Of a stretch of 64,000 nt of DNA, positions 1-64,000 are shown piece by piece; position 1 is the stretch's first letter, and every line of letters begins with the position of its first letter. A program made the translations under genes and the position numbers. Origin of the DNA: Mucilaginibacter sp. Bleaf8. Its GTDB lineage: Bacteria; Bacteroidota; Bacteroidia; Sphingobacteriales; Sphingobacteriaceae. The stretch is taken from assembly GCF_018390515.1 (NCBI RefSeq), contig NZ_JAHBBK010000001.1:1302001-1366000 (forward strand). The letters are read 5' to 3'. Below the pieces are notes generated by a model. That model was not told the DNA's origin, did no database searches, and was given only the letters and a program-made list of their open reading frames with translations.

Positions 1-1170
1 AGTGGCTTGACTGCTATTATAAATCTTATCCAGATAGTAAGATGAAATGACATCATATATACCAAAATAATCAAGCTTATTCAGGCAAAACTTGCCGACG
101 TGTTTCTGGTAATAATATTGCAGAAATAACGGGTAGGAAAAAAAGGAAATAACTTCTGGATTAAGGTTTTTAACCAAATCCTGGGCGGGGTTTATTTTAC
201 GGCTTAATGCCTCTAACTCCTCTGCGCTGAAAAGCGGCAGGTTCGTTTCTTCATGCTTATCTTGCATAAAGCCCAAAAACCAGTTGTCCAACTGGTTTTC
301 GATCACCAGGCGATTGCGGACGCTAACCCAGTTGGCCGGCCGCATGCTCAATATTATTTTAAAGTTTGGATGATCAGTATAGGAGGCGATAAGATCCATC
401 AATAGATCAGTCATCAATTCGAATTCGCCCGGTTTAAAACGCTCTTTGTCGAAGCCATCAATAACCAGGTAAAACATCTTGCCGGCATCCTGCTCATCCG
501 GCAACTCCGAAAAATCATTATCCTGAACGCTCATACCCATCATAGCTTTCAGCCAATCGTGCAAGCTGCCCGCATGGGTTTGTGTGGATAATACTTTGCT
601 GCTCAGAAAAAGTACCCTGTCGGTTCCGCCGTTTGTAATGGTGCACAACTGCTCCTGCACCCAATGGCACAGGCTGACCGTTTTACCATAACCCGCCGGT
701 GCTGTGATGACGGTTGCCGTTTGCCCGGAATGTAAAAACAGGTTCAGTTGATCTTGTACAATGGCTCGCTTTACCGTCAGCTTAAATGGTATTACCGAGC
801 GGTTAACCAAAGATTGCAAGGTTCTTTGCGAAACTTTCAGCGTTTGATTCGTAGCAGAACACAACTCTTGCTCAGGCACTGCACCACGATCACTGACTGT
901 TGCAGCCTGCTCATTTTGACAAAACTTCTCCCATCCTTCATAACCACAATACTCCGCCAGAATGTTCAGCGTATACAATGATGGAAGAAACTTACTGAAA
1001 GTAAATCCATAAATACGCTTCAATGTTGTATCACTGATCTGCTTGTTCGTTTTGCCGGAAATACGGGCTGATAAAAACCTGCAATCGCCGGGCGAAACTA
1101 CCTTAATCCCGGCTTCTGTTAATACTTGCTGTTTAAGCTTCTCTAATACAAAAGGTAAAACTATCCTCAT
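1..1170 (-). CDS. STAND-like P-loop NTPase, 3' part beyond window
   Basis: Reading frame open from ATG at 1170 to the window edge (390 codons, no stop), so the C-terminal part is missing. The translation begins MRIVLPF and aligns along its whole visible length with the divergent gene at 1646. It shares an N-terminal helical domain (KQISDTTLKRIYGF, then PSLYTLNILAEYCGYEGW), a Walker A motif APAGYGKT and the later segment DVISSYYLDKIY. The N-terminal domain type is common in Bacteroidota and looks helix-turn-helix-like; I do not know its ligand. By homology the protein binds and hydrolyses ATP, and an architecture of small N-terminal module, NTPase and long helical C-terminus would suit a STAND-type switch. 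The start is chosen because it matches the MRI start of the paralogue. Biological role unknown. Confidence 0.8.
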   Translation of the reverse strand, partial: MRIVLPFVLEKLKQQVLTEAGIKVVSPGDCRFLSARISGKTNKQISDTTLKRIYGFTFSKFLPSLYTLNILAEYCGYEGWEKFCQNEQAATVSDRGAVPEQELCSATNQTLKVSQRTLQSLVNRSVIPFKLTVKRAIVQDQLNLFLHSGQTATVITAPAGYGKTVSLCHWVQEQLCTITNGGTDRVLFLSSKVLSTQTHAGSLHDWLKAMMGMSVQDNDFSELPDEQDAGKMFYLVIDGFDKERFKPGEFELMTDLLMDLIASYTDHPNFKIILSMRPANWVSVRNRLVIENQLDNWFLGFMQDKHEETNLPLFSAEELEALSRKINPAQDLVKNLNPEVISFFSYPLFLQYYYQKHVGKFCLNKLDYFGIYDVISSYYLDKIYNSSQAT

Positions 1171-1645
1171 ACGCAATGGCAAATATGCATACCCAATACT
1201 TGCGGTTTATAACCGGCAGTATTGAAAAGTATCTATATCCTATTTTAATGTTTAAAATGCTCTTTCTTTCTCACTTACATCCCCTCCATTCAAGCATTAG
1301 TTATAATTGGTTATTGGCAAAACAAGATAGATTAACGATGCAAAAAGCACTTATTCTACTGTCTTGATCCTATTACGAATCTACTTTTAAACAGTTTCGG
1401 TCAGAAATCTTCAGAAATAACACTTTTAAGAAAAACCTTTGTTAATCATTAAGAAACAGGGATTTAACACACATTATTCATATTGTTCATTTTGTGCAGT
1501 TTGTTCATTGCTGTTTTTTAACCTTTTATGAAATCCAATTCCTGATTTGTTTAGTACATACAGGAATAGCCATAACCTATACCATTACCATTCGTAGCCG
1601 ATCTATTGAAATATTAGTTCTAACCTTAACTTTTACTTTATCAGC
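1171..1645. promoter_or_regulatory. Divergent intergenic region between paralogous NTPase genes
   Basis: This 475-bp AT-rich gap must hold promoters for both divergent NTPase genes. No good TAnnTTTG box was found on either side. Two direct repeats are visible: TTGTTCATT at 1483-1491 and 1501-1509 (18 bp apart), and TCAGAAAT twice at 1401-1418. The TTGTTCATT pair could be an operator, but that is a guess. No convincing gene lies here; short open frames have no coding features. Confidence 0.4.
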
Positions 1646-4261
1646 ATGCGTATCATATCACAACAAGATCTTGACCTGTTGAAAGATGCCGTTTTAACGG
1701 CTGCTAACCTTAAAGCAAACACACCTGCGGTTTTTAAAGAACTCTCGCTGCTGATAGCCGACAAGACTAAAAAGCAGGTAAGCAACTCTACATTAAAGCG
1801 AATTTTCGGCTTTGCTGCTTATACCTTTCAACCTTCTCTGTACACTTTAAATGTACTGGCCGAATTTGCAGGGCATGAGAGCTGGACAAGCTTTTTGAAT
1901 CAGCATAAACAACAGCAGTTGCCTGCTGCGCCAGCAATTCCGCCCAGGGATATGAATACGTTACAACAACGTGCGCTGGAAACATCCAAGCGTACATTGC
2001 AAGCACTCAAAAGTAAGTCAGGCATTCAATTTCCGCTTACCATTCCCCGCGACGTATTGCGAGAACACTTGGAAATATTTACACATAGCCCCTGTATAGG
2101 AACTGTTTTGGCAGCGCCCGCCGGCTATGGTAAAACCATTGCCCTATGCCACTGGGTAGATGAGCAAATTCAACTTAACCAACAACAAAACAACCCTGAT
2201 ATTATCCTTTTTATAAGCAGCCGGATGCTGAGTGCGGCAAATCAACAAGGTAATTTATATCATTGGCTGCTGTCTTTATCCGGAGCATCAACAGCATCTG
2301 AAGTTGAGCACGATGCCATCAAAGCACACCTGGCACGTTACAAGTTTCACCTGGTTATTGATGCACTGGATTTAACATCGCTACCGCCCGACCAGCTTGA
2401 AACAGTACAGCATCTTTTATTAGATATTATTGCAGTTTACCAGGAATCTGTCAACTTTAAGATCATTGTTACCATGCGTTCTGCAACCTGGATTAACTTT
2501 CGCCGGCAGTTGCAGGCCGAAAATAAGCTGGAACACTGGTATACGGGCTTTATGAGCGAAGAAAATCCAGACCGTAATTTACCGCTTCTTACAGCTTCGG
2601 AAATTGTGCAGTTGGGCAATAAGATCAAGCCCGGCCTGAAAATGACCTATGAACTTCACCAGGACATATTTCAGCTATTCAGTTACCCGCCGTTTTTCCA
2701 GTATTACTATCAGCAAAACTCAAAAGACTTCGTTTTGGACGAACTAAACGTTTTTGACACTTACGAAGTTATACATAGCTACATTGTTGACAAGATTTAT
2801 ACCGGCCGCTACAGTACAGAAAAGGTTTTATTACTGCAGGTAATTATTGAGCAGGGAAGATTCAGGGATAACAGGTTCTGCACCAATATACTGGCGGTTT
2901 ATCCGGGAATAAAAGAGCTGAACAACGGCTACCAGGAACTCATCAGCACGGGTATTATACGTGAAATAAACCTGAGCAGCTCAACCGGGTATACAGAATG
3001 TATAGAATTTGTACATGAACGCATCCTGACTTATTTTACGGCCACTAAACTGATAGCCGAAAACCGGGACCGCTTCAACGGCGAACTTATTGATAAAATA
3101 AGCAATACGTTTAATGACAGGTTGCGGTTGCAGGTACTTAAATGGTGTATATTTATTGCCCTGAAAAATAATGAGCCTATTATTTTCAGTTACTTGCCAA
3201 GAATACAGCTTATTGCTTCGGAAAAAGCAACGCTCATTATGTTTTTGGCGAAGCTGGCAGACCAGGGGATACTAAGCGATACCGAAGATGGCGGCGGATT
3301 ACCCTTTGATATTTCGAACCCGGAACTATTTCAGTACTTTTTCGGAATTGAATTCCTTTCGTCTGATTATGAAATAGCCTTGCAAAGCTTACTGAAACTA
3401 AAGCTACAGGATGCCAGTAAAATATGGATCTATACCTGTACAGCAATTATCCATGTAATATCATTGAATGCACCAGGTGTTGAAACCTGCATCAATGAAC
3501 TAAAAAAGTTCCCGGCCAATGCTTATTTGCATTTCCAAATCAACCCGCTTAACTGCCTTGAGACACTGTATCATTTTTTAAAATTCAAGGTTGTAAAGAA
3601 AGAAGCTATTGCTGAAATTACCAGGTTTATATTTCATCCTGTACTGAAACGGCATCAACTGAATAAGCTCAGCTCAAACCACATCTTATATATGCTGGCC
3701 TTGGGCACCCTCATGATTTCGGCTAACCCAGCCAAGATGCTCCGCTTCATTTCGGTTTTACACCGCGTTCACCATAACAATCAGCAATTTCTGCCTCAAT
3801 TCCACCTTGGTTTATTAATCAGTAAAACACACTTTCTGTTAGATTTAGGAAGGCAGCAGGAAGCGCTCAGCATCTTTGAGCTAATTATGCTTGATTACAA
3901 AGACGACCGTAATAAATTTACACCTTACATGAAATCGCTTCTGGATTTACTGGCCGCCCGGCTGATACCTTACAGCGCTGATAATAATTACATAGATGCC
4001 TCTGTGAAAGCGCTAACGCAGCCAAACACCGATAACACTTATAAATTGCTTCAGGTAAATGCGCTTTCTTATTACCTCACTAACCGGTATAAAGACCGGA
4101 TGTCTGCCGACTATAAGACGCTGTATTTTAAGTTTATCAAACTTATGCGGTCTTCTGCCTTTAACCCTAAATCGTTTTTAATGAATTATGATCAAATCAA
4201 AGAATTGAACATGGACAGTGGCTCGCAAACAGAAACAGCTTCTACTTTCCCCTCTGCTTAA
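1646..4261 (+). CDS. STAND-like P-loop NTPase with N-terminal helical domain
   Basis: An 871-residue protein, paralogous to the truncated gene on the other strand. Residues 1-85 form the Bacteroidota-type N-terminal domain (STLKRIFGF near 48-56, LNVLAEFAGHESW near 68-80). The NTPase core has Walker A APAGYGKT at 157-164, Walker B LVIDALD at 236-242 and a VTMRS segment at 275-279, which resembles the sensor-like R motif of NACHT/STAND proteins. Residues from about 330 to the end look helical and repeat-like, without a recognised catalytic domain or membrane span. Known for such architectures: ATP-dependent switches in signalling or phage defence. Inferred here: a cytoplasmic sensor or switch of unknown trigger. 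A perfect-stem terminator follows at 4360. A role in immunity is possible but unsupported by neighbouring defence genes. Confidence 0.75.
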   Translation: MRIISQQDLDLLKDAVLTAANLKANTPAVFKELSLLIADKTKKQVSNSTLKRIFGFAAYTFQPSLYTLNVLAEFAGHESWTSFLNQHKQQQLPAAPAIPPRDMNTLQQRALETSKRTLQALKSKSGIQFPLTIPRDVLREHLEIFTHSPCIGTVLAAPAGYGKTIALCHWVDEQIQLNQQQNNPDIILFISSRMLSAANQQGNLYHWLLSLSGASTASEVEHDAIKAHLARYKFHLVIDALDLTSLPPDQLETVQHLLLDIIAVYQESVNFKIIVTMRSATWINFRRQLQAENKLEHWYTGFMSEENPDRNLPLLTASEIVQLGNKIKPGLKMTYELHQDIFQLFSYPPFFQYYYQQNSKDFVLDELNVFDTYEVIHSYIVDKIYTGRYSTEKVLLLQVIIEQGRFRDNRFCTNILAVYPGIKELNNGYQELISTGIIREINLSSSTGYTECIEFVHERILTYFTATKLIAENRDRFNGELIDKISNTFNDRLRLQVLKWCIFIALKNNEPIIFSYLPRIQLIASEKATLIMFLAKLADQGILSDTEDGGGLPFDISNPELFQYFFGIEFLSSDYEIALQSLLKLKLQDASKIWIYTCTAIIHVISLNAPGVETCINELKKFPANAYLHFQINPLNCLETLYHFLKFKVVKKEAIAEITRFIFHPVLKRHQLNKLSSNHILYMLALGTLMISANPAKMLRFISVLHRVHHNNQQFLPQFHLGLLISKTHFLLDLGRQQEALSIFELIMLDYKDDRNKFTPYMKSLLDLLAARLIPYSADNNYIDASVKALTQPNTDNTYKLLQVNALSYYLTNRYKDRMSADYKTLYFKFIKLMRSSAFNPKSFLMNYDQIKELNMDSGSQTETASTFPSA

Positions 4262-4359
4262 TTTAATATGACTTTGCGATATGCATAAAGCAGACAGAAT
4301 TGACGATGATATGCAACAGGTGTAATCTGACTACCTGAAATACACCTGTTAATTTACTT

Positions 4360-4394
4360 AAAAGCCTAAATGCCTTATAGGCATTTAGGCTTTT
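4360..4394. terminator. Bidirectional intrinsic terminator
   Basis: A perfect 15-bp stem (AAAAGCCTAAATGCC and its complement) with a 5-nt loop, A-tract on one side and T-tract on the other. It sits between the end of the NTPase gene and the end of the small minus-strand gene, so it can serve both. Confidence 0.85.
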
Positions 4395-4443
4395 ATTAAA
4401 TTGTTTAGCTTAATAGCTATGCGTTGCAAAATAAGGCCTGTGG

Positions 4444-4677
4444 CTACTTCACAATTGGTGATTTTCTATATACAGGTTGCTCAACCTGAAAGGATAATCT
4501 TTTCCCTTTATTTGTTTTGTCGGTTTTACGCACTTCTTTCAGACTTGAAGGTGCAGAAAAATTATGCTGATATTCACGATACCAAAACAGTGCGATAAAT
4601 ACAAACGACAAGACAATCATAAAGCTCGCAACTTTTACATTACGCATTCTTTTTCTCATATCAACCCCAGCTTCCAT
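4444..4677 (-). CDS. Small single-pass membrane protein, hypothetical
   Basis: 77 codons from ATG at 4677; an internal ATG at 4659 (MRKRMRN) follows a G-rich stretch and may be the true start. The predicted protein has a basic N-terminus, one hydrophobic span (VASFMIVLSFVFIALFWY) and a basic, polar tail, giving an N-in single-pass topology. It faces the bidirectional terminator at 4360, which fits a real transcribed unit. I recognise no family. It could be spurious; the evidence is the plausible membrane topology and the terminator placement. Confidence 0.35.
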   Translation of the reverse strand: MEAGVDMRKRMRNVKVASFMIVLSFVFIALFWYREYQHNFSAPSSLKEVRKTDKTNKGKRLSFQVEQPVYRKSPIVK

Positions 4678-5127
4678 AAAATTTTAATAATCTGTAATTT
4701 AGGTTTATTGCAGAATTTCCCTGAATTCTACATATCAAATTTCGATATACTTCATATTTTAACCTAATGGCATTTTGTTCATTTTAACTGCAAATGATCA
4801 TAGTGCATGAATAGAATGAATGGGAAAACGGAATATAGTTTGAAGCACATCCAGCGCCAACGCTTTCTTGATCTGATTATCAGCAACTTGCATTTTTGTA
4901 AAGACAATGTCAGGATTCATCAACTTATAAGTAATTAGGCTTTTAACTAAAAGACTAACTATCAACCATAAATCTTTTAAGAACCTGTGCATAGCTTCTC
5001 CCGGCCATTTTGAATACCGTACTACTATTTAACTAACTCTTAAACAGGCTAAATATCAGTATTTACGTCAAAAACTACGTAATGCAAATCATCGTAGCTT
5101 TGTTCAAATTACACGTTTAAACATATA
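4678..5127. other. Intergenic region, no recognised gene
   Basis: About 450 AT-rich bases between the small membrane protein gene and the ankyrin gene. The only element I can support is a -7-like box close to the ankyrin start (listed separately). A 64-codon open frame on the minus strand (4798-4992) has no family features and was not accepted. Confidence 0.4.
5095..5102 (+). promoter_or_regulatory. -7 box (TAnnTTTG) of ankyrin gene
   Basis: TAGCTTTG matches the Bacteroidota -7 consensus and lies 26 bp before the ATG, leaving a short leader. No clear -33 TTTG is seen at the expected distance. Confidence 0.5.
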
Positions 5128-5544
5128 ATGAAAAAGTTATTATTAATCCCCGTTCTTTTATTGATTTCGACATCTCTTTTTGCTCATGACATCCTGAATG
5201 CTGTAAAAAACAATGACCTGCCTGCAATTAAGTATTTGCTAAATAAAGGCTATAATATTAATGCTGCGAATAAAAATGGCGAAACGCCTTTGCTGCTGGC
5301 AGTGAAACTGCAAAATGAGCGTTTAGCTTATTACCTAATAGAAAAAGACGCCGCAATTAACCAAACAGACAAGCAAGGGTGTACACCGCTAATGCATGCC
5401 GTGCGCAACCAGAATAGCAAAATGGTAAAGATGCTGCTACAACATGGCGCTGATAAAGCTCAACAGGATGCATCACACAAAACAGCCTTGCAATATGCCA
5501 AACAAGCTAATAATACAGAACTTATTGAGCTGATTGGCGAATAA
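5128..5544 (+). CDS. Exported ankyrin-repeat protein
   Basis: 138 residues. A classic signal peptide (MKKLLLIPVLLLISTSLFA) is followed by about three ankyrin repeats; NGETPLLLAVK and QGCTPLMHAV are typical repeat starts. There is no catalytic domain. Ankyrin repeats mediate protein-protein contact, so a periplasmic binding or inhibitor role is an inference; similar small periplasmic ankyrin proteins elsewhere are tied to catalase or oxidative-stress functions, but nothing here shows that. It appears monocistronic, with its own -7 box and a terminator at 5583. Confidence 0.85.
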   Translation: MKKLLLIPVLLLISTSLFAHDILNAVKNNDLPAIKYLLNKGYNINAANKNGETPLLLAVKLQNERLAYYLIEKDAAINQTDKQGCTPLMHAVRNQNSKMVKMLLQHGADKAQQDASHKTALQYAKQANNTELIELIGE

Positions 5545-5582
5545 TACAAACCATAACATGTTCATTACAAGAGTAACTTTAA

Positions 5583-5618
5583 AGGCAAGTCAATTCTTTA
5601 TTCGACTTGCCTGTTTAT
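5583..5618 (+). terminator. Intrinsic terminator after ankyrin gene
   Basis: GGCAAGTC and GACTTGCC (5603-5610) form an 8-bp stem followed by a T-rich tail, 38 bp beyond the stop codon. Confidence 0.7.
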
Positions 5619-5946
5619 TTTAATCTAAAGGTTCTTTAAAATTCCTTACCTAACTTTCTTTTCAGGTTATTGCTTGGCTAATTGAGTACATAGCTTCTTA
5701 ATTTGGCCTAAGCCTTTCGTCTTTATAAGACGCGAATTTCATTTTTTATAAATAGTGCCCTTTCTGTTTTCTGGCTTAAGAGCTCAGCTATATATTGATT
5801 TGAAGTCATGAAACTTTCACACAACTCCGTTACTACACTCCCTCACATCTGGTGCTGCACCTAAAAACCTGTAAATAATTTTTGGCACTTACTATCTTGA
5901 TATAATCCTAACATTGTGTTAAACCCGAAGTTTTAGGTTTGAGGCG
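5619..5946. other. Intergenic region upstream of first sigma factor operon
   Basis: About 330 AT-rich bases. It should contain the promoter for the sigma/FecR/SusCD operon. A TAGGTTTG at 5934-5941 matches the -7 consensus but lies only 5 bp before the ATG, too close for an ordinary leader. No gene recognised. Confidence 0.35.
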
Positions 5947-6549
5947 ATGTTTCACAGGTTACTTTCGGACGTGGATTTGTTAAGTAGGCTGCAGTCGGAT
6001 GACCAGCAAGCCCTGCTGCTGCTCATGAAAAAGTACGACCGGCAGCTGTTCAGGCACATCTATCATAAAACCCGGTCGACCGAAAATGCACAGGAGGCCG
6101 TGCAAGACATCTTTATATCTTTATGGAATAACCGCTACTCCCTGGTTATTACCGATTCATTGTTACCTTACCTTTTCAAAGCCGCAAAGCATAAGGCACT
6201 CGATTTCTACATCAACAACAGCAGGGAAATAATTAGTTACGAAGCCCTATTACCCGAATATGACCACCTGCTGGTAATGCCGCCCGATGAAGCCGTTACC
6301 GAAACAGAACTGCAGGTGTGGCTGGCAAACGAAGTAGAAAAGATGCCGGAAAACGTCAAAAAAAGTTTCCAACTAAGCCGGCAGGAGCACTTGCCGGTGC
6401 GGGATATCGCTCAAAAGCTCTCCTTATCTGAACAAACAGTCCGGAACAATCTTTCTATCGCCGTTAAACACCTTATGATGCGGTTTAAAAGAATGGAAAG
6501 CTCTTTATTCTTAATTGTACTGATTAGGATTTGGCTTTCCGGCCGATAG
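5947..6549 (+). CDS. ECF RNA polymerase sigma-70 factor (FecI-like)
   Basis: 200 residues, normal for the Bacteroidota ECF family. Region 2 is visible near residues 25-70 (LMKKYDRQLFRHIY, then AQEAVQDIFISLW) and region 4 near 130-175 (MPENVKKSFQLSR, IAQKLSLSEQTVRNNLS). Such factors direct RNA polymerase to the promoter of the adjacent SusC-type receptor genes when the FecR anti-sigma partner is signalled from the outer membrane. A FecR gene follows 82 bp downstream. The C-terminus ends in a hydrophobic stretch (SLFLIVLIRIWL), common in this family. Expected target: the downstream phosphoester locus. Confidence 0.92.
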   Translation: MFHRLLSDVDLLSRLQSDDQQALLLLMKKYDRQLFRHIYHKTRSTENAQEAVQDIFISLWNNRYSLVITDSLLPYLFKAAKHKALDFYINNSREIISYEALLPEYDHLLVMPPDEAVTETELQVWLANEVEKMPENVKKSFQLSRQEHLPVRDIAQKLSLSEQTVRNNLSIAVKHLMMRFKRMESSLFLIVLIRIWLSGR

Positions 6550-6631
6550 AAGCACCCTTAACATCATCCTAATAAACTCTTCATGATTATTTAACGGTAC
6601 AAACAGCCGTAACCGCCGATTATATGTACAG

Positions 6632-7609
6632 ATGAACGCAAAAGAATCGGCACATATTAAGGAACTCCTACAACGCTACCAAACCGGCACAGCTACGCCC
6701 GAAGAGCGGGAACGAGTTGAGCGCTGGTACGCACAGATTAATCAAGCCGAGCCACAACTTATACCCTATGCAGATGAGGAACGCCTGATAAAAAACACCA
6801 GGCAACAAGTGCTTAAACAAACCAACGTAAAAGTTGCGAGCCTGCATATCATGCGGCATAACTACTTCAAAGTAGCGGCTGTATTATTGCTTATTCCTTT
6901 TGCATACGTGCTGTATTCGCAGTTAAAAAAAACCCAAACACCGACCTCACAGCAATTTACTACCGAGCGGGGTGAACGCAAAATCATTACACTGCCTGAT
7001 AGTACCGAAGTTGTTCTTAATGCATCCTCCTCACTTGTTGTGAACAATGATTTTGGCACGAAGTTACGCCGGGTAAGCCTATCGGGCGAGGGATATTTCA
7101 GGGTAAAGCACGATGCCAGCCGGCCATTCATCATCCAAACCGGCAGGTTACAAACCCGCGTTCTGGGTACCGAGTTTGATGTACATGCTTATAAGAATGA
7201 ATCTAAAATCAAAGTAGCTGTTGTAAATGGCCGGGTAAAAGTGAGCGAAGAAAGGCAGCACAAGCTACAACAGTTAGGAGAAGTACTAACGCATAACCTG
7301 CTGCTGGTATACAACACCAAAACCCAGCGTCATGCTATCAGAACCGCCGATGCCGAAAAGCTGAGCGCCTGGCAAAACGGTGAACTTTATTTTGAAGATG
7401 CCAGCATTGGCGAAATAACCGCTACGCTATCGCGGCACTACAATACCAGCATTAAACTTAATGGTCAGTCCAAAGCTAACTGCCGCTATACCATTGGCTT
7501 TTCGCGTCAATCATTAAACAAAGTACTGGCCGTGTTAAGCCAGCTTACTGGTATGCATTACCAGATACAACCCAATCAAGTAATAATTCAAACAGATCAA
7601 TGCCATTAG
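6632..7609 (+). CDS. FecR-family anti-sigma factor
   Basis: 325 residues: a cytoplasmic N-terminal sigma-binding part (1-79), one membrane span (about 80-97, VAAVLLLIPFAYVLYS), a periplasmic FecR domain (about 108-205, including GERKIITLPDSTEVVLNASS) and a C-terminal DUF4974-type domain (about 250-323). Known mechanism: it holds the ECF sigma factor at the inner membrane until the STN domain of the partner TonB receptor contacts its periplasmic part. The partner sigma lies just upstream and the STN-bearing SusC follows 124 bp downstream, so the circuit is complete in this operon. Confidence 0.92.
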   Translation: MNAKESAHIKELLQRYQTGTATPEERERVERWYAQINQAEPQLIPYADEERLIKNTRQQVLKQTNVKVASLHIMRHNYFKVAAVLLLIPFAYVLYSQLKKTQTPTSQQFTTERGERKIITLPDSTEVVLNASSSLVVNNDFGTKLRRVSLSGEGYFRVKHDASRPFIIQTGRLQTRVLGTEFDVHAYKNESKIKVAVVNGRVKVSEERQHKLQQLGEVLTHNLLLVYNTKTQRHAIRTADAEKLSAWQNGELYFEDASIGEITATLSRHYNTSIKLNGQSKANCRYTIGFSRQSLNKVLAVLSQLTGMHYQIQPNQVIIQTDQCH

Positions 7610-7633
7610 CCATGTAACGCCATAAAACAGAAA

Positions 7634-7694
7634 CAGGCCGGTGCGCTAACACCTGCCTGCTTTAAGGACTGCTGAAGCAGCGGGCCTTGTTATT
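7634..7694 (+). promoter_or_regulatory. Structured fecR-susC intergenic segment, first operon
   Basis: Two possible hairpins: CAGGCCGGTG (7634-7643) with CACCTGCCTG (7650-7659, one mismatch), then AAGGaCTGC with GCAGcgggCCTT (7664-7688) running into GTTATTT. The end GGGCCTT followed by an AT-rich run is shared with the same interval of the second operon (24144-24190). It could be a weak terminator or attenuator separating regulator from receptor expression; function is inferred. Confidence 0.45.
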
Positions 7695-7733
7695 TCACAC
7701 GATTCCGAAAATCATATTAACAACAGAGTAAAA

Positions 7734-10700
7734 ATGAGAAATCTTTATCACAAAATCCCGGTCAGAAAAATTTCTGTTTTCCTGGTCATGCTCGTGATGT
7801 CAACCATCATCACTACACCTTCTTTTTCTGCCGAAGGGCAGAGCATGAACAGCATGCGCATTAGCCTTGCTGTGAAAAACGAAAGCATTAAAAACGTGCT
7901 CCGTATTATTGAACGCAAAACAGCATTCAAAATTGGTTACAACTCCAGCAACTTCAACCCCGATCGTACCGTTAGTTATCAGGCTAACAACGCATTGCTG
8001 ATCGATGTTTTAAAACATTTGCTTAAAGGATACCAGGGAAGCATAAAACAGGTTGATGAGCAGCATATTTTGTTACAGGTTGAAAAAGAAAAATCGGTAG
8101 TAGCCGCACCTGTTAACGCTGCACAAGCTACGGCAGCAAAACCGGTGAGCGGTACCGTGCGCGATGAGCGAGGCGAAACCCTGATTGGCGTAAATGTTAC
8201 CGTAAAAGGAACATCAACCGGTACCACAACTAACCTGAACGGCCAGTATACCATTAATGCTGACGAGAATGCCATATTGGTTTATACCTACATGGGATTC
8301 GACAGCCAGGAAATTGCCGTAAAAGGCCAATCCAATATTGATATAGTGCTAAAAGCCAACAACCAGTCATTAAAAGAAGTGGTGGTTGTAGGTTACGGTA
8401 CCCAAACACGTGCTACCATAACCGGCGCCATAACCAGTGTAGGTTTGGATAAACTTACATCACGCTCGTTCCGTAACATGCAGGAAGCGTTGCAAGGCAA
8501 AGCACCCGGCGTTGTTGTAAATAACAACGGTGGCGATCCGACAGCTACCCCACAAGTAAACATCCGTGGTATAGGTGGTATCAACGGCGAGCAGCCGCTA
8601 TATGTAGTGGATGGTTCGATATATTCTTCTGGCACCCCAATACTCAATCCTAATGACATTGAGTCGGTTTCAGTGCTAAAAGATGCTTCCGCTTCTATTT
8701 ACGGTGCGCGTGCATCAGGCGGGGTTATACTGATTACCACCCGCAAGGGTACCAAAGGCAAACTGGCTATTACATTTGACGCCAAATACGGTTTTGAATC
8801 GGCATGGCGCACTTTGCAGCCGTTAAACGCAAAGGAATATGCTGATGTATATAACCTGGCTACCGATAATGCAGGTAGAAAAAGAATTCCGGCATTTGAT
8901 GCTGCTGCTAATCCGGATGGCCAGATAACCCGTACCAACTGGGTGGATGAAATTTTCAGAACGGGCCATACACAGGACTATAATATTGGCTTAAGCAGCG
9001 GTAATGAAAATTCCAACTTTTACATGAGCTTCAATTACCGTAAGGGTGAAGGCATTCTGTTAAACACTTTTGCTGAGCGTTATGCGTTCCGTATTAACTC
9101 TGATCATAAGGTAAACAAATGGCTTAAGGTAGGCGAAAACCTATCATTCACCAACACCAATGGCAGAGGTACCAATACGTTTAGCGGTTATACAGGCGCC
9201 ATACAGGCGGCCATTTTTTACCCGCCAAGCATCACGCCACGTACCGAAACGGAGGCCTACTCTGGCCTGCCTATTCAGTTTGCCGCAGGCTATGGTGATG
9301 TGGTTAACCCTGTAGCTAATCTGGAACGTATTGATAGCAGCAACCCTATCAATACCATTATTGCCAATCCATATCTGGAGGCTTACATTTTACCGGGTTT
9401 AAAATTCCGCTCCAATTACTCAATCACCAAAACGTTTAATTATTTCAAAAAATTCAGCCCCATCGTACCTGAGGTTGGCAAGCCAAACTTAACCAACACC
9501 CTCGAAGAATCATCATCAACACAAAACAGTTTCCTGGCAGAGCAGACTTTAAATTACAACAAATTGTTTGGCAAGCATCATATTGATGTACTGGCGGGTT
9601 ACACCTACCAGAAAGATTCAAACCAGGGATTGTCTGCCACACTTTCGGGCTTTGGTAACGAGAATCCATTATTCCGCTATTTTAGTAACGGCACAGGTAC
9701 CCTGGTGAGACCATTTGATTACAGATCAAACAGCACAGTGATTTCCTATTTGAGTAGGATAAATTACGATTACGATGGTAAATACCTGTTATCGTTAACT
9801 GGCCGCCGTGACGGCACTTCGCTGGTTGCGCCACAAGAACATTTCCAAAACTTCGGTGCCATTTCGGGCGGATGGGTAATCAGCCGCGAGAACTTTATGC
9901 AACCCGTTACCTGGTTAAGTAACCTGAAGGTAAGGGCCAGCTACGGGATATTAGGTAATCTCTCTTCAGTAAGTACCAGCGCGGTATTCCCGAACCTGAA
10001 TCCAGGCATCGCTTATTTAGGGGCCGACCCTACACTGGTTAACGGCTATTACAGTTATGACCGCCCTAACCCGAACCTAACCTGGGCTAACTCTAAGCAA
10101 ACTGATATCGGTTTGGATTTAGGCATCCTGAATGAACGCGTTACTTTAACAGCCGATTACTTTGTTAAAAATACCGGAAACATGCTAACGAGCATCCCTG
10201 CTGGTATGGGTATAGGTTCTATTTGGGTAAATGGAGGCAAGGTGCGCGACAGAGGCATTGAACTGGGCATCAATTACAACAGTGATGTTAAAAAAGATTT
10301 TCATTATAGTATTGGTGGTAACCTGAGCACCATTAACAATAAGGTAATCTCTTTACCTAACAACGCCACCAGACTTAACTACATCGGGCCAAGCGTAAGA
10401 GGACTTTTATCACCAATCCAGGTAGAAGTTGGACAGCCGCTTTACTCTTACTACTCCATCAAAACCGATGGTCTGTTCCAAAGCCAGGATGAGGTAAATA
10501 ACCATAAGGCGGCAGATGGCACCTTAATTCAGGCTAATGCCAAGCCAGGCGATATTCGCTTTGTTGATGCTAACGGCAACGGAAAAATAGATGATGGCGA
10601 CCGTCAGTTTTTGGGCAGTGCTTATCCCAAGTTTTCTTACGGTTTGAGCTTTAATGCCAACTATAAAAACTTTGACCTGAACATATTTGCTCAGGGCGTA

Positions 10701-11123
10701 CAGGGTAACAAGCTATACAACGCTCTACGTTACACCAGTTTAAGCACAGGTGGATTAGGCCAAAACTACAATTTATTGAAAGATGTATTAAATGCCTGGA
10801 CGCCGCAAAACACAAACACCGACATACCACGCGTTACTGCCAGCGACGATAACGGCAACTATGGTACCAACTCCGATTTTTACATACAGAGTGGTTCATA
10901 CCTGCGCATCAAAAACGCAACGCTGGGTTATACATTTTCACCCAAACTTTTAACCAAAGCAGGCATAAGCAGTTTGCGTATATACTCAACGGCCAACAAC
11001 CTGTTCACCTTCACCAAATACAAAGGATTTGACCCGGAAGTTGGCTTTGATAACTACGGTATTGATGTAGGCCGCTACCCGCAATCACGGTCATTCATTT
11101 TTGGTATTAACCTCACTTTGTAA
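7734..11123 (+). CDS. SusC-type TonB-dependent receptor with STN signalling domain
   Basis: 1129 residues, normal for the family. Signal peptide about 1-33, STN (secretin/TonB short N-terminal) domain about 42-116, carboxypeptidase-like beta-sandwich about 138-210 (SGTVRDERGETLIGVNV), then the plug (LKEVVVVGYGTQ, plus VDGSIYSSGTPILNPNDIESVSVLKDASASIYGARAS split over the usual SusC signature) and a 22-strand barrel ending in a C-terminal aromatic/leucine strand (FIFGINLTL). It imports an oligomeric or complexed substrate over the outer membrane with the SusD partner encoded 24 bp downstream. The STN domain indicates it also signals to the FecR/sigma pair upstream. The substrate is inferred from downstream phosphoesterases to be a phosphate ester rather than a glycan. 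Confidence 0.93.
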   Translation: MRNLYHKIPVRKISVFLVMLVMSTIITTPSFSAEGQSMNSMRISLAVKNESIKNVLRIIERKTAFKIGYNSSNFNPDRTVSYQANNALLIDVLKHLLKGYQGSIKQVDEQHILLQVEKEKSVVAAPVNAAQATAAKPVSGTVRDERGETLIGVNVTVKGTSTGTTTNLNGQYTINADENAILVYTYMGFDSQEIAVKGQSNIDIVLKANNQSLKEVVVVGYGTQTRATITGAITSVGLDKLTSRSFRNMQEALQGKAPGVVVNNNGGDPTATPQVNIRGIGGINGEQPLYVVDGSIYSSGTPILNPNDIESVSVLKDASASIYGARASGGVILITTRKGTKGKLAITFDAKYGFESAWRTLQPLNAKEYADVYNLATDNAGRKRIPAFDAAANPDGQITRTNWVDEIFRTGHTQDYNIGLSSGNENSNFYMSFNYRKGEGILLNTFAERYAFRINSDHKVNKWLKVGENLSFTNTNGRGTNTFSGYTGAIQAAIFYPPSITPRTETEAYSGLPIQFAAGYGDVVNPVANLERIDSSNPINTIIANPYLEAYILPGLKFRSNYSITKTFNYFKKFSPIVPEVGKPNLTNTLEESSSTQNSFLAEQTLNYNKLFGKHHIDVLAGYTYQKDSNQGLSATLSGFGNENPLFRYFSNGTGTLVRPFDYRSNSTVISYLSRINYDYDGKYLLSLTGRRDGTSLVAPQEHFQNFGAISGGWVISRENFMQPVTWLSNLKVRASYGILGNLSSVSTSAVFPNLNPGIAYLGADPTLVNGYYSYDRPNPNLTWANSKQTDIGLDLGILNERVTLTADYFVKNTGNMLTSIPAGMGIGSIWVNGGKVRDRGIELGINYNSDVKKDFHYSIGGNLSTINNKVISLPNNATRLNYIGPSVRGLLSPIQVEVGQPLYSYYSIKTDGLFQSQDEVNNHKAADGTLIQANAKPGDIRFVDANGNGKIDDGDRQFLGSAYPKFSYGLSFNANYKNFDLNIFAQGVQGNKLYNALRYTSLSTGGLGQNYNLLKDVLNAWTPQNTNTDIPRVTASDDNGNYGTNSDFYIQSGSYLRIKNATLGYTFSPKLLTKAGISSLRIYSTANNLFTFTKYKGFDPEVGFDNYGIDVGRYPQSRSFIFGINLTL

Positions 11124-11147
11124 ACAAGTAACTATCCCGACAAGAGC

Positions 11148-12662
11148 ATGAAAAAGATTATAAACAATGTATTAATTCTATCAGTAAGCTTACTGATGGG
11201 CGCTTGTTCCAAAAAGCTGGACATCCTGCCAGAAGGTACGGTATCAGAGAACAATTTCTGGCTAACTCAAGCTGATGCGGAACAGGGCGTAAACGCCATG
11301 TACGAACCATTTGACGGTGAAGAGTTTTACGGCCGTGGTTATATGTGGTTCATTAACGCCAGCGATGATATGGTTACCGGCCGTATTAACACTAATGCCG
11401 ATGCCATTAAGAACTTCAGCAGCACCTATTATTCCAGCAGCTATACGGTTAACCAGTGGGACATGCGTTATTCCGTGATACGACGCGCAAATGACGTAAT
11501 CAACAAGATTCCGGCCATCAGCATGGACGGTTCATTGAAGAACCGCCTGCTGGGCGAAGCCTATTTTTTGAGCGGCCTGATGTATTTCCAGATGGCTTAC
11601 AACTATGCGGATGACCGCGCTGGTATGCCTATCATTACCCGCGGAAACAACAATGATCCCAACCCTACCCCGCGGGCGGCTAACATCACCGAAAATTACA
11701 ATTACATTGAAAGCGAGCTTAAAAAAGCGGCTAACCTGCTGCCGTATCTTGACCAGCTGGGCACAGCCAATTACGGCCGTCCGCATAAAGTAGCGGCCTG
11801 GGGGTATCTATCTAAAATGTATTTGTACAAGAAGGATTATGCCAATGCCGAAAAATATGCCGATTCGGTTATGACCTTTGGGAAACGGGCGCTGCTTAAT
11901 AATTATGCTGACGTATTTAAGGCGGCTAACAATTACAGTTCAGAGTATATTTGGTCGGCGGTAAGCACTACCAAAGGCGCTTCGGGCTGGGGCAGCATAT
12001 TACCGGGTGTTATGCTCGAAAATAAAGGCTGGGGCAAGTACAATGGCTGGGGCTACTATCAACCTACCAAAGAGTTGTATGATGCGTTTGAAAACGGCGA
12101 CCAGCGCCGCGAGGCAACCATTCTGAAACCCGGTGATAAGTTCACCTATTTGGGTGTGGAAACCACTTACAGTTCTGTGAATAGCTTATCGGGCTACCAA
12201 TTCAATAAATACATGGACCCTTTTAAGCCGGCAAATGCTATCGGCAGTACCATAAGTTCAAACGGCGACCATCCGACCACCAACTTAAACGTGCCCTTGC
12301 TACGTTATGCAGAGGTGATTTTGATTAAAGCGGAAGCCGAATTAATGCAGGGTAAAAATGCGGATAAGGAAATCAACATGATTCGCCAGCGGGCAGGTTT
12401 ACAACCGATACAAGGCGCCAACATGGCCGAACTGAAGAGGCAGCGCCGTTGCGAGCTGGCCGGCGAGTGGGCCGACCGTCATCGCGACCTGGTGCGTTGG
12501 GGCGATGCGCAGGCTGCTTATGCGCAACCCTTGCATGGCGTAAACGGACAGGTTATTTGGCCGGCGCGCAATTTCAACCCGTCGGTGCACCATGTGTGGG
12601 CTGTACCTCAAAAAGAGATTGACAGAAGCAACGGTGTGATTAAACAGAACCAGGGCTGGTAA
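11148..12662 (+). CDS. SusD/RagB-family substrate-binding lipoprotein
   Basis: 504 residues. Lipoprotein signal with lipobox Cys at residue 20 (LLMGACSKKLD), TPR-like helices typical of SusD (LLGEAYFLSGLMYFQMAYNYADD, VAAWGYLSKMYLYKKDYANAEKYADS in separate pieces) and a C-terminal half with LLRYAEVILIKAEAEL and IRQRAGL. It is a surface-exposed lid for the SusC barrel encoded just upstream and gives first contact with the substrate. A strong terminator lies 13 bp after the stop, so transcripts for the enzymes further down may need read-through or their own promoter. Confidence 0.93.
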   Translation: MKKIINNVLILSVSLLMGACSKKLDILPEGTVSENNFWLTQADAEQGVNAMYEPFDGEEFYGRGYMWFINASDDMVTGRINTNADAIKNFSSTYYSSSYTVNQWDMRYSVIRRANDVINKIPAISMDGSLKNRLLGEAYFLSGLMYFQMAYNYADDRAGMPIITRGNNNDPNPTPRAANITENYNYIESELKKAANLLPYLDQLGTANYGRPHKVAAWGYLSKMYLYKKDYANAEKYADSVMTFGKRALLNNYADVFKAANNYSSEYIWSAVSTTKGASGWGSILPGVMLENKGWGKYNGWGYYQPTKELYDAFENGDQRREATILKPGDKFTYLGVETTYSSVNSLSGYQFNKYMDPFKPANAIGSTISSNGDHPTTNLNVPLLRYAEVILIKAEAELMQGKNADKEINMIRQRAGLQPIQGANMAELKRQRRCELAGEWADRHRDLVRWGDAQAAYAQPLHGVNGQVIWPARNFNPSVHHVWAVPQKEIDRSNGVIKQNQGW

Positions 12663-12675
12663 TTTCGTTAAATTT

Positions 12676-12712
12676 AACAGATCGCGGGTTTATGACCCGC
12701 GATCTGTTTTTA
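12676..12712 (+). terminator. Strong intrinsic terminator between susD and phosphatase fusion
   Basis: A perfect 14-bp stem (AACAGATCGCGGGT, 12676-12689, with its complement 12695-12708), 5-nt loop TTATG and a T-tract. Only 18 bp separate its end from the TTG start of the next gene, an unusual position inside a functional locus. Confidence 0.85.
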
Positions 12713-12726
12713 ATCCTATTTATACT

Positions 12727-14580
12727 TTGAAAAAGAACCTTTTACTTTCCTTATTGGCGCTTGGCTTAAGCCAGACGGGAGTTTTTGCGCAGTCGCTAAA
12801 TGCTAACCGTGCGCATAGCCATAACGATTACAAGCAAAACATCCCATTCTTACAAGCTTATTATTCCGGGGCCGGTTCTATTGAGGCCGATGTATTTTTG
12901 CTGAATGGTAAGCTTTATGTAGCACATGAGCGTAACGAAATTGCCGAGGGTCGTACGCTTGATGAGCTTTACCTGAAACCACTGGCTGCGTTGTTCCGTA
13001 AAAACGGCAACCGCCCGTATGCAGATTCCACCCAAAGCCTGCAGCTGGTGATTGATATTAAGGAGGATCATGCACATGTAATACCGGCTTTAATCAACGA
13101 GCTGAAACCTTACCGCGATGTATTTACCAGCACTGCCAACGCACACGGTGTAAAAATTGTACTAAGCGGCGATATGCCGCAGCCTGCACAATACAGCCAG
13201 TATCCTGCCTATATTTCTTTTGATGGTCGCCCAAATATCAATTACACGCCTGACCAGCTAAAGCGTATTGCCATGATTAGCGATGAGTTGAGCACTTACA
13301 CAGTGTGGAATGGAAAAGGTACGCTCACCCCGCCCGATTCTGTAAAAATTACTGCGCTGATTAATGCGGCGCACCAACAGCACAAACCCTTCCGCTTTTG
13401 GGCTACGCAGGATAGCCCAAACACCTGGATCCAACTCGAAAAATTAGGTGCAGACTGGATCAATACCGATCACCCGCAGCAGGTACACGACTTTTTCATC
13501 AACCGCAATAAGCTGGAATACAACAACCCTACCCCTTACCCAGTTTATCATCCTACCTATAAAACCGATGGCACGGCCAAAAAAGTAAAAAACGTAATTC
13601 TTCTTATTGGCGACGGCATGGGGCTGGCGCAGATACAAGCAGGGTTAACCGCCAACCATGGGCAGCTCAATATGCTGCAGTGCCATTACGCCGGCTTTTC
13701 GCAAACATGTGCCGCCAATTCCGACAATACCGACTCGGCGGCCGGCGCTACCGCCATGGCCTGCGGACAAAAAACCAACAACCGCTACATTGGCGTCAAT
13801 ACACAAGGTCAACCCCTGGTTAACTTACCCGATACACTGGCACATTACGGCATTAAAAGCGGCATCATCAGCAGCGGCGATATTACTGATGCTACACCGG
13901 CAGGTTTTTATGCGCACCAGTCAGAACGTTCATCATCCTTACCCATTGCCGCCGACTTTTTGCAAGGCCATGTGGATGTGCTGATTGGTTCTAACCAGAA
14001 AAGCTTCTTTAACAATACAGACAAACAGCTAACAGCAAAGCTGCAAGAGAAAGGCTACCACATCAGCACTTCACTATCTGACTTAGCCACTGCTAAATCT
14101 GCTAAACAAGTAGTATTACTACCTGATGCGGAAACCCGGCCGATAAAAGATGGCAGAGGCGATATGCTGGGCCAATCGCTCAAGCAAACGCTGCGCTTAT
14201 TGGCAGATAACAAAAAAGGGTTCTTTATTATGGCCGAGGGTGCTCAGATAGACTACGGCGGCCATGCTAACAATTTACCATATGTAATTACCGAACTACA
14301 CGATTTTGATAAAACGGTAGCGGAGGCCTTGAAGTTTGCCGATGCAGACGGCGAAACGTTGGTAGTAATTACTGCCGATCATGAAACCGGTGGCTTAAGC
14401 CTATTAGATGCTTCGACAGCTAAAGGCATGGTACTGGGCAACTTTAGCACCAACGACCATACCAGCATCAACGTACCGGTATTTGCTTACGGGCCCGGAG
14501 CCAGCGAGTTTATCGGCACTTATCAAAACACCGAAATATTCAATAAAATTCTGAAATTGATGGCCCAAAGCCATAAGTAA
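12727..14580 (+). CDS. Exported phosphodiesterase (GDPD/PI-PLC-like)-alkaline phosphatase fusion
   Basis: 617 residues from a TTG start that directly precedes a good signal peptide (KKNLLLSLLALGLSQTGVFAQ). Residues about 25-260 form a PI-PLC/glycerophosphodiesterase-like domain: AHSHNDY (His30, His32), the acidic pair in SIEADVF (Glu53, Asp55) and YVAHE (His67). Residues about 285-617 form an alkaline phosphatase: metal Asp in IGDGMG (294-299), nucleophile Ser337 in TDSAAGATA, and later metal ligands in EGAQIDYGGHAN, ITADHETGG and NDHTS. Both active sites look intact. Inferred activity: cleave a phosphodiester, then release phosphate from the resulting monoester in the periplasm or at the surface. 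Placed after SusCD and before another phosphoesterase. No ATG gives an equally good signal peptide. Confidence 0.88.
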   Translation: MKKNLLLSLLALGLSQTGVFAQSLNANRAHSHNDYKQNIPFLQAYYSGAGSIEADVFLLNGKLYVAHERNEIAEGRTLDELYLKPLAALFRKNGNRPYADSTQSLQLVIDIKEDHAHVIPALINELKPYRDVFTSTANAHGVKIVLSGDMPQPAQYSQYPAYISFDGRPNINYTPDQLKRIAMISDELSTYTVWNGKGTLTPPDSVKITALINAAHQQHKPFRFWATQDSPNTWIQLEKLGADWINTDHPQQVHDFFINRNKLEYNNPTPYPVYHPTYKTDGTAKKVKNVILLIGDGMGLAQIQAGLTANHGQLNMLQCHYAGFSQTCAANSDNTDSAAGATAMACGQKTNNRYIGVNTQGQPLVNLPDTLAHYGIKSGIISSGDITDATPAGFYAHQSERSSSLPIAADFLQGHVDVLIGSNQKSFFNNTDKQLTAKLQEKGYHISTSLSDLATAKSAKQVVLLPDAETRPIKDGRGDMLGQSLKQTLRLLADNKKGFFIMAEGAQIDYGGHANNLPYVITELHDFDKTVAEALKFADADGETLVVITADHETGGLSLLDASTAKGMVLGNFSTNDHTSINVPVFAYGPGASEFIGTYQNTEIFNKILKLMAQSHK

Positions 14581-14593
14581 CATTTGCATCCGC

Positions 14594-15499
14594 ATGGAAA
14601 GAAGATCTGCACTTAAAACCTTAGGCGGCCTGGTTGTAGCACCCCAGCTTGCCTTAGCCACATCGCCAACCGAAAAGAAACGGGTGCTTCGGGTTGCACA
14701 CATTACCGATGTGCATTTAAAGAATGAGTTAGGTGCACCCGAAAAGTTTGTTAAGTGCCTGCACCACCTGCAAAAACAGCAACCCAAGGTTGATATGATT
14801 TTGAACGGCGGCGATATTGTTTTTGATATGAACAAGGAAAACCTTAGCACCATCAACAAACAATGGGAGCTTTGGCATGGTATTGTAAAATCAGAGTGTA
14901 GTTTGCCCATGCGCTATTGCCTGGGCAATCATGATATCTGGTGGTATGAGAACAACAAAGGGACGGCTGTGTATGGTAAGCAGTATTCGCTCGATCAGCT
15001 TAAACTTTCCAAGCCCTACTACAGCTTTACGCAAAACGGCTGGAAGTTTATTGTGCTGGATAGCGTGCACCTGGACATTGACGGCACCTGGTATATCGGC
15101 AAGCTTGGCGACGAGCAATTTACCTGGCTACAAAACGAATTACAGCAAACCAATCCACAAATGCCGGTACTGGTATTGTCGCACATCCCCATCCTTACGG
15201 CTACGTTAATGGTTGAGGACAATATTGTGAACAAATGGCAAATGCTGGGCGGCGATATGCATACGGATACAGCCAAAATTATTAACCTGTTTTACCAGCA
15301 CCCCAATGTAAAGCTATGCCTGAGCGGCCACATACACCTGCGCGATAAAGTGGTATACAACAATGTAACCTACATTTGTGATGGTGCCGTAAGCGGCGCC
15401 TGGTGGAATGGCAACCGAAGGGAAACCGCACCGGGCTATGGCATTATTGATTTATACAGTGATGGTAGTTTTGAAGAGCAGTATGTTAATTACTTATAA
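14594..15499 (+). CDS. Exported calcineurin-like metallophosphoesterase
   Basis: 301 residues. The N-terminus MERRSALKTLGGLVVAPQLALA looks like a twin-arginine (Tat) signal. All motifs of the binuclear metallophosphoesterase fold are present: ITDVH (Asp39, His41), NGGDIVFD (Asp74), LGNHD (Asn112, His113), LSHIP and SGHIHL. It hydrolyses phosphate esters; the exact substrate is not visible. It starts 13 bp after the fusion phosphatase and so is probably co-transcribed. Export by Tat would mean metal loading in the cytoplasm, while the fusion phosphatase appears Sec-exported. A convergent hairpin at 15510 ends the locus. Confidence 0.9.
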   Translation: MERRSALKTLGGLVVAPQLALATSPTEKKRVLRVAHITDVHLKNELGAPEKFVKCLHHLQKQQPKVDMILNGGDIVFDMNKENLSTINKQWELWHGIVKSECSLPMRYCLGNHDIWWYENNKGTAVYGKQYSLDQLKLSKPYYSFTQNGWKFIVLDSVHLDIDGTWYIGKLGDEQFTWLQNELQQTNPQMPVLVLSHIPILTATLMVEDNIVNKWQMLGGDMHTDTAKIINLFYQHPNVKLCLSGHIHLRDKVVYNNVTYICDGAVSGAWWNGNRRETAPGYGIIDLYSDGSFEEQYVNYL

Positions 15500-15509
15500 A
15501 AGCAAAATA

Positions 15510-15541
15510 GCAACCACAAGGCACTTGCTGCCGGTGGTTGC
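15510..15541. terminator. Hairpin between convergent genes
   Basis: GCAACCAC (15510-15517) pairs with GTGGTTGC (15534-15541), with an inner GGCA/TGCC extension. There is no strong T-tract, but it lies between two converging transcription units. Confidence 0.45.
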
Positions 15542-15564
15542 CTCGCAAAATTAGTACTTAATCA

Positions 15565-16038
15565 TTATTGAATTTTTATACTAAGGCCTTTAATGGTTTG
15601 CCACCCTTCTTTATCGGTAAGGCGTATCAAAAAGTGATAATCGCCGGGATCAATATCAGCTGGTACATTAATTTCGGCATTTACCTGATAAGAGGTTTGG
15701 CCGGCAGGGATAGAGAAATCTTTAATCAACAGAAAAGGCTTCACAGGAGTTTTAATGGGATCCATGCCACAATCAGAAACCTCGGTACTGTGCGTATGAT
15801 GGTCAAAGTTGTGATGGATATCCACGCTTACCGAGCCTAACTGGGCGTTATCTGTCAGGTTAGCTTTGAAGTTGAACTTCTGGCCCCGTTTTACCACGCT
15901 GCACTGCTTTGGAAACGCATCTGCCGTGCTGATGTCAATAACCGGGTATTCGGTATCTATTTTCTCGTTACTATCTTTTTTACAAGCGCCTGCACTAACG
16001 ATAAAAATGAGGCACAAAGCGATCAGCTGTCTTTTCAT
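15565..16038 (-). CDS. DUF4625-like lipoprotein, single domain
   Basis: 157 residues. Lipobox Cys at 19 (FIVSAGACKKD) followed by one beta-sandwich of the DUF4625 type, with the histidine-rich strand HHNFDHHTHS and a closing segment GDYHFLIRLTDKEG. It is the last gene of a minus-strand group behind a TonB receptor and a two-domain paralogue. The His cluster suggests metal binding at the outer membrane surface or periplasmic face; this is inference. No enzyme motif. Confidence 0.75.
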   Translation of the reverse strand: MKRQLIALCLIFIVSAGACKKDSNEKIDTEYPVIDISTADAFPKQCSVVKRGQKFNFKANLTDNAQLGSVSVDIHHNFDHHTHSTEVSDCGMDPIKTPVKPFLLIKDFSIPAGQTSYQVNAEINVPADIDPGDYHFLIRLTDKEGWQTIKGLSIKIQ

Positions 16039-16068
16039 AATATTGTTTAATTAATAAATAACTTAAGC

Positions 16069-16095
16069 AGGCCGGAGCAATAAATTGCCCGGCCT
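16069..16095. terminator. Hairpin between the two DUF4625-like genes
   Basis: AGGCCGG(A)GCAA pairs with TTGCCCGGCCT, loop TAAA, one bulged A. It lies inside the presumed operon with no T-tract; it may trim or weaken expression of the last gene. Confidence 0.4.
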
Positions 16096-16149
16096 CTTGG
16101 TCGATAAGTTCTACAGATACTTAGATTTACTTAAAGCACCCGTTACAGA

Positions 16150-16869
16150 TCAGGGTTTATCAAAATGCTCTTCAAATTCGTTTTCTTTACCTGCCTGGTC
16201 AACCACTTTCAGGTGCACATGGTAGTGGCCTTTATGGGCAGCGGTAACATCAACATGTTTGTGCAGGTTGTAACTGGTTTGGCCAACCATGGCAGCATCG
16301 GTATACACAAATTCCTTTTCAAAGCCATCGCCATGCACTTCAATGGTTATACTGGCAATTTTGTTAGGTGCTTTAATAGCAGCTTCGGCGTGCAGATCGT
16401 TGCCGGCTGCATTCAGGCCAACTTCAAAACCGGTAACCGAGGGCAGTGTAGGGTCTGATTCTAATTTCAGTTCTGATTCGGCTTCGGTAACCTTACCATT
16501 AGCATCGGTTACTTTGATGTGCACGTGGTAATCGCCCAAAGCAGCATCGGCAGGAACGTCAACATGTTTATGAAATTCAGCATTTTTTAAACCTGCCAGG
16601 CCCTCTGTGTAGGTGGTATTTACTTTCCATCCGGTACCACTTTCGGGATGAATGTCTAACACTACACTGGCGATATTTGCCGAAGCCGTAATTTTAGCTT
16701 CCAGATGCAGGTCATTACCTGGATGGGCAATTTTATTGTTGCCAATGCCAATCTCCAGCCCTTCAATAGTTGGTGCAGTGGCATCTTCGTTTTTATTGTC
16801 ATCCTTTTTACATGCCGAAAAGGCTGCGGCGACAAAGAAAAGCACAGCAATGAGTTTGTTGTTTTTCAT
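16150..16869 (-). CDS. DUF4625-like lipoprotein, tandem domains
   Basis: 239 residues with lipobox Cys at 20 (AAAFSACKKDDNK). Two DUF4625-like beta-sandwiches in tandem, about 30-130 and 138-237. Repeated signatures are PTIEGLEIGIG and PSVTGFEVGLN at the domain starts, HKHVDVPADAALGDYHVHIKV and HKHVDVTAAHKGHYHVHLKV (each in separate stretches) at the ends. The paired His residues of the HKHVDV and YHVHxKV strands could form metal sites. It lies 42 bp downstream of the TonB receptor gene, so it is probably the receptor's surface lipoprotein partner. Metal capture is inferred, not shown. Confidence 0.78.
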   Translation of the reverse strand: MKNNKLIAVLFFVAAAFSACKKDDNKNEDATAPTIEGLEIGIGNNKIAHPGNDLHLEAKITASANIASVVLDIHPESGTGWKVNTTYTEGLAGLKNAEFHKHVDVPADAALGDYHVHIKVTDANGKVTEAESELKLESDPTLPSVTGFEVGLNAAGNDLHAEAAIKAPNKIASITIEVHGDGFEKEFVYTDAAMVGQTSYNLHKHVDVTAAHKGHYHVHLKVVDQAGKENEFEEHFDKP

Positions 16870-16911
16870 GATTTTGCTTTTTGTGTTAAATTGATGTTTA
16901 TTACTTATTTG

Positions 16912-19335
16912 TTAATTTTTAGATGAAACAAGCTGAAAAGGCACTTTTAGCGACAGTATGATGTTACGACCGGCCTCGGGCAGGTTAATGAGCCGGTAAA
17001 AGCTGGTATGATTCAAATAGCGGGTATTGAACAGGTTTTGTGCCTGCAAGCTTACCATCACAGGCTGGTTGTATAACCTGATGCGGGTTCCCGCCTGTAC
17101 GTTTACAATATTGTATCCTGGTGACACCAATTCGGGCGGTACGATACGGTTTTGTTTAGAGGTTAACCGGTAATCAACCGATAGGTAGGTGTTGTTTAGC
17201 CCTCGTATTACCTGCGGCGACCATGTCAGATTGAGCAGCAATGATGCCGGCGGCGAAAAGGGCAAGGTGAATCCCTTTTTATCGCCCGATAGCTGGCGTG
17301 CATACACATATTCGCCCAACGCCTCCGCAGTCAGGCTTTTAAGCAGCTGGTATTTAACATCCACTTCGCCGCCATAGCGCGCAACACGGCTTTGTGTATA
17401 TTGAAATACCTGGTTACCGGCACCGTAGAAGTAATCATGTGCCGAGGTTGGATTCAGGTAGATATAGTTAGAGAAATAGTTGTAAAAAGGGCTTACCTGA
17501 ACCGACCATCTGTTATGTGCAAAGCCCACGCTCAGATCGGCTTGGTAGGATTGCTCGGGCGACAAATCAGCATTACCTTTTTCATAACTGAAGTAATGAT
17601 AATTTACGCCATTGGCACCCAACTCCTTGGCAATAGGCATCCTGAAGCTTTTACCTACATTGGCTTTGATGGTAAAGTCTTCCAGATTATAGTTCATACC
17701 AACCGACCACACCAGGCTGTTGAAAGTTCTGGTCTTATTATCAGCCCGTACCAGGTACTCGGGCGTTCTGGTATTATCCTCGTCGCGGTATGACGGAAAC
17801 CAATCCGCATAGCGGAACATGTTTATCCGGCCATAATCATACCGCAATGCGCCATGCAATAGTATACGGTCATTCAACTCAAACTTGTCGTATACAAAAG
17901 CGCCAGCCAGCGTTTGGTTAAAGGCCGGTACTAAAAAACTCCAGCCGCTTCTGTCATTGTCTTGATACTCGCCATTGATGCCGGCAGTCACGGTGTGCTT
18001 ACCAAGCGATATTACATCTCTGAAGTTTAACGAATACACATGTTTATCAAACTCCCGCTCCAGCGTAGATGGGATGCGAACGCGCATGCTATCGGGATAA
18101 TTGGGCGGCATGTAGCCATGATTTATATAGTTGCTGAACTCTTGCCTGAAATTGCGCTGGTATCCCAGCTCCATTTCCAGCTGATGATTTTCCACATGAT
18201 AAGTACTGCGGTTGATAACCTTGAAGTGATTTACCTCCTGGCTGGGCAACTGCACATCACGGCTGGAACTATCGTGCAACCGGGTATCAACCTGCCGCGG
18301 TTCCAAACCATGTGCATTAGCAAAAAAGCCGCTTTTACTGTAAACGTTACTTACATAAAATACCGAACGAAAACGATCACTAACATATCCGGTACTAAAA
18401 TGCAGGCCGGTTTCGGTTCCGGCAGTGTTACGCAGGTGATTTTTATATAACGAAACCGGATAGTTGTAAACGGAAACCTTATCAGTTGGTACCCGGTAAT
18501 CACCATAATTCTGGTAAGTTGCCCTTGCATCAAAAAACCATACCTTACTACGCCCATACAGATTGACCGAGGTGCCGTACAGGTTATTATTCGTTTTACC
18601 AATCAGATCAACCGAGCCACCCATGGTATGGGCAGCTGGTATAGGTGCCTGCTTTACATTAATCACACCGCCAATAGCGTCGGACCCATATATAAATGAG
18701 GCTGCACCTTTAATAATCTCCACCTCGCCGGCGGCAAACTGGTCTAACTCCAGCCCATGATCGGCACCCCACTGCTGGCCTTCATGCTTCACGCCTTTAT
18801 CAACCACTACAACACGGTTAAAACCTAAACCGCGTATAAGCGGCTTAGATTGCCCCGAACCAATGCCTATGGTTTTGATACCGGGCAGTCGCGATAGGGT
18901 TGCCATCAATGATCCGCCCAGGTTGCGCTGTATAAAGTCGCTGTTTACTACCTCTACGTTTAACGATTCTTCTTTCTTGCGCAGCTGTGCATATTGGTCT
19001 GTTATCACCACATCATGCAAATGATGCCGCGATGGGGTTAGTATAAGCACGATGGGTTGTGTAACCGGCAAATAAACCGTAGCTGTAGCCGTATGATAAC
19101 CATCAGTAGATGCAGAAACATTATAATTACCCCCACTCAGGCCGGTAAACCGGAAATTCCCCGCAGAGTCGGTTAAAAGGGTCCGGGAACCGGGTTGCAG
19201 AATTACTTTTACCGCTTGCAAAGGCCGTTGCGCTACGTTGCGAACGTTGCCCGACAGGGTTAACTTTTGAGCCTGAGCACTGCCCAAGCAGAGCAGATAC
19301 AGGCAAATCATACCAATAAACTTCATTAGCCGCAA
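16912..19335 (-). CDS. TonB-dependent outer membrane receptor, probable metal uptake
   Basis: 807 residues, well short of a SusC protein. Signal peptide about 1-22, a carboxypeptidase-regulatory-like domain about 25-105, plug with LKGxKTIGIGSGQSKPLIRGLGFNRVVV-type core (GIKTIGIGSGQSKPLIRGLG) and GASSFIYGSDAIGGVINV-like signature (GAASFIYGSDAIGG), then a 22-strand barrel. The plug resembles siderophore, vitamin or zinc receptors rather than glycan SusC proteins, and there is no SusD. With the His-rich lipoproteins downstream and the DUF2946-like protein upstream, a metal ion or metal complex is the best guess. Copper, zinc or another metal cannot be told apart. Confidence 0.88.
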   Translation of the reverse strand: MRLMKFIGMICLYLLCLGSAQAQKLTLSGNVRNVAQRPLQAVKVILQPGSRTLLTDSAGNFRFTGLSGGNYNVSASTDGYHTATATVYLPVTQPIVLILTPSRHHLHDVVITDQYAQLRKKEESLNVEVVNSDFIQRNLGGSLMATLSRLPGIKTIGIGSGQSKPLIRGLGFNRVVVVDKGVKHEGQQWGADHGLELDQFAAGEVEIIKGAASFIYGSDAIGGVINVKQAPIPAAHTMGGSVDLIGKTNNNLYGTSVNLYGRSKVWFFDARATYQNYGDYRVPTDKVSVYNYPVSLYKNHLRNTAGTETGLHFSTGYVSDRFRSVFYVSNVYSKSGFFANAHGLEPRQVDTRLHDSSSRDVQLPSQEVNHFKVINRSTYHVENHQLEMELGYQRNFRQEFSNYINHGYMPPNYPDSMRVRIPSTLEREFDKHVYSLNFRDVISLGKHTVTAGINGEYQDNDRSGWSFLVPAFNQTLAGAFVYDKFELNDRILLHGALRYDYGRINMFRYADWFPSYRDEDNTRTPEYLVRADNKTRTFNSLVWSVGMNYNLEDFTIKANVGKSFRMPIAKELGANGVNYHYFSYEKGNADLSPEQSYQADLSVGFAHNRWSVQVSPFYNYFSNYIYLNPTSAHDYFYGAGNQVFQYTQSRVARYGGEVDVKYQLLKSLTAEALGEYVYARQLSGDKKGFTLPFSPPASLLLNLTWSPQVIRGLNNTYLSVDYRLTSKQNRIVPPELVSPGYNIVNVQAGTRIRLYNQPVMVSLQAQNLFNTRYLNHTSFYRLINLPEAGRNIILSLKVPFQLVSSKN

Positions 19336-19484
19336 AGCTGATGCAAGCCATCACAAGCACAGAACATGCTTAAGCCAAGGCCTACACCGAACAGGTGTTA
19401 ATTAAAATGAATAAAAATGGAACTATTGCAGCGGTTGGAACCAACGGCTACATCAAAATACAGGAGGTACAGACAGTGTACTCC

Positions 19485-19883
19485 TTAGCAGGAAATAATA
19501 GGAGGACCCTTGTTGGTAAAGCCCTGAAGCGTGAATTTATAAATACCGGCATACACACGATGACCTAAAGTGACTGCTTTAGGCATGGGCACGGTAAGCA
19601 CCGGCGGATAAGAAACATGCAGCTCGCTACCATGCTTATGCGCATAATAATCACAAAGCTTACATTTATCGGACGCAAAAACATACTCTTCGTCAGTACC
19701 ATCATCATCCGATTGCTCGGTTTTTACAACCCGTGTATGGCTGTGAAATGCCTGCACTACCGAAATAGACACAAACAGCACCACCATCAGGCATGCTAAC
19801 GCCCGACTAAAAATGCTGATATGTTTGTTTCTGTGCTCTTTCACAATTGCAACAAAATTGCATCTTTTAATAGTATTTGACAA
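19485..19883 (-). CDS. DUF2946-like His/Cys membrane-anchored protein
   Basis: 132 codons from ATG at 19883; internal GTG at 19844 (VKEHRNKHISIF) may be the real start. One hydrophobic span (ALACLMVVLFVSISVVQAF) is followed by HSHTR, an acidic loop, the motif CKLCDYYAHKHGS and a C-terminal GPPIIS. The order of span, CxxC, His cluster and terminal GPP resembles DUF2946-type proteins that sit beside metal receptor genes. Likely a periplasmic metal-binding accessory. It precedes the TonB receptor gene by 149 bp on the same strand. A repeat that could be an operator overlaps the first codons. Confidence 0.65.
   Translation of the reverse strand: MSNTIKRCNFVAIVKEHRNKHISIFSRALACLMVVLFVSISVVQAFHSHTRVVKTEQSDDDGTDEEYVFASDKCKLCDYYAHKHGSELHVSYPPVLTVPMPKAVTLGHRVYAGIYKFTLQGFTNKGPPIISC
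19848..19862. promoter_or_regulatory. TGCAA-N5-TTGCA repeat, candidate operator
   Basis: TGCAA and TTGCA form an inverted repeat around five bases; the same stretch also contains AATTGCA twice, 11 bp apart (one helical turn). It lies at the 5' end of the metal-uptake group, where a Fur/Zur-type repressor would bind. Identity of any regulator is unknown. Confidence 0.3.
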
Positions 19884-20042
19884 GTATCTTTCTAAAATTT
19901 ATTCAATACGCAAGAAGCATTCGTTTTAAAACACTGAAAATCAGAGCTAAATATTGCGCAACATTAGAGTTATCAGCATTGCCTTCACCAAAACAGTTGT
20001 AGTATGTTTTTATAAGAAGAGCCCAATGCCATAGCAAGATTG

Positions 20043-20075
20043 TTGGTTAGATTTAAATACTTAAAGATACCTTTG
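20043..20075 (+). promoter_or_regulatory. Promoter of aminopeptidase P gene
   Basis: TACCTTTG at 20068-20075 matches TAnnTTTG, and TTG at 20043-20045 lies 22 bp upstream, close to the Bacteroidota -33/-7 spacing. The ATG follows 22 bp downstream. Confidence 0.5.
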
Positions 20076-20097
20076 CAAAAACGTTAATACTGTTGTA

Positions 20098-21873
20098 ATG
20101 ACCTATAAAGAAAAACTCGAAGCCATTCGCGCGCAAATGAAAGCCCATGGCGTAGATGCTTATATTATTCCGTCAGCCGATCCGCACATCAGCGAGTATG
20201 TGCCCGATCATTACAAATGCCTGCATTTTGCTTCCGGCTTTACCGGATCGGCAGGTACACTGGTAATTACGCATGATTTTGCCGGGTTGTGGACCGATGC
20301 CAGATATTTTGTACAGGCTGCCGAACAGTTGCAAGACACCGGTTATGAGCTGATGAAATTAAAAGTGCAGCACACGCCCGAATATATTGACTGGCTGCAT
20401 GAGGTAATGGCCGATAATGCTGTTATTGCTTGTGATGACCGCATGCTTTCTGTAATGTTGGGCGAACTTTTAGAAAAACAACTGGCCGACAAAAACATTC
20501 AGCTTAAAAGCTATGATTTTTTAAATGATATATGGGCTAACCGGCCACCATTGCCTGCCGAAAAAGCTTTTTTAATTAATGATAAGTATACAGGCGAAGC
20601 TACTACTGCAAAATTGAACCGGTTAAGAGCTGCGCTGAAAAACTACAGGGCAAACTACCATTTGGTGTCATCATTAGATGATATTGCCTGGCTATTTAAC
20701 ATCCGCGGTAAAGATGTAAGCTATAACCCCGTTGTTTTAAGTTTTGCGTTGGTAAGCCAAACAGATGCCACGCTTTTTATCACCCCCGATAAATTATCGG
20801 AGCAGGATGAACAACTCTTGCAACAACAAGGCGTTACCCTACTGCCTTATGAGGCTATTGATAAAGCACTGGCCAGCATACCGCAAAACAGCAGCATCTT
20901 AATAGACCCTAAACGTAATTGCTTTGGCTTGTATAAACTATTGCCAAAAGGCGTACATATTTTACAGGACATTAATCCATCCACTAACTTCAAAGCAGTT
21001 AAAAACCAAATCGAAATTGAAAGCATGCGGGCTACCATGCTGAAAGATGGGGTTGCCATGACCCGCTTTATGAAGTGGATTGAGGACAACATCAGCAAAA
21101 CACCAATCACCGAACTCTCTGCGGCTGAAGTGCTACAAAATTTCAGAGCCGAACAAGAAGGCTTCTCCGGCATCAGCTTTAATACAATCAGTGCTTATAA
21201 AGAACATGGTGCACTGCCACACTATGCCGCTACGCCCGAGAGCAACAGCGAGGTTAAACCTGAAAGTTTATTCCTGGTAGATTCGGGCGGCCAGTACTTT
21301 TACGGCACTACCGATATTACTCGTGTTATACCAATGGGTAACGCTACAGCCGAAGAGCGGGCTGATTATAGCTTGGTGTTAAAAGCCATGATTGAAGGAT
21401 CAATCACCCGTTTCCCGAAAGGCACGCGCGGCTATCAGATTGATGCCATTTGCCGCAAGCCATTATGGGATTATGCTATTAATTATGGCCACGGCACAGG
21501 GCATGGTATCGGCTTTTATCTCAATGTGCATGAAGGTCCGCAGGTATTAAACCCTACCAATGCACCGGTTGCGTTGGAACTAGGTATGATTACGTCTATA
21601 GAACCTGGTGTATATCGTCCCGGCAAACATGGCATCCGGATAGAGAACCTGGTTTTAACGGTACAAGATCAGGTGAGTGAGTTTGAAGAGTTTTATGCCT
21701 TTGAAACGCTTACCCTGGCTTTTATTGACACATCGCTGGTAGAAAAGGATTTGCTGGAACAAAGGCACATCAACTGGCTTAACCAGTACCACCAAACAGT
21801 ATATGAAAAACTGAGCCCGTACTTAACCGCCGAAGAAAGCGGTTGGCTTAAGGAAAAGACAACAGCTATTTAA
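20098..21873 (+). CDS. Xaa-Pro aminopeptidase (aminopeptidase P, M24B)
   Basis: 591 residues, the length of the long three-domain aminopeptidase P form. Two creatinase-like N-terminal domains (about 1-310, with YIIPSADPHISEY and FTGSAGTLVI) precede a pita-bread catalytic domain. Metal ligands are visible in LVDSGGQYFYGTTDITR (two Asp), the GHGTGHGIGFYLNVHEGP region (His) and two Glu (SIEPGVY, IRIENL). It removes N-terminal residues before proline, in the cytoplasm as no signal peptide is present. It has its own promoter and terminator, so is monocistronic. Confidence 0.95.
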   Translation: MTYKEKLEAIRAQMKAHGVDAYIIPSADPHISEYVPDHYKCLHFASGFTGSAGTLVITHDFAGLWTDARYFVQAAEQLQDTGYELMKLKVQHTPEYIDWLHEVMADNAVIACDDRMLSVMLGELLEKQLADKNIQLKSYDFLNDIWANRPPLPAEKAFLINDKYTGEATTAKLNRLRAALKNYRANYHLVSSLDDIAWLFNIRGKDVSYNPVVLSFALVSQTDATLFITPDKLSEQDEQLLQQQGVTLLPYEAIDKALASIPQNSSILIDPKRNCFGLYKLLPKGVHILQDINPSTNFKAVKNQIEIESMRATMLKDGVAMTRFMKWIEDNISKTPITELSAAEVLQNFRAEQEGFSGISFNTISAYKEHGALPHYAATPESNSEVKPESLFLVDSGGQYFYGTTDITRVIPMGNATAEERADYSLVLKAMIEGSITRFPKGTRGYQIDAICRKPLWDYAINYGHGTGHGIGFYLNVHEGPQVLNPTNAPVALELGMITSIEPGVYRPGKHGIRIENLVLTVQDQVSEFEEFYAFETLTLAFIDTSLVEKDLLEQRHINWLNQYHQTVYEKLSPYLTAEESGWLKEKTTAI

Positions 21874-21878
21874 AAAGC

Positions 21879-21906
21879 AAAAAGGGAGCAATTAGCTCCC
21901 TTTTTT
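21879..21906 (+). terminator. Intrinsic terminator after aminopeptidase P
   Basis: AAAAAGGGAGC and GCTCCCTTTTTT around loop AATTA, just after the stop codon. Confidence 0.85.
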
Positions 21907-22166
21907 GTTTAACGCCAAAATCAACAATGTGATCGGTTGTTATACAAGGCTTAAATAATACGTAGAGTTAATGTGTACTAAAATTAAATCTTAGATAAAA
22001 AGTTTTATGTGGACATTTTAAACTAATCAGTTGAATGCTTTACCTAAATAAGTTTACAGAAACTTAAATCTGATTATAGCGATAGTTAATTTGCTTTTTT
22101 ACAAAAAGTAATATTATTTTACCATTGCTTAAGGGGTTAAGCCTCTATAGCCTACCAATTACATCT

Positions 22167-22754
22167 ATGCTTATTGAGACATTTGCTAATGAGAAGGCGT
22201 TGTTGCAACAAGTTGCTGCAGGTAATGAGCAGGCTTTTCGCTGCCTGTTTATGCAGTATCACCAGTTGCTGGCAACTCACATATACCGCATTACCGAATC
22301 AGCCGAAGTGGCAGAGGAGATCGTACAGGATGTTTTTTTAAAAATATGGCTTAACCGCCATACGCTGCTCACCGTGGCTAATTTTAAAGCGTACTTATTT
22401 GTAGCATCCAAAAACCATGCGTTGAATGAGCTACGCAAAATAGTACGTGAGCGCATAAAGCAGAATAGTTATATTACTGAAGCTATCCGGCATAATAACG
22501 AATTAACAGAAGTTAACCATACTTATTATGCCTTGCTCGATAAAGCTATTGACCAGTTACCGGCTCAGCAAAAAAAGGTATACCTTTTGAGCAGACATGA
22601 ACGGCTTAAATATACCGAGATTGGCCAGCGCTTAGGTATTTCAACCGAATCGGTTAAAAAATACCTGCAACTGGCCAAATCGTCCATCAACGGTTTTTTG
22701 CTTAAAAACCAAGAGGTTAGTTTATCCTTGTTATTGATCATAAAATTTTTATAA
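22167..22754 (+). CDS. ECF RNA polymerase sigma-70 factor (FecI-like)
   Basis: 195 residues from ATG at 22167; an in-frame TTG at 22125 would add 14 residues with no homology value, so the ATG is preferred. Region 2 is near residues 15-70 (GNEQAFRCLFMQYH, VAEEIVQDVFLKIWLNR) and region 4 near 130-180 (LPAQQKKVYLLSRHERLKYTEIGQR in pieces, STESVKKYLQLAKSSI). It pairs with the FecR gene 109 bp downstream and should drive the second SusCD operon. Confidence 0.92.
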   Translation: MLIETFANEKALLQQVAAGNEQAFRCLFMQYHQLLATHIYRITESAEVAEEIVQDVFLKIWLNRHTLLTVANFKAYLFVASKNHALNELRKIVRERIKQNSYITEAIRHNNELTEVNHTYYALLDKAIDQLPAQQKKVYLLSRHERLKYTEIGQRLGISTESVKKYLQLAKSSINGFLLKNQEVSLSLLLIIKFL

Positions 22755-22862
22755 TTTTTTCTGAGCAGGCATACCCCCTTTTTAGCACGCGTATGTGTCT
22801 TTAAGAATAGAGAGCCCCCCGGCTACTGATTAACCAATTGCCCTAACAGGTTTTATTCTTGC

Positions 22863-24059
22863 ATGAACAATAAAAAATTCAGGTTATTATACCTGTTCGA
22901 TAAGTATTATAAAAAAACGGCATCATCCGCTGAGATTGGTGAGTTGTTTTATTTATTGAACCTGGACAGGCATGATCGTGAAACAACCTTATTGCTTAAA
23001 AAAGCATGGGATGAACTACAGGCCGACACGAAGATCATACCTGCAGAAAAAAGCGAGGCTATACTAAATAACATCTTGCATAAAGCAAATCAACCGTTAC
23101 TAATCAGTACACCCCAATCCAATCCTAAATCAAACTTGTGGTTAAAGCTCAGCATAGCAGCTTCCGTTTTGCTGGTTGGTGGGTTAACCGTATTCATAAA
23201 ATTTAAAGCGTCAGATCAAACCCTACCTAAGCATAGGATAGCTAAAGTAGAAACTACCTCACAGCATGAGCGCCACCCCGTTCTGAAACTATCGAACGGA
23301 ACGATGATTGTTTTGGACGAAGCGCATAAAGGCTTGCTCAGCAAGCAGGGCGGTGTTGAAATAAGCAAGAGTAAGGAAGGCATGCTGGTATTTAACACGA
23401 TCAGCCATAACACTGCAAAAACAGTTTACAGCACCATAGCCACGCCGGCCGGCATCCAGTATCAGGTTGTATTGCCCGACGGATCAAAGGTGTGGCTTAA
23501 TGCCGCAAGCTCTTTAACTTTTCCATCCAGCTTTACCGGCAAAACCCGCAATGTACAGGTGGCGGGCGAGGCCTACTTTGAGGTTGCAAAGAATGCAAAG
23601 CAGCCATTCGTTGTTCAATCGGGCCTTACGCGCATCCAGGTAGTGGGAACACATTTCAATGTGCGTAATTATGAAAACGAGTCTGCCGCAAAAACCACCT
23701 TGTTGGAGGGCGGCATCCGCATTACCGATGGCCGGGACGAAAACATTTTAAAACCAGGCGATCAGGCTTCTATCCGTACTAATAGCAGCATGCAAATTGA
23801 ACGCGATGTAAACACCGCCGAAATTACCGGCTGGAAAAACGGCGTGTTTGTATTTGATGATGCAACCATAAGTGAAGTGCTGCAGGAGGCTGCAAGGTGG
23901 TATGATCTGAATATTATTTACCAGGGCAAAATACCCGCAAAAAAATTCACCGGCACCCTACCCCGCAAAGTGAAGGTAGATGAGCTGCTTGAAATGCTCA
24001 GGTATACAGGCGTAAACCTGAAAGCCGATGGCAAAAATATCATCGTTTTAAACCAATAA
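22863..24059 (+). CDS. FecR-family anti-sigma factor
   Basis: 398 residues. Cytoplasmic sigma-binding part about 1-90, membrane span about 92-113 (LWLKLSIAASVLLVGGLTV), a linker with a LSNGTMIVLDEA strand, a FecR domain about 185-290 (ATPAGIQYQVVLPDGSKVWLN, VAGEAYFEV) and a C-terminal DUF4974 domain about 325-395. It is longer than the first FecR by an extra periplasmic linker. It should restrain the sigma factor encoded upstream and respond to the STN domain of the SusC encoded downstream. Confidence 0.92.
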   Translation: MNNKKFRLLYLFDKYYKKTASSAEIGELFYLLNLDRHDRETTLLLKKAWDELQADTKIIPAEKSEAILNNILHKANQPLLISTPQSNPKSNLWLKLSIAASVLLVGGLTVFIKFKASDQTLPKHRIAKVETTSQHERHPVLKLSNGTMIVLDEAHKGLLSKQGGVEISKSKEGMLVFNTISHNTAKTVYSTIATPAGIQYQVVLPDGSKVWLNAASSLTFPSSFTGKTRNVQVAGEAYFEVAKNAKQPFVVQSGLTRIQVVGTHFNVRNYENESAAKTTLLEGGIRITDGRDENILKPGDQASIRTNSSMQIERDVNTAEITGWKNGVFVFDDATISEVLQEAARWYDLNIIYQGKIPAKKFTGTLPRKVKVDELLEMLRYTGVNLKADGKNIIVLNQ

Positions 24060-24089
24060 CTATATACCAATTTAAGTAAACCCGTAAGT

Positions 24090-24119
24090 ATGAAAAAGCA
24101 ATTTTACCACTCCGGCTGA
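24090..24119 (+). other. Nine-codon mini-ORF between fecR and susC
   Basis: ATG then KKQFYHSG and stop. It lies in the leader of the second SusC gene, just before a structured segment. The peptide looks like the opening of some Bacteroidota exported receptors, so it may be a remnant start or a leader peptide. Translation is unproven. Confidence 0.25.
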
Positions 24120-24143
24120 ATGTAGTTGCCCATAAACAAAAGA

Positions 24144-24190
24144 GCCGGCAAGTGCTGCAACACTTAACCGGCAATGTTGGGCCTTCACTA
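24144..24190 (+). promoter_or_regulatory. Structured fecR-susC intergenic segment, second operon
   Basis: GCCGG (24144-24148) plus AAGTG (24150-24154) pair with CACTT (24161-24165) plus CCGGC (24168-24172), giving a two-part hairpin, followed by GGGCCTTCACTAT. Both the GCCGG start and the GGGCCTT end recur in the same interval of the first operon (7634-7694). A common role in setting SusC levels is inferred. Confidence 0.4.
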
Positions 24191-24238
24191 TCACCATTTT
24201 ACAAACTGACAATTTATTAACCCAATCTCTACTAATCT

Positions 24239-27200
24239 ATGAAATCTAATGCAAAGGCCGTGCATCAGGTATGGCCCCCTACATCAAAATTTTTGCTGGC
24301 AATGAAATTCACTGCATTCTTTTTAATTGCAGCCCTTACCCAGGTGAGTGCCAAAACTTACAGTCAGCAGGTTACGCTGAACGAGAAGAACACCTCCCTT
24401 AAAAAGCTACTTTCAACAATAGAGAAGCAAACCGGGTACCACTTTTTGTATGATAAGATGGATTTGGCTGCAGCAAAAGCAATCAGCATACAAATGCGTA
24501 ATGCACCTGTATCACAAGCTATGGAAGTAGCCTTTAAAGATCAGCCTTTGACTTACAAGATTTTTACTGAAACGATTGTTATCCGTAAAAAAGACGCTCC
24601 ATTAAACGCAAGCATCGTAGCCGACCAAACCATTCAGGGTAAAGTGGTTGACGAGCAAGGCTTAGGCGTACCCGGAGCCAGCGTAAAAGTAAAAGGCACT
24701 ACAACCGGTGCCACTACCGATGTTAACGGTAGCTTTTCACTTAGAGTGGCTGATGCTAATAGCACCTTGGTGGTTACCAGTGTCGGATTCACATCGCAGG
24801 AAGTAGCCTTAGGTGGCCGCACAACCCTCACTATTTCCCTTAAAACCGAAACCCGCCTGCTGAACGCCGTAGTAGCCATTGGTTACGGTGCGCAAAGAAA
24901 ATCGGATTTAACCGGTTCGGTTGCGTCGGTAAAAAGCGAAACCTTACAGGAAAGGCCGGCCACCAACGTGGAGCAGCAATTGCAAGGCCGCGTAGCAGGT
25001 GTCAATGTATCTATCAACTCGGGCCGCCCTGGTGGTAGCACCAATGTAATTATTCGTGGTGCTAACTCTATTAATGCCAACAACAGCCCGCTTTATGTAG
25101 TGGATGGTGTAATTGGTGCCGGCCCGATAAATTACCTTAACCCAAATGATATCGAATCGATTGACGTGTTAAAAGATGCGTCATCAACCGCTATTTACGG
25201 TGCGCGTGGAGCTAACGGTGTAATTATCGTTACCACCAAACGAGGCAGCAACAACGGCGGGCGAGTTAACTATAACAGCTATGTGAGCTTCGGTACCATG
25301 GCGCGGAAACTGGATGTGTTGAACTCAAAAGAGTTTATACAGGTTGAAGATAATGCTTACCGCAACGCACAGAAATACGACCCGACTGGTTTTGCACAGG
25401 GTAAGTACAAAAACCCGCAGGATTACCGCAGAACATTGCCTAACCTTTTCGACTCTAACGGTAACCCTTTGTATGATACCGACTGGCAAAAAGAGGCTAC
25501 CCAAACAGCCGTTAGCAATAACCAGAACATTTCATTTACCGGTGGTAATAAGGAAACATCTTACGGCTTATTTTTAAACTACGCCAACGAGAACGGTATC
25601 GTCCGCGAATCGAACCTAAGAAGATTTTCAGGTCGTTTTGTGTTCGACAGCCAGATTAAACCCTGGATGAAAGTAGGCGGTAGCTTAACTTTTAACAACG
25701 TTGATGACCATCAGGTAGACAACGGCACCGGCGGTTTAACTATTACCCGTATGATGGTTGAAACACTGCCCATCATCCCGGTAATGTATCCAAATGGTAA
25801 ATATGGCAGCAACGCCGATTATCCGAATATGGAAGGTGGCGAAAACCCGGTGAACCTGCAGCGTAACCGCTACGATTTGTATCGTACCCAAACTACCCTG
25901 GGCAATGTTTATGTGAATCTGAACCTGACCAAGGATCTGGAATTCCGCAGTACGTTAGGTGTTAATACCAATAACCAACAGGGTGATTTTTATTCGAGCC
26001 GCACACTGCGCCAGTTAAGTGCTGATGTTCAGGGCGAGGCACGTATAGACAACACCCGTCAAAACTACTGGCAAACAGAAAACTATTTTACCTACAACAA
26101 AAAAATCAACGATAATAACCGAGTGAATGCCGTATTAGGTTTAAGCTGGCAGGCTAATGACAGCTTTACTAACCGTGCGATAACTCAAGGCTTTACCGAC
26201 GACTTTTTCCAGTACTTTAACTTAGGTGCCGGTTCAAACCCACAGGCCCCATCTTCATACTTTTATAAGTGGAGCATGAACTCCTATTTCGGCCGTTTAA
26301 ACTACACCTTGAACGAGAAATATTTGTTTACAGTAACTGGCCGTTATGATGGTTCTTCTAAATTCGGTGAGAACAAAAAGTATGCATTCTTCCCGTCTGC
26401 AGCATTTGCATGGCGCGTTTCTGAAGAAGGTTTCCTGAAAAACAATAAAACAATCAGCAACCTGAAATTCCGCACCAGCTACGGCTTAACCGGTAACTCA
26501 GAAATAACGCCCTATAACTCTTTAGCATTTTTAACTAACTCTACGGCTATTTTTGGTGGAACAAGAGCATCGGGCACAAGCATCTCTACCCTTGCCAACC
26601 CTGATCTGAAATGGGAAAGAACCGCACAGTTCGATGCAGGTATCGAGTTAGGTTTATTCAACAACCGCATTAGCTTTGAGGGAGACGTTTATTATAAGAA
26701 AACAACCGATATGTTGCTAAATGCACCTGTACCTATCTCAAGCGGTTTCTCAAGCATTTATAAAAACATTGGAAGCTTATCAAACAAAGGTGTAGAGCTG
26801 GCACTGAATACAGTTAACATTAAAACCTCTAACTTTAACTGGAGCACTACCTTCAACATTTCTATTAATAAAAACAAAATATTGGCATTGGGCGAAGCTA
26901 ATGATGACATTTTCCCAAGCCCGTACTTTCTTTCAAATACCAATATCATCCGGGTTGGCGAATCGGCAGGGGCATTCTATGGCCGTGTACGAGAAGGTAT
27001 CTGGGGCACCAATGAAGCTGCAGAAGCTGCTAAATATGGCAAGCTTCCTGGCGACGTTAAACACAAAGATATCAATGGCGACGGCCAGATCAATGATGCC
27101 GACCGTGTTATTATAGGCAAAGGCCTGCCTACAGGCTTTGGTACATTCTCGAACACCTTCCGTTACAAACAACTGGATTTGACTGTAGACCTGCAATACA

Positions 27201-27664
27201 TGTATGGTAATGATATCCTGAATCTTTCCCGCCACTCTGGTGAAGACCGCACCGGTCAGGCAAACAGCTATGCTACTGTTCTGAACGGCTGGACACCACA
27301 GAACCAAAACACCATGATTGCTGAAAACAGACCAGCTTCTGCCGGCTACACCAGTACTGTAGATAGCCACATGATAGAAGATGGTTCATTTATACGCGGG
27401 CGTAACCTACTGCTGGGTTATACCTTTACCAACAACATCACCAAAAAGTTAAAATTAAGCAATTTAAGGGTTTATGCCAGTGTGCAAAACTGGTTCCTTA
27501 CTACCAAATACAGCGGATATGATCCGGAGGTTACGACTTATACGGTCAACGGGTCGAGCAATGCATCAACAGCATCAACCGGCAACAATTTTGCACAAGG
27601 TATTACCTTCTTTGATTATCCAAAACCACGCACCTTTTTATTTGGTATTAACGCTTCTTTCTAA
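24239..27664 (+). CDS. SusC-type TonB-dependent receptor with STN domain
   Basis: 1141 residues. A long basic leader precedes the hydrophobic signal core (MKFTAFFLIAALTQVSA, about 22-39), then an STN domain about 45-120 (SLKKLLSTIEKQTGYHFLYD), a carboxypeptidase-like domain about 130-205 (IQGKVVDEQGLGVPGASVKVKG in part), plug with AIGYGAQRKSDLTGSVASV and the VDGVIGAGPINYLNPNDIES signature, and a barrel ending FLFGINASF. It imports an unknown substrate together with the SusD encoded 26 bp downstream, and signals through the FecR upstream. No degradative enzyme is linked, so the substrate cannot be inferred. Confidence 0.93.
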   Translation: MKSNAKAVHQVWPPTSKFLLAMKFTAFFLIAALTQVSAKTYSQQVTLNEKNTSLKKLLSTIEKQTGYHFLYDKMDLAAAKAISIQMRNAPVSQAMEVAFKDQPLTYKIFTETIVIRKKDAPLNASIVADQTIQGKVVDEQGLGVPGASVKVKGTTTGATTDVNGSFSLRVADANSTLVVTSVGFTSQEVALGGRTTLTISLKTETRLLNAVVAIGYGAQRKSDLTGSVASVKSETLQERPATNVEQQLQGRVAGVNVSINSGRPGGSTNVIIRGANSINANNSPLYVVDGVIGAGPINYLNPNDIESIDVLKDASSTAIYGARGANGVIIVTTKRGSNNGGRVNYNSYVSFGTMARKLDVLNSKEFIQVEDNAYRNAQKYDPTGFAQGKYKNPQDYRRTLPNLFDSNGNPLYDTDWQKEATQTAVSNNQNISFTGGNKETSYGLFLNYANENGIVRESNLRRFSGRFVFDSQIKPWMKVGGSLTFNNVDDHQVDNGTGGLTITRMMVETLPIIPVMYPNGKYGSNADYPNMEGGENPVNLQRNRYDLYRTQTTLGNVYVNLNLTKDLEFRSTLGVNTNNQQGDFYSSRTLRQLSADVQGEARIDNTRQNYWQTENYFTYNKKINDNNRVNAVLGLSWQANDSFTNRAITQGFTDDFFQYFNLGAGSNPQAPSSYFYKWSMNSYFGRLNYTLNEKYLFTVTGRYDGSSKFGENKKYAFFPSAAFAWRVSEEGFLKNNKTISNLKFRTSYGLTGNSEITPYNSLAFLTNSTAIFGGTRASGTSISTLANPDLKWERTAQFDAGIELGLFNNRISFEGDVYYKKTTDMLLNAPVPISSGFSSIYKNIGSLSNKGVELALNTVNIKTSNFNWSTTFNISINKNKILALGEANDDIFPSPYFLSNTNIIRVGESAGAFYGRVREGIWGTNEAAEAAKYGKLPGDVKHKDINGDGQINDADRVIIGKGLPTGFGTFSNTFRYKQLDLTVDLQYMYGNDILNLSRHSGEDRTGQANSYATVLNGWTPQNQNTMIAENRPASAGYTSTVDSHMIEDGSFIRGRNLLLGYTFTNNITKKLKLSNLRVYASVQNWFLTTKYSGYDPEVTTYTVNGSSNASTASTGNNFAQGITFFDYPKPRTFLFGINASF

Positions 27665-27690
27665 CCCGGAATCTTTGAAAAACAATAACA

Positions 27691-29205
27691 ATGAAAAACT
27701 TAGCTAAAAATATAAGTACAGCAGTACTGGGAATGGCCTTGTTAGCCGTAACACCCGGATGTAAGAAATTCCTGGATGAGGATGTTCGATCTAACTACAC
27801 ACAGGACAATTACTATCAGTCTGCAGAACAAGCACAGGCGGGTATCAACGGCATATACGCGTCCCTGCGTTTCATAACTGATGGCGCGGGTACATATGGC
27901 GAAAGCCCTTTTATGATGCTGGAATTCCCTACCGGCTTAGCCAATACAGAAGTTGGCCAAAGCCAATACAATAACACCCTACGCTCCTTAACCGCCGATG
28001 CCGACAATAACTATACGTATGTATGGTGGCAAAACTGTTATAGAGCCATAGGTAATGCTAACTTGGCTTTGCAAAAAATTCCGGCTATTAGTGGCATGGA
28101 CGATGCAGCAAAAAAGAGATTACTTGGCGAGGCTGCTTTTTTCCGCGCTTTTTACTACTTCCACCTGGTAAGAATTTTTGGTAATGTGCCATTAATCACC
28201 GTCCCGATCAATGCCAACTCACCGGAGCTTTATCCTGACCGTAGCAGTCAAGAGGCCGTTTATACTCAAATTGTTAATGACCTAACCACTGCTGAAGCTG
28301 CCGGTTTACCAGCTACTGATGCAACAGGTAAAATTACAGTTGGTGCTGTTAAATCACTACTGGCGAGTGTTTATTTAACGATGGCAGGTTACCCATTAAA
28401 TAAAGGTCAGGAGTTTTACCAAAAGGCTGCGGATAAAGCGAATGAAGTTATTAAATCGGGCACCTACCAGTTGTTTGGCCAGTATGCCGATATGCGTAAT
28501 AAGGCCAATGAAAACCGTACCGAATTCATTTTGCAAACACAGTATCAAACCGGTATAGCCACCATTGGTGTTACCGCATGGCTTTTGCCACGTGCAAGAA
28601 AAATATCGAAGTTCTCGGATGAGATCGGCTCTTTATTTGCTACGCCAGAGTTCTATAAATCTTATGAACAAGGTGATAAGCGAACTCAGGAGCAGCAATA
28701 TTTCTTCACAAAATATGCTTCAATTGATAATGCAAATACAACGGTTGACTTTGGCGGCTATTACATCTTTAAGTATTTTGATGAAGAAGCCGTTAAAACT
28801 ACTGCACAAGCTGATATAAACTGGACACTGCTACGCTATGCTGAAGTGTTACTGACCTATGCTGAAGCAGCTAATGAAGTAGGTGGTCCAACAACTGAAG
28901 CTTATAATGCAGTAAACCAGATACGCAAGCGAGCTCAATTGCCTGACTTAGCTAACCTGAGCAAAGATCAGTTCCGCGAAGCGGTATGGCGCGAGCGCTA
29001 CCACGAGCTATGCTACGAGAACAAAACCTGGTTTGATATGGTAAGAACCCGTAAAGTATACAATCCTATCAGTAATGGGTTTGATAACTTTGAGGGTCAT
29101 AAGTTTACTTACGGACCAACGCTAACTTCAAAGTACCTGTTGTTCCCAATTCCGACACGCGAGATTAACAACAACAAAAAACTTGGCCAAAATCCAGGTT
29201 GGTAA
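27691..29205 (+). CDS. SusD/RagB-family substrate-binding lipoprotein
   Basis: 504 residues with lipobox Cys at 24 (LLAVTPGCKKFLDED). SusD features: NYYQSAEQAQAGINGIYASLR near the start, RLLGEAAFFRAFYYFHLVRIFG, LLRYAEVLLTYAEAANE and the C-terminal FPIPTREINNN. It is the surface-exposed binding partner of the SusC encoded just upstream. A strong terminator follows directly, so the operon ends here without glycoside hydrolases, peptidases or phosphatases. Confidence 0.93.
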   Translation: MKNLAKNISTAVLGMALLAVTPGCKKFLDEDVRSNYTQDNYYQSAEQAQAGINGIYASLRFITDGAGTYGESPFMMLEFPTGLANTEVGQSQYNNTLRSLTADADNNYTYVWWQNCYRAIGNANLALQKIPAISGMDDAAKKRLLGEAAFFRAFYYFHLVRIFGNVPLITVPINANSPELYPDRSSQEAVYTQIVNDLTTAEAAGLPATDATGKITVGAVKSLLASVYLTMAGYPLNKGQEFYQKAADKANEVIKSGTYQLFGQYADMRNKANENRTEFILQTQYQTGIATIGVTAWLLPRARKISKFSDEIGSLFATPEFYKSYEQGDKRTQEQQYFFTKYASIDNANTTVDFGGYYIFKYFDEEAVKTTAQADINWTLLRYAEVLLTYAEAANEVGGPTTEAYNAVNQIRKRAQLPDLANLSKDQFREAVWRERYHELCYENKTWFDMVRTRKVYNPISNGFDNFEGHKFTYGPTLTSKYLLFPIPTREINNNKKLGQNPGW

Positions 29206-29208
29206 AAT

Positions 29209-29240
29209 AAAAAAAGCGGCAGTTACTGCCGCTTTTTTTT
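29209..29240 (+). terminator. Intrinsic terminator after second susD
   Basis: AAAAAGCGGCAG and CTGCCGCTTTTT form a 12-bp stem with loop TTA and a T-tract, starting 4 bp past the stop codon. Confidence 0.9.
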
Positions 29241-29619
29241 ATGGATATAGTAGATACCGGAACTTCAATTACAAAGTCAATTCGAAAGGTGTACTTAAAT
29301 GCTATCTCCTTGTATTCATCCCAGCCTAGTTAAGTTACCTGGCATGAGAGAATAGTAGGTCAATCATAACCCGTATAAAAAAAGTAAAGCCTCCTGATGG
29401 GCAGGAGGCCTTTACTAACCAATTATAAACCTAAATTATGAGAAGACTTTGTTATTCGTTTTTAATAGTGTAAAAGTAACACTATGTATTGATATACGCA
29501 AATAGTTTTTAAACTTTATGAGACTATGCTGACAAAAGGCGCTTGTAAAGCTGATGTAAGCGTAATAAATGCAAAAAGGGAGCTTTGCTCCCTTTTGCTA
29601 ATTCAATAAATACACGCTA
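29241..29619 (+). ncRNA. Structured non-coding interval with 11-codon mini-ORF; possible small RNA or remnant leader
   Basis: Between two terminators lies a hairpin (AGCCTCCTG near 29391 pairing with CAGGAGGCCT, 29402-29411), then a short AT-rich leader, an ATG at 29438 encoding MRRLCYSFLIV and a stop at 29471-29473, and finally a GCAAAA-GGGAGC hairpin at 29571-29598. The peptide reads like the first residues of a signal peptide. It may be a small RNA or leader, or the 5' end left by a deleted exported-protein gene. No larger gene fits. Confidence 0.3.
29571..29598. terminator. Intrinsic terminator, mainly for the minus-strand lipoprotein
   Basis: GCAAAAAGGGAGC and GCTCCCTTTTGC around loop TTT, 22 bp past the end of the lipoprotein gene on the minus strand; on the plus strand it could end a transcript from the preceding interval. 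Confidence 0.75.
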
Positions 29620-30015
29620 TTAATTTGAATCAATCAAAACCACTTTAATAACAGCATTGCTCGGATTATTAATAACGTTGGTTCCGTTATAGGCCTGTGC
29701 TTCAACAATAAGCTGTCCTACACTGTGATAAAAGCTGTAAGAAACGCCGTTATAAACTTCTGAAATCGGCTCATAAGTTGCACCATTATCAAAAGAGATG
29801 TAGACAAGCGGGGCACCATGATCCTGAAAGTAATCATCAATTTCAGGAATGTCTAAATTGGTACTAAAGATACGGCCACCATCAGACGTAGTCCAACTAT
29901 TGCTGGTGGTTGTAAACTGGATAGTACGGTTGTTGTTCTCGTTAATGTATTCTTTTTTACAAGAGGTAGCTACCAGCATGATAGCGCAGCATAATACAGA
30001 TAAAATTTTTTTCAT
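29620..30015 (-). CDS. Small secreted lipoprotein, hypothetical
   Basis: 131 residues. Lipobox Cys at 19 (AIMLVATSCKKEY), then a beta-rich domain with no His or Cys motif and no recognised family. Segments such as PLVYISFDNGATYEPI and YSFYHSVGQLIVEAQAY suggest a small beta-sandwich. It is monocistronic, ending at a good terminator. Likely anchored in the outer membrane or the periplasmic leaflet; function unknown. Confidence 0.75.
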   Translation of the reverse strand: MKKILSVLCCAIMLVATSCKKEYINENNNRTIQFTTTSNSWTTSDGGRIFSTNLDIPEIDDYFQDHGAPLVYISFDNGATYEPISEVYNGVSYSFYHSVGQLIVEAQAYNGTNVINNPSNAVIKVVLIDSN

Positions 30016-30391
30016 GTGGGGTTAGTTTATTTCTATAAGACGGCTTAAAACCAATTTGGTTTAAAATAACTTTAACATACTGCACATCTTATTTTAACTA
30101 TAGCCCCTTAGCCGTTTTTATATAGTTTACGTACCTGATTTTCCACTCTATTGAGCAGTTAAGCAATTCCATAAGCGAATTAACAACGCTTTAGCCAAAT
30201 TTAGATAATGCTCTACAGTGGGACGACTCTGCGGATACTGCTTGCGTTTTACCATGCCATTCATGCTACATCACGCACGCCGGAGGCATTTGCACCAACC
30301 TGTTTTAAGATTTGCACGGAAAAAGCCTATAACATCAATCAGAGAGATACGGTTATATCAACTGTCACTAAAGCTGTCAGCAGCTTTTCCT
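30016..30391. other. Intergenic region, no recognised gene
   Basis: About 375 bases between two minus-strand genes. Short overlapping open frames near 30208-30406 show no coding features. An imperfect AT-rich palindrome (TTAAAACCAATTTGGTTTAA, 30047-30066) lies upstream of the lipoprotein start and could be an operator. Confidence 0.35.
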
Positions 30392-31645
30392 TTACGCATT
30401 AATTAACCACAGAACGACAATAGTGAGCAATAAAGGAATACCCATCACCCAAACACCAAGTTTTAAAAAGGTGCCAGCCGAACAGCTTTGCCCCTCACGG
30501 CGCAGGGCAACCAGCCATAAAATGGTAGCCAGTGATCCGGTAACGGAAAGATTAGGTCCTAAATCAATACCTACCAACACCGCCCCTTTAACAGCCTCTG
30601 AAACATGCCCGGCCTGTACCACATTGCCAGCAATGAGCCCGGCAGGCAGGTTATTCATCAGATTACACCCCAACGCTGTAACCACACCGCTTAGCCAAAC
30701 CGCTCCGGCAGGTGAGCGGTTAAACTGCTGATGCAGTAATTGAGTTAACCAGGTGGTTAAGCCGGTTTTGTTAAGCGCTTCAACAATAACGAACAGCCCC
30801 GCTACCAACGGCAGCACGCCCCATGATATGTTTTTAACTATAGATAACGGTTTGCTGCGCGTGCTTAAAACCACAACTCCATAGGTAAGTATACCGGTTA
30901 GGGCAGCAGGTAAGCCCAAAGGAATGTTTAATACCGAACATATCATTAGCCCTAATGCTGTAAACACCACGCCGCCAAGCGCAGCTTTTCCGCCACCGGA
31001 CAATTTCGGAATAACGATACCCGACTCAATAGGTTGTCGTAACTCTTTACGCTGACAAAAAAACAGCACAATGTAAGTTGCCGCAATTGATACTACAGCC
31101 GGTAAGGCATACAACTGCAACCATTGCCACAAAGAAGGTAAATGACTGCCATAAATTACCAAATTTGCGGGATTGGATATAGGCAGCACAAACGAAGCTG
31201 CATTAGCTATAAAGGCACAAATAAACAGGTAAGGTAAGGGCTTTTGTACTTTTGCGGCCCTCATGGCAGCTGCTACTGCCGGAGTAAGTACCACCGCCGT
31301 AGCATCATTTGATAATAATGCAGTTACCACTATGCCTACTATATAAATCAGCACAAATAATCGTGTTGATGACCCATTGGCCATTTTGGTAGCATATGCT
31401 GCCAGCCAGTCAAACAGCTTTTGTTCGCGTGCTACCTCGGCAAGTATCATCATCCCGGTTAAAAACAGGTATACATCCGTTCCTTTAATTATCCCGGCAA
31501 CAGCATCAGCAGGTAAAATAAGTCTTGCTAAAACAAGAAGCAAAGCCCCCGCAACAGCCAATACAGCTTCCGGCACCTTAAACGGGCGAACAATTACACC
31601 GGCGATAGCAAAAAAGGCAATAATCCAAATCAGTAAATGCGTCAT
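30392..31645 (-). CDS. ArsB-family (arsenite/anion) membrane permease
   Basis: 417 residues, about 11 membrane spans, typical for the ArsB/NhaD (ion transporter) superfamily. Diagnostic stretches are LLSNDATAVVLTPAV (compare FANDGAALILTPIV of ArsB), ANAASFVLPISNPANLVI and, in the C-terminal half, NLMNNLPAGL followed by DLGPNLSVTGSLATILW, which matches the ArsB signature closely. Known role of ArsB: arsenite efflux driven by proton motive force. No arsR, arsC or ACR genes are adjacent, so arsenite is probable rather than certain; another oxyanion or organic anion is possible. Confidence 0.8.
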   Translation of the reverse strand: MTHLLIWIIAFFAIAGVIVRPFKVPEAVLAVAGALLLVLARLILPADAVAGIIKGTDVYLFLTGMMILAEVAREQKLFDWLAAYATKMANGSSTRLFVLIYIVGIVVTALLSNDATAVVLTPAVAAAMRAAKVQKPLPYLFICAFIANAASFVLPISNPANLVIYGSHLPSLWQWLQLYALPAVVSIAATYIVLFFCQRKELRQPIESGIVIPKLSGGGKAALGGVVFTALGLMICSVLNIPLGLPAALTGILTYGVVVLSTRSKPLSIVKNISWGVLPLVAGLFVIVEALNKTGLTTWLTQLLHQQFNRSPAGAVWLSGVVTALGCNLMNNLPAGLIAGNVVQAGHVSEAVKGAVLVGIDLGPNLSVTGSLATILWLVALRREGQSCSAGTFLKLGVWVMGIPLLLTIVVLWLINA

Positions 31646-31809
31646 ATCTTAAACTTGACAGCGTGCTGCCCATACAAAAGTATGGTAACAGCATTACGCT
31701 ACAAGTGATTGCCCTTTATACAAAAAAAGAAGTGGCCTAGGGTGAAACATGCTGCTTCAGCCTGAATTGACTATCAACAAATTGCTAACAAAATTTTGAT
31801 CTATCGTTC

Positions 31810-33192
31810 TTAACTACAGGCCCTCTTCAACTTATTATAAAGTGTTTTTCTGTTGATATTAAGCATTGCGGCAGTCTGCGTTTTGTTAAAGTCAGCTTGG
31901 CGGAGCACGCTTAAAATCTCTCTGAACTCGGCCGTCGGCTGATGCTTGGCAAACTGGTGCATTACCTTGTGGGCCTTAATATTCTTTTCGGTTATCTCTT
32001 CGCTTATCTCGGGTATTAAACACGCTGTTACAATTTCACGGGGTAAGCTTTGCAATTCAACGCTATCTCCATCTGTAAGCAAAGCCGCACGGCGTATGGC
32101 ATTTTTTAATTGCCTCACATTACCCGGCCAGGAGTAGGCCAGCAAACAGTCAATCACTCCAGCCGAAAAGTTCCGTATGCCCCGCTGCAATTCCTGACTG
32201 GTTATCGCTAAAAAATAATTGGCCAATGATAGGATATCATCTTTGCGTTCGCGCAATGGTGCTAAGTTTATATTAAATTCATTAAAGCGATGATACAGGT
32301 CCTCCCTAAAATCACCCTTGTCTACAATGTGGCGCAAATTTCGGTTGGTAGCCACAATGATACGTACATCCACCGCTATTTCTTCAGCAGAACCTATGCG
32401 CCGTACCCGCCGCTCCTGTACCGTGCGGAGTAAAGCAGCCTGCACATCATAAGGCAGATTAGTAATTTCGTCTAAAAACAAGGTACCACCGTTAGCCATT
32501 TCAAAATAGCCTGTGCGTGCAGTATCCGCTCCGGTGTAAGCGCCTTTTACATGTCCAAAAAACTCACTGGCAGCAAGTTCGGGCAGTATGGCGCCACAAT
32601 CTACCGCCAAGAAAGGCTTATCGGCACGAAGGCTTTGCTCATGGATATAGCGGGCAGCGCACTCCTTTCCGGTTCCACTTTCACCCTCTAATATCACACT
32701 GTAATTCGTTGGCGCAATAAGCTCTATTTGCTGCAGTAGCCTAATTGCAGCTGCGCTTGTACCTTGTACAAAAACATTCGAGGGGTTGTTTTCCGGCTTT
32801 TTGAAAGTAGCTACTGACTGATCGTTAACGGCGTTTACAATCGCTTGATCTATACTTGCAAGAAGTTCATCTGTACTGAATGGCTTACTCAGGTAATTAT
32901 CAGCTCCGCTTTTTATTAGTTCAACGGCCTGTTTAACGTCCGGGTATCCTGTGATAACGATAACCTTAATGGCCGGATAATGCGTTTTAATATGCTTCAA
33001 CAGATCATATCCATTTATATCACCGAGCCTGAAATCGCACAACACTAAATCAAATGGTTGCTTATTCAATAGATCTTTGGCTGATTCGCCCGAGTGAGCG
33101 GTAGTGACGTCGTAAGCATGGCGGGTTAACACTTTGCATAGCAGTAAAGCGAGGTTAACCTCGTCATCAATAACAAGGATTTTTGAAGGCAT
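31810..33192 (-). CDS. Sigma-54-dependent response regulator (NtrC/AtoC family)
   Basis: 460 residues. Receiver domain 1-118 with phosphoacceptor Asp53 (LVLCDFRLGD), Thr/Lys switch residues near 81 and 103; AAA+ domain about 140-370 with Walker A GESGTGKE (170-177), the sigma-54 contact loop GAYTGA (217-222, Tyr in place of the usual Phe) and FLDEITNLP; Fis-type helix-turn-helix at the C-terminus (KTQTAAMLNINRKTLYNKLK). It activates sigma-54 promoters when phosphorylated. No histidine kinase gene is adjacent, so its sensor lies elsewhere. Target genes are not visible here. Confidence 0.93.
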   Translation of the reverse strand: MPSKILVIDDEVNLALLLCKVLTRHAYDVTTAHSGESAKDLLNKQPFDLVLCDFRLGDINGYDLLKHIKTHYPAIKVIVITGYPDVKQAVELIKSGADNYLSKPFSTDELLASIDQAIVNAVNDQSVATFKKPENNPSNVFVQGTSAAAIRLLQQIELIAPTNYSVILEGESGTGKECAARYIHEQSLRADKPFLAVDCGAILPELAASEFFGHVKGAYTGADTARTGYFEMANGGTLFLDEITNLPYDVQAALLRTVQERRVRRIGSAEEIAVDVRIIVATNRNLRHIVDKGDFREDLYHRFNEFNINLAPLRERKDDILSLANYFLAITSQELQRGIRNFSAGVIDCLLAYSWPGNVRQLKNAIRRAALLTDGDSVELQSLPREIVTACLIPEISEEITEKNIKAHKVMHQFAKHQPTAEFREILSVLRQADFNKTQTAAMLNINRKTLYNKLKRACS

Positions 33193-33299
33193 GTATGTTT
33201 AAATTAATAAGGTTCAGGTTATTTAACATCCTCTGCCCGTATACCTTCCCTATTGTATTAAACAACCTGCCGCAAATTATCCAAACGTTCTTAAAATAT

Positions 33300-33345
33300 G
33301 ATAAGTAAAAACCCTCATTTTGTAGAATGAGGGTTTTTACTTATC
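33300..33345. terminator. Perfect 20-bp hairpin with A/T tracts
   Basis: Arms 33300-33319 and 33326-33345 are fully complementary with a 6-nt loop, containing AAAAACCCTCATT. It lies 63 bp past the end of the 96-residue gene on the minus strand, so it terminates that gene; the symmetry would also allow termination in the other direction. Confidence 0.75.
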
Positions 33346-33408
33346 AGCCCAAAGCTTGCACTCTGTTTATTAAATACAGATTTACACTTTACACCCAAAT
33401 GTTGCCCG

Positions 33409-33699
33409 TTAAGCCGGATACTGCATAATCAGCATTTCGGGATAATCAAGCTGCTGCCTTGCATACCATTTTACAGCCATAAACATATCCAACCCATTCT
33501 TTACCGATAGCCCTTCGGTTTGAAAAGCCATAGGCATGCCTCTGTTCTCGCCATATAGCTGAATCTCGTTCGGGTCAGGTGTGAATGACATTTGCTGCAG
33601 CGGGAAAACCTTTATTTTTGTGTCTGTAATTTTTGATAATATTATTCCTGCGCATGAGTTGTCGGTAGCCGGCAATAGCACATATCTCTCAATTTCCAT
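33409..33699 (-). CDS. Small hypothetical protein (96 residues)
   Basis: Start ATG at 33699 preceded by a good GAAGGAG ribosome binding site, unusual for this phylum. The protein begins MEIERYVLLPA, has no membrane span or signal peptide, mixed alpha/beta composition, and ends with MAVKWYARQQLDYPEMLIMQYPA in two stretches. No recognised family. A perfect hairpin terminator lies downstream. Its strong RBS and terminator support it as real. Confidence 0.6.
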   Translation of the reverse strand: MEIERYVLLPATDNSCAGIILSKITDTKIKVFPLQQMSFTPDPNEIQLYGENRGMPMAFQTEGLSVKNGLDMFMAVKWYARQQLDYPEMLIMQYPA

Positions 33700-33957
33700 T
33701 TTTCGCTCCTTCTTTAAAAGTCTGTAATTCTTGTTTCACTCGTTGGTAGTATCAAAAACAATTCACACCAACCTGTAAACGGTTACAGTGAGCTGTTCAC
33801 TTCCGGTAATAATCGGCTATAGATAATGATGCAACGGATTTATGTAGGTATAGATACACCAACAGTATGATAAAGTTTTAATGCACAAAAGTTACGCCAA
33901 AAGTTAACTAATATGAAACTTTATTTTAATTAAATCAACTGTAAAGTACGTTGTTCT

Positions 33958-33965
33958 TATATTTG
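33958..33965 (+). promoter_or_regulatory. -7 box (TATATTTG) upstream of membrane protein gene
   Basis: Match to TAnnTTTG 32 bp before the ATG at 33998; no clear -33 element. Confidence 0.45.
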
Positions 33966-33997
33966 CAGACTAATCTCAGCCAACGCCGATCAGTAAC

Positions 33998-34510
33998 ATG
34001 CACAAAAACAAAGTTCAGTTTGCAAAGCCCGGCATCAAAAAGAGAATCAAACCCAAAGTCCTTGCTTGGCTTAAACGCTTTTTACCGGCCGAATTGGTGG
34101 GTTCTGCATTGGCAATACTTGTATCTTATGTTACCTTGCAGGTAACACACAACGCTGTAATGGCTGCTTATGCCGCTGCCATAGCCGATACCACCGGCTT
34201 TTATATTACCCTATTTATACAGGGCTTGGTTAAATCTCATCGCGAACTAAAAAGCCAGCACCAGCCATTCAAGCTGATTCATATCTTACAGGTATTTAAA
34301 ACCCTGTTGGTAGAATTTGGGCCGGCCGAAATATTAGATAGCTTTCTGCTGCGGCCATTTTTTATGTATATATTTCCGGTGCTTTTACATAACCGCACGT
34401 TGGGCGTACTGGCGGGTAAGATAGTAAGCGACATCAGCTTTTACATTCCCGTCATTATCATAGCAGAGCTTAAAGGGAAGTTTAGAGAAAGAACCTCCCA
34501 GAATAAGTAA
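33998..34510 (+). CDS. Integral membrane protein, hypothetical
   Basis: 170 residues. A basic N-terminus (KPGIKKRIKPKVLAWLKR) is followed by hydrophobic segments about 35-55 (AILVSYVTLQV), 58-78, 118-138 (LRPFFMYIFPVLL) and 140-160. About four membrane spans and a positively charged tail. No transporter or enzyme motif. The ATG at 33998 fits the -7 box upstream. Function unknown; it looks like a small conserved inner-membrane protein of Bacteroidota. Confidence 0.7.
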   Translation: MHKNKVQFAKPGIKKRIKPKVLAWLKRFLPAELVGSALAILVSYVTLQVTHNAVMAAYAAAIADTTGFYITLFIQGLVKSHRELKSQHQPFKLIHILQVFKTLLVEFGPAEILDSFLLRPFFMYIFPVLLHNRTLGVLAGKIVSDISFYIPVIIIAELKGKFRERTSQNK

Positions 34511-34582
34511 ACTGTATAGAAGCATCTTGTATCATAAAAAGGTTAAAATATTTACCTTCAACATAAAATATTTTCAAATTAT

Positions 34583-34590
34583 TATCTTTG
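34583..34590 (+). promoter_or_regulatory. -7 box (TATCTTTG) of lone receiver gene
   Basis: Match to TAnnTTTG, 37 bp before the GTG start at 34628; no clear -33 element. Confidence 0.5.
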
Positions 34591-34627
34591 CACCACTCCT
34601 GATTTTATTGATTAAATCATTAACTAA

Positions 34628-35005
34628 GTGAAGAAGAAAATTCTGGTTATTGAAGCGGACAGAGAAGTTCGTGAAATTGTTGGCCTGATTTTGACAGAAG
34701 AAGGCTACGATGTGGTTTATGATGCCCCCTGGCCGGTAGAGAATCTTCATAAACACCAGCCCGATCTCATTATTTTGGATGAATGGATTAATGAGAAAGA
34801 AGGCCACCTGCTTTGTACGGAACTGAAAGATTTGCACGAAACCCAACATGTGCCTGTTATCATATTTTCAACCCAGCACAATATTGCCGAAATTGCGCTG
34901 AAATGCCGGGCCGAAGGTTATGTAAGCAAACCCTTTGACGTTGAGGCTTTGATTAATGAAGTGCAAAAATGCCTTGATATTAATACAACTGCAGATATTG
35001 GCTAA
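34628..35005 (+). CDS. Stand-alone receiver-domain response regulator
   Basis: 125 residues from a GTG start. A single CheY-like receiver: ILVIEADREV (the acidic pair is E-A-D, so one of the usual adjacent acids is displaced), phosphoacceptor Asp in LIILDEW, Ser/Thr in IIFST and Lys in VSKPF. No output domain. Such proteins act as phosphate shuttles or as allosteric partners of kinases. No histidine kinase gene is adjacent. A second, similar lone receiver lies at 55035. Confidence 0.85.
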   Translation: MKKKILVIEADREVREIVGLILTEEGYDVVYDAPWPVENLHKHQPDLIILDEWINEKEGHLLCTELKDLHETQHVPVIIFSTQHNIAEIALKCRAEGYVSKPFDVEALINEVQKCLDINTTADIG

Positions 35006-35149
35006 TAAATACGTTTTACATTTATATTTCCTGAAAATCAACTTAAGCTACATTAAGTAAGCTTTTACCTTTCTATAGTAAAACAAGTACTTTAGGGTAA
35101 ACAAGCATTCCGTTTTGGGCGTTATGGTGGTGACTAATATGCAGACACC

Positions 35150-36397
35150 ATGAAAAAAATTCCAAGTGAAAACGTATTATCAGCCTTGTACGGACTATTT
35201 CAGGATGGCTTTAACTTTATAGCCAAAAGACGCAAAAAATATCATTCGGATATTTTTCAGATACCGCTACCAGGCTTTAAGGTAATTTGCTTTGGCGGCG
35301 AAGATGCGGCCCGCACTTTTTACGATCCCGACAAGTTTATGCGCAAAGGAGCCGTCCCGCCACCGGTGCAAAAAACTCTGACCGGTAAAAATGCCATCCA
35401 CACTACAGATGGTGAAGTGCATCATAACCGTAAGGAAATGTTCCTGTCGTTGATGACAGAAGAGAACATTGCACGGTTAACGCAGCTTGTTGAAACTGAA
35501 CTTAGTAACACCTTGCCCAAATGGACCCGCATGGATGCCGTTCTGCTTTTTCAGGAATCGCAACAGGTGCTTTGCAAAGCTATTTGTGCATGGGCCGGTG
35601 TACCGCTTAAAGATAATGAAGCAGCAAAGCGCGCACGAGATTTTACTTATATGATTGATGCGTTCGGCAGCATTGGATCGCGCAACTGGCGTGGCCGCCT
35701 GGCTCGCCGGCGGGCTGAAAAATGGATTAAACGAATTATCCGCGATGTACGCAATAACAAGCTCAATGCGCCCGACGGCTCGGCATTACACCTTACTGCT
35801 TTTCACCGGGATACGGATGGTAATTTGTTTGATTTACACCTGGCAGCTGTAGAACTCTTGAACATTTTACGCCCTACGGTTGCCATTGCCTGGTATATTA
35901 CTTTCGGGGCCACCGCTTTACATACCTATCCCTCCTGCAGACAGAAGTTTTTGGATAACACTGATAATTTTCGGAGCAGGTTTGCCGACGAGGTACGGCG
36001 ATTTTATCCGTTTGCGCCGTTTATGGGCGCAATTGCCAAAAATGATTTTCAATGGAACGGCTACCCTTTCCCTAAAGGTGCTTTGGTACTGCTGGATATG
36101 TACGGCACCAACCATGACCCGCATATTTGGGACAAACCTCATGAATTTAACCCTGACCGCTTCATTACCCACCCTATCAAACCATTCGACTTTTTAGCAC
36201 AAGGAGGCGGCGATCCGCATCAAGGGCACCGTTGCCCGGGTGAATGGATTACCGTTGAAACGCTGAAAACCTTTCTTGCATTTATGCTGGAAAAAATGCG
36301 CTTTACCGTTATTGGGCAAGATTTATCATACAACCTGTCGCGGATGCCTACCTTACCTAAAAGCGGATTTGTTATGATAAATGTAAAAGTCCAATAA
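35150..36397 (+). CDS. CYP152-family cytochrome P450 (fatty-acid peroxygenase)
   Basis: 415 residues, the exact size of CYP152 enzymes. The heme-thiolate loop is GHRCPGE with Cys362. The peroxygenase signature is present: ILRPTVA with Arg241-Pro242, the pair that binds the fatty-acid carboxylate and replaces the usual acid-alcohol pair. FLSLMTEEN, GTNHDP and LPKSGFVM also match the family. Known reaction: hydroxylation of long-chain fatty acids at the alpha or beta carbon with hydrogen peroxide, without a reductase partner. Consistently no ferredoxin or reductase gene lies nearby. An alpha/beta hydrolase faces it across a shared terminator. Soluble, cytoplasmic. Confidence 0.93.
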   Translation: MKKIPSENVLSALYGLFQDGFNFIAKRRKKYHSDIFQIPLPGFKVICFGGEDAARTFYDPDKFMRKGAVPPPVQKTLTGKNAIHTTDGEVHHNRKEMFLSLMTEENIARLTQLVETELSNTLPKWTRMDAVLLFQESQQVLCKAICAWAGVPLKDNEAAKRARDFTYMIDAFGSIGSRNWRGRLARRRAEKWIKRIIRDVRNNKLNAPDGSALHLTAFHRDTDGNLFDLHLAAVELLNILRPTVAIAWYITFGATALHTYPSCRQKFLDNTDNFRSRFADEVRRFYPFAPFMGAIAKNDFQWNGYPFPKGALVLLDMYGTNHDPHIWDKPHEFNPDRFITHPIKPFDFLAQGGGDPHQGHRCPGEWITVETLKTFLAFMLEKMRFTVIGQDLSYNLSRMPTLPKSGFVMINVKVQ

Positions 36398-36400
36398 GTC

Positions 36401-36438
36401 AAACGCTCCAAAGCTGCACTTGCAGCTTTAGAGCGTTT
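36401..36438. terminator. Bidirectional intrinsic terminator
   Basis: AAACGCTC-c-AAAGCTGC and GCAGCTTT-a-GAGCGTTT around loop ACTT, between the convergent P450 and hydrolase genes. Confidence 0.75.
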
Positions 36439-37414
36439 GTATAAACTGTGCTATAGCCTGGTTCAGTAGTTTATGGTTTTCAATTAAACTTTGGTGCCCT
36501 CCATCTACTGCTGCCCATCTTGATTGTGGTATGTGCTTATGTATGTACCAACTGCAATCGTAACGGTGCAGGCGATCATGCTGGCTGCCAATAACCAGTA
36601 CAGGAATATCAATATCCTTTAATTTGGCAGTTACTTCGTGCTGCAACATTTGTAACAAGCCGCCAGTTACTGCCTGCGTTTTACAATGCGTTGCCAGGCT
36701 TGCTGTAAACAAAAGCTGTGCAGTGGTTTGCATGCCTGCAAAAAAAGCAAAGCGGGCAACAACCGATGTTAAGCCACTTGAGTAATTAACCCAACGCAGC
36801 ACATCCAGCACCGGCGATACTTTGTGCATCAATTTAAGCAAAGGCACAATAACGGGCTTTTCCAAAAAAGTAGCAAGTTTGCTATACTCTACATTCTTTA
36901 AGGGATTGGTATAAGCACCGCCATGCAGTATGACGCCTTTGGCATTTACACCGTTCTCTTTATTAAGGCAGCACTGCATCAAAATGGCACTACCCCAGCT
37001 ATGTCCATATATTATGGGGTTATGGATATGCAAAAAGCCCAGCACTCTTTTCAAGTCTGCAGCTAAAATATCTATGGATAAGTTATTGGCTGCTTTACTT
37101 TGCCCGTGTCCCGGCAAATCAATAAACACCAACCTAAACTGTTCTTTGAAAAATTTGCGCTGGTAGTACCATTGCTCACGCGTAGCATTCAGTCCATGAA
37201 TAAAAACCAGCGGCTGGGCATGCAAGGGGCCGTCAAATTCCACATAATACTCATTGCCACTGGCACATTTAACCCAATGGTGGGTACCGGGTTGTGGCCA
37301 ATGCAGTGCCTTCCCTCTTTTGCGCGACAACAACCAGGATACTGGGTATCGGCCTAATGTTGCCGCAAGCAAAATTGCCGTATACTTAAGCGGTGTTTTC
37401 AGTTTCTGCATCAT
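36428..37414 (-). CDS. Alpha/beta hydrolase, membrane-anchored
   Basis: 328 residues. An N-terminal hydrophobic segment (YTAILLAATLGRYPVSWLL) may be an uncleaved anchor. The alpha/beta hydrolase core has the oxyanion region FIHGLNATREQW, nucleophile elbow YGHSWGSA (Ser), FIDLPGHGQS, VIGSQHDRL for the acid position and a final DGGHQSL for the catalytic His. The triad looks complete. Substrate unknown; an ester, lactone or lysolipid is possible. The stop codon overlaps the shared terminator. Confidence 0.85.
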   Translation of the reverse strand: MMQKLKTPLKYTAILLAATLGRYPVSWLLSRKRGKALHWPQPGTHHWVKCASGNEYYVEFDGPLHAQPLVFIHGLNATREQWYYQRKFFKEQFRLVFIDLPGHGQSKAANNLSIDILAADLKRVLGFLHIHNPIIYGHSWGSAILMQCCLNKENGVNAKGVILHGGAYTNPLKNVEYSKLATFLEKPVIVPLLKLMHKVSPVLDVLRWVNYSSGLTSVVARFAFFAGMQTTAQLLFTASLATHCKTQAVTGGLLQMLQHEVTAKLKDIDIPVLVIGSQHDRLHRYDCSWYIHKHIPQSRWAAVDGGHQSLIENHKLLNQAIAQFIQTL

Positions 37415-37584
37415 CTTAAAACTGCTTTAAGTACCTATTAACAGCCGCTTTACAACATTAGTTTGATATTGAATGCTTTAGCCTTTTTTATTACTGATTA
37501 TTCCGTTTTTGTTTGATTTTTTAAAACCGTTTCCGTAAAGACAAGTTAATTCATTAGTTAACATTTTTAATAGTAAGGCAACAT

Positions 37585-37592
37585 TAAGTTTG
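37585..37592 (+). promoter_or_regulatory. -7 box (TAAGTTTG) of baeRF operon
   Basis: Match to TAnnTTTG 29 bp before ATG 37622. Its position argues against the upstream TTG at 37595 as start, which would leave almost no leader. Confidence 0.5.
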
Positions 37593-37621
37593 CTTTGGAT
37601 TATAAACTAACAGACATCACT

Positions 37622-37867
37622 ATGGGAAAAGATAAAAACGGCGGATACGTTCCACCAAAAGGAAAACCATCAGGCAGCGGCCGCGAAACTCATCAGTTAA
37701 AAGATGCCTTTGCCGCAATTGATCCGGAAACAGAAAATGAAATTGCTGCTAAATATACTAAAGATGGCACCGACGAGCTGGCCGACGGTATACATGTACG
37801 CCACGTAAACCGCCACCTGCACAAGGGTGAGGATTTAGATGAAAGCAACAACAGTAATAACGGTTAA
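37622..37867 (+). CDS. Small hydrophilic protein, first gene of baeRF operon
   Basis: 81 residues from ATG 37622 (an in-frame TTG at 37595 was rejected because of the -7 box position). Very polar: GKDKNGGYVPPKGKPSG at the start, a helical middle, and DGIHVRHVNRHLHKGED near the end; probably disordered. The gene lies 12 bp before the baeRF-like gene and shares its promoter. The composition resembles stress-type hydrophilic proteins. No known family; function unknown. Confidence 0.65.
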   Translation: MGKDKNGGYVPPKGKPSGSGRETHQLKDAFAAIDPETENEIAAKYTKDGTDELADGIHVRHVNRHLHKGEDLDESNNSNNG

Positions 37868-37879
37868 TACAACACACTG

Positions 37880-39037
37880 ATGGAGATTATATCAAAAAAT
37901 GAATTTGCAGAACTGGTAAACTTCCAGGGCGAGAACTGCATTTCTATTTATATACCAACCCACCGCTCAGGTGTTGAGGTGAACGAAAAGCAGGATGCTA
38001 TAGTTTTAAAAAACGCCTTACAGGCCGTTAACACCGATTTACAGAAAAAAGGTTTAACCTCTAACGAGATTGAACAACTGCTGAAACCGGGCTTTGATCT
38101 GTATAATAACGAAATATTTTGGAACAGCCAGCTTGATGGTTTAGCCGTTTTTATGACCGATGGATTTTTCAAAGCCATTCAGCTGCCGTTTGCTGTTAAA
38201 GAAGAAGTATATCTGAACCATACTTTTTTTGTAAGCCCGCTGCTGCCTGCCATTACCAACAAAGAGGAGTTTTACCTGCTGGTATTGAGCAAACATGATG
38301 CTCAATTTTACCAGGGTAACGCATTTGGCTTGCAACGCGTATTGGTAGAAGGCCTGCCAAATGGCATGGACGACGTGGTACACTTTGAAGAAAAAGAAGA
38401 TCAGCAACTTTTCAGACAAGGTAGCAAAGGCGGGCATGGCGGTTCAAACTTTCACGGACATGGCGAAGGCCAACTGGATGATAAAGCGAACTTAGCTATC
38501 TACTTCCAGGAGGTTGATAAAACCTTATTTACAGAAGTGCTGCACGACAAGCATGCGCCTTTGGTATTGGCCGGAGTAGAATACCTGATACCAATTTATA
38601 AAGGCTTAAGCAAGTATCAGCAGTATATTGTTGATGACCCGATTACAGGCAGCCAGGAGCATGAAAGCCTGAACGGCTTGTTCGAGAAAGTGCGCGAAAA
38701 GGTAGCACCTTACTTTAAGGAGCGCACCAAAAAGGCGTTGCTTAACTATTATAACCAAATAGCTACGCCGCTTACATCCTCAATGCCCGAGAAGGTAATT
38801 CCGGCCAGCCACTATGCACAGATATCAGATTTGTTTATAGTGAAGGATGAGCACATCTGGGGTAAGTTTAACGAGGCCGACAACGTTCTGGAAATTCACC
38901 CGGAAAAACAGGAAGGCGATGAATGCTTGCTTAACAAAGCAGCCGTTAAAACTTTTGCTAACGGCGGTGATGTACACCTGCTAAGCAAAGAAGAAATGCC
39001 TAAAGAAAGTACAATAGCCGCATTTATGCGATTTTAA
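37880..39037 (+). CDS. baeRF-like protein (bacterial release-factor-related family)
   Basis: 385 residues. The layout matches bacterial relatives of archaeo-eukaryotic peptide-chain release factor aRF1: an N-terminal domain (NCISIYIPTHRSGVEV, then a helix-rich part), a central domain with FYLLVLSKHDAQFYQG, and a C-terminal L7Ae/eL30-like domain (LLNKAAVKTFANGGDVHLLSKEEMP). A central SKGGHGGSNFHGHGEGQ-type Gly/His loop is reminiscent of the catalytic GGQ loop but is not it. Known: baeRF proteins are proposed ribosome-acting factors; the biochemical role is largely untested. It sits between two small hydrophilic genes in one operon. Confidence 0.75.
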   Translation: MEIISKNEFAELVNFQGENCISIYIPTHRSGVEVNEKQDAIVLKNALQAVNTDLQKKGLTSNEIEQLLKPGFDLYNNEIFWNSQLDGLAVFMTDGFFKAIQLPFAVKEEVYLNHTFFVSPLLPAITNKEEFYLLVLSKHDAQFYQGNAFGLQRVLVEGLPNGMDDVVHFEEKEDQQLFRQGSKGGHGGSNFHGHGEGQLDDKANLAIYFQEVDKTLFTEVLHDKHAPLVLAGVEYLIPIYKGLSKYQQYIVDDPITGSQEHESLNGLFEKVREKVAPYFKERTKKALLNYYNQIATPLTSSMPEKVIPASHYAQISDLFIVKDEHIWGKFNEADNVLEIHPEKQEGDECLLNKAAVKTFANGGDVHLLSKEEMPKESTIAAFMRF

Positions 39038-39049
39038 ACCATCCATAAA

Positions 39050-39056
39050 AAGGAGG
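39050..39056 (+). promoter_or_regulatory. Strong Shine-Dalgarno (AAGGAGG) of downstream small gene
   Basis: AAGGAGG lies 5 bp before ATG 39062, a near-ideal ribosome site that is rare in Bacteroidota and suggests high translation. Confidence 0.7.
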
Positions 39057-39061
39057 AAACC

Positions 39062-39331
39062 ATGGAACAGGAAAAAAATCAGCTGGAAGAACAAGGCACC
39101 AAACCTTATGATCAGAAAGAAGGCTTGCAAGACAGCAACCAATCTGGCGAGGACATAAGAACAGGTGCCCGCAATGAAGACCAACTGGATAAAATAAAAG
39201 AGAACACGCCGGAAGGCGGACGGGATGCTTATCCCGAACGCCAGCAAGGTACGCCGCCAAACACCTATCTGGAAGATGATAGCCAAAAGTGGACTGACGA
39301 AGTAAAAGGCAATGAAGGTTCAGGTACCTGA
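39062..39331 (+). CDS. Small acidic hydrophilic protein, last gene of baeRF operon
   Basis: 89 residues, highly charged, no hydrophobic core: MEQEKNQLEEQGTKPYDQKE at the start, TGARNEDQLDKIKEN in the middle and WTDEVKGNEGSGT at the end. Predicted intrinsically disordered. A near-ideal Shine-Dalgarno sequence points to abundant product. A comparable hydrophilic protein lies alone at 55478. Stress-type protection (desiccation, osmotic) is one guess. It is 24 bp downstream of the baeRF-like gene and followed by a terminator. Confidence 0.65.
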   Translation: MEQEKNQLEEQGTKPYDQKEGLQDSNQSGEDIRTGARNEDQLDKIKENTPEGGRDAYPERQQGTPPNTYLEDDSQKWTDEVKGNEGSGT

Positions 39332-39361
39332 TTAGCCTACTTAACAACACCTTTCTATAGT

Positions 39362-39401
39362 AACAAGGCGCTTCATGCTATCATGAAGCGCCTTGTTGTT
39401 T
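39362..39401 (+). terminator. Intrinsic terminator after baeRF operon
   Basis: A 16-bp perfect stem (AACAAGGCGCTTCATG and complement at 39382-39397) with loop CTAT and a T-rich tail. Confidence 0.85.
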
Positions 39402-39463
39402 AACAAAAAAGGCGATCACACTCGCTGTAATACGCCTTTCACTTCAATTATAAAAACTAACTA

Positions 39464-41119
39464 TTACAGAGACACCCCGCGTTTCCACGGGATAAAGTCA
39501 TCCTGGCCATGGCGCACAGCACTTACCTGCACTTCGCCGCTGGCTACTTGTATTACATAATCTAAAATACGGGCACCGGCCTGTTCAATGGTTTCTTCAC
39601 CCTCAATGATGGTTCCGGTGTTAATATCGATAATATCGCTCATCTTGTTGTACAAATTAGTATTGGACGCAATTTTTACAACCGGCGTAACCGGATTGCC
39701 TGTTGGCGTTCCCAAACCAGTAGTAAACAGTACCACATTAGCGCCTGAGGCTACCTCAGCTGTGGTTGATTCCACATCGTTACCGGGGGTACACAACAGG
39801 TTTAAGCCCGGGCGGGTTACTTTTTCGGGATAATCCAGCACATCAACCACCGGTGATGTGCCGCCTTTTTTTGCTGCACCTGCCGATTTGATGGCATCGG
39901 TTATTAAACCATCTTTTATGTTGCCAGGCGAGGGATTCATGTCAAAGCCCGATCCTACCTCTTCGGCACGTTGGGCATAGGTGCGCACCAAATGCACAAA
40001 GCGGTCGGCATCATCCTTTTGTACACAACGGTCAATCAGGTTCTGCTCCACCCCGCATAGCTCCGGGAACTCGGATAAGATCACCGAACCGCCCAGGGCT
40101 ACCAATAAATCGGATGTATAACCAATGGCCGGGTTAGCTGATATACCCGAAAACCCGTCCGATCCGCCGCACTCTAAGCCAATAGTGAGTTTGCTCAATG
40201 GTGCAGGCTGACGGCTATTCTGGTTTGCCTGAATTAAACCAGCCAGTGTTTGCCGGATGGCCATATCCAGCATATCCGACTCCTTACCTATAGTTTGTTG
40301 ATCCAGAATATAAAGCGGCTTATCAAAACCTAGCGAGCGTTTTTCAATTTCGCGCTGTAAAATGCTTACTTGTGCATTTTGGCAGCCCAGGCTCATCACC
40401 GTAGCACCGGCCACATTAGGGTGCGTAATATAGCCTGCCAGCAAACCGCATAATGCTTCTGCATCCTGGCGTATACCACCGCAGCCGCCGGTATGGGTCA
40501 GAAACTTAATACCATCTACGTTCGGGAAAACCTTGCTTTCGGTTGTTGCAGTATCATCTCCGCTAACTTCGGTATACAGCACTTCATCAACACTGCCACC
40601 TTGTTTAATACGATTAATTAGTTGCTGTGCTTTGGTTTCATAAGTTTTTTTGCGACCATAGCCCAACGGCTTTACTAATGCCTCCTGCAATACTTCTAAG
40701 TTTCGATTCTCGCAAAACACCATCGGTATAACCAACCAGTAGTTGCCTGTACCCACGCTACCATCGCTCCGGTAAAAGCCACTAAAAGTACGCCCTTCCC
40801 ACTTAGTCACGTCGGGCTTTTGCCACTGCGCCAAGCCTTCATTTTCGGTAAGCATACTATTAGCCGCATGTTTTACATTACCTGTGGTAAGCAAGCCACC
40901 GGCCGGTATAAAAGCTTGCGCTTTACCCACCAATACGCCATACATAATTATCCGGTCACCCTCGTTAAAATCCTGTAGTGCCAGTTTATGCTTAGCAGCA
41001 ATAGCATCAACCGTTGTTACCTGGTATCCGTCGTAATTTACCTGCTCACCCGGTGGCAAATCAGTTAATGCTACCAGCACATTATCGTCGGGGTGTATTT
41101 TTAAATATCGTTGTTTCAT
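39464..41119 (-). CDS. uxaA: Altronate dehydratase
   Basis: 551 residues. N-terminal SAF-like domain (about 1-100) and C-terminal UxaA catalytic domain with FSGFYRSDGSVGTGNYW, LTHTGGCGGIRQDAE, LGLECGGSDGFSG-like (TIGLECGGSDGFSG) and LLCTPGNDVE. Reaction: D-altronate to 2-keto-3-deoxy-D-gluconate, a step of D-galacturonate breakdown; an iron or other divalent metal is needed in known enzymes. It overlaps uxaB by 4 bp, so they are translationally coupled. It is the last gene of the GH105-uxaB-uxaA operon. Confidence 0.94.
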   Translation of the reverse strand: MKQRYLKIHPDDNVLVALTDLPPGEQVNYDGYQVTTVDAIAAKHKLALQDFNEGDRIIMYGVLVGKAQAFIPAGGLLTTGNVKHAANSMLTENEGLAQWQKPDVTKWEGRTFSGFYRSDGSVGTGNYWLVIPMVFCENRNLEVLQEALVKPLGYGRKKTYETKAQQLINRIKQGGSVDEVLYTEVSGDDTATTESKVFPNVDGIKFLTHTGGCGGIRQDAEALCGLLAGYITHPNVAGATVMSLGCQNAQVSILQREIEKRSLGFDKPLYILDQQTIGKESDMLDMAIRQTLAGLIQANQNSRQPAPLSKLTIGLECGGSDGFSGISANPAIGYTSDLLVALGGSVILSEFPELCGVEQNLIDRCVQKDDADRFVHLVRTYAQRAEEVGSGFDMNPSPGNIKDGLITDAIKSAGAAKKGGTSPVVDVLDYPEKVTRPGLNLLCTPGNDVESTTAEVASGANVVLFTTGLGTPTGNPVTPVVKIASNTNLYNKMSDIIDINTGTIIEGEETIEQAGARILDYVIQVASGEVQVSAVRHGQDDFIPWKRGVSL

Positions 41120-42621
41120 AAAATTGCTTCCTTAAAAAATAACTCATGCGTGCCCTGCTCCATAATTTTAAGCAGCTCGTTCAGCACCGCATTTCTGAAA
41201 CCAGGCAGCTGATTCAGGTCAAAGCCCCAAAGCTCTTTTTGCGACAGCAAAGAATTCACCACCTCATGCGCATCTGTGTTTTGCCAGGCATTGCAAAACA
41301 CTTCGGCCTGGCTATCGGTAATAACGTACTCATGTCCGTTGTAATTACCAGTAAACTTGCCATCTGCCTGTTTTTGACATTTCATAAAGCGTAGAAACGC
41401 AGCAAAGCCAAGCACAAGGCATTTAGGTGCCTGAAGGTTAGTTTTGTAGTGATTTAAAAGTATAGGTATAACCCGCATTTTCATTTTTGAAGAATACTGG
41501 GCAGATATACTGATCCATTGATGCTCAATAAAAGGATTACGAAACCTATCCAGCACTTTATTGGCAAAATCCGTAGCCGTTTCCAAGTCAATATCATAAG
41601 GCAACGCAGGGGCTACTTCATCGATCATTAACCGGGTAATGAGTTTTGAAAAGTCGGCATCATCCATTGCCTCTTTTACCGTTCTGAAACCAGAAAGGTA
41701 GGCTACGGCACAACTCAAGGTATGCGTGCCGTTAAGTAACCGCAGCTTAAGTTCGCGGTAAACTTCAATATCGGATACGATCACCACACCTTTGTCGGCC
41801 GGGGCAAAGGAGAGTACGCTTTTCACGTGCTCATTGCCTTCAATGGCCCACAATGAATAAATCTCAGAAATGATGCGCAGGTTATCTTCATAACCTGATT
41901 GAGCGGTTAGTTCCTGCGCTAAAGTGGCGCTTGGTGCACCGGGTACTATACGGTCAACCAGTGAATTACAGAAATAATTATCCTCTTCCAGCCAATCCAT
42001 AAAAGCAGGTTCCAGCTTATTCAAGTGGGCCAGTTCCAGCACTATGGATTCCAGTTTTTTACCATTGTCCACAATCAGTTCGGTAGGTACAATCACCAAA
42101 CCGGTCCCTTTTTTACCATTAAAAGCCTTGTACCGCTCATATAAAACAGCCAGCAGCTTACCAGGGTATGAAACGGGCGGATACTGGCGAATGTCGTCCT
42201 GCACAAGTTGTATACCTACCTCGGTGGTATTGGATATAACCACCTGCAAATCGGCACTTTTGGCAAAATCCAGAATCTTTTGCCAGTCACTGCCGGCGGT
42301 GAGCACCCGGCTAATAGCCGAGCAAACAATTTGTTCGTTTACCTGCCTGCCGTCTTCAATGCCTTTCAGATGCAAGGTATATAAACTATCCTGGCGGTCG
42401 AACTCGGTAGTTGAACCGGTATCGGTTGATTTAACAACCACAACACGACCATTAAAAAGCCCTTGCCTGTTTGCCTTGTCTATATAATAATCGGGCAGGC
42501 CGCGCAGTAATACACCGGTACCAAATTGCAGCACCTTCTCGGGCAGTTCGAACAACTGCCCGCCGGGCAACGCCAGGCCAGGTACATCAATCTTGTTTAA
42601 ATTATATCTGGATAAAATCAT
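41116..42621 (-). CDS. uxaB: Tagaturonate reductase
   Basis: 501 residues, mannitol-dehydrogenase-like fold. The Rossmann start is VLQFGTGVLLRGLPDYYI; the later conserved part is YRELKLRLLNGTHTLSC with the catalytic Lys/Asn-His region typical of UxaB/MtlD proteins. Reaction: NADH-dependent reduction of D-tagaturonate to D-altronate. It lies between the GH105 gene (45 bp upstream) and uxaA (4-bp overlap). The isomerase UxaC that makes tagaturonate is not in this window. Confidence 0.93.
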   Translation of the reverse strand: MILSRYNLNKIDVPGLALPGGQLFELPEKVLQFGTGVLLRGLPDYYIDKANRQGLFNGRVVVVKSTDTGSTTEFDRQDSLYTLHLKGIEDGRQVNEQIVCSAISRVLTAGSDWQKILDFAKSADLQVVISNTTEVGIQLVQDDIRQYPPVSYPGKLLAVLYERYKAFNGKKGTGLVIVPTELIVDNGKKLESIVLELAHLNKLEPAFMDWLEEDNYFCNSLVDRIVPGAPSATLAQELTAQSGYEDNLRIISEIYSLWAIEGNEHVKSVLSFAPADKGVVIVSDIEVYRELKLRLLNGTHTLSCAVAYLSGFRTVKEAMDDADFSKLITRLMIDEVAPALPYDIDLETATDFANKVLDRFRNPFIEHQWISISAQYSSKMKMRVIPILLNHYKTNLQAPKCLVLGFAAFLRFMKCQKQADGKFTGNYNGHEYVITDSQAEVFCNAWQNTDAHEVVNSLLSQKELWGFDLNQLPGFRNAVLNELLKIMEQGTHELFFKEAIL

Positions 42622-42666
42622 GATCGTGTTAAGCTATAGGTTTAGCTGTTTGTTGTAATTTATGTA

Positions 42667-44568
42667 TTACTTACCGGCCGGAATTTGCTTTACCAACCAG
42701 GCTATGACATCATTTGCCGCTTTGTAATTTTCCATTTCGGGCGGCAGCTTGCGGCCATCCAGGTACTCATTGTAAAACCACGGGTCGCCAACAGCCAGCA
42801 CGGTTCCTTTACCATATTTGGCGGCAGCTACCACCACTTCTGCCTGGTGGTTTAATACCGGTTTAGCTGGAGCCGTTAATGAGAAGGTGCTGATTTCTTT
42901 GATATATACTTTACGAGCCGTTTTAAACACCTCGTTACCCGCAGGTATAGTTACCGCACCTTGCTCAAATTGACTGCCTTGTACATGGTTTACGCTGTTT
43001 TCTTTGTATTGCATGCCAAACTTGGCCATTAACTGGTTCAGGTGCTTGAACTCGGCATTGCCGGTATCATTATTAAGCACCAGCAGCACGCCGCCCTGTT
43101 TTACCCACTCGCTGATGGCTTTAACATGCGGCTGCTCTATATATTTGGCATCAGGATTTTCTTTCGGGATATCAGGATCCACTATAAAGTAGATATCCGC
43201 TTTTTTAAGATTAGCAGTAGTAGGCGCATCATAAAGGGTTTGTGTGCTTAAGCCATAATTATTAAACAGGTAGCCCAGCAGTGAAAATCCGTTATTATCC
43301 ATGCCATTCCACTTATAATGATAAGGCAATACCTGACCGGTAATATCTTTTTTGCGCTCGTCATTAAAGTAGCTGTCAAGCAATACCGTTTTAACTTTGC
43401 CTGCAGATAAATGGGCCAAACGATCCACTTCTACGCTGGCCATGATGAAAGCGCCTACGCCCTTTAAGTCGTTAGTTGCTACTTTTTCGCCGATGTAGTA
43501 TTGGTAACTGCCATCGCGGTAAGGGTTTCCTCCTAAGCCGGCCACGCTGCATACTTTGTTTAAGTTTACCTGCCCGTTGGCGTCGGTGCTTATAAATTCT
43601 TTAATGATGCCTTTATAGCCCGTTTGTGCTACCTGCTGATATTGTGCTGGTAAATAACCTGCGCGTGCGCCTTTAGCCAAGGTGTACACAAACATGCAAG
43701 ATGCCGATGCCTCCAGGTAATTACCCTTTTCGCCGCCCTTATCAACCACCTGGTACCACACGCCCGATTTAGCATCCTGATACTTTTGTATGGCAGCGGC
43801 CAAACGGCCCAGTATGGCTACCAGTTGTGCACGCTTAGGGTGGTTGGCCGGCATATAATCCAGCACATCTACCAAAGCCATCCCATACCAGCCCATGGCA
43901 CGGCCCCAAATATTTGGCGACAAACCTGTTTGCGGATTTGCCCACCGCTCTTTTTTGCTTTGATCCCAGCCATGGTACAGCAAGCCGGTTTTAGCATTGC
44001 GGGCATTATTTTCCATCAGGATAAACTGATTGGCTATATCATCAAAAGCAGCATCCTCATGAAAAGTGCTGGCATATTCTGCATAAAAGGGCTCGCCCAT
44101 GTACAGGCCATCCAGCCACATTTGATTTGGGTAACGTTTTTTGTGCCAAAAGCCACCTTGCGGTATCCGGGGTTGATTCTTTAGCTGCTCATGCAACAAG
44201 TTTGCGGCCTTATAATATTTCTCTGCCCCGAGTACCCGATATAAAGTAAGCAGGCTCCGGCCACTCATTACGTTATCTATGTTATAGTCTTCGGCTTTAT
44301 AAGTACGTATGCTGCCATCGGCATTAATGTAATGATCGGCACAGTGCTGTACATATTTAAAATATCGTGCGTCGCCGGTTTGCATCCAGAGGCTTTTCAT
44401 GCCTTCCCATACCACCCCCTGCTCGTAGGTCCAACGCCCGGTTGATACCGTGTCGCTCCACAAAGTCATGGCGGTATTGGCCATTTTTTGTGCCCACGTT
44501 AAGCTTTGCGCCCTAAGTACGGGTAGGCCTGCCAATAGAAACAAGCACAGTAAATAAACTTTTCTCAT
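42667..44568 (-). CDS. GH105 unsaturated uronyl hydrolase with extra C-terminal domain
   Basis: 633 residues; signal peptide about 1-20. Residues about 25-390 form the (alpha/alpha)6 barrel of GH105 (unsaturated rhamnogalacturonyl/galacturonyl hydrolase; YteR/YesR-like): RWTYEQGVVWEGM, MSGRSLLTLYR, MWLDGLYMGEPFYAEYA, WGRAMGWYGMALVDVL. Residues about 395-633 are an additional Rossmann-like, GATase1/DUF4350-like domain (KTVLLDSYFN, YFIVDPDIPKENPDAKYIE in part, GGVLLVLNND, YGKGTVLAVGDPWFYNE), absent from standard 370-residue GH105 proteins. Reaction: removal of the 4,5-unsaturated uronic acid from pectin lyase products in the periplasm. It is first gene of the operon with uxaB and uxaA; a candidate LacI operator lies about 140 bp upstream. 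Confidence 0.88.
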   Translation of the reverse strand: MRKVYLLCLFLLAGLPVLRAQSLTWAQKMANTAMTLWSDTVSTGRWTYEQGVVWEGMKSLWMQTGDARYFKYVQHCADHYINADGSIRTYKAEDYNIDNVMSGRSLLTLYRVLGAEKYYKAANLLHEQLKNQPRIPQGGFWHKKRYPNQMWLDGLYMGEPFYAEYASTFHEDAAFDDIANQFILMENNARNAKTGLLYHGWDQSKKERWANPQTGLSPNIWGRAMGWYGMALVDVLDYMPANHPKRAQLVAILGRLAAAIQKYQDAKSGVWYQVVDKGGEKGNYLEASASCMFVYTLAKGARAGYLPAQYQQVAQTGYKGIIKEFISTDANGQVNLNKVCSVAGLGGNPYRDGSYQYYIGEKVATNDLKGVGAFIMASVEVDRLAHLSAGKVKTVLLDSYFNDERKKDITGQVLPYHYKWNGMDNNGFSLLGYLFNNYGLSTQTLYDAPTTANLKKADIYFIVDPDIPKENPDAKYIEQPHVKAISEWVKQGGVLLVLNNDTGNAEFKHLNQLMAKFGMQYKENSVNHVQGSQFEQGAVTIPAGNEVFKTARKVYIKEISTFSLTAPAKPVLNHQAEVVVAAAKYGKGTVLAVGDPWFYNEYLDGRKLPPEMENYKAANDVIAWLVKQIPAGK

Positions 44569-44708
44569 AGAAATTCCTTATCGCTTCAACCTCGGGAAGC
44601 CGCTTATGCAAGCCTGCCTTTCCCGGCGTTTAAATTGGTTTATAATCAGCTTTGATTACAATTTTAACTATTATTTGGTGCGTGGCAACCGGTTACTATC
44701 TAAATTTT

Positions 44709-44724
44709 TATGCAATCGTTCCCG
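44709..44724. promoter_or_regulatory. Candidate LacI-family operator, copy 1
   Basis: TATGCAATCGTTCCCG lies 141-156 bp upstream of the GH105 start. The identical 16 bases recur at 47683 between GH28 and the LacI regulator gene. The AATCGTT core fits LacI-family operators. Binding is inferred. Confidence 0.6.
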
Positions 44725-44747
44725 GCAACGTTATCTTTTTAAAAGCA

Positions 44748-45797
44748 TTAATGTACTGCCTCCTTACCCATTTGTTCAACAATGGTTAACGGCTCCCACT
44801 TGTCCTTTCCGGCAAGTATGTTTTCAATGGTATATTGCTTAGCTTCATATGGGGTCAATTGCCTTGTCCATTTTACACGCCCGGTACGGTTTGCGCCCGC
44901 ACCTGTATTGGCGTACTCGGCGTAGTAAGCTGTTCTTTCCTTATCTGGAAACGTCACATCACCTTTCCATGGATTCCAACCCAGCGGTACAATGTGTGGC
45001 CCCATCTCTGTTTTAATAAATACGGTTTTACCATACGGCCGCCATGGCCGGCCTAAAAATACTTTGCGTGCAGCCGTGTCTGCAATCAACTTACAGTTTA
45101 GGAACACAAACCCAAACCGTTGCCCAGGTGTGGTGGCTGCAGCAGTAATGTAGGAGCTAAGCAAGCTTTTAACGGTGCAGCTTTCAAATACTGCGGTAGC
45201 CTCTCCAAAAATAAAATCCGTAGTACCTTCGATGTAGCAGTTTTGATAGTACTGGCGACTATTCTCGGTAGCGGCGTACAGTGTATCCTGGTTACCCAAC
45301 AAACGGCTGTTCAGCATTACAAACCTGTCTGCTTCTACATGCAAAGCCACCGCCTGCCCTACCCGGCCGGCCGTATTTTCAATAGTCAGGTTTTGAATTT
45401 GGCAATCATTACCCTGCACCAATACGGTGTAAGAGGTGTACGTGCTCATCTTATCGCGCCCAAAGGCATCCCTGCCACCGGGAACCGGCTTGCCCGAATA
45501 GTCATTATTTGTAATTATCGTATTACCGGCACTTTCACCCACCAACGATATTTTGGTTTTCCAGGATGGGATGACCAACTTTTCGTGGTAAACGCCCTTT
45601 TTGATATAGATAGTCACTTGTTGCGGCCCCAAATCGCGTACTGCATTTACCGCTTCCTGGATGGTTTTATAATCACCGCTGCCATCTTGCGCAACGGTAA
45701 GCTTGGGACGAAACACGGCTGGCTGTGCCAGAAGCATACCCGCCCACAGCAGAAAAAACAATAACCACCCGGTTCTTTTCATGAACAGTATTATCAA
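44748..45797 (-). CDS. Pectinesterase (CE8)
   Basis: 349 residues. Signal peptide about 1-25 (after an alternative upstream Met; MKRTGWLLFFLLWAGMLLAQ is the clear core). Right-handed beta-helix of CE8 with TVAQDGSGDYKTIQEAVNAV, catalytic region QALALHVEADR-like (QAVALHVEADRFVMLNSRLLGNQDTLY in part, with the first catalytic Asp), GTTDFIFGEA (second Asp) and FLGRPWRPYGKTVF (Arg). Reaction: removal of methyl groups from homogalacturonan. It starts 6 bp after the GH28 gene, so they form one operon and act in sequence. Confidence 0.93.
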   Translation of the reverse strand: MIILFMKRTGWLLFFLLWAGMLLAQPAVFRPKLTVAQDGSGDYKTIQEAVNAVRDLGPQQVTIYIKKGVYHEKLVIPSWKTKISLVGESAGNTIITNNDYSGKPVPGGRDAFGRDKMSTYTSYTVLVQGNDCQIQNLTIENTAGRVGQAVALHVEADRFVMLNSRLLGNQDTLYAATENSRQYYQNCYIEGTTDFIFGEATAVFESCTVKSLLSSYITAAATTPGQRFGFVFLNCKLIADTAARKVFLGRPWRPYGKTVFIKTEMGPHIVPLGWNPWKGDVTFPDKERTAYYAEYANTGAGANRTGRVKWTRQLTPYEAKQYTIENILAGKDKWEPLTIVEQMGKEAVH

Positions 45798-45803
45798 AGC
45801 TTT

Positions 45804-47462
45804 TTATTCAGTTAGCACCTTGCTTTCGGCACCATTTTTAAATTCGGCTTTACTTTTTGCTTTAGTTACATCGGTATTGACAACCTTAATTTGGTTAGTT
45901 TTTTTACCGCTGATATTGAAAAGCAAATCCGTATTGGTACCATAACGCAGGTTATCAAACGTAACCTGGCTGCTATTACGGATATTGATAAGCGGGCTGG
46001 TTTGCTTACTTTCTAAGTAAACGTTTTTAAGGATGATGCCCTGACCTTCGATAATATCAGCGCCGCGGTCGGTTTTCAATACTATATCCTGCAGGTTGAT
46101 GTTCTTGATACTCATTTCGGGCAGGCCACGTACCAACAGGCCCCGCTCGGCCCCGTTACATACCACGTTGCTCACGTAAAAGTCTTTAAACTGCGGGGTA
46201 GCTTCTGTTACCGGCGGCATTTGCGCATCCTGGATATCTTCCAGGCTTGATGGGCTTTTGGATGCATAGTACATATCAAACAGAATAGCCTCATGCAAAA
46301 TATTGCGCATGGCTATGTTTTTGATATATATTTTCTCGACCACACCACCACGGCCACGGGTTGTTTTGAAACGTAAACCAATATCGGTTCCTATAAAGGA
46401 GCAATCGCTCACAAAAACATTTCGCGCCCCGCCCGACATTTCACTGCCTATTACAAAACCGCCATGTGCACGGTAAACTACGCTGTTGCGCACAATCATG
46501 TTTTCGGTAGGCTTGCCCCGCTTGCGGCCTTCTTCATCACGGCCGGATTTTACACAAATACCGTCGTCGCCGGCATCAAATGTACTATTGTCGATCAGTA
46601 CATTTCTGCACGACTCCACATCAATACCATCACCATTTTGTGCATGCCATGGGTTGCGTACACGTACGCCTTGTAGCGTTACATCTTCGCAAAGCAGGGT
46701 ATGCAGGCACCAGGCCGGTGAATTTTGAAAAGTAGTACCTTGCAGCAATACCTTTTTACAATTGGTAAGCACCAGCATATTGGGCCTGAAAAAGTCTTTA
46801 TACTGCTCATTGGCCGCCATGCTCGATCCGGGTTCAATATACCCGGCGCGCGGCGTTTTGATGCCTTTTTTATAGCTTTCGGACGGAAACCAGACTTTAC
46901 CGTCGTCACTCACCACACCGCCTGATTCTACTTTCACTTTCCATTCGTTGGCTGTTAAACGATCCTTACCAATGGCTCGCCACATTTCGCCATTACCGTC
47001 AATAATGCCTTCGCCGGTAATGCCGATGTTCTGCAGATTGTTGCCTGATATAGGCGATTCGTTACGATAAGCAGCGTGGCCTTCCCAGTTACCTTCAACC
47101 ATTTTGTACTGGCTCTTATCATCCGTAAACTGCAAAATTGCACCACGGGATACATGCAGATTTACATTATTTTTCAGCTTAACCGGACCCGTCATCCAAA
47201 CACCCGAAGGAACCAAAACCACCCCGCCACCTTTGGTACTACAGGCTGTGATTGCATTATTGATGCAGGATGTATTGAGGGTGATACCATCATTCTTAGC
47301 GCCGTATTTCACAATGTTGAAAGTATCTTTCCGGAAAACAGGCCGTGCTATTTTAGGCAGATTTTTCCAGGAGTAAGCCGTGCTTTGTGCAGATGCATAT
47401 CCGCAAGCTGCCAGGAGTAAGGCAGTAATGCAAGCAGTTTTAGTATTATTAAACATAGGCAA
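45804..47462 (-). CDS. GH28 polygalacturonase
   Basis: 552 residues. Signal peptide about 1-25 (ACITALLLAACGYASAQS). Parallel beta-helix with the GH28 active-site segments NGDGIDVESC (Asp), DAGDDGICVKSG (paired Asp), HGGFVIGSEMSGG (His) and LRFKTTRGRGG (Arg-x-Lys). Reaction: hydrolysis of alpha-1,4-galacturonosyl links in pectate, or removal of terminal galacturonate. It is the first gene of the GH28-CE8 operon; a candidate LacI operator lies about 220 bp upstream. Outer-membrane SusCD genes for pectin are not in this window. Confidence 0.93.
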   Translation of the reverse strand: MPMFNNTKTACITALLLAACGYASAQSTAYSWKNLPKIARPVFRKDTFNIVKYGAKNDGITLNTSCINNAITACSTKGGGVVLVPSGVWMTGPVKLKNNVNLHVSRGAILQFTDDKSQYKMVEGNWEGHAAYRNESPISGNNLQNIGITGEGIIDGNGEMWRAIGKDRLTANEWKVKVESGGVVSDDGKVWFPSESYKKGIKTPRAGYIEPGSSMAANEQYKDFFRPNMLVLTNCKKVLLQGTTFQNSPAWCLHTLLCEDVTLQGVRVRNPWHAQNGDGIDVESCRNVLIDNSTFDAGDDGICVKSGRDEEGRKRGKPTENMIVRNSVVYRAHGGFVIGSEMSGGARNVFVSDCSFIGTDIGLRFKTTRGRGGVVEKIYIKNIAMRNILHEAILFDMYYASKSPSSLEDIQDAQMPPVTEATPQFKDFYVSNVVCNGAERGLLVRGLPEMSIKNINLQDIVLKTDRGADIIEGQGIILKNVYLESKQTSPLINIRNSSQVTFDNLRYGTNTDLLFNISGKKTNQIKVVNTDVTKAKSKAEFKNGAESKVLTE

Positions 47463-47771
47463 TTGTTTATGCTATTTTTTGAATGCGATCAACATCACTA
47501 AAATCACTTTAAAACAACCTTGCGAACCTGATCCGTACAGTTGCTTGAAAATGATTTACAGTTAATTAATAATTGGTTAAGGCTGTATAATAAGATACGT
47601 GTACCTGATACAGCCAGGAACTAAGTTCCAAACAAGATTAATCACTACTGATAAATAAAAAAAGTTTATCCCGGATTAAAACTATGCAATCGTTCCCGAA
47701 GTGCATGGTGGTCCGGCTCACTTATAAAAGGTTATGATGCTATGTGAAATAACTATATTTTAGCCATTGCT
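47463..47771. promoter_or_regulatory. Divergent GH28/LacI intergenic region
   Basis: Holds promoters of the GH28 operon and the regulator gene. GGCTGTAT (47581-47588) pairs with ATACAGCC (47608-47615), loop 19 nt. A -7-like TATATTTT lies at 47754-47761, 10 bp before the regulator ATG. The second operator copy lies at 47683. Confidence 0.5.
47683..47698. promoter_or_regulatory. Candidate LacI-family operator, copy 2
   Basis: Identical to the 16-mer at 44709. It lies 221-236 bp upstream of the GH28 start and 74-89 bp upstream of the regulator ATG, so it could control both and give autoregulation. Confidence 0.6.
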
Positions 47772-48803
47772 ATGTTTGGATCGTACACCATAAAGGATAT
47801 TGCAAAAGCGCTAGGTTTATCTACCTCAACCGTATCACGGGCGTTGAATGGTAGCTATGAAATAGGTGCCGAAACCAAGAAACTGGTATTGGAATATGCC
47901 GAAAAGGTGAACTACCGGCCCAACCCCATTGCCCTGAGCCTGAAAGAGCAAAAGAGCCATTCTATTGGTGTGGTGGTATGTGAAGTAGCTAACAATTACT
48001 TTTCGCAGGCCATAAACGGTATTGAGTCTATCGCTTACAACTCGGGCTACCATGTAATTATCACGCAAACGCATGAGTCGGCAGCACGCGAGGCAACTAA
48101 CGTGCAGCACTTATTATCCAGGCATGTAGATGGCTTGCTGGTTTCCGTTTCCGCATCTACAACCGACATTACGCCCTACCAGTACCTGCACGATAAGGGC
48201 TTCCCTATCGTATTTTTTGACCGTGTTGCACAAGCGGTGAATACCCATAAAATTACGGCTAACAATATAAAGGGAGCATTTGACCTTACCGAGCACCTGA
48301 TAGCCAACGGCTTTACCCGGATTGCACACATCACCAGCTCGCGCAATTTGCTGATTAGTTCAGAGCGGCTTGAGGGTTATAAAGAAGCGCTGCAAAAATA
48401 TAACCTGCCTGTACAACCCGAATACATTAAACATTGCGAAAACGGCGGTATGATACAGGATGAGGTTGAAATGGCTTTGCAGGAGTTAATGACCTTGCCG
48501 GAACGCCCGCAGGCGTTGATCAGTACCAGCGACCGGATAACCACAACCTGCATTCCCATCATTAAAAGAATGGGATTCAAAATTCCGGATGATGTTGCTT
48601 TTGCAGGCTTTACCAATTCGGATGTAAGCGAATCGTTTGACCCGCCGCTTACAGTGTTGCGCCAGCCGGCATTTCAGATGGGACAAATGGCTACGGAGCT
48701 GCTTATTAAGACCATCGAAAGCAAAAGGCCTATTTATGAGTACCAGAATGAGCTGGTAGATACCGAACTTATTGTACGGAAATCATCGCTCAAATTAGCT
48801 TAA
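47772..48803 (+). CDS. LacI-family transcriptional regulator of pectin genes
   Basis: 343 residues. N-terminal LacI helix-turn-helix (YTIKDIAKALGLSTSTVSRAL, residues about 4-24, and hinge NYRPNPIALSL) and periplasmic-binding-like effector domain about 60-340 (SIGVVVCEVANNYFS, FDRVAQAVNTHKITANN, GFTNSDVSESFDPPLTVLRQP in part). Divergent from the GH28-CE8 operon, with an identical candidate operator before both pectin operons. By analogy with such regulators it would sense a galacturonate or ketodeoxy-sugar intermediate; the ligand is unknown. Confidence 0.92.
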   Translation: MFGSYTIKDIAKALGLSTSTVSRALNGSYEIGAETKKLVLEYAEKVNYRPNPIALSLKEQKSHSIGVVVCEVANNYFSQAINGIESIAYNSGYHVIITQTHESAAREATNVQHLLSRHVDGLLVSVSASTTDITPYQYLHDKGFPIVFFDRVAQAVNTHKITANNIKGAFDLTEHLIANGFTRIAHITSSRNLLISSERLEGYKEALQKYNLPVQPEYIKHCENGGMIQDEVEMALQELMTLPERPQALISTSDRITTTCIPIIKRMGFKIPDDVAFAGFTNSDVSESFDPPLTVLRQPAFQMGQMATELLIKTIESKRPIYEYQNELVDTELIVRKSSLKLA

Positions 48804-49024
48804 TCAGTACCTTCCAAACTGTAGCTGGCAGCCCGCTTATTGCCTTTATAACTAATCCGGCTACCGCAGAGGTCCATCATAATTATCTCGATATTTCACC
48901 GGCTATTTCTCTTCATGACCACCGGTGGAATTTCGGCTGAAATTTTCACCGACAAAACACCGCCGTTTACCGAGAACCTCCAACCAGCCGCCACTTTTGT
49001 ATGTGCTAAATTTACATATTGCTA

Positions 49025-49032
49025 TACTTTTG
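49025..49032 (+). promoter_or_regulatory. -7 box (TACTTTTG) of LiaF-like gene
   Basis: Match to TAnnTTTG 27 bp before ATG 49060; it lies inside the longer open frame that begins at 48925, so the longer form is unlikely. Confidence 0.5.
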
Positions 49033-49059
49033 GATCATCAAGTAATTCAAATAACAACC

Positions 49060-49884
49060 ATGAGCATCGAAACATACCCTAACCGCCCCCGCAATAATGG
49101 CAAAGCAACGGCCGGTATTATTTTACTATTAGTAGGCCTGGTATTATTGGTAAACCAGTTCCATTTTTTCTTTTTTCCGGGATGGCTGTTTAGCTGGCCG
49201 GTTTTCCTGATCATGATCGGCTTTTACAGTGGCGCTAAAAACAATTACAAGAATTCCACCTGGCTTATCCTGGTTATCATCGGCAGCATTTTTCTGTTCG
49301 ACAGAATTTTTGACGGCTTTGATTTAAGGCAGTACCTCTTTCCGCTGGGTTTTATTGTACTGGGTTTGTGGTTTATACTACGCCGTAACCAGCATGGCCG
49401 CAACCGGGCAGAACGCTGGCAGGCCTACAAAGAAGACCCTTACACCAAAGGATTTGAAGTTGACTATACAGTGAAAGAAGGAGGCGAAAGTACAGACGCT
49501 GATGCTACCTCAACCGAAAGCTTCAGTACCCCGCCGCCACAAGCCGACGACTTTATAGACAGTGTTACTGTATTTGGTAATGTAAAAAAGGTAGTGCTAT
49601 CTAAAAACTTCAGAGGTGGTGATATTGTGAACATTTTTGGTGGGTCAGAACTGGATTTCAGCCAGGCCGATATCAACGGCCGCGTAATACTGGATGTAAC
49701 CCAGCTGTTTGGCGGCGTGAAGCTGATCGTACCTCCGCATTGGCAGGTAACATCCGACCTGGCAGCCATATTTGGCGGCATTGACGATAAACGCTTTAAT
49801 AAAGCTATACCGCAAAATGCTGATAAAGTATTAGTACTAAAAGGTACCTCCATTTTTGCAGGTATTGATATACGCAGTTTTTAA
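49060..49884 (+). CDS. LiaF-like membrane protein with C-terminal beta-helix domain
   Basis: 274 residues from ATG 49060 (MSIETYPNRPRN); a longer frame from 48925 is rejected because of the -7 box within it. Four hydrophobic spans about 14-110 (TAGIILLLVGLVLLVNQ, WLFSWPVFLIMIGFYSGA, STWLILVIIGSIFLFD, YLFPLGFIVLGLWFIL) in the style of DUF5668/LiaF, then a linker and a C-terminal DUF2154-like domain about 160-274 (VTVFGNVKKVVLSKNF, GGDIVNIFGGSELDFSQADI in part, AAIFGGIDDKR). Family role: sensing or modulating cell-envelope stress with a two-component system; a LytS/LytTR pair follows 160 bp downstream. Confidence 0.85.
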   Translation: MSIETYPNRPRNNGKATAGIILLLVGLVLLVNQFHFFFFPGWLFSWPVFLIMIGFYSGAKNNYKNSTWLILVIIGSIFLFDRIFDGFDLRQYLFPLGFIVLGLWFILRRNQHGRNRAERWQAYKEDPYTKGFEVDYTVKEGGESTDADATSTESFSTPPPQADDFIDSVTVFGNVKKVVLSKNFRGGDIVNIFGGSELDFSQADINGRVILDVTQLFGGVKLIVPPHWQVTSDLAAIFGGIDDKRFNKAIPQNADKVLVLKGTSIFAGIDIRSF

Positions 49885-49902
49885 CCTTTAAAAAGCATAG
49901 TC

Positions 49903-49968
49903 ATGAACTGGTATTTAGTTATCATCAGCATTCACACTGTTTTTAAAACAGTTACAAAGCACCTGTAA
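49903..49968 (+). other. 21-codon mini-ORF after LiaF-like gene
   Basis: ATG then NWYLVIISIHTVFKTVTKHL and stop. The start MNWYL resembles DUF805 proteins, so it may be a truncated fragment of such a gene; it may also be chance. It overlaps the inverted repeats listed next. Confidence 0.2.
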
Positions 49969-49980
49969 ACTTACAGGTGC
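49936..49980. repeat. Two adjacent inverted repeats between LiaF and LytS genes
   Basis: ACTGTTTT/AAAACAGT (49936-49952) and GCACCTGTAA/TTACAGGTGC (49959-49980, perfect 10-bp arms, 2-nt centre). The second may be a terminator without T-tract or an operator. Confidence 0.5.
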
Positions 49981-50045
49981 AAGCTTTCTACATCTAAACC
50001 TTATCACTTATTTAATCACACTAACTGACCCACAATTCACAACAA

Positions 50046-51080
50046 ATGGCTGTATCAGCATCCATATTTACCAAACTGAACATGGCATTTGCCGCCGGCG
50101 GACTGGCCTGGGCCGGTTTGCAAGCTTACGTAGTGCACAGCTTCGGTTTTATTTGGTATGTGGCTATTATAGACAGCGTAGCAAGTACACTCCCTTTGGC
50201 GGCTGCCTGCTGGCTTATCAATAACAACCTACGTTATTACCAGCCCGGTAAAGGCAGTTACATTAACCTGTTCTTTTGGTGTCTGGCACTGGCTGGCGCC
50301 TGCACGCTGCTGGTTCGGTTTACGCTGCCGCTTTTCAGCATCGGTAAAACGTACGATGTGTTCTTAGTCCAATCAACTACCCTGCGTTTTTTTACCTGCT
50401 TTATGGCTATTGGCTGGATGGCCATGATTAGCCTGATATGGTATGTGCAGCAAGACCAGAAAGAGAACGAAAAGCGTAAATCGGAAGCCGAAAAACTGGC
50501 CCGCGATGCGGAACTGTACAATTTACGCCAGCAACTGCAACCGCACTTTTTGTTTAATAGTTTGAATTCTATCAATGCGCTGATTGGTTTTAAGCCGGAC
50601 GAAGCCCGTAAGATGATCCATCAACTGTCCGACTTTTTGCGTGGTACGCTTAATAAAGATGAACAAACGCTGGTACCTTTGTGCGATGAGCTGAAACACC
50701 TGAACCTTTACCTTGATATTGAAAAAGTACGCTTTGGCCACCGGTTGCAAACCGAAATAAGTTGCGATGATAAATGTAAGGATGCCAAACTGCCGCCATT
50801 ACTGCTGCAACCCCTTGTTGAAAATGCCATTAAGTTTGGTTTGTATGATACAACCGGCGAAGTAACCGTAAGCATCAGGGCCGAAATTGAGGACAGCTAC
50901 CTGCTGGTAATGGTACAAAATCCATATGACCCGCAAACGGCCCGCCCACGCCAGGGAACTGGTTTTGGTGTAAGTGGCATACAACGCCGGCTTTATTTGC
51001 TATTTGCCCGTAACGATTTGGTGGAAACTTTCACAAATGATGATATATTTACCATCCTGATTAAGATTCCACAAGCATGA
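50046..51080 (+). CDS. LytS/YehU-type sensor histidine kinase
   Basis: 344 residues. About four membrane spans in 1-133 (for example AFAAGGLAWAGLQAYVV, FFWCLALAGACTLLV, FFTCFMAIGWMAMISLIWYV), a short coiled segment with KENEKRKSEAEK, then the His_kinase domain with phosphoacceptor His167 in LQPHFLFNSLNSI and an N-box/HATPase part (LLLQPLVENAIKFGLYD, GTGFGVSGIQRRLY). It phosphorylates the LytTR regulator encoded with a 4-bp overlap downstream. Context with the LiaF-like protein suggests envelope sensing. Confidence 0.92.
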   Translation: MAVSASIFTKLNMAFAAGGLAWAGLQAYVVHSFGFIWYVAIIDSVASTLPLAAACWLINNNLRYYQPGKGSYINLFFWCLALAGACTLLVRFTLPLFSIGKTYDVFLVQSTTLRFFTCFMAIGWMAMISLIWYVQQDQKENEKRKSEAEKLARDAELYNLRQQLQPHFLFNSLNSINALIGFKPDEARKMIHQLSDFLRGTLNKDEQTLVPLCDELKHLNLYLDIEKVRFGHRLQTEISCDDKCKDAKLPPLLLQPLVENAIKFGLYDTTGEVTVSIRAEIEDSYLLVMVQNPYDPQTARPRQGTGFGVSGIQRRLYLLFARNDLVETFTNDDIFTILIKIPQA

Positions 51081-51826
51081 AGCGCGCACTGATAATTGAT
51101 GACGAACCACTGGCCCGCATGGTAGTACAGGAATACCTGATGCCTTATACCGATATACAGGTTTTGCAGGAATGTGGCGATGGCTTTGAAGGCATTAAAG
51201 CCATTATGCAACACCAGCCCGATCTTATTTTTTTAGACGTGCAAATGCCCAAAATCAATGGGTTTGAAATGTTGGAACTGGTTGATCAGGCACCGCAGGT
51301 AATTTTCACTACCGCATTTGATGAGTATGCCATTAAGGCCTTTGAGGCACATGCTGTAGATTATCTGTTAAAACCATTCAGCCGCGAAAGGTTCAATAAG
51401 GCCGTAGATAAATTTCTGGCACAATCGGCCGCTACCAGTGCTCAGCCGCAAAAACAAACGGAAGAGCTGCTGGAAACCGTGGCGCAATCGCCCGGTCAGC
51501 ATGAGCGTATTGTGGTAAAAACCGGTACCAAAGTAAAAATCATCCCGGTGCAGGATGTGGAGTATCTATCAGCCGATGATGACTATGTAAGCATCCACAC
51601 AGCCGAAGGCGCGTTTTTGAAAAACAAAACCATGAGCTTTTTTGAACAAACGCTGGATGCCCGGCAGTTTGTGCGCGTGCATCGCTCCTACATCATCAGC
51701 ATTCCTCAAATCACCCGTATAGATCCTTATGAAAAGGATGCCCATTTGGCCATTCTTAAATCAGGCGCTCGCATACCGGTTAGCAGAAGCGGGTACGCCA
51801 AGCTAAAGCAAGTATTGGGCCTGTAG
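51077..51826 (+). CDS. LytTR-family response regulator
   Basis: 249 residues. Receiver domain 1-120 with phosphoacceptor Asp54 (LIFLDVQMPK), Thr in VIFTTAFDEYA and Lys in LLKPFSRE; LytTR DNA-binding domain about 145-249 (RIVVKTGTKVKIIPVQDVEYL in part, FVRVHRSYIIS, ARIPVSRSGYAKL). It overlaps the kinase gene by 4 bp and is its cognate partner. Target genes are not visible; the LiaF-like gene upstream is a candidate. Confidence 0.94.
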   Translation: MKRALIIDDEPLARMVVQEYLMPYTDIQVLQECGDGFEGIKAIMQHQPDLIFLDVQMPKINGFEMLELVDQAPQVIFTTAFDEYAIKAFEAHAVDYLLKPFSRERFNKAVDKFLAQSAATSAQPQKQTEELLETVAQSPGQHERIVVKTGTKVKIIPVQDVEYLSADDDYVSIHTAEGAFLKNKTMSFFEQTLDARQFVRVHRSYIISIPQITRIDPYEKDAHLAILKSGARIPVSRSGYAKLKQVLGL

Positions 51827-51831
51827 GTTTC

Positions 51832-52560
51832 TTACTGCTTAGTGAATTGCCATGTTAGTTCCTGCACTTCAGCAGCTAAAAAGGCTTTTTTAAATTCATC
51901 GTTGGTTTTGAAATGCAGTTGGGTAAGCAAGCGGCTTTCTATCTGCACTTCAAAGGCATCATCCTCAAAAGGCCAGGGTGTAACCGTAAGCGCACCATTG
52001 GCCATTTGCCTTAGCTGATGCTCACTTTTGGCCGGCCCTCTGCTAATGTCAATGCCGCGCTCCTCGGGCTGTACCTTATGCTGGCATAGCAACAGCGACA
52101 AAGCATCGCACCACTCTAACAGGGCATATAACTTATCCGCTTCCTGCTGGTTCAAATTGAGGCCCTTCCGCAAATACTTTTGCAGTTTAGTTTGCCCGGC
52201 CAGGTAAGCTTTAACCTCTTTACTTTCTTTGGCTTCATCCCGGTATAAAAAATCCATGTGCATGGAATGCAGCAAGGCAATGTACCGGCTTTTGGATAGG
52301 GCAAAGTCACCTACTCGCCGGCAATGCTCTGCGTCGAAAGAGCGCATGGCAAAATGCAGCGGTCCGCCTTGGGGTGTCAATAAATCATCGGCTTCCAATT
52401 CAATGCGGGCATCGTCATGTTCGGCTACGGCCAATAAGGTTTCCATCCAGCGTTTGGGGCGTTGCTTTGCGGCCCAATGCAGCATAAACTGCCCTGCCAA
52501 TAAGCCATGCGCCCTTTGCGTAATAATTTCCCATCCCTGTTCTGTGTAATTAACAATCAT
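51832..52560 (-). CDS. DUF3891-family protein
   Basis: 242 residues, the usual length of DUF3891. Typical segments are MIVNYTEQGWEIITQRAHGLLAGQ split over the start, VAEHDDARIELEAD (HD-like His-Asp), CRRVGDFALSKSRYIALLHSMH in part and GALTVTPWPFEDD near the end. The HD-like residues may bind a metal, but no enzyme activity is known. Cytoplasmic. Convergent with the LytTR gene (6 bp gap). A heptamer tandem repeat lies just before its start and may affect expression. Confidence 0.8.
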   Translation of the reverse strand: MIVNYTEQGWEIITQRAHGLLAGQFMLHWAAKQRPKRWMETLLAVAEHDDARIELEADDLLTPQGGPLHFAMRSFDAEHCRRVGDFALSKSRYIALLHSMHMDFLYRDEAKESKEVKAYLAGQTKLQKYLRKGLNLNQQEADKLYALLEWCDALSLLLCQHKVQPEERGIDISRGPAKSEHQLRQMANGALTVTPWPFEDDAFEVQIESRLLTQLHFKTNDEFKKAFLAAEVQELTWQFTKQ

Positions 52561-52572
52561 ACTTCAATGCAT

Positions 52573-52625
<53 letters not shown>

Positions 52626-52670
52626 GAACATACTTTAAGAAGATTGTGTTTTACTTCATCTGTTAAAACA

Positions 52671-52705
52671 AAAAAGCCCCCGTTTACCGGAGGCTTTCTT
52701 GTTTG
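52671..52705. terminator. Intrinsic terminator of Pro/Glu-rich protein gene
   Basis: AAGCCCCCG and CGGAGGCTT form a stem with one mismatch between A and T tracts, directly after the stop codon on the minus strand. Confidence 0.65.
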
Positions 52706-53872
52706 TTACTGAAATCGTTTATGCAACAAGGTGTATAATTTTTGAACCGTTGTGGGCTTACCCTCCCAGTTATTTTTGGTTACATAATTTACCTTCAAAA
52801 AGCGGTCTGCTTCTTCGAATGTCTTGCAGCGGTTAACCAACTCAATGGCCTCACTGTAGGCCAGACTATAGCCATTAAACAGGTCTTTCACAAACAACAG
52901 CTTATCATTTAAACTGATAGCAGATTTCAGATCTGTTATAGGCTGACCGTGCAAAGCGCTTGCCGTATTGTTGCCTTGTAACTGGGCCGACAGGCGCTGG
53001 TTAAGGGTCAGCACAGGCTCTTCGGCAGCCGGCTGCGGGTGGGATTGCGTAAACAGGTTGGGCACAACAGGTTGTTCAGCAACCGGCGTTGGCTGTGACG
53101 CTACCGGCTCGGGCTTAAACGGCTCGGGTTGCAAAGCTTCTTCCTTGACAGGTGCGGGCTCCGGTGCTTCTACAACAGGCTCCGGTGCTACAAAAGTAGG
53201 CTCAGCTTTTGGTTCCTCTGCCGGCATATAAACAGGCGGCACAGGTTCGGCTATGCTGGTCTCTTCGCTGTGGCTGCTGATGCTAAAATCATGACGGGAA
53301 GAACTTACTTCCGGCTCCTGACGGGTGAAAGAGTAAAAGTCTTGCTGAACCGGCTCAATGCTTACCTGTGGCTCCGGCGATGGTTCAACTACCGTTTCGG
53401 CCACCTGTGTTATAATGGGTTCTTCTTGTATTATTGCTGTAGGCTCGGGTTCTGGTTCTATGTCAACAACAGGCGCCAGCTCTTCTTCTTTTACGCTTAC
53501 AGGTTCGGCAGGTATTTCTACCGGGTCGTACACTACGTCACTTTCGGCCAGTTGTGGCAATGGCGCAGCAAAAGATTCGGCTATATCTTCATCAACAGGT
53601 AAGTTATCATGATGGTGTATTACCCGTTCGGCAGCAGGCTCGTGTTGCATTGGCGGCGCATCAAACAAGGACACCGGTTTGGCAGCCGCTGCAACCGGCT
53701 GGCTAAGTTTTCTTAATATCTCGGTATGTTCGGTTAAAAAGTGTGCATTAGCTGCAAACAGCTCCAGTTCCAGGTCATTAAAAGCCGGCTCCTGCGATTG
53801 CAGGTAATCGTATTGCTCGTTCAATTCTTTTAGAATAGTCCCTATCTTCTTAAATATTTCCTGTTGTTTCAT
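52706..53872 (-). CDS. Pro/Glu-rich linker protein with conserved ends, hypothetical
   Basis: 388 residues from ATG 53872 (MKQQEIFKKIGTIL); an in-frame ATG at 53902 is less likely. Three parts: an N-terminal helical domain about 1-65 (LNEQYDYLQSQEPAFNDLELEL in part), a long low-complexity middle about 70-290 rich in Pro, Glu, Val and Ala (many EPx and PEP/EPEP repeats), and a conserved C-terminal helical domain about 300-388 (ITDLKSAISLNDKLLFVKDLF in part, NNWEGKPTTVQKLYTLLHKRF). No signal or membrane span. Such a layout suits a cytoplasmic scaffold, for example in cell division or at a pole. Bacteroidota-restricted as far as I recognise it. Confidence 0.75.
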   Translation of the reverse strand: MKQQEIFKKIGTILKELNEQYDYLQSQEPAFNDLELELFAANAHFLTEHTEILRKLSQPVAAAAKPVSLFDAPPMQHEPAAERVIHHHDNLPVDEDIAESFAAPLPQLAESDVVYDPVEIPAEPVSVKEEELAPVVDIEPEPEPTAIIQEEPIITQVAETVVEPSPEPQVSIEPVQQDFYSFTRQEPEVSSSRHDFSISSHSEETSIAEPVPPVYMPAEEPKAEPTFVAPEPVVEAPEPAPVKEEALQPEPFKPEPVASQPTPVAEQPVVPNLFTQSHPQPAAEEPVLTLNQRLSAQLQGNNTASALHGQPITDLKSAISLNDKLLFVKDLFNGYSLAYSEAIELVNRCKTFEEADRFLKVNYVTKNNWEGKPTTVQKLYTLLHKRFQ

Positions 53873-53947
53873 AATCCTGATGTTGAAAACGTGCCTATCC
53901 AAAAGTAAGATATAATTCTGATATTAGCCCGCTGTAAAGTTTTTGGA

Positions 53948-54523
53948 ATGCTGTTTAGTGAAGATGTATTTAAAAGGCGAAGTGAGCACGGCGGGAGTAT
54001 TGAAGTAATATGCGGCTCTATGTTTTCGGGTAAAACCGAAGAACTGATTCGCCGTTTGCGCCGTGCCCAGATAGCACGTTTGGAGGTTGAAATTTTTAAA
54101 CCTAAAACCGATACCCGTTATGATGAAACGGCGGTTGTATCGCATAACCAAACCAGCATTCCATCCACCCCTGTCGAAAACGCATCGTCAATATTACTAT
54201 TAGGCAGCCATGTACAGGTTGTAGGTATTGACGAAGCCCAGTTTTTTGACGATGAACTTCCGCATGTTTGCAACGCTTTAGCCAATAAGGGCGTACGCGT
54301 TATTGTTGCCGGCCTGGATATGGATTACAAAGGGCAGCCATTCGGCCCAATGCCTGCCATCATAGCCATGGCCGAGTCGGTAACCAAGGTGCATGCCGTA
54401 TGCGTAAAGTGCGGTAACCCGGCGTTGTACTCGTACCGCCTCGTGCCCGATAACAGCCGCATACTGCTGGGCGAAAAAGAAAGCTACGAGCCACGTTGCC
54501 GCGCCTGCTACCAACTGCCTTAA
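53948..54523 (+). CDS. tdk: Thymidine kinase (type II)
   Basis: 191 residues, the usual length. P-loop GSMFSGKT (23-30), lasso and Walker B region GIDEAQFF (93-100), [14 protein letters not shown] and the structural zinc Cys residues 152, 155, 184, 187 (CVKC, CRAC). Reaction: ATP-dependent phosphorylation of thymidine to dTMP in salvage. No genes of the same pathway lie next to it; it is divergent from the Pro/Glu-rich protein gene. Confidence 0.96.
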
Positions 54524-54591
54524 ATTATTTGCTGCCAATACAACAATTACGCTTTAAGTTAGGTTATTAAATATACTAACCAGCTTGAATT

Positions 54592-54882
54592 ATGAGTGTG
54601 AAGTTGATTGCAATGATGCATTGTAATACAGATGCAGAAGAGACATTTGAGCAGGAGTTGAAAAAACTGGTTGATACCTCCTTACAGGAAGACGGCTGTT
54701 TGAAGTATGAAGTATACCAATACAACAACGAACGCTGCCGCTACCTGATTATTGAGGAATGGCAGGATGAAGAAACGCTGAGCAAGCACCAGGCAAGTGT
54801 GCCATACAAACACTTTGTACGCATATCGCCAGTGTTACTGGCCCGGCCGGCCAAGATCAAAACGCTGGAACGGCTGGTTTAA
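54592..54882 (+). CDS. ABM-domain monooxygenase (YgiN-like)
   Basis: 96 residues forming one antibiotic-biosynthesis-monooxygenase (ABM) fold: KLIAMMHCNTDAEETFEQEL at the start, GCLKYEVYQYNNERC, LIIEEWQDEETLSKHQAS and a final strand. YgiN-type proteins oxidise quinols or reactive aromatic compounds without cofactor and work as dimers; the substrate here is unknown. It follows thymidine kinase by 68 bp and precedes a long hairpin at 54950. Confidence 0.85.
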   Translation: MSVKLIAMMHCNTDAEETFEQELKKLVDTSLQEDGCLKYEVYQYNNERCRYLIIEEWQDEETLSKHQASVPYKHFVRISPVLLARPAKIKTLERLV

Positions 54883-54949
54883 CGGAAATGCCTTAAGGAC
54901 ATAATTAATTTTTATCCTCCAAAAACAACCAACTCCTTTTTTGTATTAT

Positions 54950-55004
54950 TAGTACAGGCAGGTTATGAAGTAGTGAGTTATTTCTTCGTAACCTGCCTGT
55001 ACTA
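54950..55004. terminator. Long imperfect hairpin upstream of lone receiver gene
   Basis: Arms 54950-54970 and 54984-55004 (21 bp, one T-G pair) with a 13-nt loop. It may terminate the ABM gene, but has only a weak T-run and ends 31 bp before the next start, so could also act on that gene's mRNA. Confidence 0.6.
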
Positions 55005-55034
55005 ATTTAGCAGATACAAAACCCGGTAATAGCC

Positions 55035-55403
55035 ATGCCTAAAAAGGTTCTACTCATTGAAGATGACAAAGACATCAGAGACTCGATCGTTTTTGCCCTG
55101 CAACAGCAAAATTTTGAAGTGATTGCATCTGAAGATGCCAGGATACTTAAGCAGTTGCAAGAAATTAATCCCGACCTGATTTTACTGGACAACTGGCTAT
55201 CGGACTGGAAAAGCGATGCCAACGGACAGCAATTAAGTAAAGAGATCAAAACTAACCCGGCCACCAGCCATATCCCGGTGGTTATGTTATCGGCAGTAAG
55301 CAATATTAAAGAAGTGACGGAGCAAGGCCAGGCAGATGGGTATTTGAAAAAGCCTTTTGAACTGGATGCGCTGCTGGAAATCGTCAAGAAGTTTACCGCA
55401 TAA
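55035..55403 (+). CDS. Stand-alone receiver-domain response regulator
   Basis: 122 residues forming one CheY-like receiver: LLIEDDKDIRDS (normal acidic pair), phosphoacceptor Asp in LILLDNWLSDW, Ser in VMLSAVSN and Lys in LKKPFELD. No output domain. It resembles the lone receiver at 34628 in architecture and in the LDxW context of the phosphoacceptor, but it is a separate gene. No cognate kinase is adjacent. A phosphorelay or direct protein-interaction role is inferred. Confidence 0.85.
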   Translation: MPKKVLLIEDDKDIRDSIVFALQQQNFEVIASEDARILKQLQEINPDLILLDNWLSDWKSDANGQQLSKEIKTNPATSHIPVVMLSAVSNIKEVTEQGQADGYLKKPFELDALLEIVKKFTA

Positions 55404-55423
55404 TTTAAGTTAGGAATTTATAT

Positions 55424-55464
55424 AAACACCAAAGCCTTTGGAGTTACCAAAGGCTTTGGTGTTT
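55424..55464. terminator. Bidirectional intrinsic terminator
   Basis: AAACACCAAAGCCTTTGG and its complement around loop AGTTA, between the receiver gene and the convergent hydrophilic gene. Confidence 0.85.
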
Positions 55465-55477
55465 TAACAGTTGTTGA

Positions 55478-55729
55478 TTACTGTTTAATGTTAGGGCCAT
55501 CCTGCTCATCCTTATTTTCGCTGCCTACTTTTCCACCGGCGGTATCACCGCTATCCAGGTTCAGTTCATAGGAAGGAGTAGACGCATCATAAGCCTGCTG
55601 CAACGGATCCATCTCGAAGGTTTTTTCAACCTCAGCGCTGCTACGGCCGTTTTCTTCCTGGTTATTTTCGGTACCTGCCTGTTCGTGACCGGCAGTTTTT
55701 AATGGTTCTCTATTTTCTTCTGATGCCAT
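55478..55729 (-). CDS. Small hydrophilic protein, hypothetical
   Basis: 83 residues, strongly polar and Glu/Asn/Gln-rich (ENREPLKTAGHEQAGTEN at the start, GGKVGSENKDEQDGPNIKQ near the end), with a short helix-like middle (EVEKTFEMDPLQQAYDAS). No hydrophobic core. It is convergent with the receiver gene across a shared terminator. The composition resembles the small proteins flanking the baeRF gene, though not by clear alignment. Probably disordered; function unknown. Confidence 0.6.
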   Translation of the reverse strand: MASEENREPLKTAGHEQAGTENNQEENGRSSAEVEKTFEMDPLQQAYDASTPSYELNLDSGDTAGGKVGSENKDEQDGPNIKQ

Positions 55730-55812
55730 AATTCAAATCTTTTGTTATTATTAAAAGGCCATAGCATCAGGTATTGTTTTATTAAAGTTTTATATTGGCG
55801 ATAACAAGGCTA

Positions 55813-57039
55813 TTAATGAAATGCGGCGGCGCTGCCACCTTCGGCCATTGTAGTTACTTTGATATTGCTACGGCCAATAAAGTAAACCACAAATGAAAGC
55901 ACTGCCGCAGCTGCCATAATGCCCGCCAGCGGAATAACCGTAGGCGAATCGAACATACCTACCCCTACCGAAGCCAGGGCACCTATACCCAGTTGCACTG
56001 CGCCCATCAATGCAGAGGCAGTGCCTGCGTTATGTTCAAACGGCGCAATAGACATAGCCGATGCGTTTGGATTTATAAGTCCGATACAACACAATAGCAA
56101 AAAGAGCATTACCAATGTACCAGCTAAGCCCAGCAAGTGGTAATAGGCACCTAATAAAAACAGTACGCCAAACACCGCTTGTGCAATCAAAACTACAGGT
56201 ACAATTTGCTTACTGCTGTAACGTTTCAGCAACAAGCTGTTCACCTGGCTTGAGCCGATAAAGCCTACCGACAGGCCGGCAAATATCCATCCATAGGCTT
56301 TTTCGCTAACGTTATATATTTTCATAAACACCAGTGGTGAGCCTGCTACATAAGCAAACAACCCCGCAAAAGCAATTGCCCCGGTAAACGCATAAGTATA
56401 AAACTGCGGATTTTTAAGCACTACCCAAAAGCCGTTAAGTATGGGCCGCGGTTTTAATGATAATTCCCGGTTGGGCACATAGCGGTCGGGCAGAAAAAAT
56501 ATAACGGCTAATAATATCAGAACGGCAATAATTGCCAGTATCAAAAATATAGCATGCCATCCCCAGGCCGAGGTAACATAGCCCCCCACAGTAGGTGCCA
56601 CCATAGGCGAAGCACCTACCACCAGCATCAGCAGCGCAAACACCTTGGCATTTTCCTCAATCGGAAACAAATCGCGCACCATGGCCACCGCGGCTACAGC
56701 TGCTGCACAGCTACCAATGGCTTGTATAAAGCGTAAAGCAATTAATGAATTTACACTTGCAGCCATCATACAGCCAAACGATGCCAGCAGGTAAATCACC
56801 AGCCCTACATACAAAGGCTTTTTGCGCCCAAATTTATCCAACAAAGGACCGTAGAGCAACTGGCCGGCTGATATGCCTACAAAATAGCTGGACAATGACC
56901 AGGCAACCCGCTCAATGGTGGTATGCAGATCATCCGCTATGGCCGGAAAGCTGGGCAGATACATATCTATAGAGAACGGCCCCAGAGCTGTTAATGATCC
57001 TAAAATGAGAATGAGAAAAAAATGCTGACGCTTAGTCAT
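55813..57039 (-). CDS. Bcr/CflA-family MFS drug exporter
   Basis: 408 residues with 12 predicted membrane spans. The MFS motif A loop GPLLDKFGRKKPLYVG and the Bcr/CflA-type start ALGPFSIDMYLPSFPAIADDL, IGSCAAAVAAVAMVRDLF and LIALRFIQAIGSC are visible. Family function: proton-driven export of drugs (bicyclomycin, chloramphenicol) or metabolites. No regulator gene is adjacent. Substrate unknown. Confidence 0.93.
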   Translation of the reverse strand: MTKRQHFFLILILGSLTALGPFSIDMYLPSFPAIADDLHTTIERVAWSLSSYFVGISAGQLLYGPLLDKFGRKKPLYVGLVIYLLASFGCMMAASVNSLIALRFIQAIGSCAAAVAAVAMVRDLFPIEENAKVFALLMLVVGASPMVAPTVGGYVTSAWGWHAIFLILAIIAVLILLAVIFFLPDRYVPNRELSLKPRPILNGFWVVLKNPQFYTYAFTGAIAFAGLFAYVAGSPLVFMKIYNVSEKAYGWIFAGLSVGFIGSSQVNSLLLKRYSSKQIVPVVLIAQAVFGVLFLLGAYYHLLGLAGTLVMLFLLLCCIGLINPNASAMSIAPFEHNAGTASALMGAVQLGIGALASVGVGMFDSPTVIPLAGIMAAAAVLSFVVYFIGRSNIKVTTMAEGGSAAAFH

Positions 57040-57363
57040 AGGTAGAAATTTTGAGGTGGCAAAAATACAGCAGCCGGTTTATTAATAAGCAAATATTCGG
57101 CAATCAAATGTTTATGTGATTTTAGAATGATAATCCTGTAACCTGACCTGATGGAAATCCTAATCAGATTGTGACATTAAAAGGCACACAAACACTACTA
57201 AGTTTATATACTATGTATATATTTGTATTAAACTTAATAATACCATTGAATTGACCAGGGTATGCTGCCTTTATTTAAGTGTATTAAGAAAGTAAACGTT
57301 AATTAAGCTACTGCCGGGTTGATATGGCAATAGCTTTTTATTCAGTATTTAAAGAACCGACAC
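57040..57363. promoter_or_regulatory. Leader region of sulfite/nitrite reductase operon
   Basis: AT-rich 324-bp region. A -7 box TATATTTG lies at 57218-57225. The expected transcript leader then holds an intrinsic-terminator-like hairpin at 57305-57339. CTGAT/ATCAG near 57148-57167 forms a minor inverted repeat. No gene, and no riboswitch family I can name. Confidence 0.5.
57305..57339 (+). terminator. Terminator-like hairpin in reductase leader (possible attenuator)
   Basis: AAGCTACTGCC pairs with GGCAATAGCTT (10 of 11 pairs) and runs into TTTTT, 25 bp before the ATG. Its place between the promoter and the gene suggests attenuation. Confidence 0.5.
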
Positions 57364-59454
57364 ATGCAAAGTTTCAGAACCGAACTGGAAAACCCGGTGG
57401 TAGAAAAGGATATCATTGATCTGGAAAAGAAGATCAGGGCTTTCCGCGAGGGTAAGATACATGATGAGAAATTCAGGAGCCTGCGTTTGGCGCGCGGCGT
57501 TTATGGTCAACGCCAGCCGGGCGTACAGATGGTGCGCATTAAACTGCCGTTTGGTAAGGTTACCTTTAAGCAATTACTGCGCATAGCGGATATTGCCGAC
57601 GAGTACGGTAGCGGTAACCTACACCTGACCACCCGCCAGGATATACAGATACACTACGTAAGCTTAGACCGCACGCCCGAACTGTGGGCCAAGTTGGAAC
57701 AGGATGATATTACCCTGCGCGAAGCATGTGGCAACACCGTACGCAACGTTACCTCATCACCTACGGCAGGCATCGATCCGCAGGAGCCTTTTGATGTATC
57801 GCCTTATGCACAGGCAACGTTCGAGTACTTTTTGCGTAACCCCATTTGTCAGGAAATGGGCCGTAAGTTCAAAATAGCATTTTCATCGAGCGATGCGGAT
57901 ACGGCCTTCAGTTATATTCATGATATTGGTTTGATACCTAAACTGCGTAATGGCAACGAGCGGGGCTTTAAAGTATTATTGGCCGGCGGCTTGGGTGCAC
58001 AGCCCGCACTGGCACATATTGTACACGAGTTTTTACCCGAAGATGAACTGATTCCCTACATCGAAGCCATTATCCGGGTGTTTGATCGCTACGGCGAACG
58101 CAATAACCGGAATAAGGCGCGCTTAAAATTTTTGGTACAAAAGTTAGGATTGGAAGAGGTTTTACGTCTGGCCGAAATTGAAAAAACGGCCAACAAAGTA
58201 AAAACTTATAAAATAAACCGGGATACCGTGCCGGCTCCTGCTGCACCGCAAGCAATCAGTTATCCAGAAGCAACCATAACCAACCAGTTGGCTTACGATG
58301 TTTGGAAAGCAACCAATGTGTTTGCCCAAAAGCAGGAAGGCTTTTATGGCGTGTTTGTAAAAGTGCCTATCGGTGATATACATACACCCGAAGCGCGCAA
58401 ACTGGTAGAAGGCCTAAATGGCTTAGTGGCCGACGAAATACGTATCACACAAAACCAAGGTTTATTATTAAAGTATGTACGGACCGAAGCCTTGCCTGCC
58501 CTGTACAATGTACTGGCATCAGTTAACCTGGCCGAACCTGGTTTTGACAGCGTGGCCGATGTAACCACCTGCCCCGGTACCGATACCTGTAACCTGGGCA
58601 TATCCAACAGCATGACCTTAGCTCGCGTGTTGGAAGAGGTAATTTATACGGAGTACGAAGATTTGGTGTACAACCGGGACATTAAAATCAAAATAAGCGG
58701 TTGCATGAACTCCTGCGGTCAGCATGGTTTGGCGCATATTGGTTTTCATGGCAGCTCTTTAAAGGCCGATAAGCGGGTATTACCATCTGTGCAGGTGTTG
58801 CTTGGCGGCGGCACCGTTGGCGATGGCATAGGCCGCGCGGCCGAAAAGGTGATCAAGGTACCAGCCAAACGTGCTACATACGTATTGCGCTACGTACTGA
58901 ACGATTATCAGGCCAACGCTACAGAAAGTGAAACTTTCCACGCTTACTATGACCGTCAGGGTAAGGACTACTTTTACCAGTTGCTAAAACCACTGGCCGA
59001 TTTAACCTCCCTAACAGACGATGAATTTGTAGACTGGGGACATGAAGAAACCTTTGCTACCGCAATTGGTGTAGGCGAATGTGCCGGTGTAATGATTGAC
59101 CTGGTGGCCACCCTATTGTTTGAGGCCGAAGAAAAACTGGGCTGGGCCAGAGAATCTTACCAGGATGGCCGCTGGGCAGATGCTATTTACCATAGCTACA
59201 ACACTTTTGTTAGCGCGGCTAAAGCATTACTTTTGGATAAAGGTGTAAACAGCAGTACACAAATTGGTGTAATTAAGGAGTTTGATAACCATTATGTAAG
59301 TACGGGGCTGATTAATTTGCCAACCAGTTTTAACGACCGGGTACTGCAAATTAACCAACATGAACCTTCACAGCAATTTGCTGCTGCTTACCTGCAACAG
59401 GCCGAAGAGTTTTTGGCCGAAATGAAAACCAAACGGGAAGCGATTAATGCATGA
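57364..59454 (+). CDS. Siroheme sulfite/nitrite reductase with C-terminal helical domain
   Basis: 696 residues. Two ferredoxin-like half domains and two siroheme-binding domains (about 1-540). Siroheme/[4Fe-4S] ligands are Cys403 and Cys409 (CPGTDTC) and Cys447 and Cys451 (CMNSC); LHLTTRQDIQIHYV and LREACGNTVRNV are family signatures. About 550-690 is an added four-helix HEPN-like domain (AIYHSYNTFVSAAKALLLDKG in part). Reaction: six-electron reduction of sulfite to sulfide or nitrite to ammonia; no flavoprotein partner is visible. The siroheme synthase gene overlaps its end by 4 bp. Sulfite is the likelier substrate given no nitrate genes nearby, but this is inference. Confidence 0.88.
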   Translation: MQSFRTELENPVVEKDIIDLEKKIRAFREGKIHDEKFRSLRLARGVYGQRQPGVQMVRIKLPFGKVTFKQLLRIADIADEYGSGNLHLTTRQDIQIHYVSLDRTPELWAKLEQDDITLREACGNTVRNVTSSPTAGIDPQEPFDVSPYAQATFEYFLRNPICQEMGRKFKIAFSSSDADTAFSYIHDIGLIPKLRNGNERGFKVLLAGGLGAQPALAHIVHEFLPEDELIPYIEAIIRVFDRYGERNNRNKARLKFLVQKLGLEEVLRLAEIEKTANKVKTYKINRDTVPAPAAPQAISYPEATITNQLAYDVWKATNVFAQKQEGFYGVFVKVPIGDIHTPEARKLVEGLNGLVADEIRITQNQGLLLKYVRTEALPALYNVLASVNLAEPGFDSVADVTTCPGTDTCNLGISNSMTLARVLEEVIYTEYEDLVYNRDIKIKISGCMNSCGQHGLAHIGFHGSSLKADKRVLPSVQVLLGGGTVGDGIGRAAEKVIKVPAKRATYVLRYVLNDYQANATESETFHAYYDRQGKDYFYQLLKPLADLTSLTDDEFVDWGHEETFATAIGVGECAGVMIDLVATLLFEAEEKLGWARESYQDGRWADAIYHSYNTFVSAAKALLLDKGVNSSTQIGVIKEFDNHYVSTGLINLPTSFNDRVLQINQHEPSQQFAAAYLQQAEEFLAEMKTKREAINA

Positions 59455-60188
59455 TAGATTCGCAACAAGATACTGATACTGCTTTAAACAGCGAAAAAGA
59501 ACCGGACGGCAACCAGCTGTTTCCGGTTTTTTTGAAACTGAACCAGCTACATACGGTATTGGTAGGTGCTGGTAATGTTGGGCTGGAAAAGCTGACCGCC
59601 TTGCTAAACAACAGCCCGTATGCATCAATCACCATTGTTGCCGATAAGGTATCGTCTGAAGTGAAGCAACTGGCAGCTGACTATCCGCAAATTACCATTC
59701 ATGAAAAGTTTTTTGAAGATGATGATCTGAATGTAGCAGACATTGTTGTGGCCGCTACAGGCGATAATGAGTTGAACGTACGCATCAGGCAAGCTGCACG
59801 CAAACGCAAACTTTTAATTAACGTAGCCGACAAGCCCGATCTTTGTGACTTTTACCTCGGATCTATAGTAAAAAAAGGAGATTTAAAGATAGGTATATCT
59901 ACCAACGGCAAATCACCAACGGTAGCCAAGCGATTAAAAGAGGTGCTAAATACTGCCCTACCCGATGATATCAACACGACGCTACAGCAAATAAGCGCTC
60001 TGCGCAATACGCTGAGTGGCGATTTTGCAAGCAAAGTAAAAGCACTCAACAAGGCAACCGAAGTTTTATCCCCCTCCGGTAAGCTAAGTTTCTACCAAAA
60101 AAATAAGACCAAGCTCATCGCTGCAGGTCTTATCCTTGTTTTATTACTTATTGCTTTTGTAATCTATCAGCAGGCAGTTGCTTGGTGA
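59451..60188 (+). CDS. Precorrin-2 dehydrogenase/sirohydrochlorin ferrochelatase with C-terminal membrane anchor
   Basis: 245 residues. Met8/CysG N-terminal-like: a Rossmann NAD site TVLVGAGNVGLEK, then IVVAATGDNELN, LINVADKPDLCDFYLGSIVKKG in part and ISTNGKSPTVAKRLKE. Reaction: NAD-dependent oxidation of precorrin-2 to sirohydrochlorin, then iron insertion to siroheme. The C-terminus adds a hydrophobic span (LIAAGLILVLLLIAFVIY), which the soluble homologues lack, so the protein is probably anchored to the inner membrane. It overlaps the reductase gene by 4 bp (ATGA), fitting cofactor supply. No CysG methyltransferase half is present. Confidence 0.9.
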   Translation: MIDSQQDTDTALNSEKEPDGNQLFPVFLKLNQLHTVLVGAGNVGLEKLTALLNNSPYASITIVADKVSSEVKQLAADYPQITIHEKFFEDDDLNVADIVVAATGDNELNVRIRQAARKRKLLINVADKPDLCDFYLGSIVKKGDLKIGISTNGKSPTVAKRLKEVLNTALPDDINTTLQQISALRNTLSGDFASKVKALNKATEVLSPSGKLSFYQKNKTKLIAAGLILVLLLIAFVIYQQAVAW

Positions 60189-60219
60189 TAGATTACCTTT
60201 ATTCTTGGCTCTTTATTTC

Positions 60220-60924
60220 TTATGGCGTTGTTAAAGCTACCGGTATTACCTTACCGCTAAAAAACTTTTGACCGGTTAAGGCAAAATCTGCAATATACTT
60301 TCCCACCTCGAAAGCCATTACCGGCGATTCGAATCCGGGAAAGGCTTTTTCCAGCATTTCGGTTTGTGCCGACCCTAAAGCCAGGCAATTAACGCTTATT
60401 TTCTGTTCGGTAAGCTCTTGCGCCAAGCTCTCGGTCAAGGCATGCAAAGCTGCCTTGCTGGCGGCATAAGCCGATAGTCCCGGAAATCTTGAACTGCCTT
60501 GAAAGGCTCCCATTGTACCAATATTCACAATGTGCCCGCCTGCCGACATGAATGGCAGTATGCTTTGCGTAATGCGTACGTGGCCCAAAAAGTTACTTTG
60601 CAGCATCTCTACAAAATCCTGCTCACCAAGTTCCATAAACGGCTTATTTACCAGCGCACCGGCATTGTTAATCAATACATCTACCTTGCCATCCAAATGT
60701 GTACGGACGAATTGCTGCAAGCCGGCGTAATCATCATACACAATATCAAATTTAATTGGGTACAAGGTGCACTCCGGATTTAAACCTTGCGCAATTTCCA
60801 GCAAGCGGGTAAGCCGATCCTGCGAGCGGGCCAGTGCAATAACTTTATGCTTGTTGGTAAGTATTAAATCCAGCACGGCCTCAAAGCCAACACCGCTACT
60901 TGCTCCGGTGATAATAATATTCAT
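60220..60924 (-). CDS. SDR-family oxidoreductase
   Basis: 234 residues, classical short-chain dehydrogenase. Cofactor motif TGASSGVG (6-13), NNAG, the active-site Ser region NIGTMGAFQGSS and YAASKAALHAL with the catalytic Tyr-x3-Lys. It binds NAD(P); the substrate is unknown. It is convergent with siroheme synthase and 28 bp downstream of the flippase-like gene on the same strand. Confidence 0.88.
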   Translation of the reverse strand: MNIIITGASSGVGFEAVLDLILTNKHKVIALARSQDRLTRLLEIAQGLNPECTLYPIKFDIVYDDYAGLQQFVRTHLDGKVDVLINNAGALVNKPFMELGEQDFVEMLQSNFLGHVRITQSILPFMSAGGHIVNIGTMGAFQGSSRFPGLSAYAASKAALHALTESLAQELTEQKISVNCLALGSAQTEMLEKAFPGFESPVMAFEVGKYIADFALTGQKFFSGKVIPVALTTP

Positions 60925-60952
60925 ATAGTCGCCTCCCCTATCTAAAGGAAAA

Positions 60953-61927
60953 TTATATTTTGATGGATGAATTTTGTTTTTCTTCTACTGGTTGCTTATC
61001 CGCAGGTTCGTCTTCTTCTATAGATGGCAAACCCTCCTGCAGTCGACTCGGACGCAATACATAATAAACGCCGATAAGAGAAACCAATAAAGAAATCAGG
61101 TAAAACGAGACGCTCAGAAATACGGCCAAACCCACATTCATGTGAAACGGCCCCGAAAGCTGCGTGAATATAGCCTCGCGTGCGCCAGCCCCACCTAATG
61201 AGATAGGCACTACCGCAGCCAATGCCGATAACAGGAACGACAACAGGTAGGGTGCAAATTTGCCGTTAAAATCCTGCCCCAGCATAACCAGTAAAATGGT
61301 AAGCACTTGTAGGGATTGTACCAATACGGCTTTACCATGCGCCTGCACAAAGTTGTTCGTATATTCTTTAAAAAACTTATGGGTAACAAAGTAATAAATG
61401 GCCGACCCAACCAAAAATATACTACCCGGAATAGCCATATGCAATTCAACCTGTGGCACAAACAAAATCAGCGCAACTACAATTAAGCCAATTGCCCATA
61501 AACCACTCAGCCGGTCAAACAAAATGGCCCAAAAGAGCTTTTTTGCAGGTAACTTGTACGATTTGGTAAGCAGGTATATTTTGTAACCATCGCCACCGAT
61601 ACCACCCGGCAGCAAAAAGTTGTAAAACATACCGAGCAGGTACAGCCTGAAATTAAAACGCGTATCCAGTCGTAAATTAATAGACTTAAAAAAACTTAAT
61701 AGTCGCCATGCTGATACCACACTCGACAAAAAGAAAACCAGTACAGCTGCCAGCATCCACCAGTAATTGGCATGTATCAATCGGCCCTTTACATCTTCAA
61801 ATGGCACCTTAGTGAATACATAGTACAGCAAAACAGAGGTTACTGCAATTTTAAACAGCAGTTTAGCCGCGTTCCACAAGTTATCTTTCCAGGTCTTGGG
61901 CTTCGGGAGAGTTTCCGTATCAGTCAT
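60953..61927 (-). CDS. Flippase-like membrane protein (LPG synthase TM/UPF0104 family)
   Basis: 324 residues with about eight membrane spans. Family features: WWMLAAVLVFFLSSVVSAWRLLSFF in part, the conserved FLLPGGIGGDGYKIYLL and SLGGAGAREAIFTQLSG. This is the membrane region shared with lysylphosphatidylglycerol synthases; the soluble aminoacyl-transferase domain is absent, so it is not MprF itself. Likely moves or flips a lipid-linked substrate in the inner membrane; unproven. An acidic/basic tail (SIEEDEPADKQPVEEKQNS) follows the last span. Confidence 0.85.
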   Translation of the reverse strand: MTDTETLPKPKTWKDNLWNAAKLLFKIAVTSVLLYYVFTKVPFEDVKGRLIHANYWWMLAAVLVFFLSSVVSAWRLLSFFKSINLRLDTRFNFRLYLLGMFYNFLLPGGIGGDGYKIYLLTKSYKLPAKKLFWAILFDRLSGLWAIGLIVVALILFVPQVELHMAIPGSIFLVGSAIYYFVTHKFFKEYTNNFVQAHGKAVLVQSLQVLTILLVMLGQDFNGKFAPYLLSFLLSALAAVVPISLGGAGAREAIFTQLSGPFHMNVGLAVFLSVSFYLISLLVSLIGVYYVLRPSRLQEGLPSIEEDEPADKQPVEEKQNSSIKI

Positions 61928-62095
61928 TTGGGTACAAAAATAGTTAAAAAAATAAAATACCCGTTTTGGTAATTAAAACCTTACCTGTTAATGGCTTATG
62001 ACATTCAACGAGATACCTGCCGGTAATGGCCGTTTTTTTACATTAACTAAATAATACCATGATGCCTGTACACCTCAATTTAATTTACTAATCCG

Positions 62096-62103
62096 TATTT
62101 TTG
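62096..62103 (+). promoter_or_regulatory. -7 box (TATTTTTG) of agmatine operon
   Basis: Match to TAnnTTTG 19 bp before ATG 62123; no clear -33 element. Confidence 0.4.
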
Positions 62104-62122
62104 CGCAAATTTTAAAGCAGAG

Positions 62123-62992
62123 ATGAGCAAAGTACAAGTAGGTTTGGTACAGATGAGCTGTACAGCTGATAAACAGCAAAATTTACAAAAAGCTATTGCA
62201 AAGGTACGCGAAGCGGCACAGCAGGGCGCACAGATTGTGTGCTTGCAGGAGCTGTTTACCTCGCTGTATTTTTGTGATGTGGAGGATTATGATAACTTCC
62301 AGTTAGCCGAACCCATTCCGGGTCCGTCAACCGACGAACTGTCAAAAGTTGCGGCAGAGCTGGGTGTGGTTATTATCGCTTCGCTGTTTGAAAAACGTAC
62401 ACAGGGTTTATACCACAATACTACCGCGATATTAGATGCCGATGGTACTTACTTAGGCAAATACCGTAAAATGCACATTCCGGACGATCCGGGCTTTTAC
62501 GAGAAATTTTACTTTACCCCTGGCGATTTAGGCTACAAGGTTTTCAAAACCAAGTTTGCCACCATCGGTGTGTTAATTTGCTGGGATCAGTGGTATCCGG
62601 AAGCTGCCCGCATCACCGCTTTAATGGGTGCCGAAATATTGTTCTATCCTACCGCTATTGGCTGGGCTTCAAGCCAGGATGTGGATACCAACACCGAGCA
62701 GTACAACGCCTGGCAAACCATACAACGCTCACATGCTGTTGCTAATGGCGTGCACGTAGTAAGCGTAAACCGTGTTGGCGAAGAGGCAGGCCTGAAATTC
62801 TGGGGCGGCTCGTTCGTATCCAATCCGTTTGGTAAAGTTATTTTCCAGGGTGATCACCAGGAAGAGCAGGTTACCACTATAGAACTGGATCTGGCTAAAA
62901 CAGATTACTACCGCACCCACTGGCCTTTCCTGCGCGACAGACGTGTTGAAACTTATCAGCCCATCACTAAACGCCTGCTGGACGATGAGTAA
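62123..62992 (+). CDS. aguB: N-carbamoylputrescine amidase
   Basis: 289 residues of the nitrilase superfamily. The Glu-Lys-Cys triad is visible: Glu43 (CLQELFTS), Lys116 (KYRKMHIPDD) and Cys153 (VLICWDQWYPEAAR). The PGFYEKFYFTPGD loop is typical of plant/bacterial AguB enzymes. Reaction: N-carbamoylputrescine to putrescine, ammonia and carbon dioxide. It overlaps the agmatine deiminase gene by 8 bp, so the two are translationally coupled and act in sequence. Cytoplasmic. Confidence 0.95.
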   Translation: MSKVQVGLVQMSCTADKQQNLQKAIAKVREAAQQGAQIVCLQELFTSLYFCDVEDYDNFQLAEPIPGPSTDELSKVAAELGVVIIASLFEKRTQGLYHNTTAILDADGTYLGKYRKMHIPDDPGFYEKFYFTPGDLGYKVFKTKFATIGVLICWDQWYPEAARITALMGAEILFYPTAIGWASSQDVDTNTEQYNAWQTIQRSHAVANGVHVVSVNRVGEEAGLKFWGGSFVSNPFGKVIFQGDHQEEQVTTIELDLAKTDYYRTHWPFLRDRRVETYQPITKRLLDDE

Positions 62993-64000
62993 TTTCGAGA
63001 ATTCCCCTGCCAAGCAGGGTTATACTTTCCCGGCCGAGTGGGAAACACATACAGCAACCTGGCTAAGCTGGCCGCATAAGGAGGCTTCATGGCCGGGTAA
63101 AATTGAAAGTATTTACGCCAACTACTGCGCCTTTATTAAAGAGGTAGCACAAGGCGAATTGGTGCGTATTAACGTAGCCAATCAGCAAATGCAAGCCTCG
63201 GCAACACAGCATTTGCAGCAAGCTGGCGTTGATTTAAACCTTATTGAATTTTACGAGTTCCCTACCAACGATGCCTGGTGCCGCGATCATGGTCCGGCGT
63301 TTTTAGTAAACCGCAGCACCAAGAAAAAAGCAGTGGTTGATTGGGGTTACAATGCTTGGGGTGGCAAATATCCGCCGTATGATCTGGATGATGTTATCCC
63401 AACCCGGATAGCCGAACACTTTAATCTGCCGGTATTTAATCCGGGAATTGTAATGGAAGGCGGTTCGGTTGATTTTAACGGTGCAGGTACTTTGCTAACC
63501 ACAACAGCCTGCCTGCTGAACAAAAACCGCAACCCACACCTGAAACAAAGCCAGATTGAAGAATACCTGCATAATTATTACGGTGTTCAGCAAATACTAT
63601 GGTTGGGTGACGGCATTGTAGGCGATGATACTGACGGGCATATCGATGATATTACCCGCTTTGTGAATGAAGATACGGTAGTAACGGTAGTTGAAGAAAA
63701 CAAAAGCGACGAAAATTACGCCATTCTGCAACACAACCTGCAGGTACTGAAAGGCATGCGCTTGCCTAATGGCAAACAACTGAATGTAATTGAATTACCG
63801 ATGCCAACACCGGTTATCCATGAAGATCAGTTATTGCCAGCATCTTATGCTAACTTTTACATCAGCAATGCAGCCGTTGTAGTACCTACTTACCGCAGCG
63901 ATAGTGATCAAAAAGCGCTAGACATTATTCAGCAATGCTTTCCGCAACGCAAAGTGGTAGGAATCGACTCTACTGATATTATCTGGGGCCTAGGCAGCTT
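62985..64000 (+). CDS. aguA: Agmatine deiminase, 3' end beyond window
   Basis: Open from ATG 62985 to the window edge (338 full codons of about 350-370). Family segments: FPAEWETHTATWLSWPH, TNDAWCRDHGPAFLV, WGYNAWGGKYPPYDLDD, VMEGGSVDFNG and LGDGIVGDDTDGHIDDI. The last visible residues are IIWGLGS; the catalytic Cys of the GGGNIHC-type motif should follow and lies outside the window. Reaction: agmatine to N-carbamoylputrescine and ammonia. It follows aguB with an 8-bp overlap. Confidence 0.93.
   Translation, partial: MSNFENSPAKQGYTFPAEWETHTATWLSWPHKEASWPGKIESIYANYCAFIKEVAQGELVRINVANQQMQASATQHLQQAGVDLNLIEFYEFPTNDAWCRDHGPAFLVNRSTKKKAVVDWGYNAWGGKYPPYDLDDVIPTRIAEHFNLPVFNPGIVMEGGSVDFNGAGTLLTTTACLLNKNRNPHLKQSQIEEYLHNYYGVQQILWLGDGIVGDDTDGHIDDITRFVNEDTVVTVVEENKSDENYAILQHNLQVLKGMRLPNGKQLNVIELPMPTPVIHEDQLLPASYANFYISNAAVVVPTYRSDSDQKALDIIQQCFPQRKVVGIDSTDIIWGLGS

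Follow-up and report, generated by a model that had tools for sequence, protein, structure and literature searches.

The closest described relatives of the locus discussed here are two loci of Flavobacterium johnsoniae, PUSI and PUSII, reported by Lidbury and coworkers. PUSII consists of FecR, PusC2, PusD2, and PhoA1, the last carrying PF00245 together with PF13653; its SusCD pair is induced under phosphate depletion only, and the FecR gene is strongly upregulated as well [PMC8115612]. PUSI combines PusCD1 with an ECF sigma factor and two phosphodiesterases, one of them called CpdA, and is also upregulated under phosphate depletion. Import of organic phosphorus followed by periplasmic degradation is proposed; the term "Pho box" does not occur in the main text of the paper [PMC8115612]. 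Another relevant system is vreAIR/PUMA3 of Pseudomonas aeruginosa, which is described as a virulence regulon and in which a pho box brings the operon under the control of PhoB, with PhoB required at the target promoters of the PUMA3 sigma factor too. The same account summarizes the E. coli-type pho box as a pair of direct repeats, each of 7 bp, that replaces the -35 element [PMC4971064].

In the window, the 64-kb stretch of Mucilaginibacter DNA that was analyzed, six genes on a single strand with short gaps (Table 1) probably constitute a PUSII-type organic phosphodiester utilization system that is wired into the phosphate regulon. Judged from its sequence, this soil bacterium very probably uses organic phosphorus compounds as food once phosphate is exhausted: its SusCD import system is linked to enzymes that remove phosphate, and it has a DNA switch in common with the phosphate transporter.

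Table 1. Features of the locus and of its promoter region (window coordinates)
Feature	Coordinates	Strand	Basis
Candidate PHO box and -7 element	5908..5941	+	Sequence; PitA-trained matrix; block conserved in Pedobacter
ECF sigma factor	5947..6549	+	Pfam PF04542/PF08281 (Sigma70_r2/r4_2)
FecR-type anti-sigma factor	6632..7609	+	PF04773 and PF16344 (FecR and FecR_C)
Predicted pair of stem-loops between FecR and SusC	7630..7688	+	Aligned gaps and fold
TonB-dependent transporter, SusC type; N-terminal extension weakly STN-like	7734..11123	+	Plug and CarboxypepD_reg-like (Pfam)
SusD-type surface lipoprotein	11148..12662	+	PF07980 SusD_RagB and PF14322 SusD-like_3; lipobox LMGAC
Exported GDPD-like diesterase/PhoA-type alkaline phosphatase fusion, TTG start	12727..14580	+	PF13653 GDPD_2 and PF00245 Alk_phosphatase
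N-terminal GDPD-like domain of the fusion	12790..13512	+	GDPD_2, 29.2 bits (cut-off 27)
Alkaline phosphatase domain of the fusion	13561..14559	+	phmmer to 2w5v, 247.7 bits
Tat-type calcineurin-like phosphoesterase, GpdQ/CpdA-like	14594..15499	+	PF00149 Metallophos

The first-pass annotation had read the locus as a sigma/FecR/SusC/SusD set followed by an exported fusion and a calcineurin-like phosphoesterase, that is, as built around phosphoesterases rather than glycosidases. Both parts of this reading stand: all six genes are present with Pfam support, and no glycosidase or other carbohydrate-active family matches any of the six proteins (Pfam, E ≤0.001). Its label "STN-SusC" holds for the SusC part (SusC/RagA model TIGR04056 of NCBIfam, 885 bits with the cut-off at 368) and is weak for the STN part, where PF07660 stays below threshold (24.3 against 28.4 bits). 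The best NCBIfam model for the sigma protein, TIGR02985, scores under its cut-off, and the true start of its gene may be the GTG at 5971 instead of the ATG at 5947, since 5 nt separate that ATG from the end of the -7 element. Export signals predicted from the sequence are a type-I-like signal peptide for the fusion, the lipobox for SusD, and a twin-arginine start, MERRSALK, for the phosphoesterase; the genome encodes TatC (228 bits). The FecR-SusC gap is predicted to fold with -28.1 kcal/mol, a value for the native sequence alone, and similar inverted repeats recur in the aligned gaps of several relatives; the predicted stem-loops are possibly an mRNA processing or attenuation element. The same gap was considered as the site of a separate sigma-dependent promoter, but the alignment gave shared inverted repeats with no common promoter apparent.

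The fusion gene begins 64 nt after SusD and joins PF00245 and PF13653 in one protein. Its AlphaFold2 model (pLDDT 87.4) superimposes on the TAB5 phosphatase 2w5x with Z 47.5 and an rmsd of 2.1 over 330 aligned positions, in fold-search rows that cover residues 275 to 617, the phosphatase half. Here D336-S337, R401, E504, D509, H513, D551, H552, and H578 are invariant across 21 fusions, and the catalytic and metal site of E. coli PhoA has a complete set of equivalents. In E. coli numbering, these residues are Ser102, Arg166, Glu322, Asp327, His331, Asp369, His370, and His412. For the N-terminal half, PF03009 reaches 14.9 bits against a cut-off of 23.6, the GDPD_2 model spans 30 positions, and sequence searches of the PDB are weak, with a profile match to the GDPD 3no3 at E 0.02. 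HSHNDY, E53, D55, and H67 are invariant in the same 21 fusions. The best Foldseek match of the calcineurin-like phosphoesterase is GpdQ (2dxl, E 5.8e-8, from a weak model with pLDDT 63.7). Against the CpdA model NF008359 it scores 48.3 bits, below the cut-off of 225; on this sequence comparison, the product of 14594-15499 is classed as a metallophosphoesterase and not as a 3′,5′-cAMP phosphodiesterase CpdA. Such a gene adjoins the fusion in 8 of 45 named fusion loci.

The pairing of SusD with the fusion is widely kept. Among 63 SusD relatives (E ≤1e-70, 251 genomes of the family, the window's own included), 51 are followed, at a distance of 3 to 251 nt, by a fusion (49) or by a stand-alone gene for its N-terminal domain (2), an adjacency that is more than chance. 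The SusD proteins of Chryseobacterium (L037) and Cruoricaptor (L038), 61 to 62% identical, also adjoin a fusion. For close orthologues the fusion follows directly in 39 of 41. Orthologous SusCD loci are thus not consistently devoid of phosphoesterases, and the exceptions are two: in G201 the sigma-FecR-SusC-SusD operon is present, with the fusion on a different contig and no gene resembling the window's phosphoesterases among the operon's neighbors, and in G147 SusC-SusD stand alone with the fusion elsewhere. Together with the induction of PUSII by phosphate depletion [PMC8115612], this gene order supports the earlier proposal of TonB-dependent capture of phosphorylated organic compounds.

A different cargo is conceivable, namely a phosphorylated glycan (teichoic-acid-like or capsular) from which the phosphoesterases would trim an imported sugar polymer, with carbon as the main reward. 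SusCD pairs are usually glycan importers, as stated also in the Flavobacterium account [PMC8115612], and a glycoside hydrolase gene lies beside the operon in 3 (G235, G184, and G019) of the 10 distant SusD relatives that have no adjacent fusion. However, the window locus is devoid of glycosidases, its box is common to the operon and PitA (see below), and two other distant relatives adjoin phospholipase genes: G028 (49% identical) is flanked by genes for phospholipase C and PI-PLC, and G087 has a phospholipase C gene alongside, which fits lipid head groups as substrate. We therefore consider the glycan reading quite improbable. None of the 10 distant relatives without an adjacent fusion has a box scoring at least 8.

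This box lies just before the sigma gene. A direct repeat with an 11-bp period at 5908-5925 (CTAACAT-TGTG-TTAAACC, repeats of 7 bp) takes the place of the -35/-33 element and is followed, after a spacer of 8 bp, by TAGGTTTG, which conforms to the -7 pattern TAnnTTTG; the corresponding block is conserved in Pedobacter loci. Across 16 genomes, a pattern derived from this promoter matches 24 times and its reversed form 4 times; DUF47-PitA follows in 15 of the 24 cases and the operon's sigma gene in 4. The box is found before DUF47-PitA phosphate-transporter operons in 15 of the 16 genomes scanned, that of Mucilaginibacter included; with a relaxed pattern (41 matches) DUF47-PitA was hit in 8 of 10 genomes. 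When a matrix was built from DUF47-PitA promoters only, 5908-5941 was its top match in the window (score 12.1), a score that 28 of 200 trials with column-shuffled matrices also attained at some position of the window. Because the PitA training sites were themselves found by the pattern taken from the sigma-SusCD operon, this test is not fully independent.

Across the 45 named fusion loci, the PitA-only matrix gives scores of at least 8 in 20/24 cases before the sigma gene, 10/26 before FecR, 4/14 before orphan fusions, and 3/8 before the metallophosphoesterase. The corresponding values are 5/384 for control ORFs, 0/26 for SusC (that is, in the FecR-SusC gap), 0/30 for SusD, and 0/31 for fusions inside operons. 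In a wider set that partly overlaps the named loci, 15 of 46 fusions not adjoining a SusD orthologue reach this score. Beyond the Sphingobacteriaceae no box was found: the loci of Chitinophaga (L035), Dyadobacter (L044), Chryseobacterium, and Cruoricaptor and the Maribacter orphan fusions (L039-L043) all score below 5.

The repeat could instead serve another response regulator or be a general strong-promoter element, so that its occurrence at PitA carries no phosphate signal. Several matches do precede genes whose link to phosphate is not clear (TPR regulators, ComA, and DUF6340), while others lie before genes for a type I phosphodiesterase and a nuclease and before an orphan fusion. Moreover, when the 39 SusD loci of the genome are ranked by the PitA-only matrix, only two score at least 12, and phosphoesterases are present at both: an SusCD pair with an EEP-family enzyme ranks first and the locus with the fusion and the metallophosphoesterase second. 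The 7-bp repeats replacing the -35 element also match the layout of the E. coli-type pho box given in the PUMA3 account [PMC4971064]. Collectively, these data make a regulator unconnected with phosphate unlikely. A further SusD locus with a metallophosphoesterase-like gene (L342, rank 4, score 7.8) was not counted, because its "site" spans the SusC start codon and the operon resembles one for peptidoglycan recycling. The candidate PHO box of Sphingobacteriaceae and the second SusCD-phosphoesterase locus are, as candidates, what is new here.

In each of five genomes inspected, a similar-looking kinase gene precedes DUF47-PitA; two of these kinases were scanned, and their best models, PnpS and PhoR, score below cut-off. 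In B. fragilis, the "phosphate/sulphate permease" BF3715 is PhoB-dependent. In the Mucilaginibacter genome, the best match to TIGR02154 (227.5 against a cut-off of 296.2) is subthreshold and 62 places match, and hence we name no PhoB gene. PstS-type genes were tried as a second regulon marker and set aside: PF12849 gives one 81-bit gene, next to apparently ExbD-like reading frames, and three weak matches.

The first-pass annotation had placed the locus under a receptor-sensed sigma circuit "instead of (or besides)" the phosphate-starvation regulon. "Instead of" is not supported, because the PHO-box-like promoter shared with PitA immediately precedes the sigma gene; "besides" may still hold, since the locus has a complete sigma/FecR pair, which most Pedobacter loci retain. 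That conservation upstream of SusC is also what would favor a substrate-induced locus run by sigma/FecR/SusC surface signaling only, independently of the phosphate regulon. The PitA-type box before the sigma gene, in 20 of 24 named loci as in the window, and the strong response of PUSII, its FecR gene included, to phosphate depletion [PMC8115612] argue against this reading and make it very improbable.

The phosphate-wired reading suggests the following sequence of events. Under low phosphate, a PhoB-type regulator would bind the repeat, and the housekeeping sigma factor would read the -7 element, thereby turning the operon on, as the shared cis element suggests. The ECF sigma factor and FecR, signaled via SusC, might add a second, substrate-dependent input; a search for the target promoter of the encoded sigma factor did not find one. 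The cargo captured and taken in by SusD and SusC would be a small phosphodiester, most likely of the glycerophosphodiester type that lipid head groups yield. Its cleavage in the periplasm could fall to the GDPD-like domain together with the GpdQ-like phosphoesterase, after which the PhoA domain, tethered to the former, could strip phosphate from the resulting monoester, as folds and conserved catalytic residues suggest. The released phosphate would then enter via PitA, whose operon bears the same box.

A broader generalization is tentative, and we hold it with some doubt: the Sphingobacteriaceae may have a phosphate-regulon-governed class of SusCD systems in which one PHO-box promoter fires the ECF sigma/FecR pair and the enzyme cargo is swappable. 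The proposed cargo would be the GDPD/PhoA fusion, alone or accompanied by a GpdQ-like enzyme, and in other cases an EEP-family enzyme or other metallophosphoesterases. Low phosphate would permit and imported substrate amplify expression (a two-key switch), and the box alone would predict phosphorus-scavenging SusCD loci. Bacteroidota carry dozens of SusCD pairs per genome without known substrate, with 39 SusD matches in this genome, and a promoter element able to tell phosphorus scavengers apart from glycan users would allow cheap substrate assignment. It would also reduce the question of sigma circuit versus phosphate regulon to one promoter, and carry the PUS concept over from Flavobacterium to the Sphingobacteriaceae of soil, a group that matters for organic phosphorus turnover.

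Compared by gene order and domains, the locus belongs to a known kind, the PUSII-type system, as in Flavobacterium. It shares with PUSII (Fjoh_3252-3249) the order FecR, SusC-like, SusD-like, and PhoA with PF13653: a SusC/SusD pair is present, the PhoA protein with PF13653 follows SusD directly, and FecR lies upstream of SusC. In contrast to PUSII, it adds a GpdQ/CpdA-like phosphoesterase and resides in Sphingobacteriaceae. With PUSI it has in common the SusCD pair with an ECF sigma factor and a CpdA-type phosphoesterase, whereas a PhoA fusion is not among the genes listed for PUSI [PMC8115612]. The sigma-FecR-SusC-SusD core is that of a carbohydrate PUL under sigma/FecR regulation, from which the locus differs in having no carbohydrate-active enzyme. 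Finally, it resembles vreAIR/PUMA3 in combining an ECF sigma/anti-sigma/receptor-like operon with a pho-box-type element, whereas SusCD-type import and a phosphoesterase operon are not part of the description of PUMA3 in the sections concerned [PMC4971064].

The operon encodes an ECF sigma factor, FecR, SusC, SusD, an exported fusion protein of 617 aa and a phosphoesterase of 301 aa, confirming the gene set described in the first-pass annotation. The N-terminal domain of the fusion is GDPD-like (PF13653 above the cut-off, PF03009 below it), and its C-terminal part is a PhoA domain, the nearest solved relative of which is TAB5 alkaline phosphatase [247.7 bits; structure comparison, Z 47.5, rmsd 2.1, 330 residues]. 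In an alignment of 21 fusions, picked from the 45 named ones and the window's (L040 was left out, having a stop in its row), the PhoA catalytic and metal residues are invariant, as are HSHNDY, Glu53, Asp55 and His67 of the N-domain. The last gene encodes a twin-arginine metallophosphoesterase (MPE), the weak model of which (pLDDT 63.7) gives glycerophosphodiesterase GpdQ as its best structural match (2dxl, E 5.8e-8). None of the six proteins matches a glycosidase family at E<=0.001.

Features of the operon, its surroundings and two related loci (window positions unless another stretch is named)
Feature	Stretch	Position	Strand	Remark
Sigma–FecR–SusC–SusD–fusion–MPE operon	window	5947-15499	+	six genes
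Direct repeat, CTAACAT-TGTG-TTAAACC	window	5908-5925		alignment of sigma-upstream DNA
TAnnTTTG element, TAGGTTTG	window	5934-5941		
-7 element, annotated sigma ATG and downstream GTG	window	5934-5971		
Top PitA-matrix match	window	5904-5941		score 12.1
FecR–SusC gap	window	7610-7733		
Two DUF4625 lipoprotein-like genes and ZnuD/heme-type TonB-dependent receptor	window	15565-19335	-	convergent with operon
Further sigma–FecR–SusC–SusD set	window	22125-29205	+	no enzyme gene after SusD
Sigma–FecR–SusC–SusD–EEP locus	L288	G000:C1:306000-324500		
Operon with phospholipase C and PI-PLC genes	L145 (G028)	967-11068		

The closest named fusions, 71-76% identical to the window's, are from Mucilaginibacter. 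Among 80 loci found in genome contigs, 45 (L001-L044 and L064) hold a full-length fusion, and most Pedobacter loci among these have the sigma–FecR–SusC–SusD–fusion order; a phosphoesterase comes next in 8/45, all Pedobacter and one split. When 251 genomes of the family were searched, 178 matched the fusion at E<=1e-20, counting N-only and C-only matches, and 63 matched SusD at E<=1e-70. SusD lies directly upstream of a fusion (49) or a stand-alone N-domain (2) in 51 of these 63 matches, and 39 of the 41 close copies sit directly upstream in this way (one split copy and the 40 with at least 57% identity, among them the window's). Class-wide, 13/345 genomes have a match at E<=1e-90, which in one genome covers just the phosphatase half.

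Upstream of the sigma gene, the aligned DNA contains a conserved block, TTAACAT-TAAG-GGAATAT, followed 7-8 nt on by TAnnTTTG. In the window, the latter, a -7 element, stops 5 nt short of the ATG annotated for the sigma gene, and therefore either the message is leaderless or the true start is a downstream GTG. Searching 16 genomes with the pattern gave 24 matches, versus four with the reversed pattern. Fifteen precede a DUF47-PitA operon (in 15/16 genomes, the window's included), four precede the sigma gene of the same operon in Pedobacter-like relatives, and five precede other genes; DUF47 and PHO4 are Pfam-confirmed in the window's genome and assigned by likeness elsewhere. The gene before DUF47-PitA is a similar-looking kinase in 5/5 genomes examined, and the two scanned are histidine kinases (best models PnpS and PhoR, both below cut-off). 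In Bacteroides fragilis, a "putative phosphate/sulphate permease" is reported as 52-fold lower in a phoB mutant (PMC3547664). The sharing of the box with the PitA promoter speaks against a sigma circuit acting "instead of" the phosphate regulon, one of the two options ("instead of" or "besides") in the earlier proposal; the other part of that proposal, TonB-dependent capture of phosphorylated organic compounds, is supported.

Ten same-genus genomes gave 41 pattern matches, versus four with the reversed control, and none of the 30 sites fetched lies inside an ORF of at least 100 aa. Eight of the 30 precede DUF47-PitA (8/10 genomes); genes for a type I phosphodiesterase, a nuclease and an orphan fusion follow some of the other sites, as do genes without a clear phosphate link. 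Putative regulators of ~490 aa sit 20-26 nt behind the motif in several genomes (L278, L274, L283, L202, L212-L214), and of these L278 alone has confirmed TPR repeats. Searches of the open PMC library found no account of a pho box in Sphingobacteriaceae.

A matrix was built from eight distinct PitA sites only. Its top score in the whole 64-kb window falls at the box; a second-order Markov null gives one position of at least 12 in 3 million. In 28/200 trials, however, a column-shuffled matrix scored 12.1 or more at some position of the window, and this match alone is therefore suggestive, not proof. In the 45 named loci, scores of at least 8 occur upstream of 20/24 sigma genes of the operon, 10/26 FecR, 3/8 MPE and 4/14 orphan fusion genes, versus 5/384 unrelated ORFs; upstream of SusC (0/26; 0/2 where SusC is the first gene), SusD (0/30) and in-operon fusions (0/31) there is none. 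The sigma-gene enrichment has a Fisher p of 1e-25 with relatedness ignored, and the test is partly circular because the matrix sites came from the pattern of this operon. In the family set, 15/46 fusions not adjoining a SusD orthologue score at least 8 (7/12 and 8/34), a set that overlaps the named one and includes members of other SusCD operons. Three Mucilaginibacter fusions without SusCD (L003, L005, L007) adjoin a 458-aa exported-looking protein and have box-like promoters of their own (8.2, 20.9 and 16.8).

Ranking all SusD loci of the window's genome (5.03 Mb; 39 stretches, one per SusD match, with the promoters of each gene chain scored) is less circular. Rank 1 is a sigma–FecR–SusC–SusD locus followed by an enzyme of the endonuclease/exonuclease/phosphatase (EEP) family (PF03372; score 29.6), rank 2 is the window locus (12.1), and rank 3 (8.0) is a locus whose gene chain ends with SusD. 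By chance, two given loci would occupy the first two ranks once in 741, the choice having been made after the enzymes were seen. Phosphoesterases were sought with seven BLAST queries, which may miss others; a metallophosphoesterase-like gene is also present in the fourth-ranked locus, L342, the site of which is implausible. The EEP locus recurs with the same order and a box in G171, G201 and G082 (PF03372 confirmed in the window's genome and G201). Box-bearing sigma–FecR–SusC–SusD loci with a metallophosphoesterase are present in G159 (PF00149) and G164 (PF16370/PF16371; SusD of the PF12771 type), and G243 has a box-like site before a SusC–SusD pair with no phosphoesterase after it. In the window's further sigma–FecR–SusC–SusD set, a weak box-like match (8.0) overlaps the sigma start, without TAnnTTTG.

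Twelve SusD relatives lack an adjoining fusion. Two are close: G201 has the orthologous sigma–FecR–SusC–SusD genes with the fusion on a different contig, and G147 has SusC–SusD with the fusion elsewhere. A box-like site precedes the first gene in both, scoring 14.0 in G147 and only 5.9 in G201, where the pattern search also found it. The ten distant relatives (38-51% identical) have no site of at least 8, the highest being 5.2. A phospholipase C gene (PF04185/PF05506) precedes the sigma gene in G028 and G087 (L148), and in G028 a PI-PLC gene follows SusD; such an operon is likely a phospholipid-targeting SusCD locus without a PHO box. In each of G235, G184 and G019, the upstream neighbours include a glycoside hydrolase gene, and among the part of the neighbours scanned or compared, the remaining five have neither phospholipase nor glycoside hydrolase. 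The wider SusD family thus covers phospholipid and glycan contexts, and from these mixed neighbours and box-less distant relatives it follows that the fusion-plus-box unit is a trait of the close orthologues.

Two further features lie beside or within the operon. In Pedobacter nototheniae (L019), a related receptor (61%) and a DUF4625 gene (69%) lie downstream of the fusion on the same strand, and a putative metal-supply link of the receptor/DUF4625 genes to the metal-dependent phosphatases is possible. The FecR–SusC gap contains inverted repeats common to several relatives (L009, L141 and others; a Pedobacter example is CCGGTactgatcagatcagcACCGG), possibly an attenuator or mRNA-processing site.

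Gene content and order, conserved catalytic residues and a common cis element are observed. On this basis, PhoB would bind the box, with the direction of regulation suggested by the promoters sharing it, phosphodiesters would be imported and then cleaved in the periplasm, and sigma/FecR may supply a second input. A precedent is vreAIR of Pseudomonas aeruginosa, an ECF sigma/anti-sigma/receptor operon on which PhoB acts, according to PMC4971064; the same source describes the pho box of E. coli as usually taking the place of the -35 region, an arrangement that the window's candidate box shares. The gene table of PUSII, the Flavobacterium johnsoniae phosphate utilisation system, lists FecR (Fjoh_3252), PusC2, PusD2 and PhoA1, the last carrying both pf00245 and pf13653; the two PusCD complexes are described as induced only under phosphate depletion (PMC8115612). 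By gene order and domains, the window locus agrees exactly with PUSII for these four genes. Phosphoesterase-centred SusCD loci are therefore already in print, and the additions here are a candidate PHO box and, within the window's genome, one more SusCD-phosphoesterase locus that carries the box.
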